From assembly GCF_009834785.1 (NCBI RefSeq), contig NZ_WUYX01000033.1:62001-126000 (forward strand): a stretch of 64,000 nucleotides of DNA, read 5' to 3'. The DNA is from Natronorubrum halalkaliphilum. Its GTDB lineage: Archaea > Halobacteriota > Halobacteria > Halobacteriales > Natrialbaceae. The notes under the pieces are model-generated. The model worked only from the letters and a program-made list of their open reading frames with translations, was not told the origin of the DNA and made no database searches. A program made the translations under genes and the position numbers. Positions 1-64,000 of this stretch are shown piece by piece (the first letter of the stretch is position 1; the number at the start of each line of letters is the position of its first letter).

Positions 1-230
1 ATCGAGTAGACGCCGAACGCGACGAGGGACAGGCTCAGTATCGCGAGAAACCAGTTGAACGATTCGTTGCTGACCTCGCTGACGTTCGTGTACGGAACGC
101 TCGTGGTCTCGTCGCGCTTTCGCACGAGGAGACGGCTGTCGGTCACCGCGATCTCCTCGCCCGAACGAAGGTCGCCTCGATAGTGGAGCCGTTCGCCGGT
201 ATCGAGGTCGAGACCGTTTCGACTCGGCAT
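1..230 (-). CDS. Partial hypothetical membrane protein, PH-like N-terminus
   Basis: An open frame starts at the ATG complementary to 228-230 and runs off the left edge, giving about 76 visible residues. The first part is soluble and acidic and ends in a stretch with SRLLVRKRDETTSVPY. This resembles the bacterial-PH-type repeat seen in haloarchaeal membrane proteins. It is followed by the start of a hydrophobic segment (WFLAILSLSLVAFGVY). The organisation is like the complete gene at 38029-38664. Function is unknown. The C-terminus lies outside the window. Confidence 0.6.
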   Translation of the reverse strand, partial: MPSRNGLDLDTGERLHYRGDLRSGEEIAVTDSRLLVRKRDETTSVPYTNVSEVSNESFNWFLAILSLSLVAFGVYS

Positions 231-322
231 TACCGTCTCTCGACGAGCGTTCGTAATCAAACTTTCCCCGATTCGGCAAAAATACGCGTCGAATCGGCCG
301 GTTGGCCGTCGGTTCGTCGCGG

Positions 323-1888
323 TTAGTCGGCTCTGTCGACCGGTTTCGGATCGTCAGACGAGCGCATCTTCTCGAACATGGTAACGAACTCCTCGTCGTC
401 TTCGGCGAGTTGTTCCCACTGCGAGAGTCCGCGTTCCTCTTTCGTTCCGCGAATCGTGTTGTCGAGCACGAAGGCGACGATCCCACCGACCGCCATCGTC
501 GTCGAGCCGATCACGAAGATCGTATCGGAGACGATCTGTTCGCCGAGGATCGGTCCGATCACCGTCGCGCCGGAGGCGATCTCCTGGAACTCGGCGGCGC
601 CGCCGACGTTCGCCATGTACTCCGGAATCGCGAGGCCGAGGAAGAGCGCGATACCGATGATGAAGACGTTACGCGAGGCGTCGAGGTCGACGTACTTGAG
701 GTTCGACAGACCAACGGCGGCGATCTGTCCGAACATCGCGATGTACAGTGCGCCGACGATCGGCGTCGGAATCGTCGTGATCAACGCGCCGAAGTAGCCG
801 ACGAATCCGACGAGTAACATCACGATCGCACCGATCTGGACGACGTAGCGCGATGCGACGCCGGTGATACCGATCGCACCGATGTTCTCACCGTAGGAGG
901 TCGAGCCGTTGCCCGTCCCCATGATACCGGCGATCACGTTGCCGACTCCTTCCATTCCGATCCCGTGGTTGATCCGTTTCTCGCTCGGCGCACCGACGCC
1001 GGCGATGCGGGCGACGGCGTAGTAGTCGCCGAGACTCTCGACCATCGAGGCGAGAATACCGGCGAAGATCCCGACCGTGAACGCGAGGGTAACCTGTGGC
1101 ATCCCCCACTGCAGCGGCGTGATTACCTGGATCGCAGACGCCTCGGCGACGGCTGCGCTGTCGACGTAGCCGACCGTTTCAGGTCCGTATACGCCGGTCG
1201 CGGACAATACCGCGGCGAGGACCCACGCGACGACGATTCCCAGCAGGACCGGGAACAGTTTCGCGTACCGGCTGTACTGATCGAGGTACTGGGAGAACAG
1301 GACGATCAGGAACAGCGTCAGTCCCAGCAGCCACCAGTTCTGGTCGGGCGTCGTCACGTCTTGGACGCCGACGAGCGAGAGACCGATCAGAACGATCACC
1401 GGGGCGATAACGACCGGCGAAAGGTAGTACTTCAGCTTCCCCAGCGCGCCGATGTAACCCAGCAAGACCTGGACTAACGCAGCGACGATGATCGCGCCCT
1501 GTAGCTCGACTATCGTCGCCTCCCAGCCGGTACCCATCGCGGCGATGATCGCCAGCGCCGGCGCGAGTAGCGCGAAGGTACCTCCCTGAACGATCGGATA
1601 CCGATTCCCGAACGTCGTCTGTAACAGCGTCGCGATACCCGAAACGACGAAGAACGTCCCCACGAGCCGCGCCGTTTCCGCTGCGGGCATCTCCATCGCC
1701 CCCGCAAGGATCAGCGGGATCGCGACGGTCGCGCCGATCATTGTCAGATAGTGCTGTACCCCCAGCAGGATCGATTCGCCCAGCGGTGGTTTATCATCGA
1801 TCCCGTACTCGACGAACGACGCCTCCTCGCGGGAGATGTCCCCGCCGTCCGTTCTGATTTCGTCCGTACGTTCGTTGTGATCAGTCAT
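323..1888 (-). CDS. NCS2 family nucleobase (uracil/xanthine) permease
   Basis: A 521-residue polytopic membrane protein of the nucleobase-ascorbate transporter family (NCS2), which imports uracil, xanthine or related bases by cation symport. The family QH motif is at residues 45-46. The TM8 glutamate lies in ASMVESLGDYY (about residue 281), and the TM10 region has GNGSTSYGENIGAIG. I start at the ATG at 1888 because GGAGATG lies just upstream. The open frame extends to 2017, but that part is low in acidic residues and contains promoter-like AT-rich sequence. A second NCS2 gene is at 14421. Together with the deaminases, hydantoinases and hydroxylase downstream it fits a nucleobase uptake role. 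The exact substrate cannot be read from sequence. Confidence 0.9.
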   Translation of the reverse strand: MTDHNERTDEIRTDGGDISREEASFVEYGIDDKPPLGESILLGVQHYLTMIGATVAIPLILAGAMEMPAAETARLVGTFFVVSGIATLLQTTFGNRYPIVQGGTFALLAPALAIIAAMGTGWEATIVELQGAIIVAALVQVLLGYIGALGKLKYYLSPVVIAPVIVLIGLSLVGVQDVTTPDQNWWLLGLTLFLIVLFSQYLDQYSRYAKLFPVLLGIVVAWVLAAVLSATGVYGPETVGYVDSAAVAEASAIQVITPLQWGMPQVTLAFTVGIFAGILASMVESLGDYYAVARIAGVGAPSEKRINHGIGMEGVGNVIAGIMGTGNGSTSYGENIGAIGITGVASRYVVQIGAIVMLLVGFVGYFGALITTIPTPIVGALYIAMFGQIAAVGLSNLKYVDLDASRNVFIIGIALFLGLAIPEYMANVGGAAEFQEIASGATVIGPILGEQIVSDTIFVIGSTTMAVGGIVAFVLDNTIRGTKEERGLSQWEQLAEDDEEFVTMFEKMRSSDDPKPVDRAD

Positions 1889-1970
1889 ATGTCCATCTCC
1901 TGTTGATGATTGTCTACCGTGTCGAGTGTCCACACCCGTACAGGTATAGGAACAAAACCAAAGCGAACAC

Positions 1971-1977
1971 ATATAAA
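1971..1977 (-). promoter_or_regulatory. TATA box for the NCS2 permease gene
   Basis: On the minus strand the sequence reads TTTATAT, the best TATA element upstream of the ATG at 1888. It implies a leader of roughly 55 nt, which agrees with the visible Shine-Dalgarno-like GGAGATG. Inferred from position only. Confidence 0.45.
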
Positions 1978-2091
1978 GGTACCGCCGTAGGCGGGCGATC
2001 AGCCGGTGTCGGTTCACCGTTGAACGATTTCGGTACTACCGGTACGTGATCCGGTACTCGTTTTGCGACCGGTGAAATCCGACGGCGGGGA

Positions 2092-4017
2092 ATGAACTAT
2101 TACAGTTCGCCTCCATCTGTAGATTCGATGGTATCTCACCCGGAGTACGCAGTTACTGCTGAGTTAGACGTAATGGTTGAAACCCGTGATGGCGTCGAGC
2201 TAGCAACCGATATTTATCGGCCGGCCGATCCGGACACCGGCGAGCCGATCGACGAACCCAAACCTGTGTTGCTCGATCGGACGCCCTACGGCAAGCGCGG
2301 CCGGATGGAACGACACGGGGAATGGTACGCAAAGCGCGGCTACGTCGTCGCCATCCAGGACTGTCGGGGGCGATTCAACAGCGGCGGCGACTACTACATC
2401 TTCATCAACGAGCCCGAAGACGGCTACGACACGGTCGAGTGGCTCGCCGACCAACCCTACTGCGACGGACAGGTCGGCACCTTCGGCACCTCCTACGGCG
2501 CCTGGGTCCAGAACGCGCTCGCGACGCAGGATCCACCCCACCTCGAGGCCATGTTCGTCAACCAGGGCGCGGCGAACGGTCGAAAGGCGACGTTCCGACA
2601 CAACGGCACCTTCGAACTGCGCTGGCTCTGCTGGGCGTTCACGCTCGGCGGCGGCTTCGCACAGCGGGCCCTCGAGGACTCGGACATTCAGCAGCGACTG
2701 GCAAACGTCGACGTTCGGGACGTGCTTGCAAACGGCCCCGCACAGCCGGGCCAATCCCCGCTTCGACACATTCCAGACTACGAGGAGTGGGCGTTCGACA
2801 TCATGACTCAGGGAGCCGCGAGCGACGAGCTCTGGCAGGAGCCCGGCATGAACTTCGAGGCCTACTACGACGAGTCCGCCGACGTCCCGACGGTGTACTC
2901 GGGCGCCTGGTACGACTCCTACACGAAGGCGACCTGCGACAACTTTGAGGCGCTGGCCGAGCGCAAAGACAGCGACCACTTTCTGTTGATGGGGCCGTGG
3001 ACCCACGGCTGGAACAGCTACCCGCTGCCCTCCTGGAACAAGTCCTACTCCGGGGAACTCGAGTTCGGCGAGCAGGCCCTGCGCGACTATCAGGAGACCC
3101 GACTGCGCTTTTTCGATCACTACCTCAAGGGGAAAGACACCTGGGACGACCAGCCGACGGTCCAGTACTTCCAGATGGGGACCGGCGACGGCGAACAGAC
3201 GCGCGAGGGGCGGCTCTTCCACGGCGGCGAGTGGCGCTCGGGCGAGGAGTGGCCCCTGCCGGACACCGAGTTCACGACCTACTACATCCACGAGGACGGC
3301 CGACTCACGACCGACGAGCCGACCGCCGAGGACGCCGCGACGAGCTACGAGTTCGACCCCCGCGACCCCGTCCCGACCATCGGCGGCAACTGCTCGTCGT
3401 ACATCACCTACGAGCCTCGGGAGGAGAACATCCTAGAGTATCCGCTGAGCGAGCGCAAACTGCAGGACCTCACCGGCCGCGGCGGCTTCGACCAGCGAAC
3501 CCGGGAGGACACATTCGGGGCCGAACCGCCGTACGGCCCGCTCGAGGAGCGAAACGACGTGCTCGTCTACCGGACGCCGCCGCTCGAGGAGGATGTCGAA
3601 ATCGCCGGACCGATCCGGGTCCGCGTCTACGGCTCGACCGACGCCCCCGACACCGACTTCACGGCGAAGCTGATCGACGAGCACCCGCCGAGCGAGGAGT
3701 TCCCGAACGGGGCCGCGATCAACCTCTGTGACTCCATCTGTCGCGGCCGCTACCGCGGCTACCGCGACGAGCCGGACCTGCTCGAGGACGGCGAGGTCTA
3801 CGAGTTCGAGATGGAGCCGTACCCGACGGCGAACGTGTTCAAGGAGGGCCACCGCATCCGGCTGGATATCTCCTCGTCGAACTACCCGCGCTACGACGTG
3901 AACAACAACACCGGCGGACCGCTCTACGGTGACCGCGAGTACCGGACCGCGACGAACACCGTCCACCATAACGCGGAGTACGCGACGCAGATCGAACTGC
4001 CGATTCAGTCGCGCTGA
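2092..4017 (+). CDS. CocE/NonD-family S15 hydrolase
   Basis: A 641-residue alpha/beta hydrolase of the X-Pro dipeptidyl-peptidase S15 / cocaine esterase family, which cleaves esters or amides. The nucleophile is Ser134 in GTFGTSYGAW, and the catalytic His is probably His305 in GPWTHGW. The C-terminal third (about residues 430-640) looks like the family's jelly-roll domain. I see no signal peptide, so it is probably cytoplasmic. The first ATG (2092) and a second in-frame ATG (2128) are both possible starts, and neither has a strong Shine-Dalgarno. It is divergent from the NCS2 permease gene and sits in the catabolic island. A role on a cyclic amide or acyl-amino substrate is possible but not shown. 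Confidence 0.85.
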   Translation: MNYYSSPPSVDSMVSHPEYAVTAELDVMVETRDGVELATDIYRPADPDTGEPIDEPKPVLLDRTPYGKRGRMERHGEWYAKRGYVVAIQDCRGRFNSGGDYYIFINEPEDGYDTVEWLADQPYCDGQVGTFGTSYGAWVQNALATQDPPHLEAMFVNQGAANGRKATFRHNGTFELRWLCWAFTLGGGFAQRALEDSDIQQRLANVDVRDVLANGPAQPGQSPLRHIPDYEEWAFDIMTQGAASDELWQEPGMNFEAYYDESADVPTVYSGAWYDSYTKATCDNFEALAERKDSDHFLLMGPWTHGWNSYPLPSWNKSYSGELEFGEQALRDYQETRLRFFDHYLKGKDTWDDQPTVQYFQMGTGDGEQTREGRLFHGGEWRSGEEWPLPDTEFTTYYIHEDGRLTTDEPTAEDAATSYEFDPRDPVPTIGGNCSSYITYEPREENILEYPLSERKLQDLTGRGGFDQRTREDTFGAEPPYGPLEERNDVLVYRTPPLEEDVEIAGPIRVRVYGSTDAPDTDFTAKLIDEHPPSEEFPNGAAINLCDSICRGRYRGYRDEPDLLEDGEVYEFEMEPYPTANVFKEGHRIRLDISSSNYPRYDVNNNTGGPLYGDREYRTATNTVHHNAEYATQIELPIQSR

Positions 4018-4072
4018 ACGCTCGAGTGGGCGCGGTTTCGGACTGGCGTCGACGTTTTGTTTTGCACGTACT

Positions 4073-4126
4073 GGTTCTGATTCAGATTCGGGTTCGGATT
4101 CGGATGCGGATTCGAGGTCGGATTAG
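4073..4126. repeat. Degenerate hexanucleotide tandem array (GATTCG-like)
   Basis: Nine consecutive hexamers (GGTTCT, GATTCA, GATTCG, GGTTCG, GATTCG, GATGCG, GATTCG, AGGTCG, GATTAG) lie in the 244-bp gap between the convergent S15 hydrolase and transducer genes. The rest of the gap holds scattered further GGATTCG units but no gene. Confidence 0.75.
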
Positions 4127-4261
4127 GTCGGATCGGCTTCATATTCGGATTCGAACCGCCAACGCCCCGTAGACGCCGCTTCTCAGACGGCGACTGTACG
4201 TCGGTACCGGCCCGCCTACAGCCGCCGTGGTTGGAACGAGACATCGGTACAGCAGACCGTA

Positions 4262-6022
4262 TCAGCGAACGGCCGAAACGCCAGTCCCGGCCCCAGATCC
4301 GGCACCGGAACCGGCTGCAGTCCCGTCGGTCTCGAGTTCGAAACCGGCCAGGCTCCCCTCCATCTCGGCCGCCATGTCGTCGATCGCCTCCGAGATGTCG
4401 ACCACCTGCCCGACGGTGGCGGTCTGTTGTTCGATGCTCGCGGAGACCGCAGCCATCCGCGCTTCGATCTCGTCGCTCCGTTCGGAGAGGTCTCGAACGA
4501 TATCCTCGACGGTTTCGGTGTTCGCCGCCTGTTCTTCCGCGGTGCGGGCGATCGCCTGAATTTCGCGGTCGGTTTCCCGAACGGCGACCTCGATATCCTC
4601 GATGTGGTCGACCACTCCCTCGACGGCCTCGGCACCCGTCTGTACCGTCCGGTTGCTTCGCTCGATCGCGTTCATCGTCTCTTCGACGCCCGACTGGAGG
4701 TTCTCGATGTCGTCGGCGATCTCGGCGACGGTCTCCTTGGACTCGTCCGCCAGCCCCTTGATCTCGTTCGCGACGACGGCGAACCCGTTGCCGGAGTCGT
4801 CGGAGTGGGCCGCCTGAATGTTGGCGTTCAACGCGAGCAGGTTGGTCTGATCGGCGATATCCGCGATCAGTTCGGCCATCTCGCTGATGGTCTGCATTCG
4901 CCCCTGTAAGGACCGGACGTGTTCGACGTTCGTCTCGGACGCCTCCATCGCCTCGTGAATCTTCTCGAGGGCGGTCTCGGCGTCTTCGACGCCTTCTTCG
5001 GTTCGGTCGCTGGCCGTCGCGGCGCGCCGCTCGATCGCCTCGGCGTTCTCCGAGATGCGGTCGACCGCGGACGAGAGGTTCGTGACGTTCTCCTCGGCGA
5101 TCGTCGCCTGCTCGGCCTGCTCGACCGCCATCTCGTCGACAGCGTCGCTGGCCTCGTCGATCTCGTCGGTCGCGGACGTGGTCTCTTCGCCCGCAGCGAT
5201 CAGATCGTCGCTGATATCGGCCAGCTCTTCGGCGGTGTGTCGGGCGTCGACCAGCGCGTCGTGGATGTTCTCGATGGCTGTCCCCAGGTCCGCAGCCATC
5301 GTCGAAAAGCGTTCGTGAGCGTCCCGAACCTCCTCGAAGTCGGCCTCCGGTTCGGGAACCGCCGGCTCGACTGTGAAGTCGCCCTGACTGAGACGGTTCG
5401 TCCAGTCCTGGAAGGCGTCGACGACCTCGTTCTGGTAGGTCTGATACTGCTCTAAGGTCTCCTGGCGGTTGACGGCGTTGACCCGTTCGGAGACGTCGCG
5501 ATTGATCTCGATCGCCCCCGCGAGTTCGCCCGTCGCGTCGAACAGCGGGAAGAACGTCCGGCTGACGTGAATCGTTTCGCCGTCGGCCTCGACGACGCCC
5601 TCGAGGTTCTGGATGGCCTCGCCGGTGTCGAGGACCTCCCGCATGACGCTGTTGTCGGCCTCGTCGTAGTCGAACAGGTTATCGCCGGGAAGTTCGCCGG
5701 GAACGCGACCGAACAGTTCCCGGCACTCCTTGTTCGAGTGCGTAAAGGTTCCCTCCGCGTCGACGACGAATATCGGGTCGTTGGACCCTTGCAGGAAGCT
5801 AATGATGATCGATTCGGCCGTCGCACCACCGAACGGACTGTCGCCGTTTACACGTTCGACGTCACCGTTGGGACCGAGCAACCCGTCCCCCTCGTCCTGC
5901 CAATCAGTCGTATCGAGCCCCGCGGACCCGGCCCCGGTCGGCTCCTGGTTCTCGTCCGTCTCGGACTCGCTCGTTTCCGTCGAACTCGTACTTCCGAGCA
6001 GAGATATCAAGGAGTTAGTCAT
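4262..6022 (-). CDS. Soluble methyl-accepting chemotaxis transducer with PAS domain
   Basis: A 586-residue cytoplasmic chemoreceptor. After a Ser/Thr/Glu-rich N-terminus there is a PAS domain (about residues 70-190), a helical linker, and a coiled-coil MCP signalling domain (about 320-560). The signalling tip reads IADQTNLLALNANIQAA. No transmembrane segment or HAMP domain is visible, so it should sense an internal signal and act on CheA/CheW. The frame is open back to 6523, but the ATG at 6022 has a TATA box 25-31 nt upstream and the longer form would overlap the VOC gene. The C-terminus is a low-complexity Gly/Ser/Ala tail. Its place next to nucleobase uptake genes hints at metabolism-linked taxis, but no ligand can be read. 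Confidence 0.88.
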   Translation of the reverse strand: MTNSLISLLGSTSSTETSESETDENQEPTGAGSAGLDTTDWQDEGDGLLGPNGDVERVNGDSPFGGATAESIIISFLQGSNDPIFVVDAEGTFTHSNKECRELFGRVPGELPGDNLFDYDEADNSVMREVLDTGEAIQNLEGVVEADGETIHVSRTFFPLFDATGELAGAIEINRDVSERVNAVNRQETLEQYQTYQNEVVDAFQDWTNRLSQGDFTVEPAVPEPEADFEEVRDAHERFSTMAADLGTAIENIHDALVDARHTAEELADISDDLIAAGEETTSATDEIDEASDAVDEMAVEQAEQATIAEENVTNLSSAVDRISENAEAIERRAATASDRTEEGVEDAETALEKIHEAMEASETNVEHVRSLQGRMQTISEMAELIADIADQTNLLALNANIQAAHSDDSGNGFAVVANEIKGLADESKETVAEIADDIENLQSGVEETMNAIERSNRTVQTGAEAVEGVVDHIEDIEVAVRETDREIQAIARTAEEQAANTETVEDIVRDLSERSDEIEARMAAVSASIEQQTATVGQVVDISEAIDDMAAEMEGSLAGFELETDGTAAGSGAGSGAGTGVSAVR

Positions 6023-6046
6023 ACGTACCTCAGCGAAGTTTGACCA

Positions 6047-6053
6047 CTTAAAT
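6047..6053 (-). promoter_or_regulatory. TATA box for the PAS transducer gene
   Basis: The minus strand reads ATTTAAG 25-31 nt before the ATG at 6022, the spacing expected for a leaderless haloarchaeal transcript. It supports the shorter start. Confidence 0.55.
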
Positions 6054-6171
6054 CTACTCGCCGAGGTTCGTGGTAACATCACCCATATTACAGCTATCAG
6101 CCAGCAAAGTATAGTATCCGCTAAGCGATGTACACGGACTCCCACCGGCCGCGATTTGCATCGGTGGAAAC

Positions 6172-6546
6172 TCAGATCGACTGCACGAGTTCGACGACGT
6201 AGCCGTCCGGATCCTCGAGAAACGCCACGCGGGCGTCGGCCGCCTCGACCGTCATCGGTTCGGCGACGATGGCCGGATCGGCGGCGTCGACGATGCGTTC
6301 GAACTCGGCGTCGGTATCGTCGACCGAAAAGGCAACGTGGTCGATTCCCTCCGGCGAGACGGCGCCGTCGTCGTCCGGGTCGTGTTTGAACTGTAGTTCG
6401 GCGCCGTCCTCCGTCCCGACGTAGTAGTTGACGACGCCGTCGTCGCCGGTGAACTGAGACTGGTACTCGAGTCCCAGCACGCCCTCGTAGAACTCGGTCG
6501 TTTGCTCGAGATCGGACACCCACAGTGCGGTGTGTATGACGTTCAT
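6172..6546 (-). CDS. VOC (glyoxalase/dioxygenase fold) family protein
   Basis: A 124-residue single-module vicinal-oxygen-chelate protein. It opens with a beta strand (MNVIHTALWVSDLEQ) and has the paired beta-alpha-beta units typical of glyoxalase I, with DGAELQFKH and GIDHVAFSVDD. It ends with FLEDPDGYVVELVQ. The candidate metal ligands are His at residue 5, Glu in AELQ, His in IDHVAF and Glu in VVELVQ. It probably acts as a dimer. I start at the ATG at 6546 rather than the upstream frame start because a TATA-like sequence lies 25-34 nt upstream. The substrate is unknown. It is transcribed towards the transducer gene. Confidence 0.85.
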   Translation of the reverse strand: MNVIHTALWVSDLEQTTEFYEGVLGLEYQSQFTGDDGVVNYYVGTEDGAELQFKHDPDDDGAVSPEGIDHVAFSVDDTDAEFERIVDAADPAIVAEPMTVEAADARVAFLEDPDGYVVELVQSI

Positions 6547-6631
6547 AGGACTACACTCTCCCGAAAGGGCAAATAGTTTCGTCCGGCCACCAATTACGCC
6601 GACAACCGGGAAGAGCCGCGGCGAGATAACA

Positions 6632-6638
6632 CTTAAGG
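6632..6638 (+). promoter_or_regulatory. TATA box for the M20 amidohydrolase gene
   Basis: CTTAAGG lies 23-29 nt upstream of the ATG at 6661, consistent with a leaderless transcript. An imperfect dyad with CTGTCTGATAATA follows at 6644-6656. Confidence 0.5.
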
Positions 6639-6660
6639 AGAGTCTGTCTGATAATAGTGC

Positions 6661-7896
6661 ATGGCAATTTCTATCGAACGCGAACGATTCGTCGAGACGA
6701 TGCGCGAACAGGCCGAAATCGGTGCGACCGAAGGCGGCGGGCTCCACCGACTCGCGCTCTCGGACGAGGACAAGGCGATCCGCGACTGGTTCGCGGAGCA
6801 GTTAGCGGCTCTGGACCTCTCGATCCGGATCGACGAGTTCGGGAACATGTTCGGACGCCGCGACGGGACCGATCCGGACGCCGATCCGGTGCTCGTCGGC
6901 TCCCACCTCGACTCCCAGCCGTACGGCGGGATCTACGACGGGGCGCTCGGCGTCGTCGCCCCGCTCGAGTTGCTCCGAACGCTCGAGGATGAGGGGATCG
7001 AGACGCGACGTCCGATCGAGATCGTCAACTGGACGAACGAGGAGGGATCCCGGTTCCAGCCGGCGATGCAGGGCAGCGGCGTCTGGACGAACGAACTGGA
7101 CCTCGAGACACAGTACGAGCGGACCGACGAGGACGGGAACAGCGTCCGCGAGGAACTCGAACGGATCGGGTACCTGGGCGATGTCCCGGCGGAACCCCGC
7201 GACTACGAGGCCTACTTCGAACTCCACATCGAGCAGGGGCCGTACCTCGAACTCGAGGGCGTGGACGTCGGCGTCGTGACCGGCGTCGTCGGCTTCTACT
7301 GGGGGGCGACGACGTTTACCGGCGAAGCGGACCACTCCGGGCCGACGCCGATGCACGACCGGTCGGACGCGCTGGTCGCGGCGGCCGACGTGATCACCGG
7401 CATCCGCCGGATTCCGGGCTCGCTCGGTGATCGAACCGTCGGGACGGTCGGCTATCTCGACGTCGACCCGAACTCGATCAACATCATTCCCGGCGAGGTA
7501 ACCTTCACCTGGGGATTCAGAGATCCGTCCGACGAGATCGTCGACGAGGCGAAAGCGCGGGCGCTGGCCGAGATCGAGGCCGCCGCCGAACGGGAGGGCG
7601 TCGAGTGGGAGGTAGAAAAGCGAATGCGATCGGCGAGCGTCGATTTCGCCGATCGGTGTATCGACGCGGTCCAGACGAGCGCGGACGACCTCGGCTACGA
7701 CAGCATGCAACTCTACAGCGGCGCGGGCCACGACGCCGCCCACCTGAGCAAGGTTACGGATACGAGCATGGTGTTCGCTGTCAGCGAGAACGGCAAGAGC
7801 CACTCCGAGGAGGAGTTCACCAGCTGGGACGACTGTTACGCGGCGGCGAATACGCTCGCGAACGCGGTAGTTCGGGTCGCGGGCCTCGAGGAGTGA
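6661..7896 (+). CDS. M20 Zn-dependent N-carbamoyl amino acid / allantoate amidohydrolase
   Basis: A 411-residue M20-family metal-dependent hydrolase of the HyuC / beta-ureidopropionase / allantoate amidohydrolase group. Metal ligands are visible as His82 and Asp93 (GSHLDSQPYGGIYD), Glu127-Glu128 (TNEEGSRF), His in HIEQGP (about 192) and His in the C-terminal KSHSEEE. These enzymes cleave a carbamoyl or ureido group, releasing ammonia and CO2. Product options include beta-alanine from N-carbamoyl-beta-alanine, or ureidoglycolate from allantoate. It converges on a hydantoinase that would supply its substrate, and the pair is the classic ring-opening and decarbamoylation couple. Sequence cannot settle which carbamoyl substrate is used. 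Confidence 0.9.
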   Translation: MAISIERERFVETMREQAEIGATEGGGLHRLALSDEDKAIRDWFAEQLAALDLSIRIDEFGNMFGRRDGTDPDADPVLVGSHLDSQPYGGIYDGALGVVAPLELLRTLEDEGIETRRPIEIVNWTNEEGSRFQPAMQGSGVWTNELDLETQYERTDEDGNSVREELERIGYLGDVPAEPRDYEAYFELHIEQGPYLELEGVDVGVVTGVVGFYWGATTFTGEADHSGPTPMHDRSDALVAAADVITGIRRIPGSLGDRTVGTVGYLDVDPNSINIIPGEVTFTWGFRDPSDEIVDEAKARALAEIEAAAEREGVEWEVEKRMRSASVDFADRCIDAVQTSADDLGYDSMQLYSGAGHDAAHLSKVTDTSMVFAVSENGKSHSEEEFTSWDDCYAAANTLANAVVRVAGLEE

Positions 7897-7952
7897 GGAA
7901 GACCGGGAGACCGGGAAACTGGGAAGTTGGGAAACCGGGAAGCTGGGAAACC
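7897..7952. repeat. Seven-unit 8-nt tandem array filling a convergent junction
   Basis: Starting on the base after the stop codon of the M20 gene are seven octamers in register: GGAAGACC, GGGAGACC, GGGAAACT, GGGAAGTT, GGGAAACC, GGGAAGCT, GGGAAACC. The consensus is GGGARRYY. The array almost fills the 62-bp gap to the convergent hydantoinase gene. Confidence 0.9.
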
Positions 7953-7958
7953 GGCCGT

Positions 7959-9341
7959 TCAGAACGCCCAATCGGTGGACTCGCGCTCGACGAACCGTCC
8001 GTGCCCGTTCTCCGCGACGATCTTGCCGTCGTCGGCGACGAGTTCGCCGCGAACGAAGGTTTGTTTGACGCGGCCGGTTACCTCGCGGCCCTCGTAGATC
8101 GAGAAGTCCGCGACCGAGGCGTTCTCCTCGGCGGTGATCGCGTACGTCTCGTTCGGATCGAAGACCACGATATCCGCGTCCGTTCCCGGGTCGAGGGTTC
8201 CCTTCCCCGGCAGGCCGAAGATCCGCGCGGGATTACGCGAGAGGACCCGGACCAGGAACGGGTACGAGAATCCGCGTTCGATAACCGCCTCGTCGTGAAA
8301 CACCGGTAGGTTCGTCTGGAGCGCGTTCGCGCCGAACTTGCTGTCCCACCAGTCGTCCACCTGCTTGCTCTCTTTCGTGTACCCGCAGTGGTCCGTCGAA
8401 ACCACGTCCAGGGTTCCGGCCTCGAGGTGTTCGAACATCGCCTCGATGTCGTCGGGTTTCCGGATCGGCGGCGCGATCATCGGTAGGTTGCCGAGTTCCT
8501 CGAAGATCGAGTCGTCGAGCGTCGTGTAGTGGGTACAGGTTTCGGCGCGCAGCATCTCCTCGCCGTAGCGCTCGCGGTAGCGGGCCAGTACGTCCGCGGA
8601 CTTCCGACAGGACGTGTGAATGCCGTAGTACCGACAGCCGGCTTCCATCGCCATCCGCGCGGCGGCGTCGGCCGCGATCGCCTCGGCGTAGTCGGGTCGC
8701 GAGCGCGGATACCACTCCGGATCCCCCTTCCCTTCCCGCTGGAACTGCGCCGTGCGATCGTCACAGATGGTGGCGTCTTCGGAGTGCAACACGGCGAACG
8801 CGTCCAGATCCGCGAGCGCCTCGAACACGCGGTTCATGAACCCGTTCTCGAGCCCGAACTCGTAGGCGGTGAACAGTTTGATCGACGGCACCCCGGCGTC
8901 GACGACGGCCTCGAGTTCCTCGAGGACGGCCCGGTCCTCGCGGGTGATCGCGCCGTGGAGGCCGTAATCGACGACGGCCTCCTCGGCCTTCGCCCGCTTT
9001 CGCTCGATCCCCTCGCGGAGCGTTCCGGGTTCGTCCCAGGGGCTCATCTCGCCGACCCAGGCCTGCCAGGCGAAGTCGATGTACGTCGTCGTGCCGCCGA
9101 GCGCGGCCGCTTTCGTGGCCGTTTCGTACGTATCGAACGAGAACATATCATCGATGTGAACGTGGGGGTCGATGACGCCCGGCATCACCATCGATCCCGT
9201 CGCGTCGATCGTGTGATCCGCCTCGGGCATCGATTCTCCATCGCCGACGGCGGCGATTCGTTCGCCGTCGATCGCGACATCCGCATCGAACGTGTCAGTT
9301 GGCGTGACTACCGTTCCACCACGTATGATAGTGTCAACCAT
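7959..9341 (-). CDS. Dihydropyrimidinase / hydantoinase-type amidohydrolase (first copy)
   Basis: A 460-residue amidohydrolase-superfamily enzyme that hydrolyses cyclic amides such as dihydrouracil, hydantoin or allantoin to N-carbamoyl acids. The binuclear metal site is recognisable: His60 and His62 (DPHVHIDD), the probable carboxylated Lys in SIKLFTAYEF (about residue 153), His in LHSEDA, His in GIHTSCRK, and Asp in STDHCGYTK. It is divergent from the aminotransferase-AOR operon across a 151-bp promoter region and convergent with the M20 amidohydrolase. This places it just upstream of that enzyme in a pathway. Dihydropyrimidinase, D-hydantoinase and allantoinase cannot be told apart from these motifs. 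Confidence 0.9.
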   Translation of the reverse strand: MVDTIIRGGTVVTPTDTFDADVAIDGERIAAVGDGESMPEADHTIDATGSMVMPGVIDPHVHIDDMFSFDTYETATKAAALGGTTTYIDFAWQAWVGEMSPWDEPGTLREGIERKRAKAEEAVVDYGLHGAITREDRAVLEELEAVVDAGVPSIKLFTAYEFGLENGFMNRVFEALADLDAFAVLHSEDATICDDRTAQFQREGKGDPEWYPRSRPDYAEAIAADAAARMAMEAGCRYYGIHTSCRKSADVLARYRERYGEEMLRAETCTHYTTLDDSIFEELGNLPMIAPPIRKPDDIEAMFEHLEAGTLDVVSTDHCGYTKESKQVDDWWDSKFGANALQTNLPVFHDEAVIERGFSYPFLVRVLSRNPARIFGLPGKGTLDPGTDADIVVFDPNETYAITAEENASVADFSIYEGREVTGRVKQTFVRGELVADDGKIVAENGHGRFVERESTDWAF

Positions 9342-9364
9342 AGTCAGTCAACGGAGTAGGACCC

Positions 9365-9370
9365 GATAAA
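9365..9370 (-). promoter_or_regulatory. TATA box for the first hydantoinase gene
   Basis: Minus-strand TTTATC lies 24-29 nt upstream of the ATG at 9341. It sits at one side of a divergent promoter region. Confidence 0.5.
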
Positions 9371-9387
9371 TGTTGGTCCCGACGCAG

Positions 9388-9417
9388 ACTCCGCCACGGA
9401 CCGTCTCCGGGCGGAGT
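9388..9417. promoter_or_regulatory. Inverted repeat in divergent promoter, candidate operator
   Basis: ACTCCGCC at 9388-9395 is exactly complementary to GGCGGAGT at 9410-9417, with a 14-nt spacer. It lies between the two divergent TATA boxes (9365-9370 minus, 9458-9467 plus). A second, smaller dyad (GGTGTG at 9421-9426, CACACC at 9445-9450) follows. Together they could be binding sites for a regulator shared by both directions. Confidence 0.4.
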
Positions 9418-9457
9418 AAGGGGTGTGTACAGCATCCCCTCGTCACACCGTACCAAA

Positions 9458-9467
9458 CTTTGATTAG
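9458..9467 (+). promoter_or_regulatory. TATA-like element for the aminotransferase-AOR operon
   Basis: CTTTGATTAG lies 26-35 nt upstream of the ATG at 9493, the position expected for a haloarchaeal TATA box. It supports starting the aminotransferase there rather than at 9370. Confidence 0.4.
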
Positions 9468-9492
9468 CTCGAGCGCCTACTGTGAGACGACA

Positions 9493-10836
9493 ATGGGAGA
9501 CGACACCGAATCGGAGACGGATCTGAACGAGATCGAACGGTTGGACAAAGCGCACGTGTTCGGGACGTGGTCCTTTCAGAACGAGGTTCGGCCGCGGCAG
9601 GTCGTCGGTGCCGAGGGAAACCGGTTCGAGACGGCGGACGGGGAGGAGTACCTCGACTTTTCGGGCCAGTTGATGTGTTCGAACCTGGGCCACTCCGCGG
9701 ATCGGGTCGCCGACGCGATGGCGGAACAGGCCCGCGAAGGGGCGTACTTCGCGCCGGGGTACACGACGGAGAATCGTGCCCGCCTGGGGGAGAAACTCGC
9801 CGAGGTGACGCCCGGATCGCTCTCCAAGACCTTCTTCTCGACCAGCGGCACCGAGGCCGTCGAGGCCGCGATCAAGATCGCCCGAATGTACACGGGCAAC
9901 CACAAGATCGTCTCCCGCTATCGGTCCTACCACGGCGCGACCTACGGTTCGATCAGCGTCACCGGCGATCCGCGGCGGCTCATGGCCGAACCCGGTATTC
10001 CGGGCGCGATCAAGGCCCCGGATCCGTACGCCTACGGCTCGACGATGGACCCGATGGAGAGCCTCGAGTACATCGACGAGATGCTCATGCTCGAGGGCGA
10101 CACCGTCGCCGCCGTGCTCGTCGAACCGGTCGTCGGCTCGAACGGGATCCTCGTGCCCCCGCCGGAGTATCTCCCGCGGCTCAAAGAGATCGCCCACGAT
10201 CACGGCGCGTTGCTCATCTGTGACGAGGTGATGAGCGGCTTCGGCCGGACCGGCGAGTGGTTCGCGTCCGATCTGTTCGACGTGACCCCCGATATCATGA
10301 CGATGGCCAAGGGGCTCTCGGGTGCGTACGCGCCCCTCGGCGGGACGATCGTCACCGACGAAGTCGCCGCCCACTTCGAGGACGAGATGTTCTGTCACGG
10401 CCACACCTACGCGGGACACCCGGTCGCGTGTGCGGCCGGGCTGGCGGCGATCGAGACCTACGAATCGGAAGGGCTGATCGACCGCGCCGACGAGGTCGGC
10501 CGCTACCTCGGAGACCGCCTCGAGGAGCTACAGGAGACCCATCCGAGCGTGGGCGAGACCCGCGGCGTCGGGCTGTTCCGCGGCATCGAACTGACGAAAC
10601 GGGCGGACGAACGCGTCCCGTTCGGCGAACGGAAAGACAAGATCTCGACCGGGACGACGGTCGTCGACGAGGTCGCCGCCCGCGCGGGCGACCGCGGCGT
10701 CTACGTCGCGAACATGATCAACACGCTGATCATCGCGCCGCCGCTGTCGATCACTCGCGAGGAAATCGACGAAGCGGTCGACGCGCTCGACCACGCGCTC
10801 GACCACGCCGACGAATCGATGGAGGGGACCCCGTGA
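9493..10836 (+). CDS. Class III PLP aminotransferase, probable omega-amino acid transaminase
   Basis: A 447-residue fold-type I, class III aminotransferase. The PLP-binding Lys is Lys273 in MTMAKGLSGAYAP, and the ring-nitrogen Asp is Asp244 in LICDEVMSGFGRTG. The GHTYAGHPVACAA block is typical of beta-alanine/taurine/GABA:2-oxoacid transaminases. The product of such an enzyme is a semialdehyde. I start at 9493 because of the TATA-like element 26-35 nt upstream. Its TGA overlaps the GTG start of the aldehyde oxidoreductase gene by GTGA, so the two are translationally coupled. With beta-alanine supplied by the hydantoinase/M20 pair, the product would be malonate semialdehyde. Taurine or GABA remain possible donors. 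Confidence 0.9.
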   Translation: MGDDTESETDLNEIERLDKAHVFGTWSFQNEVRPRQVVGAEGNRFETADGEEYLDFSGQLMCSNLGHSADRVADAMAEQAREGAYFAPGYTTENRARLGEKLAEVTPGSLSKTFFSTSGTEAVEAAIKIARMYTGNHKIVSRYRSYHGATYGSISVTGDPRRLMAEPGIPGAIKAPDPYAYGSTMDPMESLEYIDEMLMLEGDTVAAVLVEPVVGSNGILVPPPEYLPRLKEIAHDHGALLICDEVMSGFGRTGEWFASDLFDVTPDIMTMAKGLSGAYAPLGGTIVTDEVAAHFEDEMFCHGHTYAGHPVACAAGLAAIETYESEGLIDRADEVGRYLGDRLEELQETHPSVGETRGVGLFRGIELTKRADERVPFGERKDKISTGTTVVDEVAARAGDRGVYVANMINTLIIAPPLSITREEIDEAVDALDHALDHADESMEGTP

Positions 10837-12689
10837 GCGAGTTGCCGTCCGTTTACGGAGGTGAGATTCTCCACGTGGACCTCGAGTCCGGGGAGACGGA
10901 CCGCGAGCGGATCGAGCCCGAAGACGCGAGAGCGCTGCTCGGCGGCAACGGGTTCGCGGCGGCGCAGGTCCACGAACACGTCCCGCCCGATGCGGACCCC
11001 TTCGATCCGGCGAACGTGGTCGTCTTCGCGGTCGGACCGATGAACGCGACGCCGTTTCAGAGCACGAGTCGCGGCGTCGTCGGCTTCGTCAGCCCGATGA
11101 CGAACGGCTTCTTCGACAGCACGTTCGGCGGGACGTTCCCCCGCGCCCAGAAGACGACGGGGTTCGAAGCCATCGTCCTCCACGGGGAGGCCCCGGAACT
11201 CTCCACCGTCTGCGTCGACGAGGAGGGGGCGACGGTCTCGGAGGCCGAGGAGTTGGCAGGACTGGATACCTACGAGACCTGCGAGGCGGTCCGCGAGCGC
11301 GAAGAAAGCGAGGACGAGAGCGACGTCCACGTCGTCGCGGCCGGCCCCGCCGGCGAGAATCGGGTTCGGTACGCGTGTCTGGTCCACCGCGGCCGCGACC
11401 GGGAGGGCGTCGCGGGCCGCGGCGGCAGCGGTGCCGTCCTCGGCGCGAAGAACGTCAAGGCCGTCGCGGTCCGAGAGGGATCGTTCGAGCCCGAGGTCGC
11501 CGAGGAAGAGACCTTCCGCGAACTGACGATGAGCCGAATGCAGCCGTTGATGGAGGAAACCGAGATGCTCCAGGAGTACGGCACCAGCGGCCTCGTCAAT
11601 CCCGTCAACGAGATGGGGAAACTCGGGGTCAGAAACAACCAGTCCGAGCAGGCCGATCCCGAGTTCGCGGAAGCGATCAGCGGCGAGACGTTGAAAGAGG
11701 AGTACGTCACCGAGGATACGACGTGTGCCAACTGTGCGGTCCGCTGTGGGAAACACGTCAGCGTCCAGTCCGAAGGAATGACCCAGGCGAAGATCCCCGA
11801 GTTCGAGAGCCTCTTTGGCACCGCTACGATGCAGGCGGTCGACGACATCAAGCGAGTCATGAAGGCGAACGATCTCTGCGACCGACTCGGCATGGACACG
11901 ATCAGCTGGGGCGTCACCGTCGCGTTCGCCCGCGAGTGCGCCGAGAACGGGCTCATAGACGCCGATGACTCGGCCCATCTCGAGTTCGGCGACGCCGACG
12001 GACTGGTCGAACTCGCGCGTCAGACCGCCGCTCGAGAGGGGATCGGCGACGAACTCGCCGCGGGGTCGTTCAGGCTCGCAGCGTCGCTCCCAGAGAAGGC
12101 CGAACGCTACCTTCACGGCGCGAAGGGCCTCGAGTTCGCCGCCCACTCCCCGCGCGGGCTCAAGGGGATGAGCATCGGCTACGCCACGTCGACTCGCGGC
12201 GGCTCCCACCACGACACCCGTCCGACGCTCCAGTACGGCGGCGAGCACGCCGAGACGACGGACGGAACGGCCGAGTTCGCCGCCAGATCCCAGCACTTCA
12301 CCGCGCTCGGCGACTCGCTCACCCAGTGTCGGTTCGTCAGCGAAGGCGGCTGGGGCAAGCGAATCGGGGACCGGTATCGGGACGCCCTGCAGGCCGCCAC
12401 CGGCTGGGAGTTGACCACGGAAGACGTCGAAACCATCGGCGAGCGGATCTACAACCTCGAGCGGCTGATCAACGTCGAGCGAGGCGTCGCCGACCGCGAG
12501 TCGGACACGCTTCCTCATCGCGTACTGCACGAACCCATTCCGGACGGGCCTGCCGCCGGCATGCACTGTCCGCCCGACGAACTGGCGGCGATGCTCGCCG
12601 AGTACTACGCCTACAGAGGCTGGGACGAAGACGGGAAACCGACGCCGGAGACGCTCGAGTCCCTCGGTCTCGACGAGCGCGCGGGGTGA
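10833..12689 (+). CDS. Aldehyde:ferredoxin oxidoreductase (tungsten/molybdenum AOR family)
   Basis: A 618-residue AOR-family enzyme that oxidises an aldehyde to the acid with ferredoxin as acceptor, using a bis-pyranopterin W or Mo centre and one 4Fe-4S cluster. Cluster ligands are visible as Cys298, Cys301 and Cys305 (CANCAVRC), with Cys499 in DSLTQCRF as the fourth. The length is close to that of the family. The GTG start overlaps the upstream stop codon (GTGA) and is preceded by GGAGGGG. The stop in turn overlaps the GTG start of a MoaD-like gene. Coupling to an omega-transaminase suggests the substrate is the semialdehyde that enzyme makes. This is inference. The family is otherwise promiscuous. 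Confidence 0.9.
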   Translation: MSELPSVYGGEILHVDLESGETDRERIEPEDARALLGGNGFAAAQVHEHVPPDADPFDPANVVVFAVGPMNATPFQSTSRGVVGFVSPMTNGFFDSTFGGTFPRAQKTTGFEAIVLHGEAPELSTVCVDEEGATVSEAEELAGLDTYETCEAVREREESEDESDVHVVAAGPAGENRVRYACLVHRGRDREGVAGRGGSGAVLGAKNVKAVAVREGSFEPEVAEEETFRELTMSRMQPLMEETEMLQEYGTSGLVNPVNEMGKLGVRNNQSEQADPEFAEAISGETLKEEYVTEDTTCANCAVRCGKHVSVQSEGMTQAKIPEFESLFGTATMQAVDDIKRVMKANDLCDRLGMDTISWGVTVAFARECAENGLIDADDSAHLEFGDADGLVELARQTAAREGIGDELAAGSFRLAASLPEKAERYLHGAKGLEFAAHSPRGLKGMSIGYATSTRGGSHHDTRPTLQYGGEHAETTDGTAEFAARSQHFTALGDSLTQCRFVSEGGWGKRIGDRYRDALQAATGWELTTEDVETIGERIYNLERLINVERGVADRESDTLPHRVLHEPIPDGPAAGMHCPPDELAAMLAEYYAYRGWDEDGKPTPETLESLGLDERAG

Positions 12690-12976
12690 CGACCGTGGAG
12701 CTCCGAGTGAAGCTGTTCGGAATGCTTCGCTCCCGGGTCGAACGGCGATCGATCCAGTTAACACTCGCCGACTCGGACCCGACCGTTGCCGACGCGCTCG
12801 CCCGCCTCGAGCGCGAACACCCCGAACTGGCGGGCGAACTCCTCGAGGACGGACGGATCGTCACGACGGTTACCGTCCTTCGAAACGGCCGCCTCGTCGA
12901 CCGCGACGCGCCGGAGACGGTTCCGCTCGAGGCGGGGGACGAGTTGAGTCTCACGCCGCCGATCACCGGCGGCTGA
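12686..12976 (+). CDS. MoaD/ThiS-family ubiquitin-like sulfur carrier
   Basis: A 96-residue beta-grasp protein with the conserved C-terminal PPITGG, whose terminal Gly-Gly is thiocarboxylated. MoaD-type proteins carry sulfur for the dithiolene of molybdopterin. It starts at a GTG overlapping the AOR stop (GTGA); a second in-frame GTG at 12695 is possible. The gene is the last of a three-gene operon and probably serves pterin synthesis for the AOR. A SAMP-type protein-modifier role is an alternative in haloarchaea. Confidence 0.85.
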   Translation: MTTVELRVKLFGMLRSRVERRSIQLTLADSDPTVADALARLEREHPELAGELLEDGRIVTTVTVLRNGRLVDRDAPETVPLEAGDELSLTPPITGG

Positions 12977-13025
12977 AGGTTTCGAAGGAGCTGAAAGTTT
13001 CGAGTGTGCTGAAGATGCTGAACCG
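12972..13025. repeat. Imperfect 18-nt tandem repeat after the AOR operon
   Basis: Two well matched 18-nt units begin GCTGAAGGTTTCGA (12972) and GCTGAAAGTTTCGA (12990). A third, more diverged unit starts with GCTGAA at 13008. The array begins within the stop codon of the MoaD gene and lies at the convergent junction with the MFS gene. Confidence 0.65.
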
Positions 13026-13132
13026 TCCCGGTCAGACCTATAGATCTCTCCGGGGCACATGGTTGATTATCCTGACGAGCGATCACGACGGGAAGCGCCG
13101 CCGGCAGCCGAGCAGTGTGCGTGCCGGCGAGT

Positions 13133-14296
13133 TCAGCGGCCGATCGAGCGCATCCAGCACAGCCAGATGATCCCGACGGTCAGCCCCATCGCCGCGAAGC
13201 CGGCGGCGTAGCTCTCCGTGGCCGCCAACAGCAATCCGACCAGCCACGGGTACGCCAACGCGCCGCCGTTGCCGACGAGCAACATCCCGGACAGCGTCAC
13301 GCCCGGATCGTCCGCGAGTTCGGAGAACGCGAGACTGAACAGCGGTCCGAAGGGGATACCGAACCCGAAGCCGGTCAGGACGAGTCCGACGGCGATCCCC
13401 GGTTCGGACTCGGCCGCGATCGCCGCCGCCAGCCCGCCGAGCACGACGGCGAGACCGAACAGCGTCCCCGCAACGGTGGCTCGCTCGCCGTACTCCCGGG
13501 ACAGCCAGCCGCCGATCCCTCGCCCCAGAACCGTCGCCAGGGCGAACCCGACGAGGACTGCGGTCCCCGGAAGCGGGGATCCGGCGAGCACCTCTGCGTA
13601 CCAGGTCGACGCGACGATCAGAAATCCGAACGTCGCCATGTTACCGAGGCCGAGGGCGAGGCCGCCGGCCGATGCGAACGGTTCGAGGTACGATCGGAGC
13701 GTCGTTCGCGCGGTCGCGCCGACGGGGGGCAGTCCGCTCGTTACCGCGCCCCCGACGAGCGCGACGCCCGCGGCGGCCGTGGCCGGACCGACTGGACCGA
13801 ACGCGGGAACCGCGACGGGACCGGCCGCCAGTCCGACGGCCAGTCCGAGCGTGAACAGCGCGCCGAGCAGCCCCTGTGCGGTGGCGGTGTCAGCGCCGCT
13901 GGTCCGCAATCCGACGTACTTCATCCCGGCGACGAACGCCGTCCCCTGCCCGAGTCCCAACAGCAGCCGCGAGAGGTACGTGACTTCGAGCGCGAGGACG
14001 CCGCCGAGCGCGATGCCGACGCCGGCGAGTGCGAGCCCGCTCGCAGCGACCCACTCGACGGGTTTCGTCCGGGTCAGTCGATCCGCCGGGACGACGGCGA
14101 CGAGCTGGCCGAGCAGGAACAGCGACATTCCGAACCCCGCGGCGTCCGGCGCGACCCCGCGCTCGATGAGCAGGGAGACGTAGGCCCCGTAGCCGCCGAC
14201 GGCGAGTCCGAGCCCGAACAGTCCCGTTCCGATCGCACCGATGGGGCCCCAGGGGATCGATCGCGCTTCGCTCGGATCGGCTGCACGGACCGTCAT
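13133..14296 (-). CDS. MFS transporter
   Basis: A 387-residue major facilitator protein with about twelve hydrophobic segments and a Gly/Ala-rich composition. An early segment reads GLFGLGLAVGGYGAYVSLL. The short loop after the second or third segment (LTRTKPVEWV) resembles the MFS A-motif region. I start at the ATG at 14296; the open frame continues to 14815 but that part overlaps the divergent permease gene. The substrate is unknown. Its position between the AOR operon and an NCS2 permease gene suggests uptake or export of a pathway compound. Confidence 0.8.
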   Translation of the reverse strand: MTVRAADPSEARSIPWGPIGAIGTGLFGLGLAVGGYGAYVSLLIERGVAPDAAGFGMSLFLLGQLVAVVPADRLTRTKPVEWVAASGLALAGVGIALGGVLALEVTYLSRLLLGLGQGTAFVAGMKYVGLRTSGADTATAQGLLGALFTLGLAVGLAAGPVAVPAFGPVGPATAAAGVALVGGAVTSGLPPVGATARTTLRSYLEPFASAGGLALGLGNMATFGFLIVASTWYAEVLAGSPLPGTAVLVGFALATVLGRGIGGWLSREYGERATVAGTLFGLAVVLGGLAAAIAAESEPGIAVGLVLTGFGFGIPFGPLFSLAFSELADDPGVTLSGMLLVGNGGALAYPWLVGLLLAATESYAAGFAAMGLTVGIIWLCWMRSIGR

Positions 14297-14420
14297 TGGA
14301 ACGAACGTCCAACTAGACGGGTATATGAATTGCGAATCCGTACAATCTCGCGGTTCCGTACGGTAATCGCTGACCTGACCGTAACACATATCAACTCCCA
14401 TTTTAATTGGTAGACATATC

Positions 14421-15794
14421 ATGGGAAGTGACAGCCATTCGCACGATACTGGCTCGGGAGCTGATCTGATCGAGTACGATATCGACGACGAACCACCGCT
14501 GTCCGAAGCGATTCCGCTCGGCATCCAGCACCTGCTGGCGATGTTCCTCTCGACGGTCGCACTGCCGCTCGTCATCGCGGGAGCGATCGGTCTCGAGCCG
14601 GCCGAGACGACGTTCATTGTCCAGATGGCGCTGCTCGTCGCGGGAATTTCGACGATCGTCCAGGTGTACTCCGTCGGGCCGGTCGGCGCACGCCTCCCGA
14701 TCGTGATGGGGACGAGCGCGATCTTCGTCGCGCCGCTGATCGACATCGGGAACGCGTTCGGGCTGGCCGCGATCTTCGGCGCGGTGATCGTCGCCGCCCC
14801 GGTCGAAATCGTCATCGGCTACTTCTACGACGATCTCCGGCGGTTCTTCCCGCCGCTGGTGACGGGCACCGTCGTCATGCTCGTCGGACTGACCCTGATC
14901 CCGACCGCGATCGACTACTCCGCCGGCGGTCCGGGTGCCGAAACCTACGGCAACCTCGAGAACCTGGCGCTCGCGGGGCTCGTCTTCGCCGCCGCGATCG
15001 GTTTCAATCAGTTCTTCGACGGCCTGCTCTCGATCTCGAGCGTGCTGATCGCGGTCGTCCTCGGCTACCTCGCGGCGATCCCGCTCGGACTCCTCGACCT
15101 CTCTGGAGTCGGCGAGTCCAGCTGGGTGGCGGTTCCGATGCCCCTCGAGTTCGGCGTCGCGTTCCACCCGAGCGCGATCCTGATCGCGGCGTTTGCCTAC
15201 GTCGTCACCTCGATCGAGACGATCGGGGACATCGAAGGGACGACGGGGACGGTCGGACGGACGGCGACCTCGCGGGAGATGCGCGGCGGACTGTTCGCGG
15301 ACGGATTCATGAGCATGTTCGCCGGCCTGTTCAACGCCTTTCCGAACACGTCCTTCTCCCAGAACGTCGGCCTCATCGGCTTCACCGGCGTCGCGAGCAA
15401 GTTCGTCGTGGGCATCTGTGGCGTCTTTCTCGTCATCCTCGGGCTGATCCCGAAAGTCGCGGCGGTCGTCGCGGCGATGCCCAATCCGGTACTCGGCGGG
15501 GCCGCGATCGTGCTGTTCGGGATGATCTTCTCGATCGGGATGCGAATCGTCGCGAACCGGGTCGACCTGACCCGTCGGAACCTGACGATCATCGCCGTCT
15601 CGATCGTCCTCGGCGTCGGCGTCGAGGTCAGACCCGACGCGATCGGACAGCTCCCCGATGATGTGCAGGTGCTGGTCGGCTCCGGCCTGCTGGTCGGCGG
15701 CGTCACCGCCCTCGTGTTGAACGCGATCCTGCCCGCCGACGGCGACACGAGACAGGGGCCGACGCAGGTCGAGGAGACGGAACGGGCGGACTGA
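14421..15794 (+). CDS. NCS2 family nucleobase permease (second copy)
   Basis: A 457-residue NCS2 permease, clearly homologous to the one at 323-1888 but diverged. The QH motif is in LGIQHLLAMFLSTVALP (about residues 36-37). The TM8 Glu lies in YVVTSIETIGDIEG, and the TM10 block reads NTSFSQNVGLIGFTG. An AT-rich stretch (TTTTAATTGG at 14401, ACACATATC at 14384) lies directly upstream as promoter. Having two NCS2 copies plus an NCS1 permease in one island suggests different base specificities. Confidence 0.9.
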   Translation: MGSDSHSHDTGSGADLIEYDIDDEPPLSEAIPLGIQHLLAMFLSTVALPLVIAGAIGLEPAETTFIVQMALLVAGISTIVQVYSVGPVGARLPIVMGTSAIFVAPLIDIGNAFGLAAIFGAVIVAAPVEIVIGYFYDDLRRFFPPLVTGTVVMLVGLTLIPTAIDYSAGGPGAETYGNLENLALAGLVFAAAIGFNQFFDGLLSISSVLIAVVLGYLAAIPLGLLDLSGVGESSWVAVPMPLEFGVAFHPSAILIAAFAYVVTSIETIGDIEGTTGTVGRTATSREMRGGLFADGFMSMFAGLFNAFPNTSFSQNVGLIGFTGVASKFVVGICGVFLVILGLIPKVAAVVAAMPNPVLGGAAIVLFGMIFSIGMRIVANRVDLTRRNLTIIAVSIVLGVGVEVRPDAIGQLPDDVQVLVGSGLLVGGVTALVLNAILPADGDTRQGPTQVEETERAD

Positions 15795-15901
15795 TACTGT
15801 CGGACAGCAGTCAATACGAAGCCGATCGTGAATTCGAGGTCCTCGCCCACGGTGACGACCCCGGCAAAACGATTGGATTCACGTCGTTCTGTCCAACAGT
15901 A
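15795..15901. repeat. 107-bp segment bounded by 13-bp inverted repeats
   Basis: TACTGTCGGACAG (15795-15807) and CTGTCCAACAGTA (15889-15901) are inverted copies matching at 12 of 13 positions. The segment is flanked by TGA on both sides, the left one being the permease stop codon. It holds no ORF of note and lies in the convergent gap before the alcohol dehydrogenase gene. It could be a MITE-like insertion or a pair of regulator or terminator sites. Confidence 0.5.
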
Positions 15902-15999
15902 TGAAAGCGGTCCTGTTTCGGGCGGTCGGTTACAATTGATTACCGCAAACCGCCACCGCTACCTGCGCGCTGAGACGCTACTGTCGCTCGAACCGCTAT

Positions 16000-17037
16000 T
16001 TACGGCTCGAGAACGACCATCCCGTGGCTCTGGCCGGACCGAATGCGCTCGTGGACGTCCGGCACCTCCTCGAGGCCGACGCGCTCGGTAACGACGGGGT
16101 CGATGCGGCCGTCGGCGAGCAACCGTGCGGCTCGGACGACCTCGTCTTTCGTGGCGTACCGAGAGCCCAGAATCGACGCCTCCGACGCGACGAACTCCTT
16201 CAGCGGCGGCGCAAACGACCGATCGTGGTGCGTGGTCAGCGAAACGATCTGGCCGCCCATCGAAAGCGCCTCCCAGGCGTCGGAGAGCGTGTCCGTATCG
16301 CCGACCGTGTCGACCACGACGGTCGGCCCGTCGCCGTTCGGTGTCGCCGTCTCGAGTCGCTTCGCGAAGTCGGTGCCCCGTGCATCGATCGGCTGAACCG
16401 CCGGGCCGGTGACGGAATCGACGTACTCGAGGCGCTCGTCCGTGATCTCCGCGGCCAACACTCGAGCCCCTCTGAGCGCGGCCAGTTGCGAGAGGTGGAT
16501 CCCGATCCGTCCGGCCGCGCCGATGACCAGAACGGTGTCGCGGTCGGTGACGTCCGTTCGTCGGCAGACGTGCAACGGCGTCGCGAGTCCGTCGGTGGCG
16601 ATCGCGCCCTCGGCGAACGTCGCGCCCTCGGGGAGCGGAAGGACGTTCGAGGCCGGAAGCACGGTCTGCTCGGCGTACGCGCCGTCCCAGTTGACGCCGT
16701 ACCAGCCGCCGACGTTCGTACACTGATTCGTCTCGCCCCGGCGGCAGCGATCGCAGTCGCCGCAGGTGAGATAGAAGTACGAGAGCACGCGGTCGCCGGG
16801 CGTGACTCCCTCGACCGCCTCGCCGACGGCGTCGACGATCCCGGCGAACTCGTGGCCCGGAATCCGCGGCGTCAGTGACGGGTCGTCGTCGAGGCCTCCT
16901 TGAATCGCGTTTTCGATCGTCCGCGTCACGCCACACGCACGAACGTCGACGCGAACTTCGTTCGGACCCGGCTCGGGGTCCGGCACCGATTCGACCGAGA
17001 GCGATCCGCCCCACTCCTCGAGAACACAGGCGTCCAT
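16000..17037 (-). CDS. Zinc-binding alcohol dehydrogenase family (MDR) oxidoreductase
   Basis: A 345-residue medium-chain dehydrogenase/reductase. It has GHEFAG in the GroES-like domain, the structural-zinc cysteines of CGDCDRCRRGETNQC, and the dinucleotide-binding motif VLVIGAAGRIGIHLSQ (about residues 165-180). The usual CGxCHSD block at the catalytic zinc reads CGVTRTIENA, so the zinc site may be modified. I start at the ATG at 17037 (MDACVLEEW) rather than nine residues earlier. It probably reduces or oxidises an alcohol/aldehyde or an activated double bond with NAD(P). A copy of TACTGTCGGACAG lies upstream at 17067-17079. Confidence 0.85.
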   Translation of the reverse strand: MDACVLEEWGGSLSVESVPDPEPGPNEVRVDVRACGVTRTIENAIQGGLDDDPSLTPRIPGHEFAGIVDAVGEAVEGVTPGDRVLSYFYLTCGDCDRCRRGETNQCTNVGGWYGVNWDGAYAEQTVLPASNVLPLPEGATFAEGAIATDGLATPLHVCRRTDVTDRDTVLVIGAAGRIGIHLSQLAALRGARVLAAEITDERLEYVDSVTGPAVQPIDARGTDFAKRLETATPNGDGPTVVVDTVGDTDTLSDAWEALSMGGQIVSLTTHHDRSFAPPLKEFVASEASILGSRYATKDEVVRAARLLADGRIDPVVTERVGLEEVPDVHERIRSGQSHGMVVLEP

Positions 17038-17066
17038 ACGGATACAGTCACAGGGAAGTACCAAGA

Positions 17067-17079
17067 TACTGTCGGACAG
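17067..17079. promoter_or_regulatory. TACTGTCGGACAG motif upstream of the dehydrogenase gene
   Basis: An exact copy of the 13-bp motif found at 15795-15807. Its core CTGTCGGACAG is a dyad, and it lies 30-42 nt upstream of the ATG at 17037. It may be an operator. Confidence 0.4.
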
Positions 17080-17302
17080 ACGCCGTGTTCCGCGACTATC
17101 GGCATAACTGATGCGGACAGGTGTACGTCGGTGCCGGAGCGATCGCGAGCACTGCGGTCGCTCCGGAACGCAGGAACGACGGACCGTATGAAACGGTTTC
17201 TCCCAATCGCCAGACGAGTCGCCGATCGGGTGGTCGGTGATTTCACGGCTTCTCTCCCCCGCTCGCGGCCCGGTGTTCCCAATTTCTTAGATGTTGGGGG
17301 AG

Positions 17303-17309
17303 GTATATG
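17303..17309 (+). promoter_or_regulatory. TATA box for the UspA gene
   Basis: GTATATG lies 25-31 nt upstream of the ATG at 17334. It supports that start over the in-frame ATG at 17307, which falls inside the box. Confidence 0.5.
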
Positions 17310-17333
17310 TTTCTCCGTAACTATACGACATGT

Positions 17334-17759
17334 ATGCCGGAACGCATCCTGGTACCAGTCGACGGATCGAAGCAAGCAGAAGCGGCACTCGAGTACGCGG
17401 TCGAAACGTTCCCCGAGGCCTCGATTACGGTGTTACACGCCATGGAAACGGGGCAGGGTGATCTGGGGACGTTGTCCGGAATGACAGGCGATATCCCGGA
17501 CGACGAGCCGGAGCAAAAGCAGTCCAAGGAGTATCTGGAGGGGGCTCGAACGCTGGCCGCCGAGCACGGCGTCGAAATCGAGACCGAACGCGGCCGAGGC
17601 CGACCGGACCGACTGATCGTCAAACGCGCCGAGGACGGAGAGTACGATATGATCGTCATCGGTAGCCACGGCCGGGACGGCGTCGCCAGAGTCCTTCTGG
17701 GAAGCGTCGCGGAAAAGGTCACGCGTCGGTCGTCGATTCCCGTGCTCGTCGTCCGGTAA
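17334..17759 (+). CDS. Universal stress protein, UspA family
   Basis: A 141-residue single-domain universal stress protein. It begins MPERILVPVDGSKQAE and ends with the nucleotide-binding signature IGSHGRDGVARVLLGSVAEKV followed by IPVLVVR. This ATP-binding subclass usually forms dimers. An AT-rich promoter with a TATA box is directly upstream. It lies between the alcohol dehydrogenase gene and the NCS1 permease gene and converges on the latter. In haloarchaea such genes often accompany transporters, but its function here is not known. Confidence 0.92.
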   Translation: MPERILVPVDGSKQAEAALEYAVETFPEASITVLHAMETGQGDLGTLSGMTGDIPDDEPEQKQSKEYLEGARTLAAEHGVEIETERGRGRPDRLIVKRAEDGEYDMIVIGSHGRDGVARVLLGSVAEKVTRRSSIPVLVVR

Positions 17760-17769
17760 CGATCCTGCC

Positions 17770-17798
17770 GAACGCCATCGACATCTTTTGTCGCGTTC
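17770..17798 (+). terminator. Possible bidirectional hairpin between UspA and NCS1 genes
   Basis: GAACG (17770-17774) and CGAC (17779-17782) pair with GTCG (17790-17793) and CGTTC (17794-17798), with a 4-nt bulge and a T-rich loop. It sits in the 53-bp convergent gap. Weak evidence. Confidence 0.25.
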
Positions 17799-17812
17799 AG
17801 TTGGAGTTCCGA

Positions 17813-19213
17813 TCAGCGGGTGCTATCGACTCGATCCGCGTCCTCGGGAATCCGGTGTGCCGACAGAATACCGGTTTTCTCGAGGGCGTAGTAGCCGACG
17901 ATGTGGGCAGCCGTTGCCGCGAGCATGCCGTTGAGCGCCGCCATCCCCGGAATCGGTGCCGACACCGTGACGCCCGGAACGATCGAGCCGGCGGTCAGGA
18001 CGGCGACGAGACAGCCGACCACGTACGCAATCACGCCGGTCCAGCGGACGCTCGTGAACTGAATGTCGTCCATCCGGGGAATACCATCGCGCCAACACAG
18101 CAGGAAGTCGGCGATAATGATCGCGCCGAGCGGCGGGATGTACTGTCCCAGCAACTCGAGCCACGGGAGCAAGAGGGCGTCAGCGCCGGCCAGTGCGAGC
18201 GCGATCCCGATCAGACAGCCCGCGATGACGAACGGGCGCTTGCGATCGAACTCGAAGGCCTCCGCACCGGCCACGCTGAACGCGTACGCCGCGTTGTCGT
18301 TCGTCGTCCAGATGTTCAGGATGAGTGCGATCAGGCCGACGGTCGCGAGTCCCTGTGCGACCAGCACTTCGTAGAGGTCTCCCTGCGGCGTCACCTCGTA
18401 GACGGCGCCGCCGACCGCACCGCTGAGAAAGAGGAAACTGTTGCCGACGAGGAAGGCGATCAGTCCCGCCCAGAACGCAATTCGAGAGTTGATGGCGAAC
18501 CGTGCCCAGTTGGGCGCCTGCGTTCCGGCGCTGATGAACGTCCCGACGACGATCGTCACCGCCAGACCGAACGTCATCTCGCCGCCGCCGGTCTGGGCCA
18601 ACAGACCGTCGATGCCGCCGGCATCACCGATCGCGAGGTAGATCGAGAGAACGCCGACGAGGACGAGAAACGGAACGGCGACGTACGAGAGCTTCTCCAT
18701 CCCCTCGTAGCCGAAGTACGCCGTCATCATGTGCAACAGTCCCCAGATGAGGATCAGTGCACTGACCATCGCCGCACTCTCGAGGCCGAAGTACGTCGCC
18801 GTCGGGATCGCCACCATCGGAATGGTGACGCCGAACCAGCCGACTTGCGTCCCGCCCAGCAGCAGATCCGCCCATTTCGCACCGACCCGACCGAACGAGT
18901 ACCGGGCCAACAGGACGGTCGTAAGCCCCGCCTTCGCGGAGATCGCACAGAGGAGCGCGACGTAGCCGCCGAGGATGATGTGCCCGACGACCATCGCGCT
19001 CAACATCTCCTGAAAGCCCATCGCCGCACTGACCTCCGCACCCGCCCACATCGTCCCCGCAAAGAAGACGAGCCCGAGCAGCACTGCCGAGAGGCTAATC
19101 AGTCCTTTCCGTTCGTCCTTCGGGACGTGATCTAGGGGGTAGTCAGGATCGGGAAGATCCTCGTGGCCGAATACGATACGTCGCCAGTCGAATCCATCGT
19201 CACGTGCTGCCAT
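17813..19213 (-). CDS. NCS1 family cytosine/purine permease (CodB-like)
   Basis: A 466-residue polytopic transporter of the nucleobase:cation symporter-1 family. The LLLGGTQVGWFGVTIPM segment corresponds to the CodB substrate-site region, and about twelve hydrophobic segments follow a short charged N-terminus with PDYPLDHVPKDER. It is divergent from a cytosine-deaminase-type gene 148 bp away, the same pairing as codB-codA in bacteria, which favours cytosine or a similar base as substrate. I start at the ATG at 19213 because of a TATA box 22-27 nt upstream. The frame is open back to 19234. Confidence 0.9.
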   Translation of the reverse strand: MAARDDGFDWRRIVFGHEDLPDPDYPLDHVPKDERKGLISLSAVLLGLVFFAGTMWAGAEVSAAMGFQEMLSAMVVGHIILGGYVALLCAISAKAGLTTVLLARYSFGRVGAKWADLLLGGTQVGWFGVTIPMVAIPTATYFGLESAAMVSALILIWGLLHMMTAYFGYEGMEKLSYVAVPFLVLVGVLSIYLAIGDAGGIDGLLAQTGGGEMTFGLAVTIVVGTFISAGTQAPNWARFAINSRIAFWAGLIAFLVGNSFLFLSGAVGGAVYEVTPQGDLYEVLVAQGLATVGLIALILNIWTTNDNAAYAFSVAGAEAFEFDRKRPFVIAGCLIGIALALAGADALLLPWLELLGQYIPPLGAIIIADFLLCWRDGIPRMDDIQFTSVRWTGVIAYVVGCLVAVLTAGSIVPGVTVSAPIPGMAALNGMLAATAAHIVGYYALEKTGILSAHRIPEDADRVDSTR

Positions 19214-19234
19214 TACACACGGTATATAACTCAC

Positions 19235-19240
19235 CTATAA
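19235..19240 (-). promoter_or_regulatory. TATA box for the NCS1 permease gene
   Basis: Minus-strand TTATAG lies 22-27 nt upstream of the ATG at 19213. A second AT-rich box (GTTATATACC) lies closer to the start. Confidence 0.45.
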
Positions 19241-19257
19241 TGAAATTTTTCGACAAC

Positions 19258-19268
19258 TGACCAATAGC
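19258..19268. promoter_or_regulatory. TGACCAATAGC motif in the permease/deaminase divergent region
   Basis: The same 11-mer occurs inverted at 32250-32260 after the iclR gene, and a near copy (TGCCAATAGC) is at 31310-31319 upstream of iclR. It is a candidate shared binding site only. Confidence 0.3.
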
Positions 19269-19330
19269 TCTCGGAGAACGGCCAACATCGGCATTCTGGC
19301 CCGGTCATGGTCGAACGACGAGCAGTAGGT

Positions 19331-19337
19331 CTATTAG
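19331..19337 (+). promoter_or_regulatory. TATA box for the first cytosine-deaminase-type gene
   Basis: CTATTAG lies 25-31 nt upstream of the ATG at 19362, the position expected for a leaderless transcript. Confidence 0.45.
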
Positions 19338-19361
19338 GCTACTGGCGCGAATGGGATCCGT

Positions 19362-20657
19362 ATGACCACGTGGCTCGTCACCGATGCAACGACACGCGAC
19401 GGATCGTCGGTCGACATCGCGATCGAAGACGGCGCGATCAGCCGGCTCGAGGACGCCGGCTCGATCGATCCCTCGACCGTCCCGGACGACCGGCGGTACG
19501 ACGCGGACGGCCGGCTCGTAACGCCGACGCTGACCGAACCACACCTTCACCTCGACGCGACCCTGACCGCGGGCGAGCCCCGCTGGAACGAGTCGGGGAC
19601 CCTCGCGGAGGGGATCGGTATCTGGGGCGAGCGAAAGCGGTCACTCGAGGCCGACGACGTCAAAGCCCGAGCCGAGCAGGCGATCGAGTGGCTCGCGGCC
19701 AACGGCGTGACCCGCGTTCGAACGCACGCCGACACGACCGAAACGTCACTGACCGGCGTCCGGGCGCTGATCGAACTTCGCGAGGACGTCGCCGATCTGG
19801 TCGATCTCCAGGTCGTCGCGTTTCCCCAGGACGGCGTCTTTACGGACGAGTCACACGAGGATTTGCTTCGGGAGGCACTCGAGATGGGCGCGGACGTCGT
19901 CGGTGCGATTCCGCACAACGAACACACCCGCGAGGACGGCGTCGCCTCGGTCGAACTCGCGATGGACCTCGCGGAGCGGTACGACCGGCCGGTCGACGCC
20001 CACATCGACGAGACGGACGATCCCGGCTCTCGCTTTACGGAAGTGCTCGCCAGCGAGTCGATCAAACGCGGGATCGGCGACCGCGTGACGGCAAGTCACA
20101 CGACGGCGATGCACTCGTATCCGAACAGCTACGCGGCGAAGGTGATCTCCCTGCTCGCCGAGAGCGATGTCGACGTGGTTACCAACCCGCCGGACAACGC
20201 GGTGTTGCAGGGTCGCTACGACGACTATCCGCGGCGACGCGGTCACACCCGGATCGACGAACTTCGAGACGCCGGCGTCACCGTCGGACTCGGGCACGAC
20301 TCCGTGATGGATCCGTGGTACCACTACGGACGGGGCGATCCGCTCGACGCCGCGTTCGTCCTACTCCACTACGCCCACATGAGCGGCCGCGGCGACGTCG
20401 AACCGATCTGGGAGATGCTCACCGAAGCGAACGCGGAGGTCTTCGGCGTCGACGACTACGGCCTCGCGGCGGGCGCCGAAGGGTCGCTCGTCGTCTACGA
20501 CGCCCCCGATCCGTTTAACGCGCTTCGAACGCAAGCGCCGCGAACGCTGGTGCTCAAGGACGGTCGCGAAATCGCCCGAACGGAACCCGCGAGCACGCGC
20601 GTCATCCGCGAAAACGGCGACGAAGAATCCGATCGGTCGGTCGACTTCCACCGGTAA
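19362..20657 (+). CDS. Cytosine-deaminase-type amidohydrolase (CodA-like, first copy)
   Basis: A 431-residue amidohydrolase that aligns with E. coli CodA almost residue for residue. Metal ligands are His61 and His63 (PHLHLD), His214 with Glu217 (AHIDETDD) and Asp313 (GHDSVMDPW). Gln156 (AFPQDG) matches the pyrimidine-binding Gln. The position of CodA Asp314, which tunes substrate choice, is Ser here. The expected reaction is hydrolytic deamination, such as cytosine to uracil. Isocytosine, isoguanine or creatinine are alternatives known for the family. It is divergent from the NCS1 permease gene and convergent with a paralogue. Confidence 0.9.
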   Translation: MTTWLVTDATTRDGSSVDIAIEDGAISRLEDAGSIDPSTVPDDRRYDADGRLVTPTLTEPHLHLDATLTAGEPRWNESGTLAEGIGIWGERKRSLEADDVKARAEQAIEWLAANGVTRVRTHADTTETSLTGVRALIELREDVADLVDLQVVAFPQDGVFTDESHEDLLREALEMGADVVGAIPHNEHTREDGVASVELAMDLAERYDRPVDAHIDETDDPGSRFTEVLASESIKRGIGDRVTASHTTAMHSYPNSYAAKVISLLAESDVDVVTNPPDNAVLQGRYDDYPRRRGHTRIDELRDAGVTVGLGHDSVMDPWYHYGRGDPLDAAFVLLHYAHMSGRGDVEPIWEMLTEANAEVFGVDDYGLAAGAEGSLVVYDAPDPFNALRTQAPRTLVLKDGREIARTEPASTRVIRENGDEESDRSVDFHR

Positions 20658-20730
20658 GGACGGGTCGGACCTCAACCGACAACGATCGCCGCCAGCTCTC
20701 ACCGCCACCCACGGCAGGTACCCCGCTCTG

Positions 20731-22026
20731 TTACCGGTGAACGGTCGACTCCAGTTCGGTTTCGGCCACGACGCTCCCCTCGTGAACCACCCAGCGAGGC
20801 GATCGACCGCGGCGAATCGCCTCGTGGCGGCTCTCGACCTCGCTCGGGAAGACGTTGAACGTAGCCGGAGCCCCGGGCTCGAGCCCGTGATCGCACCCGA
20901 GAACGGTCGCTGCGTTTGCGGTGACAAAGTTCCACGCGAGCCGTCGCTCCGCGGGTGTGGTAAGCTGGGCCGCGTGTGCAGTGAGCAGCGCCGTCTCGAG
21001 CATGCTGGCCCGTCCGTACGGGTAGAACCCGTCGAGAAGGCAGTCCTGACCGGCCGCCACGGTGACTCCCGAGTCGACTAGTTCGTCGACTCGGGTGATC
21101 CCGCGGCGCTTCGGATGGCCGTCGTGACGTCCCTGTAACAGGAGGTTCGTCGGCGGGTTGGTGATCACCGTCAGGCCCGCCTCGGCGACGAGATCGATCA
21201 CCCGCGCCGCGTGCGGATCGTCGTACGCCGCCAGTGCACAGGTGTGGCCCGCCGTCACCGGGCGGTCGAATCCGCGATCGATAACCTCGGCGGCGAGATA
21301 CTCGAGCGACCGCGCCGCGGGATCGTCGGTCTCGTCGACGTGCATGTCGACGCCGACGCCGTAGCGGTCGGCCAGATCGAGACAGATATCGACGTGTTCG
21401 CGCCGGTCGGCGTCCGTCCGCTCGTTGTCCGGCATTCCGCCGACGAGGTCGGCGCCCGACTCGAGGGCACGCTCGAGCAGGTCTGCGGTGCCGTCGTCCT
21501 GCAGGATCCCCTCCTGGGGGAACGCGACGATTTCGACGTCGGCAATCCCGGAACAGGCCTCCCGGGCGGCCAACACGCCCTCGAGCGGCGTCAGGCCGCC
21601 GATCGTGTCCACGTCGACGTGAGTTCGGATGCGCGTACAGCCGTTCCTGACGTGGGCCTCGATCCCACGGATCGCACGGTCGCGGACGTCCTCGAGGGTG
21701 TAGTCGGCCTTGCGGTTATGGATGCTCGAGATCGCCTCGGCGAGCGTGCCGGATTCGTTCGGCGGGAGATCCGGCGCGATGTAGGCTTTGTCGAGGTGGA
21801 CGTGCGGATCGATGAAGCCGGCGGCGACGAGGCCGCCGTCGGCGTCGATCACCGTGGCCGTAGCTGTTGACTCGTCAGCGTCGGACGACATCGAATTGGG
21901 ATCGAGTTCGGGAACCGGATCCGAATCGAGGGCGATCGAATCGATCCGTCCGTCCGAGACGGCGATGGTAGCCAGCCCCTGCTGGTCCGGTACCGACGCG
22001 TTCTGAACGAGGAGGCAGTAGCTCAT
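20731..22026 (-). CDS. Cytosine-deaminase-type amidohydrolase (second copy)
   Basis: A 431-residue paralogue of the neighbouring deaminase. Ligands are His75 and His77 (DPHVHLDK), Gln171 (AFPQEGILQ), His229 and Glu232 (MHVDETDD) and Asp328 (GQDCLLDGF). The residue after the metal Asp is Cys329 where CodA has Asp314, and the preceding His of the GHD motif is Gln. It carries a longer, poorly conserved insert at residues 40-60. The two copies converge with 73 bp between them. It is probably a deaminase of a related cyclic substrate, and the sequence suggests a specificity different from the first copy. Confidence 0.87.
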   Translation of the reverse strand: MSYCLLVQNASVPDQQGLATIAVSDGRIDSIALDSDPVPELDPNSMSSDADESTATATVIDADGGLVAAGFIDPHVHLDKAYIAPDLPPNESGTLAEAISSIHNRKADYTLEDVRDRAIRGIEAHVRNGCTRIRTHVDVDTIGGLTPLEGVLAAREACSGIADVEIVAFPQEGILQDDGTADLLERALESGADLVGGMPDNERTDADRREHVDICLDLADRYGVGVDMHVDETDDPAARSLEYLAAEVIDRGFDRPVTAGHTCALAAYDDPHAARVIDLVAEAGLTVITNPPTNLLLQGRHDGHPKRRGITRVDELVDSGVTVAAGQDCLLDGFYPYGRASMLETALLTAHAAQLTTPAERRLAWNFVTANAATVLGCDHGLEPGAPATFNVFPSEVESRHEAIRRGRSPRWVVHEGSVVAETELESTVHR

Positions 22027-22067
22027 GACTCGTATTCAGCGGTCGAAACGAAAAGCGTGGGGGGTCG

Positions 22068-22826
22068 TTATTCGAACGCGACGCAGCGGCAGACGCTGGA
22101 TTCGCCGCCGCGGAACCGCCACGGGAAGGTCCCGATCTGGACGCGCTCGTTGAGCAGTTCTTCGGGTACCTGTGCGTTCTCGACGTGGATGATGCCCTCC
22201 GGGAACAGTTCGGTGTGCATCAGCTGGTAGCCTTCCGGCGGGAAGATCTCGTCGAGATCGTCGACGCCGAGGTGGTCTGCGGCTTCCTTGGCGAGTTCCG
22301 GTCGAATGTCGCGGACGACCGTGTTCATCGGGTGGTCCGCGCTCCCACAGTCGAGGATCAGGTAGTTGATGTCCATCTCCTTACACCATTCGGCGAACTC
22401 CGCGTTCGGACCGGGGTGTTTACAGAAGAAGCGGTGCGGGTCCGCGTTCTCCTTGTGCCAGGCGTACTCCTGATAGCCCGTGTGGATGAACAGAATGTCG
22501 CCCTCGCGAACGTCACAGACGTCCTCGATCATCTCGCTCGTGTAGACGTCGTAGTCCCCGACCTTGTCGGAGATGTCCGCGACGACCGCGTCGCCGACGA
22601 GTTCGTCGAGTCCCACCTGTTCGATGTCTCGCCCGTGTGCGACGAAGTGTTTCTCGCCGTCGAGGTGGGTCCCGGTGTGGTTCATAAATTCGATCTTCTG
22701 CCCGTTTACCTTCTCGGTATCCAGGCTCTTTTCGTACCATACCTTGGGGTTGTCGTACGTCGGCCATGCCGGCGTATCCTGTGACCACGGCTGTGTCAGG
22801 TCGTGCATCTCGTAGCCATCGAGCAT
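22068..22826 (-). CDS. Cyclase family (PF04199) metal-dependent hydrolase
   Basis: A 252-residue protein of the family that includes kynurenine formamidase and isatin hydrolase. The metal motif is NHTGTHLDGEKH, with His50, His54, Asp56 and His60. Family members hydrolyse formyl-amides or open cyclic amides. The short 5-prime distance to a TATA box supports the start at 22826. It sits between the deaminase pair and the molybdenum hydroxylase genes, so ring opening of an oxidised heterocycle is a reasonable guess. The substrate cannot be read. Confidence 0.87.
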   Translation of the reverse strand: MLDGYEMHDLTQPWSQDTPAWPTYDNPKVWYEKSLDTEKVNGQKIEFMNHTGTHLDGEKHFVAHGRDIEQVGLDELVGDAVVADISDKVGDYDVYTSEMIEDVCDVREGDILFIHTGYQEYAWHKENADPHRFFCKHPGPNAEFAEWCKEMDINYLILDCGSADHPMNTVVRDIRPELAKEAADHLGVDDLDEIFPPEGYQLMHTELFPEGIIHVENAQVPEELLNERVQIGTFPWRFRGGESSVCRCVAFE

Positions 22827-23172
22827 ACCTACGTCATTACCGTCTCGTCACTTAAACCTACGTGAACGGGCGAAACCCCGAAATCCAGGACGTCACGGGA
22901 GCGATCAGTGTCATCGGTGGGATAAGTCGGCGCCGAAAAGACGAGGCGCCACCACACTCCAACCGCGCGATCAGGTATGCAGTCACCACCAATGGTTACT
23001 CCAGCGATCGTTCACCGTGGGAACACGGAACAACACTTATTAGTACTGTTGAGTAAAGGATACGATGTCTGTGTGAACGACACATGATTATCTGTAACAC
23101 CCCCCAGCACCGAACTCGGTTCGGCCATCGGCTGGCGACGAGTACCTTCAGGTCACACCGCGCCGAGTGGCC
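22827..23172. other. 346-bp divergent intergenic region
   Basis: This region separates the cyclase gene (minus) from the FAD-subunit gene (plus). It holds the cyclase TATA box (22851-22856), an AT-rich patch near 23035-23060 (ACACTTATTAGTA) and a short hairpin with arms CCGAAC and GTTCGG at 23110-23124. The small ORFs inside have no recognisable similarity or start signals, and I see no gene. Confidence 0.5.
22851..22856 (-). promoter_or_regulatory. TATA box for the cyclase gene
   Basis: Minus-strand TTTAAG lies 25-30 nt upstream of the ATG at 22826. Confidence 0.5.
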
Positions 23173-24081
23173 ATGAAGCCGGCACCGTTCACGCACCACC
23201 GGCCGGATTCAGTCGAGGAGGTCCTTACCCTGCTCGACGACCTCGAGGAGGCCGAACTCCTCGCGGGGAACCAGTCGCTGGGCATCGTGATGGCGAACCG
23301 ACTCGCAACGCCCGAGCACCTCATCGATCTCAACGGCGTCGACGAACTCGCGTTTATCGACGAAGACGACGACGCAGTCCGGGTCGGGGCGATGACCCGA
23401 CACCGGACGATCGAGCGGTCGGACCGCCTCGAGGAGGCCGTGCCGATGCTTCCCGAGGCCGCAGAACAGATCGCCGGTCCGTCGGTTCGAAACCAGGGGA
23501 CGATCGGCGGCAGTATCGGCGAGGCCGATCCCGCCGGGAACTACCCCGCGGCGCTGGTCGCGCTCGAGGGCGTGCTTCACCTGCGTTCGGCCGACGGAAC
23601 GCGCGAGGTTCCCGCCGACGAGTACTTCATCGCCTACATGTTCACGGATCTACGCGAGGAAGAGATCATCGAGTCCGTCTCGATCCCGACCGAGCCGTTC
23701 CCGACCGACCGAACGGGAATGGCGTTTCTGGAACTCAAGCGAGCCGCCCAGACCTGGCCGACCGTCAGCGCCGCGACTGCGATCCGGGTCGACGATCCGA
23801 ACGCGGACGACCCAGTCGTCGAAGACGCACGCATTGCGCTGGCTAACGCCGCCGACATTCCGCTTCGCGTCGAAGACGCGGAGGCCGTCCTCGAAGGGGA
23901 GCCGCTCTCCGAGGAGGCGCTCGCGGAGGCGAGCGAGCTCGTGACGGCGGCGGTCACGCCTGAAGGAGAGATGCACGCCGACCGAGAGTACAAGGAGGAA
24001 GTGGCCGGCGAGTACGCGAAACGCTCGCTCGAAACGTCGTACGAACGCGCAGTAACAGCAGAACAAGCGAACGGAGCCTAA
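23173..24081 (+). CDS. Molybdenum hydroxylase FAD-binding (medium) subunit, CoxM/XdhB type
   Basis: A 302-residue FAD subunit of the xanthine dehydrogenase/CO dehydrogenase family. The two FAD motifs are visible: LLAGNQSLGIVMANR near residue 35 and TIGGSIGEADPAGNYPAAL near residue 115. It passes electrons from the 2Fe-2S subunit to the acceptor. I take the ATG at 23173 as start, with a GTG at 23167 as an alternative. It is followed 6 bp later by a coxG-like gene in the same direction. The catalytic and 2Fe-2S subunits are on the opposite strand downstream. Confidence 0.9.
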   Translation: MKPAPFTHHRPDSVEEVLTLLDDLEEAELLAGNQSLGIVMANRLATPEHLIDLNGVDELAFIDEDDDAVRVGAMTRHRTIERSDRLEEAVPMLPEAAEQIAGPSVRNQGTIGGSIGEADPAGNYPAALVALEGVLHLRSADGTREVPADEYFIAYMFTDLREEEIIESVSIPTEPFPTDRTGMAFLELKRAAQTWPTVSAATAIRVDDPNADDPVVEDARIALANAADIPLRVEDAEAVLEGEPLSEEALAEASELVTAAVTPEGEMHADREYKEEVAGEYAKRSLETSYERAVTAEQANGA

Positions 24082-24087
24082 ATCACT

Positions 24088-24615
24088 ATGTTAGAATTTA
24101 GCGGCGAAAACGAGATGGAACAGTCGAGAGAAGAACTCTGGCCGTACTTCACCGACCCCGACGTGCTCGCGGAGTGTGCGCCGGGTTGCAAGGAGATGGT
24201 CCTCGAATCACCCCACGAGATCACGGCCGTGTTAGCAGTCGGCGTCGGCAGCGTCAAGCCGGAGTTCAACGTCGACGCCATCGTCACGGAGCTCGAATAC
24301 CCCGAGAAACTGGTGCTCAAAGCCGAAGGAAACGCACCACGAAACGAGTTCGAGATGACTGCGACGATGGAGATGATCGAGCAGGAAGACGGCGGGACGA
24401 CCGTCGCCTGGGAGGCGAAAGCCGACGTGTCCGGAACGATCGTCAGCCTCGGCGGCCGAGCGTTAAAGAGCGTCACGAACCGCCTGGTCAAGAAGTACTT
24501 CGCCGACATGCAAGCCGCCGTCGAAGCGGGCGAAGGAGCAGAATCGAAACTCGAGGCCGCACCGCCCGAAGCGCTCGAGGACTTCGATATCGATCTGGAA
24601 GAAGAAGCAGCGTAA
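24088..24615 (+). CDS. CoxG-like SRPBCC protein
   Basis: A 175-residue member of the SRPBCC/START-like fold, the family of carbon monoxide dehydrogenase accessory subunit G. It opens MLEFSGENEMEQSREE and contains LAECAPGCKEM, a hallmark of CoxG proteins. CoxG proteins help attach or assemble molybdenum hydroxylases at the membrane. Here it lies directly after the FAD-subunit gene, in one operon with it. The last 25 residues are acidic and low in complexity. Its partner should be the hydroxylase encoded around it. Confidence 0.85.
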   Translation: MLEFSGENEMEQSREELWPYFTDPDVLAECAPGCKEMVLESPHEITAVLAVGVGSVKPEFNVDAIVTELEYPEKLVLKAEGNAPRNEFEMTATMEMIEQEDGGTTVAWEAKADVSGTIVSLGGRALKSVTNRLVKKYFADMQAAVEAGEGAESKLEAAPPEALEDFDIDLEEEAA

Positions 24616-24635
24616 GCGGACGACCCTCTTTTTGC

Positions 24636-24659
24636 GGATCCGTTCCCGTTCCCGTTCGG
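24636..24659. repeat. Short hexamer tandem repeat at convergent junction
   Basis: GGATCC, GTTCCC, GTTCCC and GTTCGG follow each other in the gap between the coxG-like gene and the convergent catalytic-subunit gene. Confidence 0.5.
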
Positions 24660-24746
24660 CGTGGCCGATTGATCGCGACGATCTGATAGAGGGAGCTACG
24701 TTTCGAACGTCGAACGCCGCGAAACCGTCAGAAGAGAGGACGTCGG

Positions 24747-27236
24747 TTATTCGTCGTCTCGGAGCTTCGTCCGGAGGTGATCCGGTGAGACGGGGATCCG
24801 ATTCGCGGGTTCGTCGATCTCGAGGGGATCGAGCGCCGCGTTGATCGACGTCGCGATGCTCGCGGGCGCGTCGATCATCCCGCCCTCGCCGACGCCTTTC
24901 GCGCCGGTTTCGGTGAACGGCGACGGCGTCTCCGTGTGCTCCATCTCGATCTCGGGGACGGTCTCGATAGAGGGCAGCAGGTAGTCGAACAGCGTAATCG
25001 CCTGGGGCTGGCCGTCGTCCTCGTAGCCGAACTCCTCGAGCAGCGCCGCGCCGACGCCCTGAGCGATGCCGCCGTGGGCCTGTCCCTCGACGATCATCGG
25101 GTTGAGCATGGTGCCGCAGTCGCGGACGGTGTAGAACTTGAGGATATCGACCTCGCCGGTTTCGACGTCGACCTCGACGATGGGCGCGTTCGCGCCGAAG
25201 GCGGCGGTCGGATAGACCGGGAACTTCTGTGCGAGCGCCTCGTCGAACTCCTCGTACTCGGTCGCCGGGTGATCGTAGTTGTAGCTGACGCTGGTGAGTC
25301 GCTCGTCGCGCTCGGCGTCGAGTTCGGCGAGGTCCGCGAGCGAGAACGAGCCGTCGGCGTCGAGCCGTTCGACGGTCCCGTCCTGGTAGGTAACGTCATC
25401 CGTCGAGACGCCCCAGTGGTCGGCCGCGAGTTCCACCGCGCTTTCCACGAGTCGTTCCGCGACGCCGACGGTCGCTCCCGAAAGCATGACGGCCATCCGC
25501 GAGGCCGCACTCCCGTACTCGGTCGGCGCGTCGACGCTGTCGAGGTAGCCGACCTCGATGTCGCTGGGAAGAATCTCGAGTTCGTCGGCGAGCAACTGCG
25601 AGACCAGCGTCTGGTGGCCCTGTCCCGACGAGTCGGTCGCGAGGAACGCGTGGACGGTTCCGTCCTCCCGGAGTTCGGCGCGGAGGTGTTCGGGCAGTTC
25701 CTCGACCTCGTCCCGGGACCGTTCGTCGAGCGCCTCCCGGTTGGAGCGCTGTCGGTCCGTCCAGTCGGAGCCGCTGACGCCGGGTTCGATGATGACGCTC
25801 GGCTGGACACCGCGGTACTTCCCCTCCTCGCGTTTCGATTCGACGACCTCAGGGTCGAGGAGGCCGCCGTCCCGTTCGTCCTCGATGATCTCTTCGATGC
25901 GGTCGAGCGTCGCGGGGTAGTCCCCCGAGTCGTAGATGTTCTTCGAGGGCAGCGTGTACGGCATCTGATCGGGCGTGATCAGGTTCCGTCGGCGGAACTC
26001 CGTCGGATCCATTCCGATCTCGCGGGCCGCTTGATCGACGAGCATCTCGAGGGCGTAGATGTGCGGATCGACGCCGAATCCGCGGTAGGCGGTTTGCGAG
26101 GTTTTGTTCGTCAACACGAGATCGTACTCGTAGCTGACGTCATCGATCTCGTAGGAGTTGGTTACCACCGACAGCGGCTTCAGCACCTGATTGATCGGAT
26201 ACCGGGGGAACGCGCCGAAGTCGTCGACGAACCAGACGTCGAGCCCGCGCATCGTGCCGTCGTCGTCGACGGCCATTCGAACCTCGTACTCGCGGTCGGA
26301 GGAGTGCATGTCGCCGCCCTGAAGGTTCTCGATTCGATCCTCTTCGTATTTCACCGGACGCTCGAGTTCCTTGCTCGCCATCGCAGCCAGACAGCAGTAG
26401 CGGTGGATCCCGATCTTCGTCCCGTAGCTGCCGCCGACGTCCGGGGGAACGCTGATTCGCACATCGTCGGCGTCGTAGCCGAGCGGTTCGTGGATCATGT
26501 CGTCGACGAGCGTGTGCAACTGGATGTTACAGTCGATGTCGAAGGAGTCGCTTTCCTCGTCGTACTGGGCAACGACGCCTGCGGTCTCGAGCGGAACGCC
26601 GGAGATGCGGCCCCAGGAGTACTCGCCCTCGACGACGTGGTCGGCTTCCTCGAAGGCCGCGTCGGGATCGCCGAACTCGATGTGTTCGTTGTCGACGACG
26701 TTCGTGCCGATCGACTCGTGGAGGACGACCTCGTCTTCGCGAGCGTCCATCCCGTCGGCGACGGCCTCGAGCGTGTCGTACTCGACCTCGACGAGGTCGG
26801 CGACGTCCTCGGCCGCGTAGCGGTTGGAGGCGACGACCAGCGCGACCGGTTCGCCGACGAACCGAGCCGTCTGGTCGGCCAGCGCCCACTCGGGGAGTTC
26901 GACGGCCTCGCCGGTGGCGCCGATTTTGACCCGACCGACGCCTGTCGGCATCGGATGATACGATTCTTTGAGGTCCTCGGCGGTGAGGACGAGTTCGCAC
27001 TCGGGGTGAGCCTCCGCTTCGCTCGCGTCGATGGAGGCGATATCGGCGTGGGCGTGCATGCTGCGCACGAGCGTCATATGGAGGCAGTTCTCCGGCGTGA
27101 TGTCGTGGATGTACTCGGCCTTACCGGTCAGAATCCGGTGATCCTCAACTCGGGGGAGACCCGTTCCCGTGAACGACTGGGACGACGATTCTCGCTCCGT
27201 TTCGGTCTCCGTCTCGCCTGGCTGTGACTTGGACAT
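24747..27236 (-). CDS. Molybdenum hydroxylase catalytic (large) subunit, xanthine dehydrogenase type
   Basis: An 829-residue molybdopterin-binding subunit. The motif TAYRGFG (Arg385) identifies the xanthine-dehydrogenase/form II type. The Cys of true CO dehydrogenases (AYRCSFR) is absent. The catalytic base is Glu784 in ETGAKGVGEGG, and Gln239 (CNIQLHT) fits the Mo-oxo contact. The purine-binding Glu of bovine XDH (Glu802, GGGFGGKE) is replaced by Ile275 in GGSYGTKIG. The expected reaction is hydroxylation of an N-heterocycle or aldehyde, and the substrate may not be xanthine. The ATG at 27236 lies 2 bp after the 2Fe-2S subunit gene and has GGAGGAG upstream. The N-terminus is Glu/Thr/Ser-rich. 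Confidence 0.9.
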   Translation of the reverse strand: MSKSQPGETETETERESSSQSFTGTGLPRVEDHRILTGKAEYIHDITPENCLHMTLVRSMHAHADIASIDASEAEAHPECELVLTAEDLKESYHPMPTGVGRVKIGATGEAVELPEWALADQTARFVGEPVALVVASNRYAAEDVADLVEVEYDTLEAVADGMDAREDEVVLHESIGTNVVDNEHIEFGDPDAAFEEADHVVEGEYSWGRISGVPLETAGVVAQYDEESDSFDIDCNIQLHTLVDDMIHEPLGYDADDVRISVPPDVGGSYGTKIGIHRYCCLAAMASKELERPVKYEEDRIENLQGGDMHSSDREYEVRMAVDDDGTMRGLDVWFVDDFGAFPRYPINQVLKPLSVVTNSYEIDDVSYEYDLVLTNKTSQTAYRGFGVDPHIYALEMLVDQAAREIGMDPTEFRRRNLITPDQMPYTLPSKNIYDSGDYPATLDRIEEIIEDERDGGLLDPEVVESKREEGKYRGVQPSVIIEPGVSGSDWTDRQRSNREALDERSRDEVEELPEHLRAELREDGTVHAFLATDSSGQGHQTLVSQLLADELEILPSDIEVGYLDSVDAPTEYGSAASRMAVMLSGATVGVAERLVESAVELAADHWGVSTDDVTYQDGTVERLDADGSFSLADLAELDAERDERLTSVSYNYDHPATEYEEFDEALAQKFPVYPTAAFGANAPIVEVDVETGEVDILKFYTVRDCGTMLNPMIVEGQAHGGIAQGVGAALLEEFGYEDDGQPQAITLFDYLLPSIETVPEIEMEHTETPSPFTETGAKGVGEGGMIDAPASIATSINAALDPLEIDEPANRIPVSPDHLRTKLRDDE

Positions 27237-27238
27237 GG

Positions 27239-27781
27239 TTACTCCTCCGTTCCCGTTCCCGTTTCCGTTTCCGCTGTCGCGTCCATCTCGTCTGCGGCGC
27301 GTTCGACGGCCTCGTAGATGTTCTGGTAGCCGGTACACCGACAGATGTTATCCGCCAGCCCCTCTTCGATCTCTTCTCGAGAGGGGTCGGGATTCTCCTC
27401 GATCAGTTCCTTGGCGGCCATGACGAACCCGCTCGTACAGAACCCACACTGGAGCGCGTGGGTCTCGTGGAACGCTTCCTGAATCGGGTGGAGGGACCCG
27501 TCTTCGGCCAGCCCTTCGACGGTCGAGATTTCCTTGCCGTCCGCCTGGACCGCATACGAGAGACAGCTCTTTACCGTTCGTCCCTCCTGCTGGACGGTAC
27601 AGGCCCCGCAAACACCGTGCTCGCAGCCGACTCGAACCCCGCGGAGACCGCACTCGTTGCGAAGGAAGTCAGAGAGTTTGAGCCGCGGTTCGACCTCTGC
27701 GGTGATAGGTTCGCCGTTGACGGTCACGGTGATTTCTTCGGTGACGGGACCGTCGTACTCGCCTGTGCTATCTGTACTCAT
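27239..27781 (-). CDS. Molybdenum hydroxylase 2Fe-2S (small) subunit, CoxS type
   Basis: A 180-residue iron-sulfur subunit. The plant-type cluster is bound by Cys53, Cys58, Cys61 and Cys73 (CEHGVCGAC and KSCLSY). The all-helical domain cluster is bound by Cys112, Cys115, Cys147 and Cys149 (CGFC and CRC). It relays electrons from the Mo centre to FAD. The C-terminal ten residues (Thr/Glu/Gly) are encoded by a hexamer repeat. It is the first gene of the coxS-coxL pair, with only 2 bp between them. Confidence 0.93.
   Translation of the reverse strand: MSTDSTGEYDGPVTEEITVTVNGEPITAEVEPRLKLSDFLRNECGLRGVRVGCEHGVCGACTVQQEGRTVKSCLSYAVQADGKEISTVEGLAEDGSLHPIQEAFHETHALQCGFCTSGFVMAAKELIEENPDPSREEIEEGLADNICRCTGYQNIYEAVERAADEMDATAETETGTGTEE
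27249..27278. repeat. Hexamer repeat encoding the CoxS C-terminal tail
   Basis: GTTCCC, GTTCCC, GTTTCC, GTTTCC and GCTGTC run in register on the plus strand and encode the Glu-Thr-Gly-rich tail of the 2Fe-2S subunit on the minus strand. Confidence 0.65.
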
Positions 27782-27809
27782 GGATACATCGTACGTATCC
27801 TGACCGAAA

Positions 27810-27815
27810 CATAAA
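27810..27815 (-). promoter_or_regulatory. TATA box for the coxS-coxL operon
   Basis: Minus-strand TTTATG lies 29-34 nt upstream of the ATG at 27781. Confidence 0.45.
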
Positions 27816-27888
27816 CGTTGCGCTGTGACCGGTGATATCGCACCACAAACGGGTTACACTCAAGTAGGTCGGGTGAGAGAGCATACGT

Positions 27889-29319
27889 ATGGTCGAATCG
27901 ACCGCAGACCTTCGAGTGACCAATGCGCGAGTCGTCACGCCGAACGGTACTATCAGCGGCGGTGTAGCAGCGAACGACGGCATTATCGTCGGCGTCGGAA
28001 CCGAGTCAAATCTCCCCGAAGCGGACCGTGAAATCGACGCCGAGGGCAACTACCTGATCCCCGGGTTCATCGATCCCCACGTTCACTGGGGTCTCTCCCG
28101 GTACGAGTTCGACTACCACGAAGGACTCGAGCACGACTTCGAGACCGAAACGCGCGGTGCCATCCACGGCGGCGTGACGTCGGTCGTCAACTTCCTCCTC
28201 CAGAAGGAGCCCTACGTGCCGGATATGGACTTCTTCAAGCGCGCCGGCGAAGAGAACTCCTACATCGACTTCGCCTACCACGCGATCGTCCATCAGGACC
28301 ACCACGTCGCGGAAATCGAGGACCTCGCCGAGGCGGGAATCCGCTCGTACAAGGTCTTCTTCAACTGGTACAAGAACGCCTCGCCCGAACTCGGGATCGA
28401 TCACTCCGACGCGGGCGGCGTCTACAAGGTCCTCGACAAAGTATCCGACATCCCCAACGGCGTCGTGATGTTCCACGCCGAAAACGAGGACCTCGCGATC
28501 GAGCGCCGGAAGGAACTCCAGGAGGAGGGCCGCAACGACCTGGAAGCCTGGAGCGAGTCGGCACCGAACATCTGCGAGGCGATGCAGATCGAACAGATCG
28601 GCCGCCTCACGGAGTACACCGACTCCCGAGCGTACATCGTCCACATGAGCACGGGCGAAGGCGTCGACATCTGCAAGCGCTTCCAGGAGCAGGGCGTTAA
28701 CCTCCACGCGGAGACCCTGCCGGCGTTTCTCTCCCACACCTACGAGCAGGACGATCTCGGCGTCTGGGGCAAGATCTCCCCGCCGCTCCGTGGCGAAGAC
28801 AGCAAAACGCGCCTCTGGGAGGGGCTTCGCAACGGCGTCGTCGACTACGTCGGCACCGACCACTGCCCGCACAAACTCGAGTTCAAGGAGAAGGACACCG
28901 GCAAACACGGCGACATCTGGGACGCCATCCCCGGGGACAACAACGGTATCGAGTACTTCCTGCCCGTCATGATGAGCGAGGGCGTCAACAAGAACCGGAT
29001 CAGCATGGAGCGACTCGTCGAGGTCTGTTCGACCAACAACGCCAAGCGCTGGGGTCTGTACCCGCGTAAAGGGGCGATCGCCGAGGGCTCCGACGCCGAC
29101 ATGGTCATCGTCGACCTCGAGAAGAGTGCGGTCGTCGACGACGACTTCTATCACACGATGGAACCGCGCTACTCGACGTTCCACGGCGAGGAACTGACCG
29201 GCCTGCCGACCCACACCATCGTCGGCGGCGAGGTCGCCGTCGAGGACGGCGAACTGCTCGCCGAACCGGGCGGACAGGACTACCTGCCCCGCGGACCCGA
29301 AGGCGTCGCACTCGAGTAA
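27889..29319 (+). CDS. Dihydropyrimidinase / hydantoinase-type amidohydrolase (second copy)
   Basis: A 476-residue cyclic amidohydrolase. His64 and His66 (DPHVHWGL), the probable carboxylated Lys in RSYKVFFNWY, His in FHAENEDLA, His in YIVHMSTGEG and Asp in GTDHCPHK form the binuclear site. It differs strongly from the copy at 7959-9341, so it probably opens a different ring (hydantoin, dihydropyrimidine, allantoin or another cyclic imide). The gene lies 2 bp before the mocA-like gene in the same direction and next to the molybdenum hydroxylase genes. This suggests the hydroxylase product, or a later derivative, is its substrate. Confidence 0.9.
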   Translation: MVESTADLRVTNARVVTPNGTISGGVAANDGIIVGVGTESNLPEADREIDAEGNYLIPGFIDPHVHWGLSRYEFDYHEGLEHDFETETRGAIHGGVTSVVNFLLQKEPYVPDMDFFKRAGEENSYIDFAYHAIVHQDHHVAEIEDLAEAGIRSYKVFFNWYKNASPELGIDHSDAGGVYKVLDKVSDIPNGVVMFHAENEDLAIERRKELQEEGRNDLEAWSESAPNICEAMQIEQIGRLTEYTDSRAYIVHMSTGEGVDICKRFQEQGVNLHAETLPAFLSHTYEQDDLGVWGKISPPLRGEDSKTRLWEGLRNGVVDYVGTDHCPHKLEFKEKDTGKHGDIWDAIPGDNNGIEYFLPVMMSEGVNKNRISMERLVEVCSTNNAKRWGLYPRKGAIAEGSDADMVIVDLEKSAVVDDDFYHTMEPRYSTFHGEELTGLPTHTIVGGEVAVEDGELLAEPGGQDYLPRGPEGVALE

Positions 29320-29321
29320 CG

Positions 29322-30062
29322 ATGGGCGAACTCGTCGGCATCGTGCTCGCGGCGGGTCTCGGGACCCGGTTCGAGGACGGGAACAAACTGCTCGCGACGA
29401 TCGGCGGTGACGCAGACGCCGCGGACGCTGCGAGCAGCGAGACCGACGAACGCGACCCCCTTCGGCGGAGCGACGACCCGATCGTCCGCCGCGCCGCTCG
29501 CACGTTCGCCGTCGACGCCGTCGATCACACGATCGCGATCCTCGGTCACGAGGCCGACGCCGTCCGCGAGGCCGTCGCGGCTCACGTCGACGAGACGAGA
29601 CGCAATCCGTCGTACGATCGCGGCCAGAGCACGTCCGTCCGAGCGGGTGCTCGTGCCGCCCGCGACCGCGGTGCCGACGCCGCGCTCTTTTTGCCGGGCG
29701 ATATGCCCTGCGTCGATCCGACGACCGTAGAGAAAATCGTCGCAACGTATCGGGACGGCGGCGGCGACGTCATCGTGCCGACTCGAGACGGGCGACGCGG
29801 AAATCCGGTCCTGTTCGATGCCGCTCTGTTCGACGACCTGCTGGACGTCTCGGGCGATACCGGCGGCCGAGCGCTGTTCGATACGGCCGACGTTCGTCGC
29901 GTCGCCGTACGGGATGGCGGGATTCACATCGACGTCGACACGGTGGCGGACCGGGACCGACTCCGGCGCGGTCAGTCGGACCGTGCCCCGGACTCGGGTT
30001 CCGATTCAGATTTCGCTTCGGATTCCGGCTCGGACTCCGACTCCGACGGCGATCGATCGTGA
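29322..30062 (+). CDS. MocA-type molybdenum cofactor nucleotidyltransferase
   Basis: A 246-residue NTP transferase of the MobA/MocA fold, probably transferring CMP to molybdopterin for the xanthine-dehydrogenase-type enzyme. The N-terminal motif is VLAAGLGTRFEDGNK, followed by an unusual acidic insert of about 25 residues. LFLPGDMPCVD and RRGNPVLFD are the metal- and base-site blocks. The last 28 residues are a Ser-Asp repeat encoded by hexamers that overlap the end of xdhC on the other strand by 91 bp. It is the second gene after the hydantoinase. A guanylyltransferase (MobA) role is less likely in this context. Confidence 0.87.
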   Translation: MGELVGIVLAAGLGTRFEDGNKLLATIGGDADAADAASSETDERDPLRRSDDPIVRRAARTFAVDAVDHTIAILGHEADAVREAVAAHVDETRRNPSYDRGQSTSVRAGARAARDRGADAALFLPGDMPCVDPTTVEKIVATYRDGGGDVIVPTRDGRRGNPVLFDAALFDDLLDVSGDTGGRALFDTADVRRVAVRDGGIHIDVDTVADRDRLRRGQSDRAPDSGSDSDFASDSGSDSDSDGDRS

Positions 30063-31186
30063 ATCCGGCCCTCGCGGTCGCGTAATCGGCCCCCGCCTCG
30101 GCCGTTACTCACCGCGAGCACTTCCGAAACGACACTCATCGCGATCTCGATCGGCTCGCCGCCGCCGAGGTCGAGACCGACCGGCGAGGCGATCCGCTCG
30201 CGGTCAGCCTCAAACAGCGTTACCCCGTCCTCTTCGAGTTCTCCCCGCAATCGCTGGAACCGTTCGCGCGGCCCCATGAGTCCGATAAACGGCGCCGACG
30301 TCTCCAGCAACGACTCGAGTGCCAGTCGGTCGTCGAGGAAGTTATGTGACATGATGACGACGGACGTGCGATCGTCGACCAGTTCGTCGATCTCGCTCGG
30401 GTGCGTGGCGAGGACGCGATCGGCCCGCGGGAACGACGATTCGTCCGCCTGTCCGCCCCGAGCGGTCGCGACCGTCACCTCGAAACCGACCTCTCGAGCC
30501 AGGCGCGTCACCGGCCGAACGTCGGGTTGGCCGCCGAAAACGAGCAGTTTCGTCGCCGGTTCGATGCCGTCGATAAAGAGTTCGACCGAGCCGTCCTCGG
30601 TATCGACCGTTCGGCGCTCCCAGCGGCCGTCGCCAGCCAGGTCCCGCGCGTCGTCCAGCACCGACTCGAGAACGGCCGGCGGAACGGACGGTCTGTCGTC
30701 GGGATCGATCGCCGCTCCCGCTCGAGGCACTATCGCGCGCGCACCGACGGGGATCGAGTCGGAGCCGTCGATCACGGTGACGAGCGACCGCGCTTCGCCG
30801 GTCGTGAACGCGTCGACGGGGTCGCGCCACGATCCGTCCGCGGGTTCGACGAGGACGTCGACGATTCCCTCGCAGCCGAGGCCGAGTCCCCAGCCGTCGT
30901 CGTCGGCCGTGAGATCGAACGTGACGACGGTCGGCGAGCCGTCCGCGATGACGTCGCGCCCGACGTTCTGGAGCGGGCCTTCGAGACAGCCGGCCGTGAT
31001 TCCGCCGTAGGTCGATCCGTCGTCTCCCAGCAGCATCTTTGCACCCGGTCGTCGGTACGCGGAGCCGTCGACGCCGACGACGGTGGCGACCGCTCGATCA
31101 GCCGTACCCTCGAGCGTCCGGTCGAGTCGTTCGAAGATCTCGAGGGTGGTTATCCCCCACGGGTCGGCGGGCTCGGTATCGGTCAT
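29972..31186 (-). CDS. xdhC: XdhC/CoxF-family molybdoenzyme maturation factor
   Basis: A 404-residue XdhC-type protein that helps insert the sulfurated Mo cofactor into xanthine-dehydrogenase-type enzymes. The N-terminal XdhC_CoxI domain has GSAYRRPGAKML and GGITAGCLEGP. The C-terminal Rossmann domain starts with LLVFGGQPDVRPVTRLA. The final 29 residues are a Glu-Ser-rich tail whose codons overlap the mocA tail in antisense. A TATA box (31211-31216) is 25-30 nt upstream. With the hydantoinase-mocA operon it makes up the maturation set for the hydroxylase. Confidence 0.9.
   Translation of the reverse strand: MTDTEPADPWGITTLEIFERLDRTLEGTADRAVATVVGVDGSAYRRPGAKMLLGDDGSTYGGITAGCLEGPLQNVGRDVIADGSPTVVTFDLTADDDGWGLGLGCEGIVDVLVEPADGSWRDPVDAFTTGEARSLVTVIDGSDSIPVGARAIVPRAGAAIDPDDRPSVPPAVLESVLDDARDLAGDGRWERRTVDTEDGSVELFIDGIEPATKLLVFGGQPDVRPVTRLAREVGFEVTVATARGGQADESSFPRADRVLATHPSEIDELVDDRTSVVIMSHNFLDDRLALESLLETSAPFIGLMGPRERFQRLRGELEEDGVTLFEADRERIASPVGLDLGGGEPIEIAMSVVSEVLAVSNGRGGGRLRDREGRIHDRSPSESESEPESEAKSESEPESGARSD
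29991..30050. repeat. Ten-unit hexamer array translated on both strands
   Basis: GACTCG, GGTTCC, GATTCA, GATTTC, GCTTCG, GATTCC, GGCTCG, GACTCC, GACTCC and GACGGC run in register. The plus strand reads mostly Asp-Ser (mocA tail). The minus strand reads Glu-Ser or Glu-Pro (xdhC tail). Confidence 0.85.
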
Positions 31187-31210
31187 ACGAGACTAGTCGG
31201 CTGCGAGCGG

Positions 31211-31216
31211 TATATT
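31211..31216 (-). promoter_or_regulatory. TATA box for xdhC
   Basis: Minus-strand AATATA lies 25-30 nt upstream of the ATG at 31186. Confidence 0.45.
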
Positions 31217-31359
31217 CGTTGTCCCCACTTTCCGTTCCACGATATGGGATATAGCCGGTCGTCGCCTATCCGTCGTTCGTCCATTCGTCCCCTATATTTC
31301 AGCAATCTCTGCCAATAGCAATCGCATCGGACGATTACTTTCGTATTTCGTCCATAATC

Positions 31360-31370
31360 GGAATTATTCC
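31360..31370. promoter_or_regulatory. Candidate IclR-type operator dyad
   Basis: GGAATTATTCC is a perfect dyad (GGAAT-N-ATTCC) about 80 bp upstream of the iclR start, in the xdhC-iclR divergent region. It resembles the core of the E. coli IclR consensus (TGGAAATNATTTCCA). A near copy of the TGACCAATAGC motif lies at 31310-31319. Confidence 0.4.
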
Positions 31371-31419
31371 CACGTTCATTGTGTGGTAATGTTTCACAAG
31401 GCGTTCCACCATACTGAAC

Positions 31420-31426
31420 ACTTATG
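31420..31426 (+). promoter_or_regulatory. TATA box for the iclR gene
   Basis: ACTTATG lies 25-31 nt upstream of the ATG at 31451. It supports that start rather than the in-frame upstream ATG at 31424. Confidence 0.5.
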
Positions 31427-31450
31427 TGGGGCGATGTCCATTGGTATGGT

Positions 31451-32215
31451 ATGACAGCACCCGAGTCGGGGGGAATACAGGCGGTCGATCGCGCGTTCGA
31501 CATCGTCGAAGCGCTGAACGAACTCGACGGCGCGGGCGTCTCCGAGCTCGCGAACTACGTCGGACTGCCCAAGAGCACCGTCCACAACCACCTGAGCACG
31601 TTAGAGCGCGCCGAGTACGTCGTTCGCGAAAACGGCAGCTATCGGACCAGCCTGAAGTTTCTCCAGATCAGCGAAACCGCCCGCAACCAGCACGAACTGT
31701 ATCAGGTCGCACGCTCCGAGGTCGACCAACTCGTCGAGAAGACCGGCGAAATCTCGGCGCTGATGACCGAAGAGCACGGCCGCAGCGTCTTCATTTACCG
31801 GAGTCGCGGACCGGAGGCTGCTCGTATCGATACGTGTATCGGCGATCGAGTTCCGATCCACTGTACGGCGCTCGGAAAGGCGATCCTGGCGTTTCTCCCC
31901 GAGGAGCGCCGCAACGAGATCATCGATCGGCACGGCTTGCCGGAAGTCACCCGAAACACGATTTCGGATCGAGAAGTGCTCGCCGAAGAACTCGAGACGA
32001 TCCGAGAAGAGCAGATCGCATACGACGACGAAGAGCGCCTAAACGGGCTTCGAAGCGTTGCAGCGCCGATCCTCGACGGAACGGATTCGGTAATCGGCTC
32101 AATTAGTGTCGCCGGCCCGACGCATAGAATGCAAGGGGAGCGATTCAATACGGAACTCCCGGAAACTGTCCTCGGCGTCGCGAACGTTATCGAACTCAAC
32201 ATCCAGCACACATAG
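31451..32215 (+). CDS. IclR family transcriptional regulator
   Basis: A 254-residue regulator with an N-terminal winged helix-turn-helix (VSELANYVGLPKSTVHNHL, about residues 30-50) and a C-terminal IclR effector domain (about 90-254) that includes CTALGKAIL and RSVAAPI. Such proteins bind a small metabolite and repress or activate catabolic genes. It is divergent from xdhC and is the only clear transcription factor of the island, so it is the prime candidate for its control. It may autoregulate through the dyad at 31360-31370. The ligand is unknown. Confidence 0.93.
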   Translation: MTAPESGGIQAVDRAFDIVEALNELDGAGVSELANYVGLPKSTVHNHLSTLERAEYVVRENGSYRTSLKFLQISETARNQHELYQVARSEVDQLVEKTGEISALMTEEHGRSVFIYRSRGPEAARIDTCIGDRVPIHCTALGKAILAFLPEERRNEIIDRHGLPEVTRNTISDREVLAEELETIREEQIAYDDEERLNGLRSVAAPILDGTDSVIGSISVAGPTHRMQGERFNTELPETVLGVANVIELNIQHT

Positions 32216-33078
32216 ACGTTCGGCGATACTGAACAGCTGTTCTCGATCGGCTATTGGTCAATAATAGTCACTAGCCGACATCATTGTACGTCAGATCGCA
32301 AGACGGGAGCGCGGTTCGGAACGAACGGAGTGAGTGAGAACCGCGGAACGCGAATAGCGCGGGATCACCGGTCCCGCGAACCGTGCGAACGGCGGCATGC
32401 CGCCGTGAGCAGCGTGCCAATCGGTTCAGTGTATACTCGAGGGACGCGGACTACAGTTCATTGCTCGGTGTTTACAAAGGTACTTATGTAATTATGTCAG
32501 CCGTTCCTGTTCGAGTTTTCAACTGTGCTTCTCCGGGCGGAGAACGTGCTGAAAGGGAATCTCGAGCGGAGGCTAACCACAATATATCTAATAGACATTA
32601 TAGTAATATAACCGATGTTTTCTATACATCCAGTTACTATATCTCGATCCCATATGTTCTTCGAATTTCTCGAACGGGCGGTTGGTGTTTGTATATAGCT
32701 CAATACTATACACTACATATCCATTTATGAACCGTATAAATAGACAGGCTACTAAATAGCTCCGGGATCAATCGTCGCAAAGAACAAATTCGGAATCAGT
32801 GGGTGAAGATATCTATAACCCCGAAATACGTCTCTATCTGGCTACTTCGATCGTTCCAGCACCACGACAAACTTATAATGGAATTTTGGTAGTTCTTGTA
32901 TACCATTTTCTATCTGGCATTTTGGGTCAGTTGCTGAGATATCGTGGACACCGTCTGATAGCACCTCGCTCGAGGGAGTCACGAACCGACGGCGTTCGAG
33001 GATAACCCTCGAGCCAGCCCGCTCGAGCGTTCGCGAAGCGTGCGGGTGAAGTACGTGCAATTCCTATAGCGGCTAACC
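32216..33078. other. 863-bp AT-rich gene-free region before uvrB
   Basis: After iclR come the palindrome GAACAGCTGTTC (32231-32242) and an inverted TGACCAATAGC motif (32250-32260). Next are a hairpin with 7-bp arms (32358-32364, 32372-32378) and the 14-bp palindrome GGCGGCATGCCGCC (32391-32404). From about 32430 to 32930 the sequence is markedly AT-rich for this genome, with many TATA-like runs. The open frames here (32383-32730 and 32799-33005) have atypical composition and no recognisable similarity. I call no gene. It may be a decayed insertion or a regulatory region at the island edge. Confidence 0.5.
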
Positions 33079-35133
33079 GTGAACGACACGAAAGGTCCCC
33101 TCCAGCCGGATCGTCCCGACGTCGATCGACCGTTTACGGTCGACGCCCCGTTCGAACCCGCGGGTGACCAACCCGAGGCGATCGAACAGTTAGCCGAGGG
33201 CTATCAGTCGGGAATGGACAAACAGACGCTGCTCGGCGTCACCGGGTCGGGGAAGACCAACACCGTCTCGTGGACGATCGAGGAGGTGCAGAAACCGACG
33301 CTGGTCATCGCCCACAACAAGACGCTGGCGGCCCAGTTGTACGAGGAGTTTCGGAACCTCTTCCCCGAAAACGCCGTCGAGTACTTCGTCTCCTACTACG
33401 ACTACTATCAGCCCGAAGCCTACGTCGAACAGAGCGACACCTACATCGACAAGGACGCCTCGATCAACGACGAGATCGACCGACTGCGCCACTCCGCGAC
33501 CCGCTCGCTGCTCACCCGCGAGGACGTCATCGTCGTCGCCTCGGTCTCCGCGATCTACGGCCTCGGTGATCCGCGCAACTACATCGACATGTCGCTCCGA
33601 CTCGAGGTCGGCGAGGAGGTCGGCCGCGACGAGTTGTTAAAACAGCTCGTCGACCTGAACTACGAGCGCAACGACGTCGACTTCACGCAGGGGACCTTCC
33701 GCGTCCGCGGCGATACCGTCGAGATTTATCCGATGTACGGCCGCTACGCGGTGCGCGTCGAGCTCTGGGGCGACGAGATCGACCGTATGGTCAAGGTCGA
33801 TCCGCTCGAGGGCACGACCCAGGGCGACCAGCAGGCCGTATTGATCCACCCGGCGGAGCACTACTCGATTCCCGAGACGAAACTCGAGAACGCGATGGAC
33901 GAGATCCGCGACGATCTGGACTCCCGGATCTCGTACTTCGAGCGCAAGGGCGACATGATCGCCGCCCAGCGAATCGACGAACGGACCACGTTCGACCTCG
34001 AGATGATGCAGGAGACGGGCTACTGTTCGGGGATCGAGAACTACTCGCTGTATCTCTCCGATCGCGAATCCGGCGAAGCACCGTACACCTTGCTCGACTA
34101 CTTCCCCGACGACTTCCTGACCGTGGTCGACGAATCCCACGTGACGCTGCCCCAGATTCGGGGCCAGTATGCCGGCGACAAGTCCCGAAAGGACTCGCTG
34201 GTCGACAACGGGTTCCGACTCCCAACCGCCTACGACAACCGGCCGCTCACGTTCGAGGAGTTCGAGGAAAAGACCGACCAGACGCTGTACGTCAGCGCGA
34301 CGCCGAGCGACTACGAGCGCGAGGAGAGCGACCAGATCGTCGAACAGATCGTTCGACCGACCCACCTCGTGGACCCGCAGATCGAGGTCTCGGACGCCAG
34401 CGGGCAGGTCGACGACCTGATAAACCGAATCGACGACCGGATCGAGCGCGACGAACGAACCCTCGTGACGACGCTCACGAAGCGGATGGCCGAAGATCTG
34501 ACCGAATATCTCGAGGAGTCCGGCGTCGACGTCGCCTACATGCACGACGAGACGGACACCCTGGAGCGCCACGAGATCATCCGTTCGCTGCGATTAGGCG
34601 AGATCGACGTGCTCGTCGGGATCAACCTCCTGCGGGAAGGGCTGGACATCCCCGAAGTCTCCCTGGTGGCGATTCTCGACGCCGATCAGGAGGGGTTCCT
34701 GCGCTCGGAGACGACGCTCGTCCAGACGATGGGACGGGCCGCCCGAAACGTCAACGGCGAGGTCGTCCTCTACGCCGACGACCCCTCGAACGCGATGGAG
34801 TCCGCGATCGACGAGACCCAACGCCGCCGCGAGATCCAACAGGAGTACAACGAGGAACACGACCTCGAGCCGACCACGATCGAGAAGGAGGTCAGCGAGA
34901 CGAACCTGCCCGGCTCGAAGACCGACACCTCGAGCGTCTCCGGGAAGGAACTCGCCGACGACGACGAGGCCGCCCGCTACATCGAGGAACTCGAAAGCCG
35001 GATGGAAGAAGCGGCGGGGAACCTCGAGTTCGAACTGGCTGCGGATATCCGGGATCGAATTCGGGAGGTCCGCGAGGAGTTCGAACTCGAGGGCGGCGAC
35101 GAGGGAATTGCGCCCCCGTCCGAGGAGTTCTGA
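33079..35133 (+). CDS. uvrB: UvrB, excinuclease ABC subunit B
   Basis: A 684-residue nucleotide excision repair helicase that receives damaged DNA from UvrA and recruits UvrC. Walker A is GVTGSGKT with Lys59, and the beta-hairpin region has [20 protein letters not shown]. The DESH-type box reads [16 protein letters not shown], and the C-terminal UVR motif (about residues 635-670) binds UvrC. The start is a GTG. CCTATAG at 33063-33069 is close to the start and may be part of the promoter. uvrC lies 1 kb downstream on the opposite strand. Full length for the family. Confidence 0.97.
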
Positions 35134-35137
35134 GAGG

Positions 35138-35674
35138 CTACAACTCGAGCGTGTAGACCGCCTCGTCGTAGTAGTTGCCGTCGATTTCGACCTCGCCCGT
35201 ATTGGTCTGTTCGAACCCCAGCCCCTCGTAGAATCGGCGACTGGTGTCGTTGAACGCAAAGTCAATTGAGCGAATTCGGTCGACGTCGTAGACCTCGAGT
35301 TGCTCGACTAGACGCTCGTGCAGGTCGGTTCCGACCCCGTCGCCTTGCGCGTCTGGTTTGACGTACATCCGGAGAATATCGGCCGTTTCTCCCTGGGCGA
35401 CCGCGTGGGTGAAACCGACGATTTCGCCGTTCTCGCCGTCTTCGCTGTCCTCACCGTCCCTCATCCCACTCTCGTCCGCGGCGCGCGGGTCCGCCTCGAC
35501 GACGAGGACGACCGTACCGGGTGCCCGAAGCGGCATCGAGTCGTCGGTGTACCAGTTGTCGACCGTCCGGTCGATCAGGTCGTCCTCGAGTTCGTCGTAG
35601 GTGTCGTGCCAGGTCTGGCGGGCAACGGCCTTGATCGCCGGAAAGTCGTCTGGCTCCGCCGGACGAATCTTCAT
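35138..35674 (-). CDS. GNAT family N-acetyltransferase
   Basis: A 178-residue acetyltransferase. It starts MKIRPAEPDDFPAIK and carries the acetyl-CoA motif A in YVKPDAQGDGVGTDLHE (about residues 110-126). The C-terminus includes FYEGLGFEQTNTGEVEI. An acidic insert sits between residues 75 and 95. The ATG at 35674 is chosen over the longer frame because the family motif begins there. It converges on uvrB with only 4 bp between stops. The acceptor substrate is unknown. Confidence 0.87.
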   Translation of the reverse strand: MKIRPAEPDDFPAIKAVARQTWHDTYDELEDDLIDRTVDNWYTDDSMPLRAPGTVVLVVEADPRAADESGMRDGEDSEDGENGEIVGFTHAVAQGETADILRMYVKPDAQGDGVGTDLHERLVEQLEVYDVDRIRSIDFAFNDTSRRFYEGLGFEQTNTGEVEIDGNYYDEAVYTLEL

Positions 35675-35751
35675 ACGCGTAGTTGCGACGGGTAGCATAA
35701 AGTGACTTCGACCCTGACACCGGTTCCCAACATCGCTCGCTGTGGGGTACG

Positions 35752-36048
35752 TCACTCCTGAACGTCGAATCCGCGGTCGCGAAGTAACTCCGGAACGCGG
35801 TCACGGTGGTCGCCCTGGAGTTCGACCCGTCCCTCGTCGACCGTTCCACCCGTCCCCAGCGAACTCTTCAGCTCCGAGGCGATCGATTTGACCTCGGACT
35901 GCTCGAGGTCGAACCCCTCGACGATCGTTACGGGCTTGTCGTACCGTCGGCTTTCCATCCGGATCGACAGGAGTTGCTGGGACGTCTCGAGGTCCCCCTG
36001 ACTGTCGAGTTCGTCGAGCAGGTCGTCGAGTTCGTCGTCGTTTGCCAT
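35752..36048 (-). CDS. Translation initiation factor aIF1 (SUI1/eIF1 family)
   Basis: A 98-residue SUI1-domain protein. The conserved block runs from DKPVTIVEGFD through GTGGTVDEGRVELQGDH to DRVPELLRDRGF. Archaeal aIF1 assists start-codon selection on the small ribosomal subunit. The N-terminal 30 residues are an acidic extension. A TATA-like AGGTCTATC lies about 30 nt upstream. Confidence 0.92.
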   Translation of the reverse strand: MANDDELDDLLDELDSQGDLETSQQLLSIRMESRRYDKPVTIVEGFDLEQSEVKSIASELKSSLGTGGTVDEGRVELQGDHRDRVPELLRDRGFDVQE

Positions 36049-36136
36049 CAGATACCATACGGTATCGACGAGGATAGACCTATCCCTGTCTTCGCAACGG
36101 CTTCGCGGGCAGAAAGTGGTCCACTACCGACGGGAC

Positions 36137-38002
36137 CTAGAGCCGGGATTTAATCGTCTCCGCCGTCTTCTCGCCGACGCCCGAGATCGACTCGAGGTCC
36201 TCGAGGCTCGCTTCCCGAACGTTTTCGACGCTCCCGAAGCGCCCGAGCAGCCGCTTTCTGGTTTCGGGGCCGACGCCGGGGACGTCGTCGAGCACCGTCT
36301 TTACCTCGTCACGGATCGTCTGGTGGTACTGCACCGCAAAACGGTGGGACTCGTCGCGGACCCGCTGGACCAGATGGAGGTGGGGTGCGTCGCTGGGCCA
36401 CGAGAATTGCCGATCCGGCGTTATCACCTGCTCTTCGGCCTTCGCCAGCGCGATCGCCGGCACGTCCCAGCCGACCGCTGCGATCACATCGCGGGCCGCC
36501 TCGAGTTGTCCCTCGCCGCCGTCGATCACCAGCAGATCGGGATCGGGGCGGTCGTCGCGACCCTCGACGGCGCGGCTGGCACGCCACTCGAGCAACGCCC
36601 GCATGTTGTCGTAGTCGTCGTTCTGATCGGTGAGTTTCTTCCGGCGGTAGTCCGCTTTCTCGGCGTTGCCGTCGACGAAGGTCACGTTGCTCCCGACCGC
36701 CGCCGTCCCCTGTGCGTGGCTCACGTCAAAGCCCTCGATCCGGCGGGCCGACGCGATCTCGAGGGCGTCGGCGAGCATGCCGCACTCGTCGCGACCGCCG
36801 ACGTTCCGGCGGGCGTTCTTCAGCGCGAGTTCGACCAGTTTGGCCTCGCGGCCGGCACCCGGCACGCGGACCGAGACGCCCTCGGCCTCGAGCCAGGCCG
36901 CGACCTCGTCGTCGCCGTGGCGTTCGGGCAGGAGCAGGGCGTCGGGCAGATCGCGCTCGGCGTAGTACTGGACGAGGAAGGCCGCGAGAACGGCGGGAAT
37001 GCCCCCCGTCCCTGTCTCTGTCCCTGTTTCCGTCCCGGATCCCGTCCCCCGCCCGCCCCCCGTCTCGTCGCCGGATCGAGTCGCCTCGACCGCGTCCGCC
37101 CCGGGCGCCTCGAGCGTGTGCCGATCCCGGTCGACCAGCTTGCCGTGTTCGGCTCGCAGGCGAGCGACCGTCGCGTCTTCGCCCTCGATGGCGACGCCGA
37201 GGACGTCGACGGCCCGTTCGTCGCCGACCGACTGGACCGCCTCGCCGCCCTCGCCGTGGAACGCCTCGACGGTCTCGAGGCGGTCACGGAGGTTCGCCGC
37301 GCGCTCGAAGTTCTGGTCCTGCGCTGCGGCCTCCATCTCTCGGCGCAGCGGATCCGCGAGAATACCGGTCTCGCCCTCGAGGAAGCGTTCGACTGCCGTC
37401 ACGTCCTCCGCGTAGCTCTCGAGGTCGATCTCGCGGGTACAGGGTGCCGTACAGAGGGCCATCTCGTAGTCCAGACACGGCCGGTCTCGGCCCGCGTACT
37501 TGTGGTCCGAACAGCCCCGGACGCCGTAAGTCTCTCGCAGTGCTTTCACGACGGTCTCGACCTGCCGTTTGCTGGTATAGGGACCGAAGACGGTCGCGGC
37601 CCCACTCGCGGTTTCACCGCCCGTATTCGAGGCGTTTCCCGCCTCGCTGTCGGGATCGCGCGTCACTTCGATCCGCGGAGCCTCGTGGTTCGTCACCTGA
37701 ACCATCGGGTACGACTTGTCGTCTTTGAGCCGGACGTTGTACCGCGGCTGGTGGCGCTTGATCAGGTTCGCCTCGAGCAACAGCGCCTGCGTCTCGGTGT
37801 CGGTGACGGCGATCTCGATTTCGTCGGCGCGGTCGACCATCCGGCGAATTCGCGCGCTTCGCGGGTCGGCGTACGACCGGACCCGACTCCGGAGGTCGAC
37901 GGCTTTCCCGACGTAGAGCGTGGTTCCTTCGGCCCGGAACTGGTAGACGCCGGGCTCACGCGGTAACGATCCCGCTCGCTCGCGAACCCCGTCGGCGTTC
38001 AT
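36137..38002 (-). CDS. uvrC: UvrC, excinuclease ABC subunit C
   Basis: A 621-residue dual nuclease that makes the 3-prime and 5-prime incisions in nucleotide excision repair. It has an N-terminal GIY-YIG domain (GVYQF and [13 protein letters not shown], residues 18-45) and a UVR motif with [16 protein letters not shown]. The RNase H-like C-terminal nuclease has GFDVSHAQG and VIDGGEGQL, and tandem helix-hairpin-helix motifs end in [17 protein letters not shown] Gly/Thr/Glu linker around residues 310-332 is encoded by hexamer repeats and is not part of the core fold. Confidence 0.97.
37008..37049. repeat. Hexamer repeat inside uvrC linker
   Basis: Seven hexamers (GTCCCT, GTCTCT, GTCCCT, GTTTCC, GTCCCG, GATCCC, GTCCCC) encode the Gly-Thr-Glu linker of UvrC on the minus strand. 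Confidence 0.6.
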
Positions 38003-38028
38003 CGGCGGGCCTAGGAGGTCAGTGGCTT

Positions 38029-38664
38029 TCAGCCTGACTCCTTGGACTCGGTCAGCGCGTCACCGGCGAGGGTCACGCCGTCAGCCTCGGACGGCGGTGT
38101 CGGCCCGATCGCTTCCACGAGATCGATCGGCCGATCGGCCTCGAGGTCGGCGTCACTGACCGGCACCGAGATGTCATCGGCCCCGCTCACACGGAGGACG
38201 AGGCGTCGCGAACGCGACCCGATGTAGCGTCCGAAGATCACCGCAGCAGCGGCTAACACGAGCAATCCGGCCGCGAAAATGGAGAGTTCGAACGCGATGA
38301 GAATCGTCTGGATGGTCTCGAAAAGCCCGTCGACGACGCCCGTGGGATCGCCGCCCTCCGGACCGGCGCCGGTGACGCGGTCGGCCAGATCAATCGCGGA
38401 GCCGAGCAACAGAAGGCCGAGTCCGAGGAACAGCAGGACCGTCATCCAGACCAGGTGTCGCGGCGCGCTCTCGGTTTCGACGGAGACGCGCGTGACGTTC
38501 GGTCGGTCGACGTGACGATAGTCCGCCGCGTCGCCGTCGGTACTGAAGACGATCACCCGCTGATTCGTGACGACGACCGTCGCGGCGTCGAGGTCGACGC
38601 GTCGTCGCTCGCGTTCGCCTTCGTACAGCAACTCCTCGAGGTGCTCGCTCCAGGATCCGAGCAT
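38029..38664 (-). CDS. Hypothetical membrane protein with PH-like domain
   Basis: A 211-residue protein. Residues 10-60 look like a bacterial PH-type domain ([15 protein letters not shown] and [15 protein letters not shown]). Two transmembrane segments follow ([20 protein letters not shown] and [20 protein letters not shown]), and the C-terminus is an acidic soluble tail. I start at the ATG at 38664. The upstream extension of the frame has non-haloarchaeal composition and crosses the repeat at 38760-38800. The partial gene at the window's left edge has the same layout. Function unknown. Confidence 0.75.
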
Positions 38665-38832
38665 CGGTGTTCGTACTCCCCTGTCCGCCGTCGAGGGGGA
38701 AATAGCTCGCGGCGCGTTCCGTTGGCTGCGAAACCGGGGCTGGAGGGTGGAGACGGAAGATGAGAGACGAGAGGTGAGAGACGGGAAACGAGAGACGGTA
38801 CATTCTCGGTCGTCGATCCGCAAAAACGGAGT

Positions 38833-39102
38833 ATGAGTGACTCGACGGTCCGGTGCTGGCTGGTCGAACGAACGTTCGACGACCGCAACCTCGTGACAAT
38901 CGTCTACGCGACGCCCGACGGCTCGCGATACCAACAGCGAGAGCGATCGTCGACGTCACTACAGACCGGGTCGCCGGTCACCGCCGCCGTGGACGTTCCC
39001 GAGGACGAACTCGAGCCAGTCTCCGACGAGGCCACCAGAGATCGCTACGCAACCGAGGTCGAGCGGACCGCCGAACAGTACAACCCGGACGAGCGAATCT
39101 GA
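38833..39102 (+). CDS. Small conserved-type hypothetical protein
   Basis: An 89-residue acidic protein without signal peptide or membrane segment. It has the composition of a real haloarchaeal gene, with predicted strands at LVTIVYATPDGSRYQ and a helical, charged C-terminus. I do not recognise a family. It is divergent from the gene at 38029-38664 across a 168-bp region that carries a degenerate GAGAGACGG-type repeat (about 38760-38800). It precedes the ABC transporter genes in the same direction. Confidence 0.7.
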   Translation: MSDSTVRCWLVERTFDDRNLVTIVYATPDGSRYQQRERSSTSLQTGSPVTAAVDVPEDELEPVSDEATRDRYATEVERTAEQYNPDERI

Positions 39103-39156
39103 CGGCGTATTTGTTCCTCGTGTTTAGACGGAAGATTATTGCGTCGAAGTAACAAC

Positions 39157-39163
39157 TCTTATC
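39157..39163 (+). promoter_or_regulatory. TATA-like element for the ABC transporter operon
   Basis: CTTATCG lies about 25-31 nt upstream of the ATG at 39188. Confidence 0.4.
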
Positions 39164-39187
39164 GGCGAACGTCGTGACCACACAGCT

Positions 39188-40108
39188 ATGCCAGCTATCA
39201 CGGTCGACAACCTGACCAAGTCCTACGGTCAGACCCTCGCGCTCGAGGACCTCTCGTTTCGGGTCGAAGAGGGCGAGGTGTTCGGCTTTCTCGGACCCAA
39301 CGGGGCCGGCAAGTCGACGACGATCAACGTCGTTCTCGACTTTATCCGGCCGACGGCCGGCGAGGTTACCGTCCTGGGCCTCGACGCGCAGGCCCACAGC
39401 CGCGAGATCCGCTCGCGAACGGGCGTCCTCCCCGAAGGCGTCGAAACCTACGACCGCCTCACCGCCCGGCAACACCTCGAGTTCGCTATCGACTCGAAAG
39501 ACGCCGACGACGAGCCCGAAGCCCTGCTCGAGCGGGTCGGCCTGGTCGACGCCATCGACAAGAAAGCCGGCGGCTACTCGAAAGGGATGTCCCAGCGGCT
39601 CATGCTCGCGATGGCGCTCGTAGGAGAGCCGGATCTCCTCATCCTGGATGAACCCTCGACGGGACTCGACCCGAACGGGGCCCGCGAGATGCGCGAAATC
39701 GTCCGCGAGGAGAACGCTCGCGGCGCGACTGTCTTCTTCTCGAGTCACATCATGGAACAGGTCGAAGCGGTCTGTGACCGCGTCGGTATCCTCCGGGACG
39801 GCGAGATGGTCGCGGTCGACACCGTCGAGGGGCTTCGTGACTCCGTTAGCGGCGGAACGAGTCTTCGGGTCACCGTCGACCGCGTAGACGACGAGACGCT
39901 GCAGGCGGTCCGTTCGTTGCCCGACGTCTCCGACGCGACCACGGAAGACGAAACCACGCTGGTCGTGCAGGTCGACGGCTCCAAGACCGCCGTACTGAGC
40001 GAACTCGAGGACCGCGGAATCGAGGTCCGGGACTTCACCACGCGTGAGGCCTCGCTCGAGGACGTCTTCCAGTCGTACACTACCGGCTCGGAGGTGGAAG
40101 CACAATGA
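39188..40108 (+). CDS. ABC transporter ATP-binding protein
   Basis: A 306-residue ATPase of the ABC-2/DrrA-type exporter group. Walker A is GPNGAGKST (about residues 38-46), the signature region is YSKGMSQRL, Walker B is LLILDEPSTGLDP, and the H-loop His is in SSHIMEQ. A C-terminal extension of about 80 residues is typical of this subgroup. It overlaps the permease gene by ATGA, so the two are coupled. The transported compound is unknown. Confidence 0.93.
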   Translation: MPAITVDNLTKSYGQTLALEDLSFRVEEGEVFGFLGPNGAGKSTTINVVLDFIRPTAGEVTVLGLDAQAHSREIRSRTGVLPEGVETYDRLTARQHLEFAIDSKDADDEPEALLERVGLVDAIDKKAGGYSKGMSQRLMLAMALVGEPDLLILDEPSTGLDPNGAREMREIVREENARGATVFFSSHIMEQVEAVCDRVGILRDGEMVAVDTVEGLRDSVSGGTSLRVTVDRVDDETLQAVRSLPDVSDATTEDETTLVVQVDGSKTAVLSELEDRGIEVRDFTTREASLEDVFQSYTTGSEVEAQ

Positions 40109-41085
40109 GTTCCGAAACCGGATTCGAGAGGGACGCAGAATCGGACTCGGCATCGCCCTCGCCCTCGAGCTCCGTCAATCTCGAAAGCGTGCGTGCGATC
40201 GCGAAAAAAGACTTTCAGGACGCGATCCGCTCGTGGCTGTTCTGGGGACTGAGTTTCTTCTTCTTCCTGCTGTTGGTCGGGGTCACCGGAACGCTCGCGT
40301 ACTTCGGGGAAGATATCGCCGCGGAGGGGGCGACGACGGATATGCTCGTCTTCTTTACCAGCGAAATAACGCGAGTCGTGATTCCGCTGATCGCGCTAAT
40401 CCTCGGCTGGAAAGCCATCGCCGGCGAGCGTGAAACCGGGAGCATCAAGATTCTGCTCTCCTTGCCCCACTCCCGAAAGGACGTCCTGCTCGGGAAACTC
40501 ATCGGCCGGTCGGCGGTTCTCTCGGTCTCGCTGATCGTCGGCTTCGGGCTTGCCGCAGTGGTCGTTGCCGCGCTACTCGGCGCCTTCGATATCGTCGATT
40601 ACATCGGTCTCCTCGGGATGTCGATCATCTACGGCGTCGCCTACACGAGTATCGCCGTCTCGCTTTCGTCGCTAACCAAGTCGACGACGATCGCCGGTGC
40701 CGCGATGGCCGGCGTCTTCCTCGTGTTCTACGGCGTCTGGAACACGCTGTCGACCATGTTTGGCCTGCTGGCCGAGCGAGAGATACTCTTCTTCGATACC
40801 GTTACTTATACAGGCGAGTTCGACGGACAGGAGTTCCAGGGCGAACGTCTGCAAGACTGGGTCTACTTCATCCTGAACATAGATCCCGGCGAAGCCTACG
40901 GAAGCGTCCTGACGCTGGTTACCGACGTCGACGCAATCGAATTGCAGGTCGAACTCAACGAGCAGATGTTCGGCGGGGAACTGCCGTTTTTCCTCCAGGA
41001 CTGGTTTTCGTTTCTCATCCTGCTGTTCTGGATCGTCGCCCCGATCGCCGTCGCGCTCTACCGGTTCGATCGCGTCGACCTTTGA
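40105..41085 (+). CDS. ABC-2 type transporter permease
   Basis: A 326-residue membrane protein with about six transmembrane segments and the ABC-2 permease pattern. It resembles NosY-like permeases, with LGWKAIAGERETGSIKILLSLPHSRKDVLLGK after the second segment in shortened form. Its ATG overlaps the stop of the ATPase gene. Its TGA is immediately followed by the end hairpin of the TnpB element, so that insertion abuts the stop codon without changing the protein. Confidence 0.9.
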   Translation: MSSETGFERDAESDSASPSPSSSVNLESVRAIAKKDFQDAIRSWLFWGLSFFFFLLLVGVTGTLAYFGEDIAAEGATTDMLVFFTSEITRVVIPLIALILGWKAIAGERETGSIKILLSLPHSRKDVLLGKLIGRSAVLSVSLIVGFGLAAVVVAALLGAFDIVDYIGLLGMSIIYGVAYTSIAVSLSSLTKSTTIAGAAMAGVFLVFYGVWNTLSTMFGLLAEREILFFDTVTYTGEFDGQEFQGERLQDWVYFILNIDPGEAYGSVLTLVTDVDAIELQVELNEQMFGGELPFFLQDWFSFLILLFWIVAPIAVALYRFDRVDL

Positions 41086-41091
41086 CATCCT

Positions 41092-41111
41092 CCCCGCGCT
41101 GAAGCGCGAGG
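41092..41111 (-). repeat. Downstream-end hairpin of the TnpB element
   Basis: CCCCGCGCT and AGCGCGAGG form a 9-bp stem with one mismatch around a GA loop. It lies 6 nt beyond the ABC permease stop codon and about 20 nt past the tnpB stop. Confidence 0.6.
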
Positions 41112-41129
41112 ATTCCTCTCGTGGGGGTC

Positions 41130-42462
<1,333 letters not shown>

Positions 42463-42562
42463 CACTCCAGCCTACGAAATATTTATTTGTATAGGTATGG
42501 ATTAGCGTGGGAGACTCGGCCTTGCTATCGAATGTGAATTGTTTTATAGTTGTCGGATTCAT

Positions 42563-42582
42563 CCCCGCCGTGAACGACGGGG
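42563..42582 (-). repeat. Upstream-side hairpin of the TnpB element
   Basis: CCCCGCCGT and ACGACGGGG pair over 9 positions with one mismatch and a GA loop, the same shape and orientation as the downstream hairpin. It may be the left end of this element or the remnant end of another copy. Confidence 0.45.
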
Positions 42583-42695
42583 CTTTCTCCTTGCTTCTCC
42601 GTAACTCGCCGCGCTCGGTTTTCGTGCCTTCGCTCGACCCGCGAGTCGCGACTTCGCTCCAGTCCGCGATGAAGACACTCAGCAGTTCCTGGCAA

Positions 42696-42704
42696 TCTAT
42701 TAAG
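42696..42704 (+). promoter_or_regulatory. TATA box for the ArsA-family gene
   Basis: CTATTAAGG lies 26-34 nt upstream of the GTG at 42730, supporting that start. Confidence 0.45.
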
Positions 42705-42729
42705 GTGTGCAGCGAACGTACCCGCAGTC

Positions 42730-43743
42730 GTGACCGACTGCATCTTCTACGGCGGCAAAGGCGGCGTCGGTAAGACGACCTGTGCGGCGGCGACCGGGCT
42801 TCGACTCGCCGACGCCGGTCGAGAGACGCTGGTCGTCTCGACCGATCCGGCCCACTCGCTGTCCGACTCGCTCGAGACCGATCTCGGGCCCGAACCGCAG
42901 CGACTCGAGCGCAGACCCGTCGGCGGCGATGAGCAGACCGACGACGGAGGCAGCCTCTGGGCCGTCGAAATCGACCCTGAGACGCAGAAAGCACGCTACG
43001 AGAAGCTGGCGCGAGCACTCGCGAAAGACCTCCGAAGCGCCGGCATCCGACTCTCCGACGAGGAAGTCGAGCGCATCTTCGCCTCGGGGGCACCGGCCGG
43101 CAGCGACGAGATCGCGGCGCTCGATTTACTCGTCGAGTACGTCGACTCGGGCGAGTGGGACGTCGTCGTCTTCGACACCGCACCGACGGGTCACACCCTC
43201 CGGCTGTTCGACATGCCCGAAGTGATGGGGTTGGCCCTCGAGACCGCTCGCTCGCTCCGCGGGCAGGCCAAACGGATCGGGAACGCGGCCCGAACTGCGG
43301 TGCTCGGGCCCATGTCGATGCTGAGCGACAGCGCCGACGATGAAGAAGAGAGCCTCGAGGCGTTTCAGGCTCGCCTCGAGCGCGCCCGCGACTTGCTCAC
43401 CGATCCCGAACGGACGGAGTTTCGCGTCGTCTTGCTCCCCGAAGGGATGGCCATCGCCGAATCCGAACGGTTGGTCGAGACGCTCCGGGAAGCCGGCGTC
43501 CGAGTCGATCGGATCGTCGTGAATCAGGTGCTCGCGGACCCCGACGAGGACTGTTCGCGCTGTCGCTCGCGGCGCGATCGTCACGAAAAGCGGATTTCGG
43601 AGGTTCGGGAGATGTTTTCGGGCCTCGAGGTCGTTACGCTACCCGAGCGGGAGGGCGAAGTCCAGGGGCTCGAAGCGGTCGCCTCGATCGCGGAGCGGCT
43701 TCCCGCGGAGGGTGAACCGGCGCGTCGTAGCCGGCGAACGTGA
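42730..43743 (+). CDS. ArsA/Get3-family ATPase
   Basis: A 337-residue deviant-Walker P-loop ATPase. The P-loop is GGKGGVGKTTCAAA (residues 8-21), the ligand-binding switch is FDTAPTGHTLR, and the DPAHSL motif is present. CSRC near residue 278 matches the zinc-binding CxxC of Get3-type proteins. Family roles are membrane insertion of tail-anchored proteins or arsenite transport. No arsB or arsR lies nearby, so the Get3-like role is more likely. The start is a GTG placed right after the TnpB element. Confidence 0.9.
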   Translation: MTDCIFYGGKGGVGKTTCAAATGLRLADAGRETLVVSTDPAHSLSDSLETDLGPEPQRLERRPVGGDEQTDDGGSLWAVEIDPETQKARYEKLARALAKDLRSAGIRLSDEEVERIFASGAPAGSDEIAALDLLVEYVDSGEWDVVVFDTAPTGHTLRLFDMPEVMGLALETARSLRGQAKRIGNAARTAVLGPMSMLSDSADDEEESLEAFQARLERARDLLTDPERTEFRVVLLPEGMAIAESERLVETLREAGVRVDRIVVNQVLADPDEDCSRCRSRRDRHEKRISEVREMFSGLEVVTLPEREGEVQGLEAVASIAERLPAEGEPARRSRRT

Positions 43744-43828
43744 AAGACTACTTACCGGTTCGCGTGGAGAGTACACCGTATGAGAACGACGAACGATCGA
43801 AAGCCGGCTGTGAACGGGTGGTGATCGG

Positions 43829-44614
43829 ATGCGGCGGACAGCAGTCGTCGTACTCGTCGCGCTGGTCGTCGTCACCGCGGGGTGTGGAACGTTCGATTCG
43901 TCGCCGGAACCGGATCCGGACCCGGACCGCGAGCCCTACGAGGTCGACGACGAGTTCGAACCGAGACTGGTACCGGGCTTAACGGAAGACGGCGTCTCCG
44001 ACGGAGCCGCCCTCGCGAACGAACACTACCGTACACTCGAGGGAAGCTTCCACGGCGAGTACCGGGTCAGCGTCGGCGAGAGCGAATCGAACGAAACTGT
44101 CGAGGAGGGAACCCGGACGATCACGGCGGATGTCAGGGAGACCGAAACCGAGTACGATCCGGCACACGTCGGCGGCGATTCGGAGACGATCATCGAACGA
44201 CACACGTGGGCCGACAGCGACGTGCAGTTCACCAGGCAGGTGAACGCGTCGGGAGCCGTCACCTATTATCCGGACGCACCGCTCCATTCGACGGAGCCGA
44301 GCCTCCCGGTTTCGCTGCTCGAACTCTACGGGGACATCGAAACGGTCACCGTCGACCGGGCGAACGACACGGAACGCTACCGTCTCGCGGGAGCCGGCGA
44401 CTTTGCGCCCGTCGAAAACGCGTCGTACGAACTCGTCCTCGCTGAATCCGGGTACGTCGATCAGTACCACATCGAAGGGATCCAGGAACGGAACGGCGAG
44501 CGAACGGCCGTCGTCTACAGGGGAGGGTTCGAAGCACTCGACGATCCCGATCTCGAGGTGCCGGCGTGGCTCGAGGAGGCCGAAGACGCGACAGAAGGTC
44601 CGACAACGGAGTGA
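43829..44614 (+). CDS. Haloarchaeal lipoprotein of unknown function
   Basis: A 261-residue secreted protein. Residues 1-19 form a signal peptide with a lipobox ending in VTAGC (Cys19), so it should be lipid-anchored on the outside of the membrane. The mature part begins with a Pro-Asp-rich linker and then has beta-rich sequence (TITADVRETETEYD, ERHTWADSDVQFTRQ, AVTYYPDAPL). It resembles the common haloarchaeal lipoproteins that bind or present substrates, but I do not recognise a specific family. It follows the ArsA-type gene in the same direction. Confidence 0.8.
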   Translation: MRRTAVVVLVALVVVTAGCGTFDSSPEPDPDPDREPYEVDDEFEPRLVPGLTEDGVSDGAALANEHYRTLEGSFHGEYRVSVGESESNETVEEGTRTITADVRETETEYDPAHVGGDSETIIERHTWADSDVQFTRQVNASGAVTYYPDAPLHSTEPSLPVSLLELYGDIETVTVDRANDTERYRLAGAGDFAPVENASYELVLAESGYVDQYHIEGIQERNGERTAVVYRGGFEALDDPDLEVPAWLEEAEDATEGPTTE

Positions 44615-44720
44615 GCCGGCGATCTCAGTGGACTGATAGCTATTTCGGCTTGTACTCGCCGGAGACCGCCCGCTCGAGTTCGATTCTCCGGATCGCCACG
44701 AACGCCCCGGCGGCGCGCCG

Positions 44721-47307
<2,587 letters not shown>

Positions 47308-47464
47308 CGCTCGGTCCTCGCCGTCGACCGTCGTTCGACCGATTCCATTACAGTCGGAACGACGACGGGCAGGGCAAAAAAGGGTAGAGCCGGACCGCAG
47401 ACTCCCCACCTCACGGTCGCACAATACCCAGTCTTTACCCGCATCCGATCCGTAGACCGAGTAG

Positions 47465-48334
47465 ATGGGACAGGGAACGGAATTCGGGCTGGTCGACCTC
47501 GAGGAAGTGGAAACGCCGGGCGACGAGTGGGAGGAGATCGACGTCTCGGAGACCGAGGCCGACCGGATCGCTCGCAAACGCGACCGCGAGTTCGAGCAGT
47601 TCGAAGAGCGGATCAAAGACGCCGACCAGTTCAAAGTCGAGCAGTCGGTGTTCGACGACGCGACGCTGGCGGCGCTCTACAAACTCGTCCAGGACGGCTA
47701 CGTCGAAGCCTTCGGCGGGCCGCTCTCGACGGGCAAGGAGGCCAATGTCTACCACGCGCTGGGCGACGACCGCGACGTCGCGGTCAAGATCTACCGGATC
47801 AACGCCTCGAACTTCCGGCAGATGCGCGACTACCTCGAGGGCGACCCCCGATTCGAAGGTCTCGGCGGCAAGAAGAAAGATGTCGTCCTCGCCTGGACGA
47901 AGAAGGAACTCGCGAACCTCGAGCGGGCCAGAGCGGCCGGCGTTCGCGTACCGGAGCCGATCGCCACCGAGCGCAACGTCTTGGTCATGGAGTACATCGG
48001 CGACGACGAGGGTCGCGCGAAACGGCTCGGCGAGGTCCACATCGAGAACCCCCAGACCGCCTACGAGGTCATGCGTGAGTACATGCGCCGACTCTACTCC
48101 GCGGGCATCATCCACGGCGACCTGAGCGAGTACAACGTCGTCTTCGACGAGGGCCAACTCGTGATCATCGACGTCGGGCAGGCCGTGACCGTCCACCACC
48201 CGAACAGCCGGACGTTCCTCGAGCGCGACTGCCGAAACGTCGCGAGTTTCTTCTCGCGACAGGGGCTGGAGACGAGCGAGGAGGAGTTGCTCGAGTTCGT
48301 GACGAGTCCGGAGCCGGATCCGTCTCGGGACTGA
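47465..48334 (+). CDS. RIO1-type serine protein kinase
   Basis: A 289-residue atypical kinase. The RIO P-loop is STGKEANVYHAL (residues 88-99), the Lys is Lys108 in VAVKIYR, the catalytic loop is HGDLSEYN, and the metal Asp is in IIDVGQAV. Archaeal RIO1 takes part in small-subunit ribosome maturation. A Krr1/Dim2-type KH protein gene follows two genes later, which fits the conserved archaeal ribosome-biogenesis neighbourhood. TATA-like CTTTACCC is about 30 nt upstream. Confidence 0.95.
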   Translation: MGQGTEFGLVDLEEVETPGDEWEEIDVSETEADRIARKRDREFEQFEERIKDADQFKVEQSVFDDATLAALYKLVQDGYVEAFGGPLSTGKEANVYHALGDDRDVAVKIYRINASNFRQMRDYLEGDPRFEGLGGKKKDVVLAWTKKELANLERARAAGVRVPEPIATERNVLVMEYIGDDEGRAKRLGEVHIENPQTAYEVMREYMRRLYSAGIIHGDLSEYNVVFDEGQLVIIDVGQAVTVHHPNSRTFLERDCRNVASFFSRQGLETSEEELLEFVTSPEPDPSRD

Positions 48335-48563
48335 GTGAGTGACGTACGGATCTCGACGAAATCTTCATTACCGTCTCGCAAAAATAACGGAGTCATGACG
48401 GCCGCTCTCGAGTGGCAGTGGCGCTGGCAGATCCCCTCGAGAGCGGACAGTTCCTTCGCGGCCGGCGACGCGGCTTAACCCGTCGGCTGTCGCGGCGGAC
48501 GCTCCCTTCGCTTGTTTTCGTTCGTATCGACTTCCAGCCGCCGCAGTCTACGGTTCGAGACGA

Positions 48564-49799
48564 ATGACAGAACCAAACGGAACCTCAAACAGCACCGACA
48601 ACACCAGCACAGCCCGATCGAGCGAATCGAACCCTGCCGACGACGAGTTCACCGTCACCCCCTACGCCGTCGACGGGACGGTCGACTACGCGAAACTGCT
48701 CGAGCGGTTCGGAGCCGACCCGCTGACCGACGACCAGATCGATCGCTTCCCCGATCAGCCGATGCTCCGCCGTCGAACGTTCTACGCCGGCCGGGACGCC
48801 GATCGTTATCTCGAGGCCGTCGAGTCGGACGAGCCGCACGCGATCGTCACCGGCAGAGGTCCCTCGGGACCGATGCACCTCGGCCACGTTCTCCCACTCT
48901 ACCTCGCGAAACGATTCCAGCAGGCGACGGGTGCGACCGTCTACGTGCCGCTCTCGGACGACGAGAAGTTCCTCGCGAAAGAGCAGTCATTCGAGTCGAT
49001 CGGGGCGTACACGCGCGAAAACCTGCGGGACATCCTGGCCGTCGGCTTCGATCCCGAACGGACGCGAATCGTCGTCGATACGGCCGATTCGGATGTGATC
49101 TATCCGATCGCCGTTCGACTCGCGAAGCACCTCACGCCCGCGACGGTCGACGCCGTCTACGGCCAACAGGATACCGTCGGACTGCAATTCTACCCCGCCG
49201 TGCAAGCGACCCACCTTCTGCTCCCGCAACTCGTCGCGGGCCGCCAGCCGACGCTCGTCCCCGTCGCCGTCGATCAGGACCCCCACGTTCGCGTCTGTCG
49301 CGACGTGGCCGCAAAGGACGCCCTTCCCGTCGAAAAACCGGGCGCCCTACTCGGACGATTCCTTCCCAGTCTCGACGGCCCGGGGAAGATGAGTAGCTCC
49401 GGCGATGCGCCGTCGATCGAGCTCACGGCGGACCCCGAGACTGTCGCGGAAACGATCCGAACCCACGCCTACACTGGCGGGCGAGCGACGCTCGAGGAAC
49501 ACCGCGAGCACGGCGGCGATCCGGCCGTCGACGTTCCCTTCCAGTACCTGCGATTCTTCTTCGAGAACGACGACGAACGACTCGAGCGAATCGCAGCCGA
49601 CTACCGATCGGGCGACCTGCTGAGCGGCGAATTGAAGGAGATCGCGATCGACCGAATCACGGGGTTTCTGACGGCCCACCAGCAGCGACGTTCGAAACTC
49701 GGCTCGCTCGAGGAGGCCCTCGAACCCTACCGACTAACTGAGCAGGAGCGACGACGAGCGCTCGAACGAGCCGGCGTGCCGTCGGGACTCGAATCGTAG
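48564..49799 (+). CDS. trpS: Tryptophan-tRNA ligase
   Basis: A 411-residue class I aminoacyl-tRNA synthetase. The HIGH-type motif is in TGRGPSGPMHLGH, and the KMSKS-type motif is GKMSSSG. The block SDDEKFLAKEQ is typical of archaeal/eukaryotic TrpRS. A Ser/Asn/Thr-rich N-terminal 25 residues is not conserved. It is encoded between rio1 and a phosphoesterase gene. Haloarchaea often have two trpS genes and this may be either. Confidence 0.92.
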   Translation: MTEPNGTSNSTDNTSTARSSESNPADDEFTVTPYAVDGTVDYAKLLERFGADPLTDDQIDRFPDQPMLRRRTFYAGRDADRYLEAVESDEPHAIVTGRGPSGPMHLGHVLPLYLAKRFQQATGATVYVPLSDDEKFLAKEQSFESIGAYTRENLRDILAVGFDPERTRIVVDTADSDVIYPIAVRLAKHLTPATVDAVYGQQDTVGLQFYPAVQATHLLLPQLVAGRQPTLVPVAVDQDPHVRVCRDVAAKDALPVEKPGALLGRFLPSLDGPGKMSSSGDAPSIELTADPETVAETIRTHAYTGGRATLEEHREHGGDPAVDVPFQYLRFFFENDDERLERIAADYRSGDLLSGELKEIAIDRITGFLTAHQQRRSKLGSLEEALEPYRLTEQERRRALERAGVPSGLES

Positions 49800-49855
49800 G
49801 CCGAGTCGAGTCGAACCCCCGAACGCATTTGAGTCTCGCAGTCGCGTCATAGCGT

Positions 49856-50359
49856 ATGAACATCGGGATCATTTCGGACACCCACGACAACGTCGAGGCG
49901 ATCGAGCGCGCGACCGAGATTTTCGAGGAGGAGGGCGTCGAGGTCGTGATCCACTGCGGCGACTTCGTCGCCCCGCTGATGATCGGCTACTTCGGCGAGT
50001 TCGAACTCCACGGTGTCCTCGGGAACAACGACGGTGACGTCGCGAGCCTTCAATCGCAATTCGACGCGCTGGGCGGCGAGAGCGAGCTCCACGGCCGCTT
50101 CGCGAGCCTCGAGTTCGACGGCCTCTCCTTCGCCGTTCTCCACGGCGAGAGCCTCGAGGAGGTCGAGGCCATCGCGGCCGGCGAGACGTACGACTTCGTC
50201 TGCTACGGTCACCACCACGAGCGCGAGCTATCGAACGAGGGCCGAACGACGGTGTGCAACCCCGGCGCGCACGTACTAGCGAAGTCCGAGAAAGATCGGA
50301 CGGTCGCGATCGTGGATACCCTCTCGGAAACGGTACGGTTCCGGTCGGTAGCGGAGTGA
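49856..50359 (+). CDS. YfcE/MJ0936-type metallophosphoesterase
   Basis: A 167-residue binuclear metallophosphatase. Its motifs in order are SDTHDN, HCGDF, GNNDGD, and GHHHERE with NPGAH. The family hydrolyses phosphodiester model substrates, and the physiological substrate is unknown. It lies 56 bp after trpS in the same direction. Confidence 0.92.
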   Translation: MNIGIISDTHDNVEAIERATEIFEEEGVEVVIHCGDFVAPLMIGYFGEFELHGVLGNNDGDVASLQSQFDALGGESELHGRFASLEFDGLSFAVLHGESLEEVEAIAAGETYDFVCYGHHHERELSNEGRTTVCNPGAHVLAKSEKDRTVAIVDTLSETVRFRSVAE

Positions 50360-50440
50360 GAGGCCGACGCGAACGCCCGTCAATCACACCCGTACCGTGC
50401 GGACCAAGCTCTTAACCTCACCCAGCCAGTACGGTCTTGT

Positions 50441-50998
50441 ATGCAACACGTGAAGATTCCGCAGGACCGCATCGGCGTTCTCATCGGCGAAGGCGGTGAG
50501 ACGATGCGCGAAATCGAGGCGGAAGCCGAGGTGCGACTCGACATCGATTCGGAGAACGGCTCCGTGGCCGTCGAGACCGTCGGCGACCCCGTTCTCGGGC
50601 TCAAAGCGCCCGATATCGTCCGTGCGATCGGCCGCGGCTTCGCACCCGAGGCCGCGCTCAGACTGCTCGAGGACGAGATGATGTTGTTCGACGTCGTCGA
50701 TATCGACGCCGCCGCACGCAACAAGAACGATATGAAACGCAAGAAGGGACGCCTCATCGGCGAAGGCGGCCGAACCCGCGAACTCATGGAGGAGTTGACG
50801 GGTGCCGACGTCGTCATCTACGGCTCGACGCTCGGGATCATCGGCGCACCACAGCAGGTCGATGCCGTCCGCAGCGCCGCCGAAATGCTCCTCGACGGCG
50901 CGCCACACGGAGCCGTCTACTCGTTCCTCGAGGAGAAACACAACGAGATGAAACATCAGGGGATGCAGTACCACCGGTTCCCCGGCGGTCAGTCCTGA
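50441..50998 (+). CDS. KH domain protein, Krr1/Dim2 (Pno1) type
   Basis: A 185-residue protein with two KH modules. The first has the GxxG loop IGEGGETM (about residues 16-23), the second IGEGGRTR (about residues 106-113). This is the archaeal Dim2/Pno1-like RNA-binding protein that works in 16S rRNA maturation. Linkage to rio1 supports this. A TATA-like CTCTTAACC is about 27 nt upstream. Confidence 0.93.
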   Translation: MQHVKIPQDRIGVLIGEGGETMREIEAEAEVRLDIDSENGSVAVETVGDPVLGLKAPDIVRAIGRGFAPEAALRLLEDEMMLFDVVDIDAAARNKNDMKRKKGRLIGEGGRTRELMEELTGADVVIYGSTLGIIGAPQQVDAVRSAAEMLLDGAPHGAVYSFLEEKHNEMKHQGMQYHRFPGGQS

Positions 50999-51115
50999 CT
51001 GCACTTTTCCCTCGATTTCCTCGGCGTAGCACCCTATTCCCTCGAGACGAACCGGGCCGAGTGCCTACGATCAGCGCACTCGCTGTCGGTTCTCAGCGCC
51101 TGTCACGGCAGAGAG

Positions 51116-51127
51116 TATATAAATAAT
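51116..51127 (+). promoter_or_regulatory. Distal TATA element upstream of the thermosome gene
   Basis: TATATAAATAAT is the strongest TATA-like sequence near the gene but lies about 110 nt before the start. A second, proximal box is at 51201-51207, so there may be two promoters. A GGAGG sequence lies between them at about 51171-51175. Confidence 0.4.
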
Positions 51128-51200
51128 GGGAGCGCGTTCGACAGGGAACCGCCGTGCGACGCCCTCGTAAGGAGGTTTAGCTCGACGTCTCTCGAAAGAC

Positions 51201-51207
51201 TTATGTA
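51201..51207 (+). promoter_or_regulatory. Proximal TATA box of the thermosome gene
   Basis: TTATGTA lies 28-34 nt upstream of the ATG at 51235, the usual spacing in haloarchaea. Confidence 0.5.
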
Positions 51208-51234
51208 GAATCACAATCAATCCTTCGCTTGACT

Positions 51235-52911
51235 ATGGCACAACAGCAGATGGGCAATCAGCCCCTTATCGTTCTCTCGGAGGACAGCCAGCGGACATCC
51301 GGCAAAGACGCGCAGTCGATGAACATCCAAGCCGGGAAGGCCGTCGCCGAATCCGTACGGACCACGCTCGGTCCGAAGGGAATGGATAAGATGCTCGTCG
51401 ACTCGACGGGTAACGTCATCGTCACGAACGACGGTGTCACCCTGCTCTCGGAGATGGAGATCGACCACCCGGCAGCCGACATGATCGTCGAAGTCGCCGA
51501 AACCCAGGAAGACGAAGTCGGTGACGGGACCACCAGCGCCGTCGTCATCTCCGGCGAACTCCTCAGTCAGGCCGAGGAACTCCTCGACCAGGACATCCAC
51601 GCCACCACCCTCGCCCAGGGGTACCGCCAGGCCGCCGAAGAGGCCATCGACGCGCTCGAGGAGATCGCCATCGAGGTCGACGAGGACGACGACGAGGTCC
51701 TCCAACAGATCGCCGCCACGGCGATGACCGGGAAGGGCGCAGAAAGCGCCCGCGACCTGCTCTCCGGACTCGTCGTCGACGCCGTTCAGTCGGTCGCCGA
51801 CGACGACGGTGTCGACACGGACAACATCAAAGTCGAGAAGGTCGTCGGCGGCTCGATCGAGAACTCCGAGCTCGTCGAAGGCGTCATCGTCGACAAGGAA
51901 CGCGTCTCCGACAGCATGCCGTACTTCGCCGAGGACGCAAACGTCGCCATCATCGACGGCGACCTCGAGATCAAGGAGACCGAGATCGACGCCGAGGTCA
52001 ACGTCACCGACCCCGACCAGCTCGAGCAGTTCTTAGAGCAGGAAGAGGCCCAGCTGCGCGAGATGGCCGAGGAGATCGCCGCTGTCGGCGCTGACGTCGT
52101 CTTCGTCGACGGCGGCATCGACGACATGGCCCAGCACTACCTCGCCCAGGAAGGCATCATCGCCGTCCGCCGCGTCAAGTCCAGCGACCAGGGACAGCTG
52201 GCCCGCGCAACCGGTGCCACGCCCGTCACGAGCGTCGACGACCTGACCGAGGACGACCTCGGCTTCGCCGGCAGCGTCGCCCAGAAGGAGATCGCCGGCG
52301 ACCAGCGCATCTTCGTCGAGGACGTCGACGACGCCAAGGCCGTCACCCTCATCCTTCGGGGTGGCACCGAACACGTCATCGACGAAGTCGACCGCGCCAT
52401 CGAGGACTCGCTGGGCGTCGTCCGCACCACGGTCGAGGACGGCAAAGTCCTCGCCGGTGGCGGCGCTCCCGAAGTCGAGCTCTCGCTCGCGCTGCGCGAC
52501 TACGCCGACTCCGTCGGCGGGCGCGAACAGCTCGCCGTCGAAGCGTTCGCCGACGCCCTTGAGGTCATCCCGCGCACGCTGGCCGAGAACGCCGGGCTCG
52601 ACCCCATCGACTCCCTCGTGGAACTTCGCGCCGACCACGACGCCGGCGACACGAGCTCCGGACTGGACGCCTTCACCGGCGACACCATCGACATGGATTC
52701 CGAGGGCGTCTACGAGCCGCTTCGCGTGAAGACCCAGGCCATCGAGTCCGCCACCGAGGCGGCCGTCATGCTGCTTCGCATCGACGACGTCATCGCCGCC
52801 GGCGACCTCGCGGTTGCCGACGACGATGGTGACGAGGAGATGCCACCGGGCGGCGGTGGCATGGGCGGCGGCATGGGCGGTATGGGCGGCGGCATGGGCG
52901 GCATGATGTAA
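51235..52911 (+). CDS. Thermosome subunit (group II chaperonin)
   Basis: A 558-residue ATP-dependent chaperonin subunit that forms a double-ring folding chamber. The N-terminal ATP site has [13 protein letters not shown] and the GDGTTSAV motif; GGGAPEVEL marks the C-terminal equatorial part. It ends with a Gly-Gly-Met tail (residues about 536-558). The ATG at 51235 is chosen over a TTG two codons earlier. Two TATA elements upstream suggest more than one promoter. Confidence 0.96.
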
Positions 52912-52913
52912 GC

Positions 52914-52938
52914 GAGGGGCGAGCACAGCGAACCCCTC
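52914..52938 (+). terminator. Hairpin just after the thermosome gene
   Basis: GAGGGG (52914-52919) pairs with CCCCTC (52933-52938) over six base pairs directly after the stop codon. It may act in termination or RNA stability. Confidence 0.35.
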
Positions 52939-53193
52939 CGAAACGGCGAACGGCGAACAACGTGAGCCGTGGGCAGTGACCCTGGCCCACGAGCCACCGC
53001 CGCCGACCGCTGACCGCCGTTTCGAGTCGGTCCATATTCGTTTGCCGTTCGGCTGACGTGTTATTCTATTGCCACCACCTTCTCGAAAACACGGTGAGAA
53101 CCGCCTATCGCGTTCGAAACGGTTACTGATGAGCAGTTGCGGTGCCTCCGGCGATTCACTACGAATAAGTAGCTTCCCGCAATATTCGCCAGC

Positions 53194-54186
53194 ATGAACA
53201 CGATTCTTCTGAACAGCGACGACGTCGACGAACACGCGCGACTCGCCGACGTCATCGACGCCGTCGAGCAAGCCTTCGGGGCATTCGAACGCGGAGACAC
53301 CCAGATGCCCGCGAAATCATATATCGATCTGCCCCAGTACAACGGCGACTTTCGGTCGATGCCCGCCTACCTCGAGACCGACGACTGGGACGCCGCCGGG
53401 CTGAAGTGGGTCAACGTCCACCCGGACAACCCCACCGATCACGATCTCCCGACGGTGCTGGGGACGATGATCTACTCCGACCCGGAGACCGCGGTCCCGC
53501 TTGCGATCATGGACGGGACCATGCTCACGATGAAACGCACCGGCGCCGCGGCGGCCGTCGCGACCGACCACCTCGCCGTCGAGGACGCCTCGAGTCTCGG
53601 CATCGTCGGGGCCGGCGTCCAGTCGTACACCCAACTCGAGGCGATCAGCGAGGTGCGCGACATCACGGAGGTCGTCGTCTCGGACCCGGACACGGAGCGC
53701 GTCGAGCGGTTCGTCGAGGCGTTTGACGACCGATTCGACATCCGCAGCGGTTCGATTTCGGAGGCCGGGCACTGCGACATCCTCTCGACGGTAACGCCCG
53801 TCGAAGACCCGATCGTCGGTCCGGACGACGTCGGCGAGCACACCCACATCAACGCGATGGGTGCCGACGCCGAGGGCAAACACGAACTCGCGGACGACCT
53901 CCTGCGGGCGGCCAGAATCGTCATCGACGACCACGAGCAGTGTACGCACTCGGGCGAGATCAACGTCCCCTACCACGAGGGCGTGCTCACGGACGACGAC
54001 ATCTACGGCGAAATCGGCGAGATCGTCGTCGGCGCGAAAGACGGTCGAACCGCCGAGACGGGCGTCACCGTCTTCGACTCGACCGGCCTGGCCATCCAGG
54101 ACGTCGCCGCAGCCCACGTCGTCTACGAGAACGCTCGCGAAGGCGACGACGGCTACGCGTTCGGTCTGATCGATACCGAACAGTAG
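53194..54186 (+). CDS. Ornithine cyclodeaminase / alanine dehydrogenase family protein
   Basis: A 330-residue NAD(P)-dependent enzyme of the OCD/mu-crystallin family. The dinucleotide motif is LGIVGAGVQSYTQLEA (about residues 134-149). The substrate-region Lys lies in GLKWVNVHPDN, and the Asp in VFDSTGLAIQD. Archaeal members can be alanine dehydrogenases, others cyclise ornithine to proline. The two cannot be separated here. It stands alone between the thermosome gene and a DUF2071 gene. Confidence 0.9.
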   Translation: MNTILLNSDDVDEHARLADVIDAVEQAFGAFERGDTQMPAKSYIDLPQYNGDFRSMPAYLETDDWDAAGLKWVNVHPDNPTDHDLPTVLGTMIYSDPETAVPLAIMDGTMLTMKRTGAAAAVATDHLAVEDASSLGIVGAGVQSYTQLEAISEVRDITEVVVSDPDTERVERFVEAFDDRFDIRSGSISEAGHCDILSTVTPVEDPIVGPDDVGEHTHINAMGADAEGKHELADDLLRAARIVIDDHEQCTHSGEINVPYHEGVLTDDDIYGEIGEIVVGAKDGRTAETGVTVFDSTGLAIQDVAAAHVVYENAREGDDGYAFGLIDTEQ

Positions 54187-54342
54187 CGGCTGTGACGACG
54201 GGGAAATCGAGTGGTTCGATTGGCGATTTTCGCTATTGAACGTCGGTACTGCATCGAGAGCCGGAATCGAGAATTGAAACGGAGAGCCGCGAGTCGGGAG
54301 GACCAAGAAGCGGCCCGCAACCAGTATCCGCAGCGGTCTCTC

Positions 54343-54423
54343 ATACGGATTGCTGTAACTATGTACCGCCGATCGCCGACCCCGTTCTGGCGATCGGCGG
54401 TAATTGACTACAGTAAACCGTAT
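54343..54423. repeat. 81-bp imperfect inverted repeat
   Basis: The arms at 54343-54377 and 54389-54423 are each 35 nt and match at 28 positions. The inner 13 bp (ACCGCCGATCGCC and its complement) is perfect, with an 11-nt loop. The right arm ends on the first base of the DUF2071 stop codon. It lies in the convergent gap and could be a terminator structure or a MITE-like remnant. Confidence 0.75.
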
Positions 54424-55232
54424 CAGAGCAGTCGCGGAATCGAACCCGTCATCGAGAGCTCATCGCAGTAGTGGACGACCGGATCGCCCGTCGGCTCCGG
54501 CAGATCGTTCGCCTCGAACATCGTGTTCTCGTGGATCGTCACCTCCGCGGGCTGAAGCGGCCACGGATCGTGTGCGATTTCGGCGGCCAGAACGCCTCGC
54601 TGCTCCGCCGCGTAGAACCGCCGGCGCTCGGTCAGCCAGTACGCGAACGACTCCGGGTCCGGCGTGTACACGTCCCCGACCGGACCGTACGTCGCCGAAA
54701 AGCGTGCAGGGGTGTCCGCCGACTCGAACCGCGGACGGGTACCGACCGCGGTCTGGCCTCGCGTACTCGAGAACGCGACCTGTTCGTCGTCGGCACCGAC
54801 TCGCATGTGTGCGTGATAGACCGGCAGCCGAGTCGTCCGACCGATGGCCGCGGCGATCAGCGGACTGCCGACGTCGATACTGAAGAAGAACAGACCGGGA
54901 TCGCCGCGGTGCCGGACGTACGTGCGAACGTTAAGTTCGGCAAACGCCATTCTGAGAGCCGGCGGCGTTCCGCGGAGACCGGCCTTCGTGAGGACGAACG
55001 GAAGGACGCTGATCCAGGCGGCCCCGTCCCGCGTTTCGAGCGTGAGTTGGTCGGGTACGTGCGGGCGAAGGGCGTCGGGATCGACCGGCCAGTGGATGAA
55101 GAGTCCGTCCCGCCACGTCATCGAGGCGACGTGGGGAGCGGTCGGTGACGACCCGCCGGAAAACGTCCAGCGAAACGGATCCGTTCGCGTTCGTGATCGA
55201 TCTCGTGACTGACGTTCGTTCTGTTCGTTCAT
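54423..55232 (-). CDS. DUF2071 family protein
   Basis: A 269-residue protein of the YqjF/DUF2071 family. Blocks seen include MTWRDGLFIHWPVDPDALRP near residue 38, GAAWISVLPF, LNVRTYVRH and VYHAHMRVGAD. The family has an acetoacetate-decarboxylase-like beta fold but no settled function. The N-terminal 25 residues are charged and not conserved. Its 3-prime end carries the inverted repeat at 54343-54423. Confidence 0.85.
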   Translation of the reverse strand: MNEQNERQSRDRSRTRTDPFRWTFSGGSSPTAPHVASMTWRDGLFIHWPVDPDALRPHVPDQLTLETRDGAAWISVLPFVLTKAGLRGTPPALRMAFAELNVRTYVRHRGDPGLFFFSIDVGSPLIAAAIGRTTRLPVYHAHMRVGADDEQVAFSSTRGQTAVGTRPRFESADTPARFSATYGPVGDVYTPDPESFAYWLTERRRFYAAEQRGVLAAEIAHDPWPLQPAEVTIHENTMFEANDLPEPTGDPVVHYCDELSMTGSIPRLL

Positions 55233-55432
55233 CCTCGAGAGTCAGCCCAGGGGCTGTACCTCACGATACGTGAGACAGCGGCATAAAGGAGACAGTTGGC
55301 TGTCAGATCCGATTACGGTTTGGCTACTCGAGGGGTTCGACGAGTGACACTGGCAGACAGTCGACTGGACGTCAGTACCGACGCACCTACGGCGGCTGTG
55401 GTTGCGCCGGGTACTCGGCACAGCAGTCCGTC

Positions 55433-58093
55433 TCAGTCGTCGATCTCGATCCCCGGCCGACCGGGTGTAGCGTTTTTCAGCACGCTGTCGTCGGCGTCGG
55501 CGGCGCGAACGACGCGCACTGGCGCGTCGAACTCGCGTTCGATCAGCCAGGCCGCTGACTCGAGGGCGGCGTGTTCCTCGCCCGGCGAGAGCGTCATCGA
55601 GAGCGCCTCGCGTTCGGCCTGCAGATCCTGGCCGTAGTCCGCCGCCGCGTCGCCTTGCTCGCGGATGTGGGACTCCTGCATGAGTTCGCCGATCAGGTTG
55701 TCGGCGTCGCTCTCGATCGCGATCTCGAGGGCGTCGTACTTCCACTCGGGAGCGATGACGACGTCGATCCCCGTCGGCTCTTCGATGCCGGCGACCTCGA
55801 CGATGTCACGGATGTCCTCGCGGGTGTTCTGGACCAGTTGGCGGCGTTTGCGAACGTGGTCGCGGTCGACCTCGGCGGTCGGCCACTCGGCGTCGGCGAC
55901 GAGGTCGTCGTTACCCAGGTCGTCCCACAGCTCCTCCGCGAGGTGGGGAGCGACCGGTGCGAGTAGGCGGACGACCGCCGACAGCCCGCGCTCGTAGGTC
56001 GCCGGATGGGGATCGGCGTGAGTGGCGTATTGCCGCAGCGTCCGCGTCAGATCCTGAGTTTCCCGCAGCGCTCGGTTGAACGTCAGATCGTCGTACTCCT
56101 CCGAGGCGATGGCGATCGTCGCGTCGATTTCCGCGTCGACGTAGCTCGCGACGGTGTCGTTCTCGCCGTCCGGCTCATCGGCGACGTAGTCTTCGACCAT
56201 CCCCTTGAGCCGGCCGAGGAACGCGTACGTCGAGCGAACACCCTCCTCGCTCCAGTCGAAGTCGCGCTCGGGCTGGGCGGCCTGCATCATAAAGAGTCGG
56301 GCCGTGTCGGCGCCGTACTCCTCGACGATCCGCTGAGGCGAGACCGTGTTCCCCTTCGATTTGGACATCTTCTCGCCCTCCAATTGGACCATCCCCTGTG
56401 CCAGCAGGTTCGTGAAGGGTTCGCGGTGCTCGAGCCCCTCGTGGTCGGCCAGCACCTTCGTGAAGAATCGGGAGTAGAGCAGGTGCATCACGGCGTGTTC
56501 GATGCCGCCGACGTACTGATCGACGGGCATCCAGTCGTTGGCCTGCTCCAAGTCGAAGGGCACGTCTTCCGCACCCGGCGAGACGTATCGCAGGAAGTAC
56601 CACGAGGAGTCGACGAAGGTGTCCATCGTGTCCGTTTCGCGAGTCGCCTCGCCACCACACTCGGGGCAGGTCGTCCGCTTCCACTCCTCGGCGGCATCCA
56701 GCGGGTTCCCGGTGGTGTTGATGAACTCCGGCAACTCCACGGGCAGGTCCTCCTCGGGAACCATGACGGCACCGCAGTCGTCGTGGCAGTGAACGACCGG
56801 AATCGGCGTTCCCCAGTACCGTTGGCGGGAGATCCCCCAGTCGCGAAGCTGGTACTGGGTGGCCTCCTCGGCGCTGTCGATCTCGTCGGTCAGCCGCTCG
56901 CGAGCCACCTCGCTCTTGAGGCCGGAGTAGTCGCCCGAGTTCACGAGCACACCGTCGTCGGTGAACGCTTCCTCGCTGACGTCCGGCGCGTCGGGGACCG
57001 TCTCGCCGTCCCAGTCCTCGGGTTTCGGCGCGATGACCGGCTTGATCTCTTCGTCCATCTTCTGTGCGAAGGCGTGGTCGCGCTCGTCGTGGCCGGGGAC
57101 GGCCATCAGGGCGCCCGTCCCGACGTCCGAGAGGACGAAGTCGGCGACGTAGACGGGGATCTCGTCGCCCGTGACGGGGTTGGTCGCGGTCAGGTCGGTC
57201 TCGACGCCGTTCGGCTCGTCGCCTTCGGGGTCAGCCTCGTGCTCGATAAACTGGCGAACGTCTTCGTCTTCCTCGGCGACCGCCTCGCTGATCGGGTGGT
57301 CCGGCGCGAGCGCGAAGAACGTCGCGCCGTGGATGGTGTCGACGCGAGTTGTGAAGGCCTCGACCGAGCCATAGCCGTCGATGGCAAAGTCCAGTTCCGT
57401 CCCGTACTGCCGGCCAATCCAGTTGCGCTGCATCTGGCGGACCGAGTTCGGCCAGCCCTCGAGGTCGTCGATGTCCTCGAGTAACTCGTCTGCGTACTCC
57501 GTAATCTTCAGGAACCACTGCTCGAGTTCGCGCTGTTCGACCGGCGTATCACAGCGCCAGCAGAGTTCGGCCTCGCCTTCGACCTGCTCGTCGGCCAGGA
57601 CCGTCTCGCAGTGGGGACACCAGTTGACCTCGGCGTCGCGGCGTTCGACCAGTCCTTCGTCGTGGAACCGGGAGAAGAGCCACTGATTCCACTGATAGTA
57701 CTCCGGCGTGCAGGTGGCGATCTCGCGATCCCAGTCGTAGCCAAAGCCCATCGCGTTCATCTGGTCGCGCATCGTGTCGATGCAGTCGAACGTCCAGTCG
57801 CGCGGGTTGGTGTCGCGTTCCTTGGCCGCGTTCTCCGCGGGCAGCCCGAAGGCGTCCCACCCCATCGGATGGAGTACCTCGTCGCCCTGCATCCGTCGGA
57901 ACCGGGCGTACGCGTCCGTAATCGTGTAGTTTCGGACGTGTCCCATGTGGAGTTTGCCCGACGGATACGGGTACATCCCGAGGACGTACGTCGGATCCTC
58001 GATATCGTCGGGCGTTCGATAGGCGTCCGCCTCGTCCCACGCCTCCTGCCAGCGCCGTTCGACCGACTCGTGGTCGTATCCCGCGTCGCTCAT
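55433..58093 (-). CDS. leuS: Leucine-tRNA ligase
   Basis: An 886-residue class I synthetase. The HIGH motif is KLHMGHVRNYT, and the KMSKS motif is EKMSKSKGN. An editing (CP1) domain lies in between, with zinc-type Cys pairs (CPHCETVLAD and CWRCDTP; CPECGGEATR). MGWDAFGLPAENAA and the order of domains look bacterial, as known for haloarchaeal LeuRS. CTATAG at 58123-58128 on the plus strand is its TATA box, about 30 nt upstream. Full length. Confidence 0.96.
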   Translation of the reverse strand: MSDAGYDHESVERRWQEAWDEADAYRTPDDIEDPTYVLGMYPYPSGKLHMGHVRNYTITDAYARFRRMQGDEVLHPMGWDAFGLPAENAAKERDTNPRDWTFDCIDTMRDQMNAMGFGYDWDREIATCTPEYYQWNQWLFSRFHDEGLVERRDAEVNWCPHCETVLADEQVEGEAELCWRCDTPVEQRELEQWFLKITEYADELLEDIDDLEGWPNSVRQMQRNWIGRQYGTELDFAIDGYGSVEAFTTRVDTIHGATFFALAPDHPISEAVAEEDEDVRQFIEHEADPEGDEPNGVETDLTATNPVTGDEIPVYVADFVLSDVGTGALMAVPGHDERDHAFAQKMDEEIKPVIAPKPEDWDGETVPDAPDVSEEAFTDDGVLVNSGDYSGLKSEVARERLTDEIDSAEEATQYQLRDWGISRQRYWGTPIPVVHCHDDCGAVMVPEEDLPVELPEFINTTGNPLDAAEEWKRTTCPECGGEATRETDTMDTFVDSSWYFLRYVSPGAEDVPFDLEQANDWMPVDQYVGGIEHAVMHLLYSRFFTKVLADHEGLEHREPFTNLLAQGMVQLEGEKMSKSKGNTVSPQRIVEEYGADTARLFMMQAAQPERDFDWSEEGVRSTYAFLGRLKGMVEDYVADEPDGENDTVASYVDAEIDATIAIASEEYDDLTFNRALRETQDLTRTLRQYATHADPHPATYERGLSAVVRLLAPVAPHLAEELWDDLGNDDLVADAEWPTAEVDRDHVRKRRQLVQNTREDIRDIVEVAGIEEPTGIDVVIAPEWKYDALEIAIESDADNLIGELMQESHIREQGDAAADYGQDLQAEREALSMTLSPGEEHAALESAAWLIEREFDAPVRVVRAADADDSVLKNATPGRPGIEIDD

Positions 58094-58122
58094 TCTTATA
58101 TACGAATGTGGCCGTCGCCGCC

Positions 58123-58128
58123 CTATAG
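58123..58128 (-). promoter_or_regulatory. TATA box for leuS
   Basis: CTATAG (self-complementary) lies 30-35 nt upstream of the ATG at 58093. A second AT-rich box (TATATAAG) is nearer the start. Confidence 0.4.
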
Positions 58129-58216
58129 CTTTCCATACACCTGTCGGTCGTGGCAGGATTGGCCCACCCCGAAAAGCGTCCGAGTTTCGACGACGGTCGC
58201 GGCAAGCACCGACTCG

Positions 58217-58633
58217 TTACTCGATATCGATCTCCCTCGAGTCGTCGCTGCCGGCGACTTTCGGGAGTCGAACCGTCAACACGCCCTCGTCGTAGCCGGC
58301 CGACACCGCCTCTTCCTCGACCGGCTCCGGCAGACGAATCCGCCGGTTCGCCGAGGTTCGGGTCCGTTCCCGGCGGAGATAGCGCCCCTCCGCGTACTCC
58401 TCGTCCTCGCGGCCGGCCTCGAGGCGCAAGGTTCCTTCCGAGAGGGTGAGGTCGATGTCGTCGGTCTCGTAGCCCGGTAAATCGGCGGTGACGAGGTACT
58501 CCTCGCCGGTGTCGACGACGTCGACCGGAACCGATCCCGGGACCTGCAGTCCGCCGCTGGTCATTCCCGATTCGACCTGCTGGCTGACGCGGTCGAGCAT
58601 TGCCTCGATATCCTCGAACGGATTTCCTCGCAT
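58217..58633 (-). CDS. Hsp20/alpha-crystallin small heat shock protein
   Basis: A 138-residue small heat shock protein. The alpha-crystallin domain runs from about residue 35 (VPVDVVDTGEEYLVTADLPG) to 130, with LTLSEGTLRLEAGR and the strand GVLTVRLPK. It holds unfolding proteins as oligomers. A TATA box (GATAAA at 58658-58663 on the plus strand) is 25-30 nt upstream. Confidence 0.93.
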   Translation of the reverse strand: MRGNPFEDIEAMLDRVSQQVESGMTSGGLQVPGSVPVDVVDTGEEYLVTADLPGYETDDIDLTLSEGTLRLEAGREDEEYAEGRYLRRERTRTSANRRIRLPEPVEEEAVSAGYDEGVLTVRLPKVAGSDDSREIDIE

Positions 58634-58657
58634 AGTCGCCGCTACGCCCTCGAACGG

Positions 58658-58663
58658 GATAAA
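58658..58663 (-). promoter_or_regulatory. TATA box for the hsp20 gene
   Basis: Minus-strand TTTATC lies 25-30 nt upstream of the ATG at 58633. Confidence 0.45.
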
Positions 58664-58693
58664 TTCTGCCCGCGACTCGAGGTCAGAAGAAAG

Positions 58694-59149
58694 TCACTCG
58701 GGCAGCGATACCAACCCGTCCTCGAGCGCGTCGAACAAGACGTCGCGCGCGTGGCCGTCCGGATCGACGTTCTCGTAGACCGCCTTCACCTCGCCGTCGG
58801 CGAGGACGAAGGTCGTCCGCGCGGTCGTTCCACCCTGTACGTCGACGCCGAACGCCGCGGCGAGTTCGGCCTCCGGATCGGCCAGCAGGTCGAACTCGAG
58901 GCCCTCCTGTTCGCAAAACGCGTCGTGGGAGTCCACGTCGTCGGTCGAGACGCCGTAGACGTCCACGCCCGCATCCGCGTAGCTCTCGCGCTCGCGCTGG
59001 AACTGATTGGCCTCGATCGTACAGCCTGGGGTGTCGTCTTTCGGGTAGAAGTAGAGGACGGTCGGATCGTCGAACTCGAGGGTGATTTCCTCGCCGTTCT
59101 GGTTCGGTGCGGTCACGGTCGGCGCGTCGGTGCCTTCCTCGAGGGTCAT
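58694..59149 (-). CDS. Peroxiredoxin, BCP/PrxQ type
   Basis: A 151-residue thioredoxin-fold peroxidase. The peroxidatic Cys is Cys43 in PKDDTPGCTIEANQF. A second Cys in DAFCEQEG lies about 48 residues later, more distant than the classic resolving Cys of BCP proteins, so its role is uncertain. It reduces hydroperoxides in the cytoplasm. It lies upstream of hsp20 in the same direction, 60 bp apart. Confidence 0.93.
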   Translation of the reverse strand: MTLEEGTDAPTVTAPNQNGEEITLEFDDPTVLYFYPKDDTPGCTIEANQFQRERESYADAGVDVYGVSTDDVDSHDAFCEQEGLEFDLLADPEAELAAAFGVDVQGGTTARTTFVLADGEVKAVYENVDPDGHARDVLFDALEDGLVSLPE

Positions 59150-59267
59150 GGGCGGGTGTACCGCGGGGATGCTGAAAACCGTTTGCGATACGATCGAATC
59201 GTCTCGACTCCCCTCCGGGTCGTCGTATTCAGCAACACCTAACAGTCCGGTATCTGTGGGTTGATCT

Positions 59268-60395
59268 ATGAATTACACGGTCCTTCGCGTCTGGGGTATC
59301 CCGATCCGGTTGAATATCTCGCTGTTCGTCTTTCTCCCGATCCTCGCGTGGCTCATCGGCAGCGGCGAACAGCTGGCGGCGTACGCGACGCTCATCAACA
59401 GCATGACGCCGGCGACGGTCGAAGCCGCACAGCTCACCGACGCCGATCGGTGGATCATCGGCACCGCCGCCGCCATCGGGCTGTTCGCGAGCGTCACGTT
59501 ACACGAACTGGGTCACGCCTGGGCGGCCATGCGCTACGACATCGAGGTCGAGTCGATCACGCTCTGGATTCTCGGCGGCCTGGCGAGCCTGACCGAGATG
59601 CCAAAGGAGTGGAACCGCGAGTTCTGGATCGCGGTCGCCGGTCCCGTCACGAGCCTCCTCGTCGGAGCTGTCTGTCTCGCCGCGCTCTTCGTGGTTCCCG
59701 AGTCGGCCACGCTCGTCGTCTTTGCTCTCGGGCTGCTCGCCGTGATGAACGTTGTGCTGGCGATTTTCAACATGCTCCCGGCGTTTCCGATGGACGGCGG
59801 CCGTGTGCTTCGAGCCGTCCTCGCCCGCAACCGCTCGTACGTCAGCGCCACACGGACGGCCGCCCGTGCCGGGATCGCGTTTGCGATCGTGTTCATCTTC
59901 CTGGGCGTGGTCGTCGCATTCAGTCCGGTTCTCGTGCTGGTGGCCCTGTTCATCTATATCGGTGCGACAACCGAATCCCGCACCGTCGTCATCGCCGAAC
60001 TGCTCTCGGGGTTCAGCGTCAGCGATCTGGTTAGCCAGTCCGAGACGGTGCCGGCCGACGCGACCGCCGAAACCATACTCGCTCGCCTGCTCAGTGCCCG
60101 CCGGACGAATCTGGCCGTCGTCGACAAGAGCGGCACGGTCGTCGGCGCGATCACCGCGTCCGCGCTACGCGATATCCGACCCGCGGAGTACGAGACCACG
60201 ACCGTCGGCGAAATCGCGACGACCGACCTTCCACGAATCGACGGCGAAACGAGCGCGTTCGACGCGCTTCAGGAACTTCGAAGCGGCCGATCGGAGGCCG
60301 TCCTCGTCGAGCGAGACGGGGTTCCAATCGGACTGGTCTCACAGGAAGATTTCACCGCGGTCCTCAATTTCCGCCGCGACACCGTCGCGTTCTGA
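59268..60395 (+). CDS. Site-2 protease family (M50) membrane metalloprotease with CBS domains
   Basis: A 375-residue intramembrane protease. The zinc site is HELGH (His79, Glu80, His83), with the second motif NMLPAFPMDGGRVLRA further on. Six or so transmembrane segments fill residues 15-235. Two CBS domains (about 250-310 and 315-370) follow and may bind nucleotides to control activity. Substrates would be membrane-tethered regulators. None is evident nearby. Confidence 0.93.
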   Translation: MNYTVLRVWGIPIRLNISLFVFLPILAWLIGSGEQLAAYATLINSMTPATVEAAQLTDADRWIIGTAAAIGLFASVTLHELGHAWAAMRYDIEVESITLWILGGLASLTEMPKEWNREFWIAVAGPVTSLLVGAVCLAALFVVPESATLVVFALGLLAVMNVVLAIFNMLPAFPMDGGRVLRAVLARNRSYVSATRTAARAGIAFAIVFIFLGVVVAFSPVLVLVALFIYIGATTESRTVVIAELLSGFSVSDLVSQSETVPADATAETILARLLSARRTNLAVVDKSGTVVGAITASALRDIRPAEYETTTVGEIATTDLPRIDGETSAFDALQELRSGRSEAVLVERDGVPIGLVSQEDFTAVLNFRRDTVAF

Positions 60396-60483
60396 GCACC
60401 CCGGTCGGCGGCCGTTCGTTACCGGTCGAAAACGGAGCGACTCGACGCGCTTCTGGCTAAATAACCAGTCTTCGCTACAACTG

Positions 60484-61290
60484 TTATCCGACCACGTGTT
60501 CGGTATCGTACGACCCCAGCCGACGGACCCAGCCCTTCTCCGCCAGGTCCTCGAGATCCTCGATCGCTTCCTTCGTCCGGGCCTCGTACAGTCCTGCCTC
60601 GATGTCGACGTGGAAGACGTAGTCACCCAGCCGCTGACCGCTCGGCCGGGACTCGACGCGCGTCAGGTTGATATCTCGATCCGCGAAGGGCTCGAGCAGT
60701 TCGAGCAGCAGGCCGGGGTAGTTCGCGTTCGGATAGACCACGAGCGAACTCTTGCCGCCCCCTTTCGAACGCGCTTCGGCGGGCGCGAGCGCGAAGAACC
60801 GCGTCGCGTTGGAATCCTGGTCCTGAATGTCCTCGGCGATCACCTCGAGACCGTCGCCACCGTTGTCGGGGTGACCGATGCCCGCCATCGACGGATCGTC
60901 GCGGGCGAATTCGACGCCCTGAGCGGTGCTCGCGACGGCTTCGAGCGTAGCGTCGGGATACTCGCGCTCGAGGTAGGAGCGACACTGTGCGAGCGCCTGC
61001 GAGTGGCTGGCAACGGTGTCGAACTCCGGACCCTGAGCGATCAGGGCGTGTCTGATCGGGGTGACGATTTCTCGGACGACGGCGACGTCGTACTCCGCGA
61101 GGGCGTCGAGGCTTTCGGTGACGCTGCCCTCGATACTGTTCTCGATCGGGATGACGCCGCGGTCGTACTCGCCGCCGGCAACGGCGTCGACGATCGAGGT
61201 CACGGACTGACGGAACTCGACCGCGTCGTCGACTGCCGTCGCTGCTCGATGTGAGTAGGTTCCTTCGGGACCCAACGTAACTGCAGTCAT
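60484..61290 (-). CDS. pheA: Prephenate dehydratase
   Basis: A 268-residue enzyme of phenylalanine synthesis that converts prephenate to phenylpyruvate. LGPEGTYSH opens it, followed by IPIENSIEGSV and the TRF motif in NATRFFAL. A C-terminal ACT domain with ESRPSGQRLGDYVFHVD binds phenylalanine for feedback. TATA-like GTATTTTGG lies about 27 nt upstream. Confidence 0.94.
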   Translation of the reverse strand: MTAVTLGPEGTYSHRAATAVDDAVEFRQSVTSIVDAVAGGEYDRGVIPIENSIEGSVTESLDALAEYDVAVVREIVTPIRHALIAQGPEFDTVASHSQALAQCRSYLEREYPDATLEAVASTAQGVEFARDDPSMAGIGHPDNGGDGLEVIAEDIQDQDSNATRFFALAPAEARSKGGGKSSLVVYPNANYPGLLLELLEPFADRDINLTRVESRPSGQRLGDYVFHVDIEAGLYEARTKEAIEDLEDLAEKGWVRRLGSYDTEHVVG

Positions 61291-61355
61291 TGGCAGGTGA
61301 TAGCGTGGACGGGGCCAAAATACCTCGGGTCGGTGTTAGTCTCGCGTGGATCGGC

Positions 61356-61721
61356 TCACGCGGTCGCCGTGACGATGTCGTCCTCGTACTCCGCGACCGC
61401 CGAGAGGACGGCGTTCCGGTCGGCTTCGTCGACGTCGAACTCCGCGAGCGTCTTCTCGAGGTGCGTGGCGATAACAGTGAAGTCCGTCCGGTTGATGCCG
61501 AGATCGTCGTGTGCGGACGCCATGTTCTCACCGGTGTAGTCGACGGGACCGCCGGCGACCGCGCTGATGAACTGCGTCTGGTGGGCCCGTTGTTTTTGCA
61601 TGTCGACGTCGTCGAAGAAGTGGGAAACTCGTTCGTCCGCCACAATTCGTTCGTAGAATCGGTCGACAACCGCCGCAATCGCGTCCTCGCCGCCGAGTCG
61701 TTCGTAGAGAGTGTCGCTCAT
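61356..61721 (-). CDS. Group I truncated haemoglobin
   Basis: A 121-residue 2/2 globin. It begins MSDTLYERLGGEDAI, and FYERIVADERVSHFF is the B-C-E region. The proximal His is in SAHDDLGIN. Such proteins bind O2 or NO and often act in NO detoxification. The start at 61721 is preceded by a TATA-like TTTATG at about 31 nt. It lies between pheA and hemC. Confidence 0.92.
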   Translation of the reverse strand: MSDTLYERLGGEDAIAAVVDRFYERIVADERVSHFFDDVDMQKQRAHQTQFISAVAGGPVDYTGENMASAHDDLGINRTDFTVIATHLEKTLAEFDVDEADRNAVLSAVAEYEDDIVTATA

Positions 61722-62053
61722 CCGCCTGCGGCTACCGGCCCGACGCACATAAACAACAGTTCGAATATATTCGCTGCGATCAGACTCGGCTGCGGTCGGT
61801 CGCGTCGATAGCGGGGAACCGGTCCGTCGGATCCGTCGGATCCCTCGTACTGGTCCGGCCCGTTCAGTCCGCCCAAGTCGTCAATCTGTCCGATCCGTCC
61901 AATCTATCCGATCCGTCCGACCGCTCGATCCAGCCGACCCGTTCAACCCGCCCACTCGCCACCCCACTCCGTCCCCCAGCCGGTAATGTCATCGAAACGG
62001 ACCCGCGCCGGTCAAGCGTGCGCTTTTCATACTCCAAGCGACGACTGATGGCT

Positions 62054-63196
62054 ATGAGAACACGCGGGACGTTGCGATTGGCGACGCGGGGCTCTACGCT
62101 CGCCCGACGACAGGCCTCACTGGTACAGGAGGCCCTCAAGGACCGACGGTACGAAGCCGAACTCGTCACCGTCGAGACGACGGGCGACCAGATCAGAGAC
62201 GAGCTAATCCACCGGCTGGGAAAGACCGGCGCGTTCGTCCGCGAACTCGACGAGCGCGTCCTCGAGGGCGACCTCGACGGCGCGATCCACTCGATGAAGG
62301 ACATGCCGACGGAGCAGCCACAGGAACTGATCACCGCGGCGGTGCCGGAACGGGGCGCGCCGGGCGACGCCCTCGTCACGCCCGACGGGTCGACGCTCGA
62401 GGAACTCCCCGACGGCGCGACCGTCGGCACCTCGAGTCTCCGACGGCGCGCGCAGTTGCTCTCGGAGCGCCCCAATCTCGAAATCGAACCGCTGCGCGGG
62501 AACGTGGATACGCGCCTCGAGAAGCTACTCGCGCCCGCGTTACAGGCCGAGCATCAGGAGCGCACGGAGGCCGATAAGGAACGCAAGGGTAACACCGGCG
62601 ACGAGGATTTCGAACCCGAGTTCGACCGGACGGCCGACGAGTGGTTCGACGGCCTTTCGGAACTCGAGAAGCAGGCCCTCGGCCGCGAGGTCGAGACCGA
62701 GTACGATGCGATCGTCCTCGCACAGGCGGGCCTCGAGCGCAGCGGGTTAGAACACTACGTTGAGTACCAGGAACTGCCCACGTCGACGTTCGTCCCCGCG
62801 CCGGGCCAGGGTGCGCTCGCGGTGACGGCGACCGACGGCGAGACGGCCCGGGAGATTCAGTCCGCGATCGACCACCCCCGCAGTCGCGTCGAGACGACGG
62901 TCGAACGGAGCATTCTCGCGGAACTCGGCGGCGGCTGTATCGCCCCGGTCGGCATCTACGCGGTGCTTCAGGGCGAGTACGTTCACGCCAGCGTCACCGT
63001 CTTCGACCGCGACGGCAAGGAGTCGGTGACCGGGAGCCGCGATCTGCCGGTCGAAACCCACGCCGAAGCCGCACGGGAGTTTGCCCGCGACCTGTCCGAG
63101 CGCGGTGCGGCCACGCTCATCGAACGGGCGCGGGACGACGCCGACGGGACCGACAATACTGACGTTGCCGAGGATGATAAGCCGATGGGGAAGTAG
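62054..63196 (+). CDS. hemC: Hydroxymethylbilane synthase (porphobilinogen deaminase)
   Basis: A 380-residue enzyme that joins four porphobilinogens in tetrapyrrole synthesis. LRLATRGSTLARRQA opens it. HSMKDMPTEQP and LRGNVDTRLEKL are active-site blocks, and the dipyrromethane cofactor Cys is Cys295 in GGGCIAPVG. An acidic insert of about 60 residues separates RLEKL from YDAIVLAQAGL, probably a haloarchaeal surface loop. An ATG at 62048 is an alternative start. It is followed by a uroporphyrinogen methyltransferase gene after 13 bp. Confidence 0.95.
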   Translation: MRTRGTLRLATRGSTLARRQASLVQEALKDRRYEAELVTVETTGDQIRDELIHRLGKTGAFVRELDERVLEGDLDGAIHSMKDMPTEQPQELITAAVPERGAPGDALVTPDGSTLEELPDGATVGTSSLRRRAQLLSERPNLEIEPLRGNVDTRLEKLLAPALQAEHQERTEADKERKGNTGDEDFEPEFDRTADEWFDGLSELEKQALGREVETEYDAIVLAQAGLERSGLEHYVEYQELPTSTFVPAPGQGALAVTATDGETAREIQSAIDHPRSRVETTVERSILAELGGGCIAPVGIYAVLQGEYVHASVTVFDRDGKESVTGSRDLPVETHAEAAREFARDLSERGAATLIERARDDADGTDNTDVAEDDKPMGK

Positions 63197-63209
63197 CGAT
63201 CAGACGGAG

Positions 63210-64000
63210 ATGGCTGAAGACACTATCGACCCCGCTCCCGGAACCGTCTATCTCGTCGGGAGCGGACCCGGTGATCCCGATCTGCTGACCATCAAAGCCA
63301 AGCGCCTGCTCGAAACCGCTGACATCGTGCTCCACGACAAGCTACCGGGGCCGGAAATCATCGAACTGCTTCCCGCAGGTCGCCGCGAAGACGTCGGAAA
63401 ACGCGCACACGGCGACAATCGAACACCCCAGTCCGAGATCAACGAGCGGTTAGTCGAACTCGCCCGCGAGGGTAACTCCGTCGTTCGGCTCAAAGGCGGC
63501 GACTCGTTCGTCTTCGGCCGCGGCGGCGAAGAGGCCGAGTATCTCGCCGCTCGCGACGTCCCGTTCGAGGTGGTTCCGGCCGTTACGTCCGCCATCGCTG
63601 CACCCGCGGTAGCCGGCATTCCGGTGACCCACCGCGATCACGCCTCTTCCGTTTCGTTCGTCACGGGCCACGAAGATCCGAACAAACCGGAGTCGACCGT
63701 CGACTGGGAGGCCCTCGCAGCGACTGGTGGAACCATCGTCGTCCTCATGGGAGTCACTCGGTTACCCGATTACACGAGAGCGCTCCGCGACGCCGGGATG
63801 CGACCCGAAACGCCCGTCGCGCTCGTCGAACGCGGTACCTGGCCCACCCAACAGGTCGGCACGGGCACGCTCGAAACGATCGTCGACGTTCGCGACGAGA
63901 ACGGCATTTCGCCACCCGCCGTGACGGTAATCGGCGACGTCGCCGGGACCCGCGACTCGGTCGTCGAGTTCCTTCGGAACGATTACGGCGACGCCGGCGA
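63210..64000 (+). CDS. Uroporphyrinogen-III C-methyltransferase (partial at window end)
   Basis: A SUMT-type methyltransferase on the route to sirohaem and cobalamin, visible for about 263 residues before the window ends. VYLVGSGPGDPDLLTIKA is the first signature, followed by GDSFVFGRGGEEAEYL, PAVTSAIAAPAVAGIPVTHR and VTGHEDP. It is co-directional with hemC. A hemD gene would be expected next but lies outside the window. Confidence 0.93.
   Translation, partial: MAEDTIDPAPGTVYLVGSGPGDPDLLTIKAKRLLETADIVLHDKLPGPEIIELLPAGRREDVGKRAHGDNRTPQSEINERLVELAREGNSVVRLKGGDSFVFGRGGEEAEYLAARDVPFEVVPAVTSAIAAPAVAGIPVTHRDHASSVSFVTGHEDPNKPESTVDWEALAATGGTIVVLMGVTRLPDYTRALRDAGMRPETPVALVERGTWPTQQVGTGTLETIVDVRDENGISPPAVTVIGDVAGTRDSVVEFLRNDYGDAG

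Follow-up and report, generated by a model that had tools for sequence, protein, structure and literature searches.

An aminotransferase–aldehyde:ferredoxin oxidoreductase operon in Natronorubrum halalkaliphilum as a candidate alternative last step of beta-alanine breakdown

On balance we favor the view that an operon in Natronorubrum halalkaliphilum provides another way to finish the breakdown of beta-alanine or 3-aminoisobutyrate, in which an aldehyde:ferredoxin oxidoreductase (AOR) would stand in place of the CoA-acylating (methyl)malonate-semialdehyde dehydrogenase (MMSDH). In the proposed mechanism, the class III aminotransferase (ATR) would take the amino group off the beta-amino acid and hand it to an acceptor, leaving malonate (or methylmalonate) semialdehyde, which the translationally coupled AOR would convert to the free dicarboxylic acid with delivery of two electrons to ferredoxin. 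The AOR would thus substitute for MMSDH, the companion of ATR in most haloarchaea. Since the displaced MMSDH is CoA-acylating and would yield acetyl-CoA directly, the AOR would leave free malonate needing activation, perhaps via a dicarboxylate-type CoA-transferase. The beta-amino acid probably derives from an N-carbamoyl compound via the neighboring hydantoinase and M20 hydrolase, and the MoaD-like protein may carry sulfur locally for pterin synthesis, as an optional extra. The sequences show the gene structure, the protein families, the synteny, the complementary gene distribution and an MMSDH fossil; we infer the substrates, electron acceptor, metal and CoA-transferase step of this scheme. 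The relevant features of the window (the whole 64,000-nucleotide stretch analyzed) are as follows.

6175..6546, minus strand: VOC/glyoxalase-family protein (Glyoxalase 67 bits; 62% to an H. larsenii gene; conserved in AOR islands)
6661..7896, plus strand: M20 carbamoylase, N-carbamoyl-amino-acid/beta-ureidopropionase type (TIGR01879 408 bits, cut-off 204)
7959..9341, minus strand: hydantoinase/dihydropyrimidinase-type cyclic amidohydrolase (TIGR02033 343 bits, below the cut-off of 393)
9493..10836, plus strand: ATR, class III aminotransferase, predicted beta-alanine/3-aminoisobutyrate type, with orthologs paired with MMSDH
10833..10836, plus strand: GTGA stop-start overlap of ATR and AOR
10833..12689, plus strand: AOR, pterin- and [4Fe-4S]-dependent, of a discrete haloarchaeal group (GTG start)
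12686..12689, plus strand: GTGA stop-start overlap of AOR and MoaD
12686..12976, plus strand: MoaD/SAMP1-like sulfur carrier or modifier with a Gly-Gly end (GTG at 12686; alternative GTG at 12695)
14421..15794, plus strand: NCS2 nucleobase permease, xanthine-permease type, conserved in the island
17813..19234, minus strand: cytosine permease, CodB type (NF008241 405 bits, cut-off 326)
19362..20657, plus strand: cytosine deaminase-type amidohydrolase (NF005748 460 bits, cut-off 438)

The window also holds a xanthine-dehydrogenase-like molybdenum hydroxylase. The idea that the VOC gene encodes a methylmalonyl-CoA epimerase found no support (36 bits versus a cut-off of 115), and no equivalog model matched it over cut-off.

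The two GTGA overlaps, which the initial annotation had read as coupling an aminotransferase, an AOR and a MoaD-like ORF, were confirmed at 10833-10836 and 12686-12689, and family models agree for all three proteins. The ATR ORF stops at 10836 and starts at ATG 9493 or at an in-frame ATG at 9370. Three other genomes (G212, G057, and G375; gaps of 3-4 nt) share a close ATR-AOR junction, and the coupling is therefore more than chance. These same three tandem loci lack a MoaD gene after the AOR, ruling out MoaD as an integral part of the unit. The MoaD-like protein scores 69.5 bits against the SAMP1 model NF041918 (cut-off 60) and ends in ITGG. Its proposed service to the pterin of the AOR is not specific to this operon, given its absence from the other ATR-AOR loci and the fact that MoaD is known beside archaeal AORs, a linkage already described (PMC2948915). 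MoeA also adjoins AOR islands. The hydantoinase and M20 genes, said to lie immediately upstream, are indeed near; however, the hydantoinase gene is on the minus strand, divergent from ATR and hence outside the operon, and it lies between ATR and the plus-strand M20 gene.

ATR has the class III fold (Aminotran_3, 325 bits) and is predicted to be a beta-alanine/3-aminoisobutyrate aminotransferase. Supporting this prediction is the gene linkage to an (M)MSDH-type enzyme that marks PydD-like aminotransferases: a divergent MMSDH gene adjoins the ATR ortholog in 31 of 40 sampled loci, where the orthologs are 75-83% identical and a representative MMSDH scores 524 bits against TIGR01722 (cut-off 448.5). 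With presence defined as a TIGR01722 score over 448.5 bits (G045, G174, G277, and G389 lie just above and were counted), MMSDH was found in all 40 ATR genomes without the AOR group and in six of the 20 with it, and none of the 60 lacked both (Fisher, ~2e-9). Counting against the reading are the six genomes with both genes and the phylogenetic correction, which left only 3-4 independent contrasts, although each of these points the way the replacement predicts (p = 0.125).

Individual loci may show the exchange at different stages. The MMSDH, AOR and ATR genes lie side by side in G194, while its sister G215 has AOR-ATR and a genome in which no protein passes the MMSDH cut-off, and G270, of the same genus as N. 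halalkaliphilum, retains next to ATR a divergently oriented MMSDH remnant (35 plus 10 residues). Halostagnicola larsenii XH-48 carries AOR as well as MMSDH. The gene patterns across the 60 genomes suggest that AOR repeatedly took the place of MMSDH, and comparative genomics supports well the predicted replacement of the semialdehyde dehydrogenase by AOR beside ATR. The initial annotation had placed the AOR where an NAD-dependent dehydrogenase normally acts; the ATR-MMSDH pairing and the complementary distribution favor such a replacement, but the enzyme displaced is CoA-acylating. A search of the genome for an intact malonate-semialdehyde dehydrogenase, which had been named at the outset as evidence that would count against the idea, found none: the best aldehyde dehydrogenase of N. 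halalkaliphilum reaches 314 bits against TIGR01722, and none exceeds the 448.5-bit cut-off.

The AOR matches its family over its full length (AFOR_N 204 bits, AFOR_C 384 bits; cut-offs 29.8 and 27). Its motifs CANCAVRC at 298, DRLGMD at 350 and DSLTQC at 494 align with 1aor, and the [4Fe-4S] ligand pattern (CxxCxxxC with a distal Cys) and both pterin motifs of the AOR family are present. Members of its group are 70-87% identical and occur in 33 of 391 genomes, all remaining AORs being at most ~38% identical. An ATR gene lies within ~10 kb of the AOR in nine of the 20 genomes with both, and the AORs linked to ATR are spread over at least three separate places in the AOR tree. Two islands (G160 and G376) have kept AOR with no adjacent ATR. 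Halomarina BND7 was left out of the pair count, as the aminotransferase close by shares only 41% identity with ATR.

In 13 of the 33 genomes the AOR group is present but ATR is not, and some of the AOR genes adjoin Fe-alcohol dehydrogenases and other genes, so that the AOR substrate may be broader. Malonate semialdehyde is unstable, and a possible, though unlikely, alternative is that it loses CO2 to give acetaldehyde, from which the AOR makes acetate for activation by acetyl-CoA synthetase; the AOR would then be an oxidase of short-chain aldehydes in general, drawn in at the same point of metabolism. The gene neighbors and ATR-free genomes befit such an enzyme, as does the structure comparison, in which the broad-range Pyrococcus AOR is nearest. 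However, no semialdehyde decarboxylase gene was recognized in the island, and a CoA-transferase of dicarboxylate type (succinate--glutarate/succinyl-CoA:mesaconate), encoded beside the AOR island just outside the window, suits malonate better than acetate. Four other AOR islands have this gene next to them, 83-89% conserved, and none at that level was found beside ATR-MMSDH loci.

The best solved relative of ATR is taurine:2-oxoglutarate aminotransferase (298 bits), and class III aminotransferases have broad ranges, so the donor for ATR might be a different omega-amino compound (taurine, GABA or a diamine), with its semialdehyde going to the AOR and the hydantoinase and M20 genes merely sharing a catabolic island. 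We regard this as rather improbable, in that the close ATR orthologs adjoin MMSDH and not a sulfoacetaldehyde or succinate-semialdehyde enzyme, and M20 and hydantoinase genes accompany ATR at AOR-type as well as MMSDH-type loci.

It is more doubtful still that the island serves purines, with the hydantoinase acting on allantoin, the M20 protein on allantoate, and the AOR on glyoxylate, itself transaminated, or on another aldehyde. Xanthine-type permeases and the molybdenum hydroxylase would fit, the M20 protein is over the cut-off of the "allantoate amidohydrolase" subfamily, and a purine cluster of similar appearance is present in H. volcanii (PMC8305020). Uricase was not found in the genome (the H. 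volcanii control was positive), which lowers this reading, and ATR orthologs pair with MMSDH. In addition, the M20 protein is closer to N-carbamoyl-beta-alanine amidohydrolase (8c46, 312 bits) than to allantoate amidohydrolase (174 bits), and D-hydantoinase/dihydropyrimidinase structures rank above allantoinase for the hydantoinase. Least credible is that one of the several NAD-type aldehyde dehydrogenases of the genome takes the semialdehyde and the AOR is linked for another reason. A non-MMSDH aldehyde dehydrogenase does lie within the ATR clusters of G147, G162, and G270, but all those encoded here score below the MMSDH cut-off, and this reading would make coincidences of both the complementary distribution and the in situ replacement (G194/G215 and the G270 fossil).

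Whether beta-alanine breakdown by ATR and AOR also ends a pyrimidine pathway, as first proposed, is a separate matter. The cytosine permease and deaminase and the hydantoinase/M20 linkage fit, the latter two families being compatible with dihydropyrimidinase (short of the TIGR02033 cut-off) and beta-ureidopropionase. The pyrimidine origin is nevertheless weak because no PreA-type dihydropyrimidine dehydrogenase was found by the PreA model in any of 145 haloarchaea (the E. coli control was positive); in the N. halalkaliphilum genome the PreA/PydA search returned only PyrD-like and HisA-like matches. At another locus (L234:10923-11960) an F420-type LLM oxidoreductase is encoded next to hydantoinase, M20, ATR and MMSDH genes. 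Tentatively, and with more doubt than confidence, we suggest that the ferredoxin-linked AOR and the dicarboxylate CoA-transferase may form a two-enzyme replacement of MMSDH, adopted more than once in haloarchaea and ending a pyrimidine-ring pathway opened by a non-PreA reductase.

If our favored reading is correct, the AOR acts on a beta-amino-acid-derived semialdehyde in a step coupled to ferredoxin, which in haloarchaea is already the electron carrier for 2-oxoacid oxidation (PMC8305020). A named haloarchaeal AOR group would gain a physiological substrate, the states seen (both genes, gene fossil, one gene) would be those of a non-orthologous replacement under way, and specific strains would be predicted to depend on W/Mo when growing on beta-alanine. 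A gap also comes to light, as haloarchaeal hydantoinase-carbamoylase-aminotransferase clusters lie next to cytosine uptake genes, yet without a known dihydropyrimidine dehydrogenase. We found nothing on AOR with beta-alanine or malonate/malonic semialdehyde in a library of open-access papers; subscription papers may hold such reports.

Like the Pyrococcus furiosus AOR (1aor) and Haloferax volcanii WOR83 (9q1t), the AOR described here is a full-length family member with aligned Fe-S cysteines, pterin motifs and active-site Glu/His, but it belongs to a separate haloarchaeal group and matches them at only 343 and 260 bits, respectively. Its MoaD-like ubiquitin-fold neighbor recalls other archaeal AOR-MoaD pairs (PMC2948915; TK1065/TK1066, PMC11323500), although here the pair is also joined by overlap to an aminotransferase. 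The bacterial Pyd cluster (PydA-B-C-D with PydE or MSDH; PMC7332683) similarly links a hydantoinase/dihydropyrimidinase, a carbamoylase and a beta-alanine-type aminotransferase to a semialdehyde-processing gene, with nucleobase permeases nearby; unlike that cluster, the present one has AOR as its terminal gene in place of PydE (a reductase) or MSDH, and no recognizable PydA/PreA. Haloarchaeal ATR-MMSDH-hydantoinase-M20 clusters (for example those of Halarchaeum sp. CBA1220 and Haladaptatus caseinilyticus plasmids) have an orthologous ATR and the same hydantoinase and M20 families, with the CoA-acylating MMSDH where AOR stands in N. halalkaliphilum.

The aminotransferase, AOR (aldehyde:ferredoxin oxidoreductase) and MoaD-like genes, and both GTGA overlaps joining them (10833-10836 and 12686-12689), lie exactly where the initial annotation placed them, in a haloarchaeal genome of 4.56 Mb (72 contigs, 99.8% complete):

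6661-7896 (+), M20 carbamoylase
7959-9341 (-), hydantoinase
9493-10836 (+), class III aminotransferase (ATR)
10833-12689 (+), AOR
12686-12976 (+), MoaD/SAMP1-like protein

Family models support the ATR assignment and show the AOR to be full length with both AFOR domains; the third product is a MoaD/SAMP1-type protein with a C-terminal Gly-Gly. The hydantoinase and M20 genes are indeed neighbors, but since the hydantoinase gene is divergent from ATR, with the M20 gene beyond it, neither belongs to the ATR-AOR-MoaD operon.

ATR orthologs of at least 75% identity were found in 50 of 391 genomes, with a further ten genomes at 62-66%. One divergent gene is the immediate neighbor of ATR in 31 of 40 loci examined, and encodes a CoA-acylating (methyl)malonate-semialdehyde dehydrogenase (MMSDH; 524 bits on TIGR01722, cut-off 448.5), and in most of these loci an Lrp-type regulator comes next. 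Annotated records of Halarchaeum sp. CBA1220 and Haladaptatus caseinilyticus contain MMSDH-ATR-hydantoinase-M20. This linkage of ATR to MMSDH points to beta-alanine or 3-aminoisobutyrate as its substrate.

The AOR group is discrete, as identities fall from about 70-87% among orthologs (33 of 391 haloarchaeal genomes) to 38% or less; the other three AORs of the window genome are only 32-33% identical to the operon AOR. Its closest solved relative is Pyrococcus AOR (343 bits), with Haloferax WOR83 more distant (260 bits), and in the alignment with 1aor the Fe-S cysteines, pterin motifs and active-site region all match up. Neighborhoods of the group vary, and include hydantoinase/M20 islands, MoaD joined by a TGATG overlap, Fe-alcohol dehydrogenase, ThiF-type E1 and other catabolic genes. 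In one genus (g57; loci L046-L053 and L064) the AOR-group gene has a ThiF/UbaA-type E1 gene in its vicinity, and in several of the genomes its other side carries RIO-kinase-like and ribosomal L15e-like genes. A CocE/NonD (S15-type) hydrolase (window 2092-4017) is kept in nearly every AOR-type island (69-89% identity).

When MMSDH was counted by the curated TIGR01722 cut-off, it was present in all 40 ATR genomes without the AOR group but in only six of the 20 with it, and none of the 60 lacked both (Fisher about 2e-9, kinship ignored). The initial annotation had named an intact malonate-semialdehyde dehydrogenase gene induced elsewhere in the genome as evidence against its reading; no MMSDH over the cut-off was found in the window genome (best dehydrogenase, 314 bits). 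AOR and ATR also co-occur above expectation (20 of 33 AOR genomes; Fisher 3e-10, kinship ignored), within about 10 kb in nine genomes, and the AORs linked to ATR are spread over three or more separate parts of the AOR tree. Independent contrasts on the ATR tree gave three to four cases as predicted and none opposite, a small supported number (p = 0.125). Based on comparative genomics, the earlier proposal that the AOR occupies the semialdehyde dehydrogenase position is well supported, by both the MMSDH linkage and this complementarity.

Three genomes may represent replacement of MMSDH by AOR in progress, as judged from gene content. G194 has MMSDH, AOR and ATR side by side. In G215, of the same genus, AOR and ATR occupy the corresponding site, and the whole genome contains no MMSDH that passes the cut-off. 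G270, from the window's genus, retains an MMSDH pseudogene with an internal deletion, placed beside ATR and divergent from it as usual (L108:11048-11174); what is left is a stretch of 35 residues (77-83% identity) and a C-terminus of 10 residues. The AOR of G270 is located elsewhere. Among more distant organisms, an ATR relative (44%) is directly preceded by an AOR (33-38%) in a Bacillota and a Desulfobacterales MAG (L161, L173), possibly an independent pairing in anaerobes; other relatives instead carry an MMSDH (e.g., L160, L162, L184, L189).

While MMSDH yields a CoA thioester, the AOR product would be a free acid. Genes for MoeA and a family III CoA-transferase lie a short way beyond the window, at about 59126-61621 of contig C54; the transferase is nearest to succinate--glutarate and succinyl-CoA:mesaconate CoA-transferases although below their cut-offs. 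In four genomes (G160, G212, G057 and G375) it is found next to the AOR island, conserved at 83-89%; next to ATR-MMSDH loci the only relatives seen were of 42-43%, in three loci. Its type and conservation make activation of malonate (or methylmalonate) by this candidate possible.

As to a possible pyrimidine origin of the beta-amino acid, the hydantoinase and M20 proteins resemble dihydropyrimidinase and N-carbamoyl-amino-acid hydrolases more than they do allantoinase and allantoate amidohydrolase, and the island also holds a cytosine permease and deaminases. The PreA model detected no PreA/PydA-type dihydropyrimidine dehydrogenase in 145 haloarchaeal genomes (E. coli control positive), despite hydantoinase-carbamoylase-aminotransferase clusters being common among haloarchaea, and the sole full-length dihydroorotate-dehydrogenase-type protein of the window genome resembles PyrD. 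Consequently, either an unrecognized enzyme performs the first reductive step or the substrate enters as a dihydropyrimidine or hydantoin. In several PreA-less haloarchaeal clusters, an oxidoreductase of the LLM class and F420 type (Mer-like but below cut-off; L234:10923-11960, L111:12237-13271, L119, L122) sits between hydantoinase/M20 and ATR/MMSDH, and is a candidate for the uracil reductase that is missing. Separately, window 23167-31186 contains a set of molybdenum-hydroxylase genes, for the medium, large and small subunits, CoxG, a MocA-like protein and XdhC. With them are another hydantoinase gene, a cyclase gene and two genes of the cytosine-deaminase type; no uricase was found in the window genome.

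Support of the AOR pterin by the local MoaD, as first suggested, is plausible; the Thermococcus tungsten cofactor requires a MoaD-type protein (PMC11323500). The pairing is nothing special, however: MoaD follows AOR in the window genome and several other AOR loci but not at the three other tandem ATR-AOR loci, and two of the four MoaD/ThiS proteins in the window genome are near other AORs. Archaeal AOR-MoaD linkage was already described in 2010 (PMC2948915). As for the whole system, we found no description of this enzyme combination in the open-access literature searched, and it appears to be undescribed there, but the enzyme families that compose it are known.
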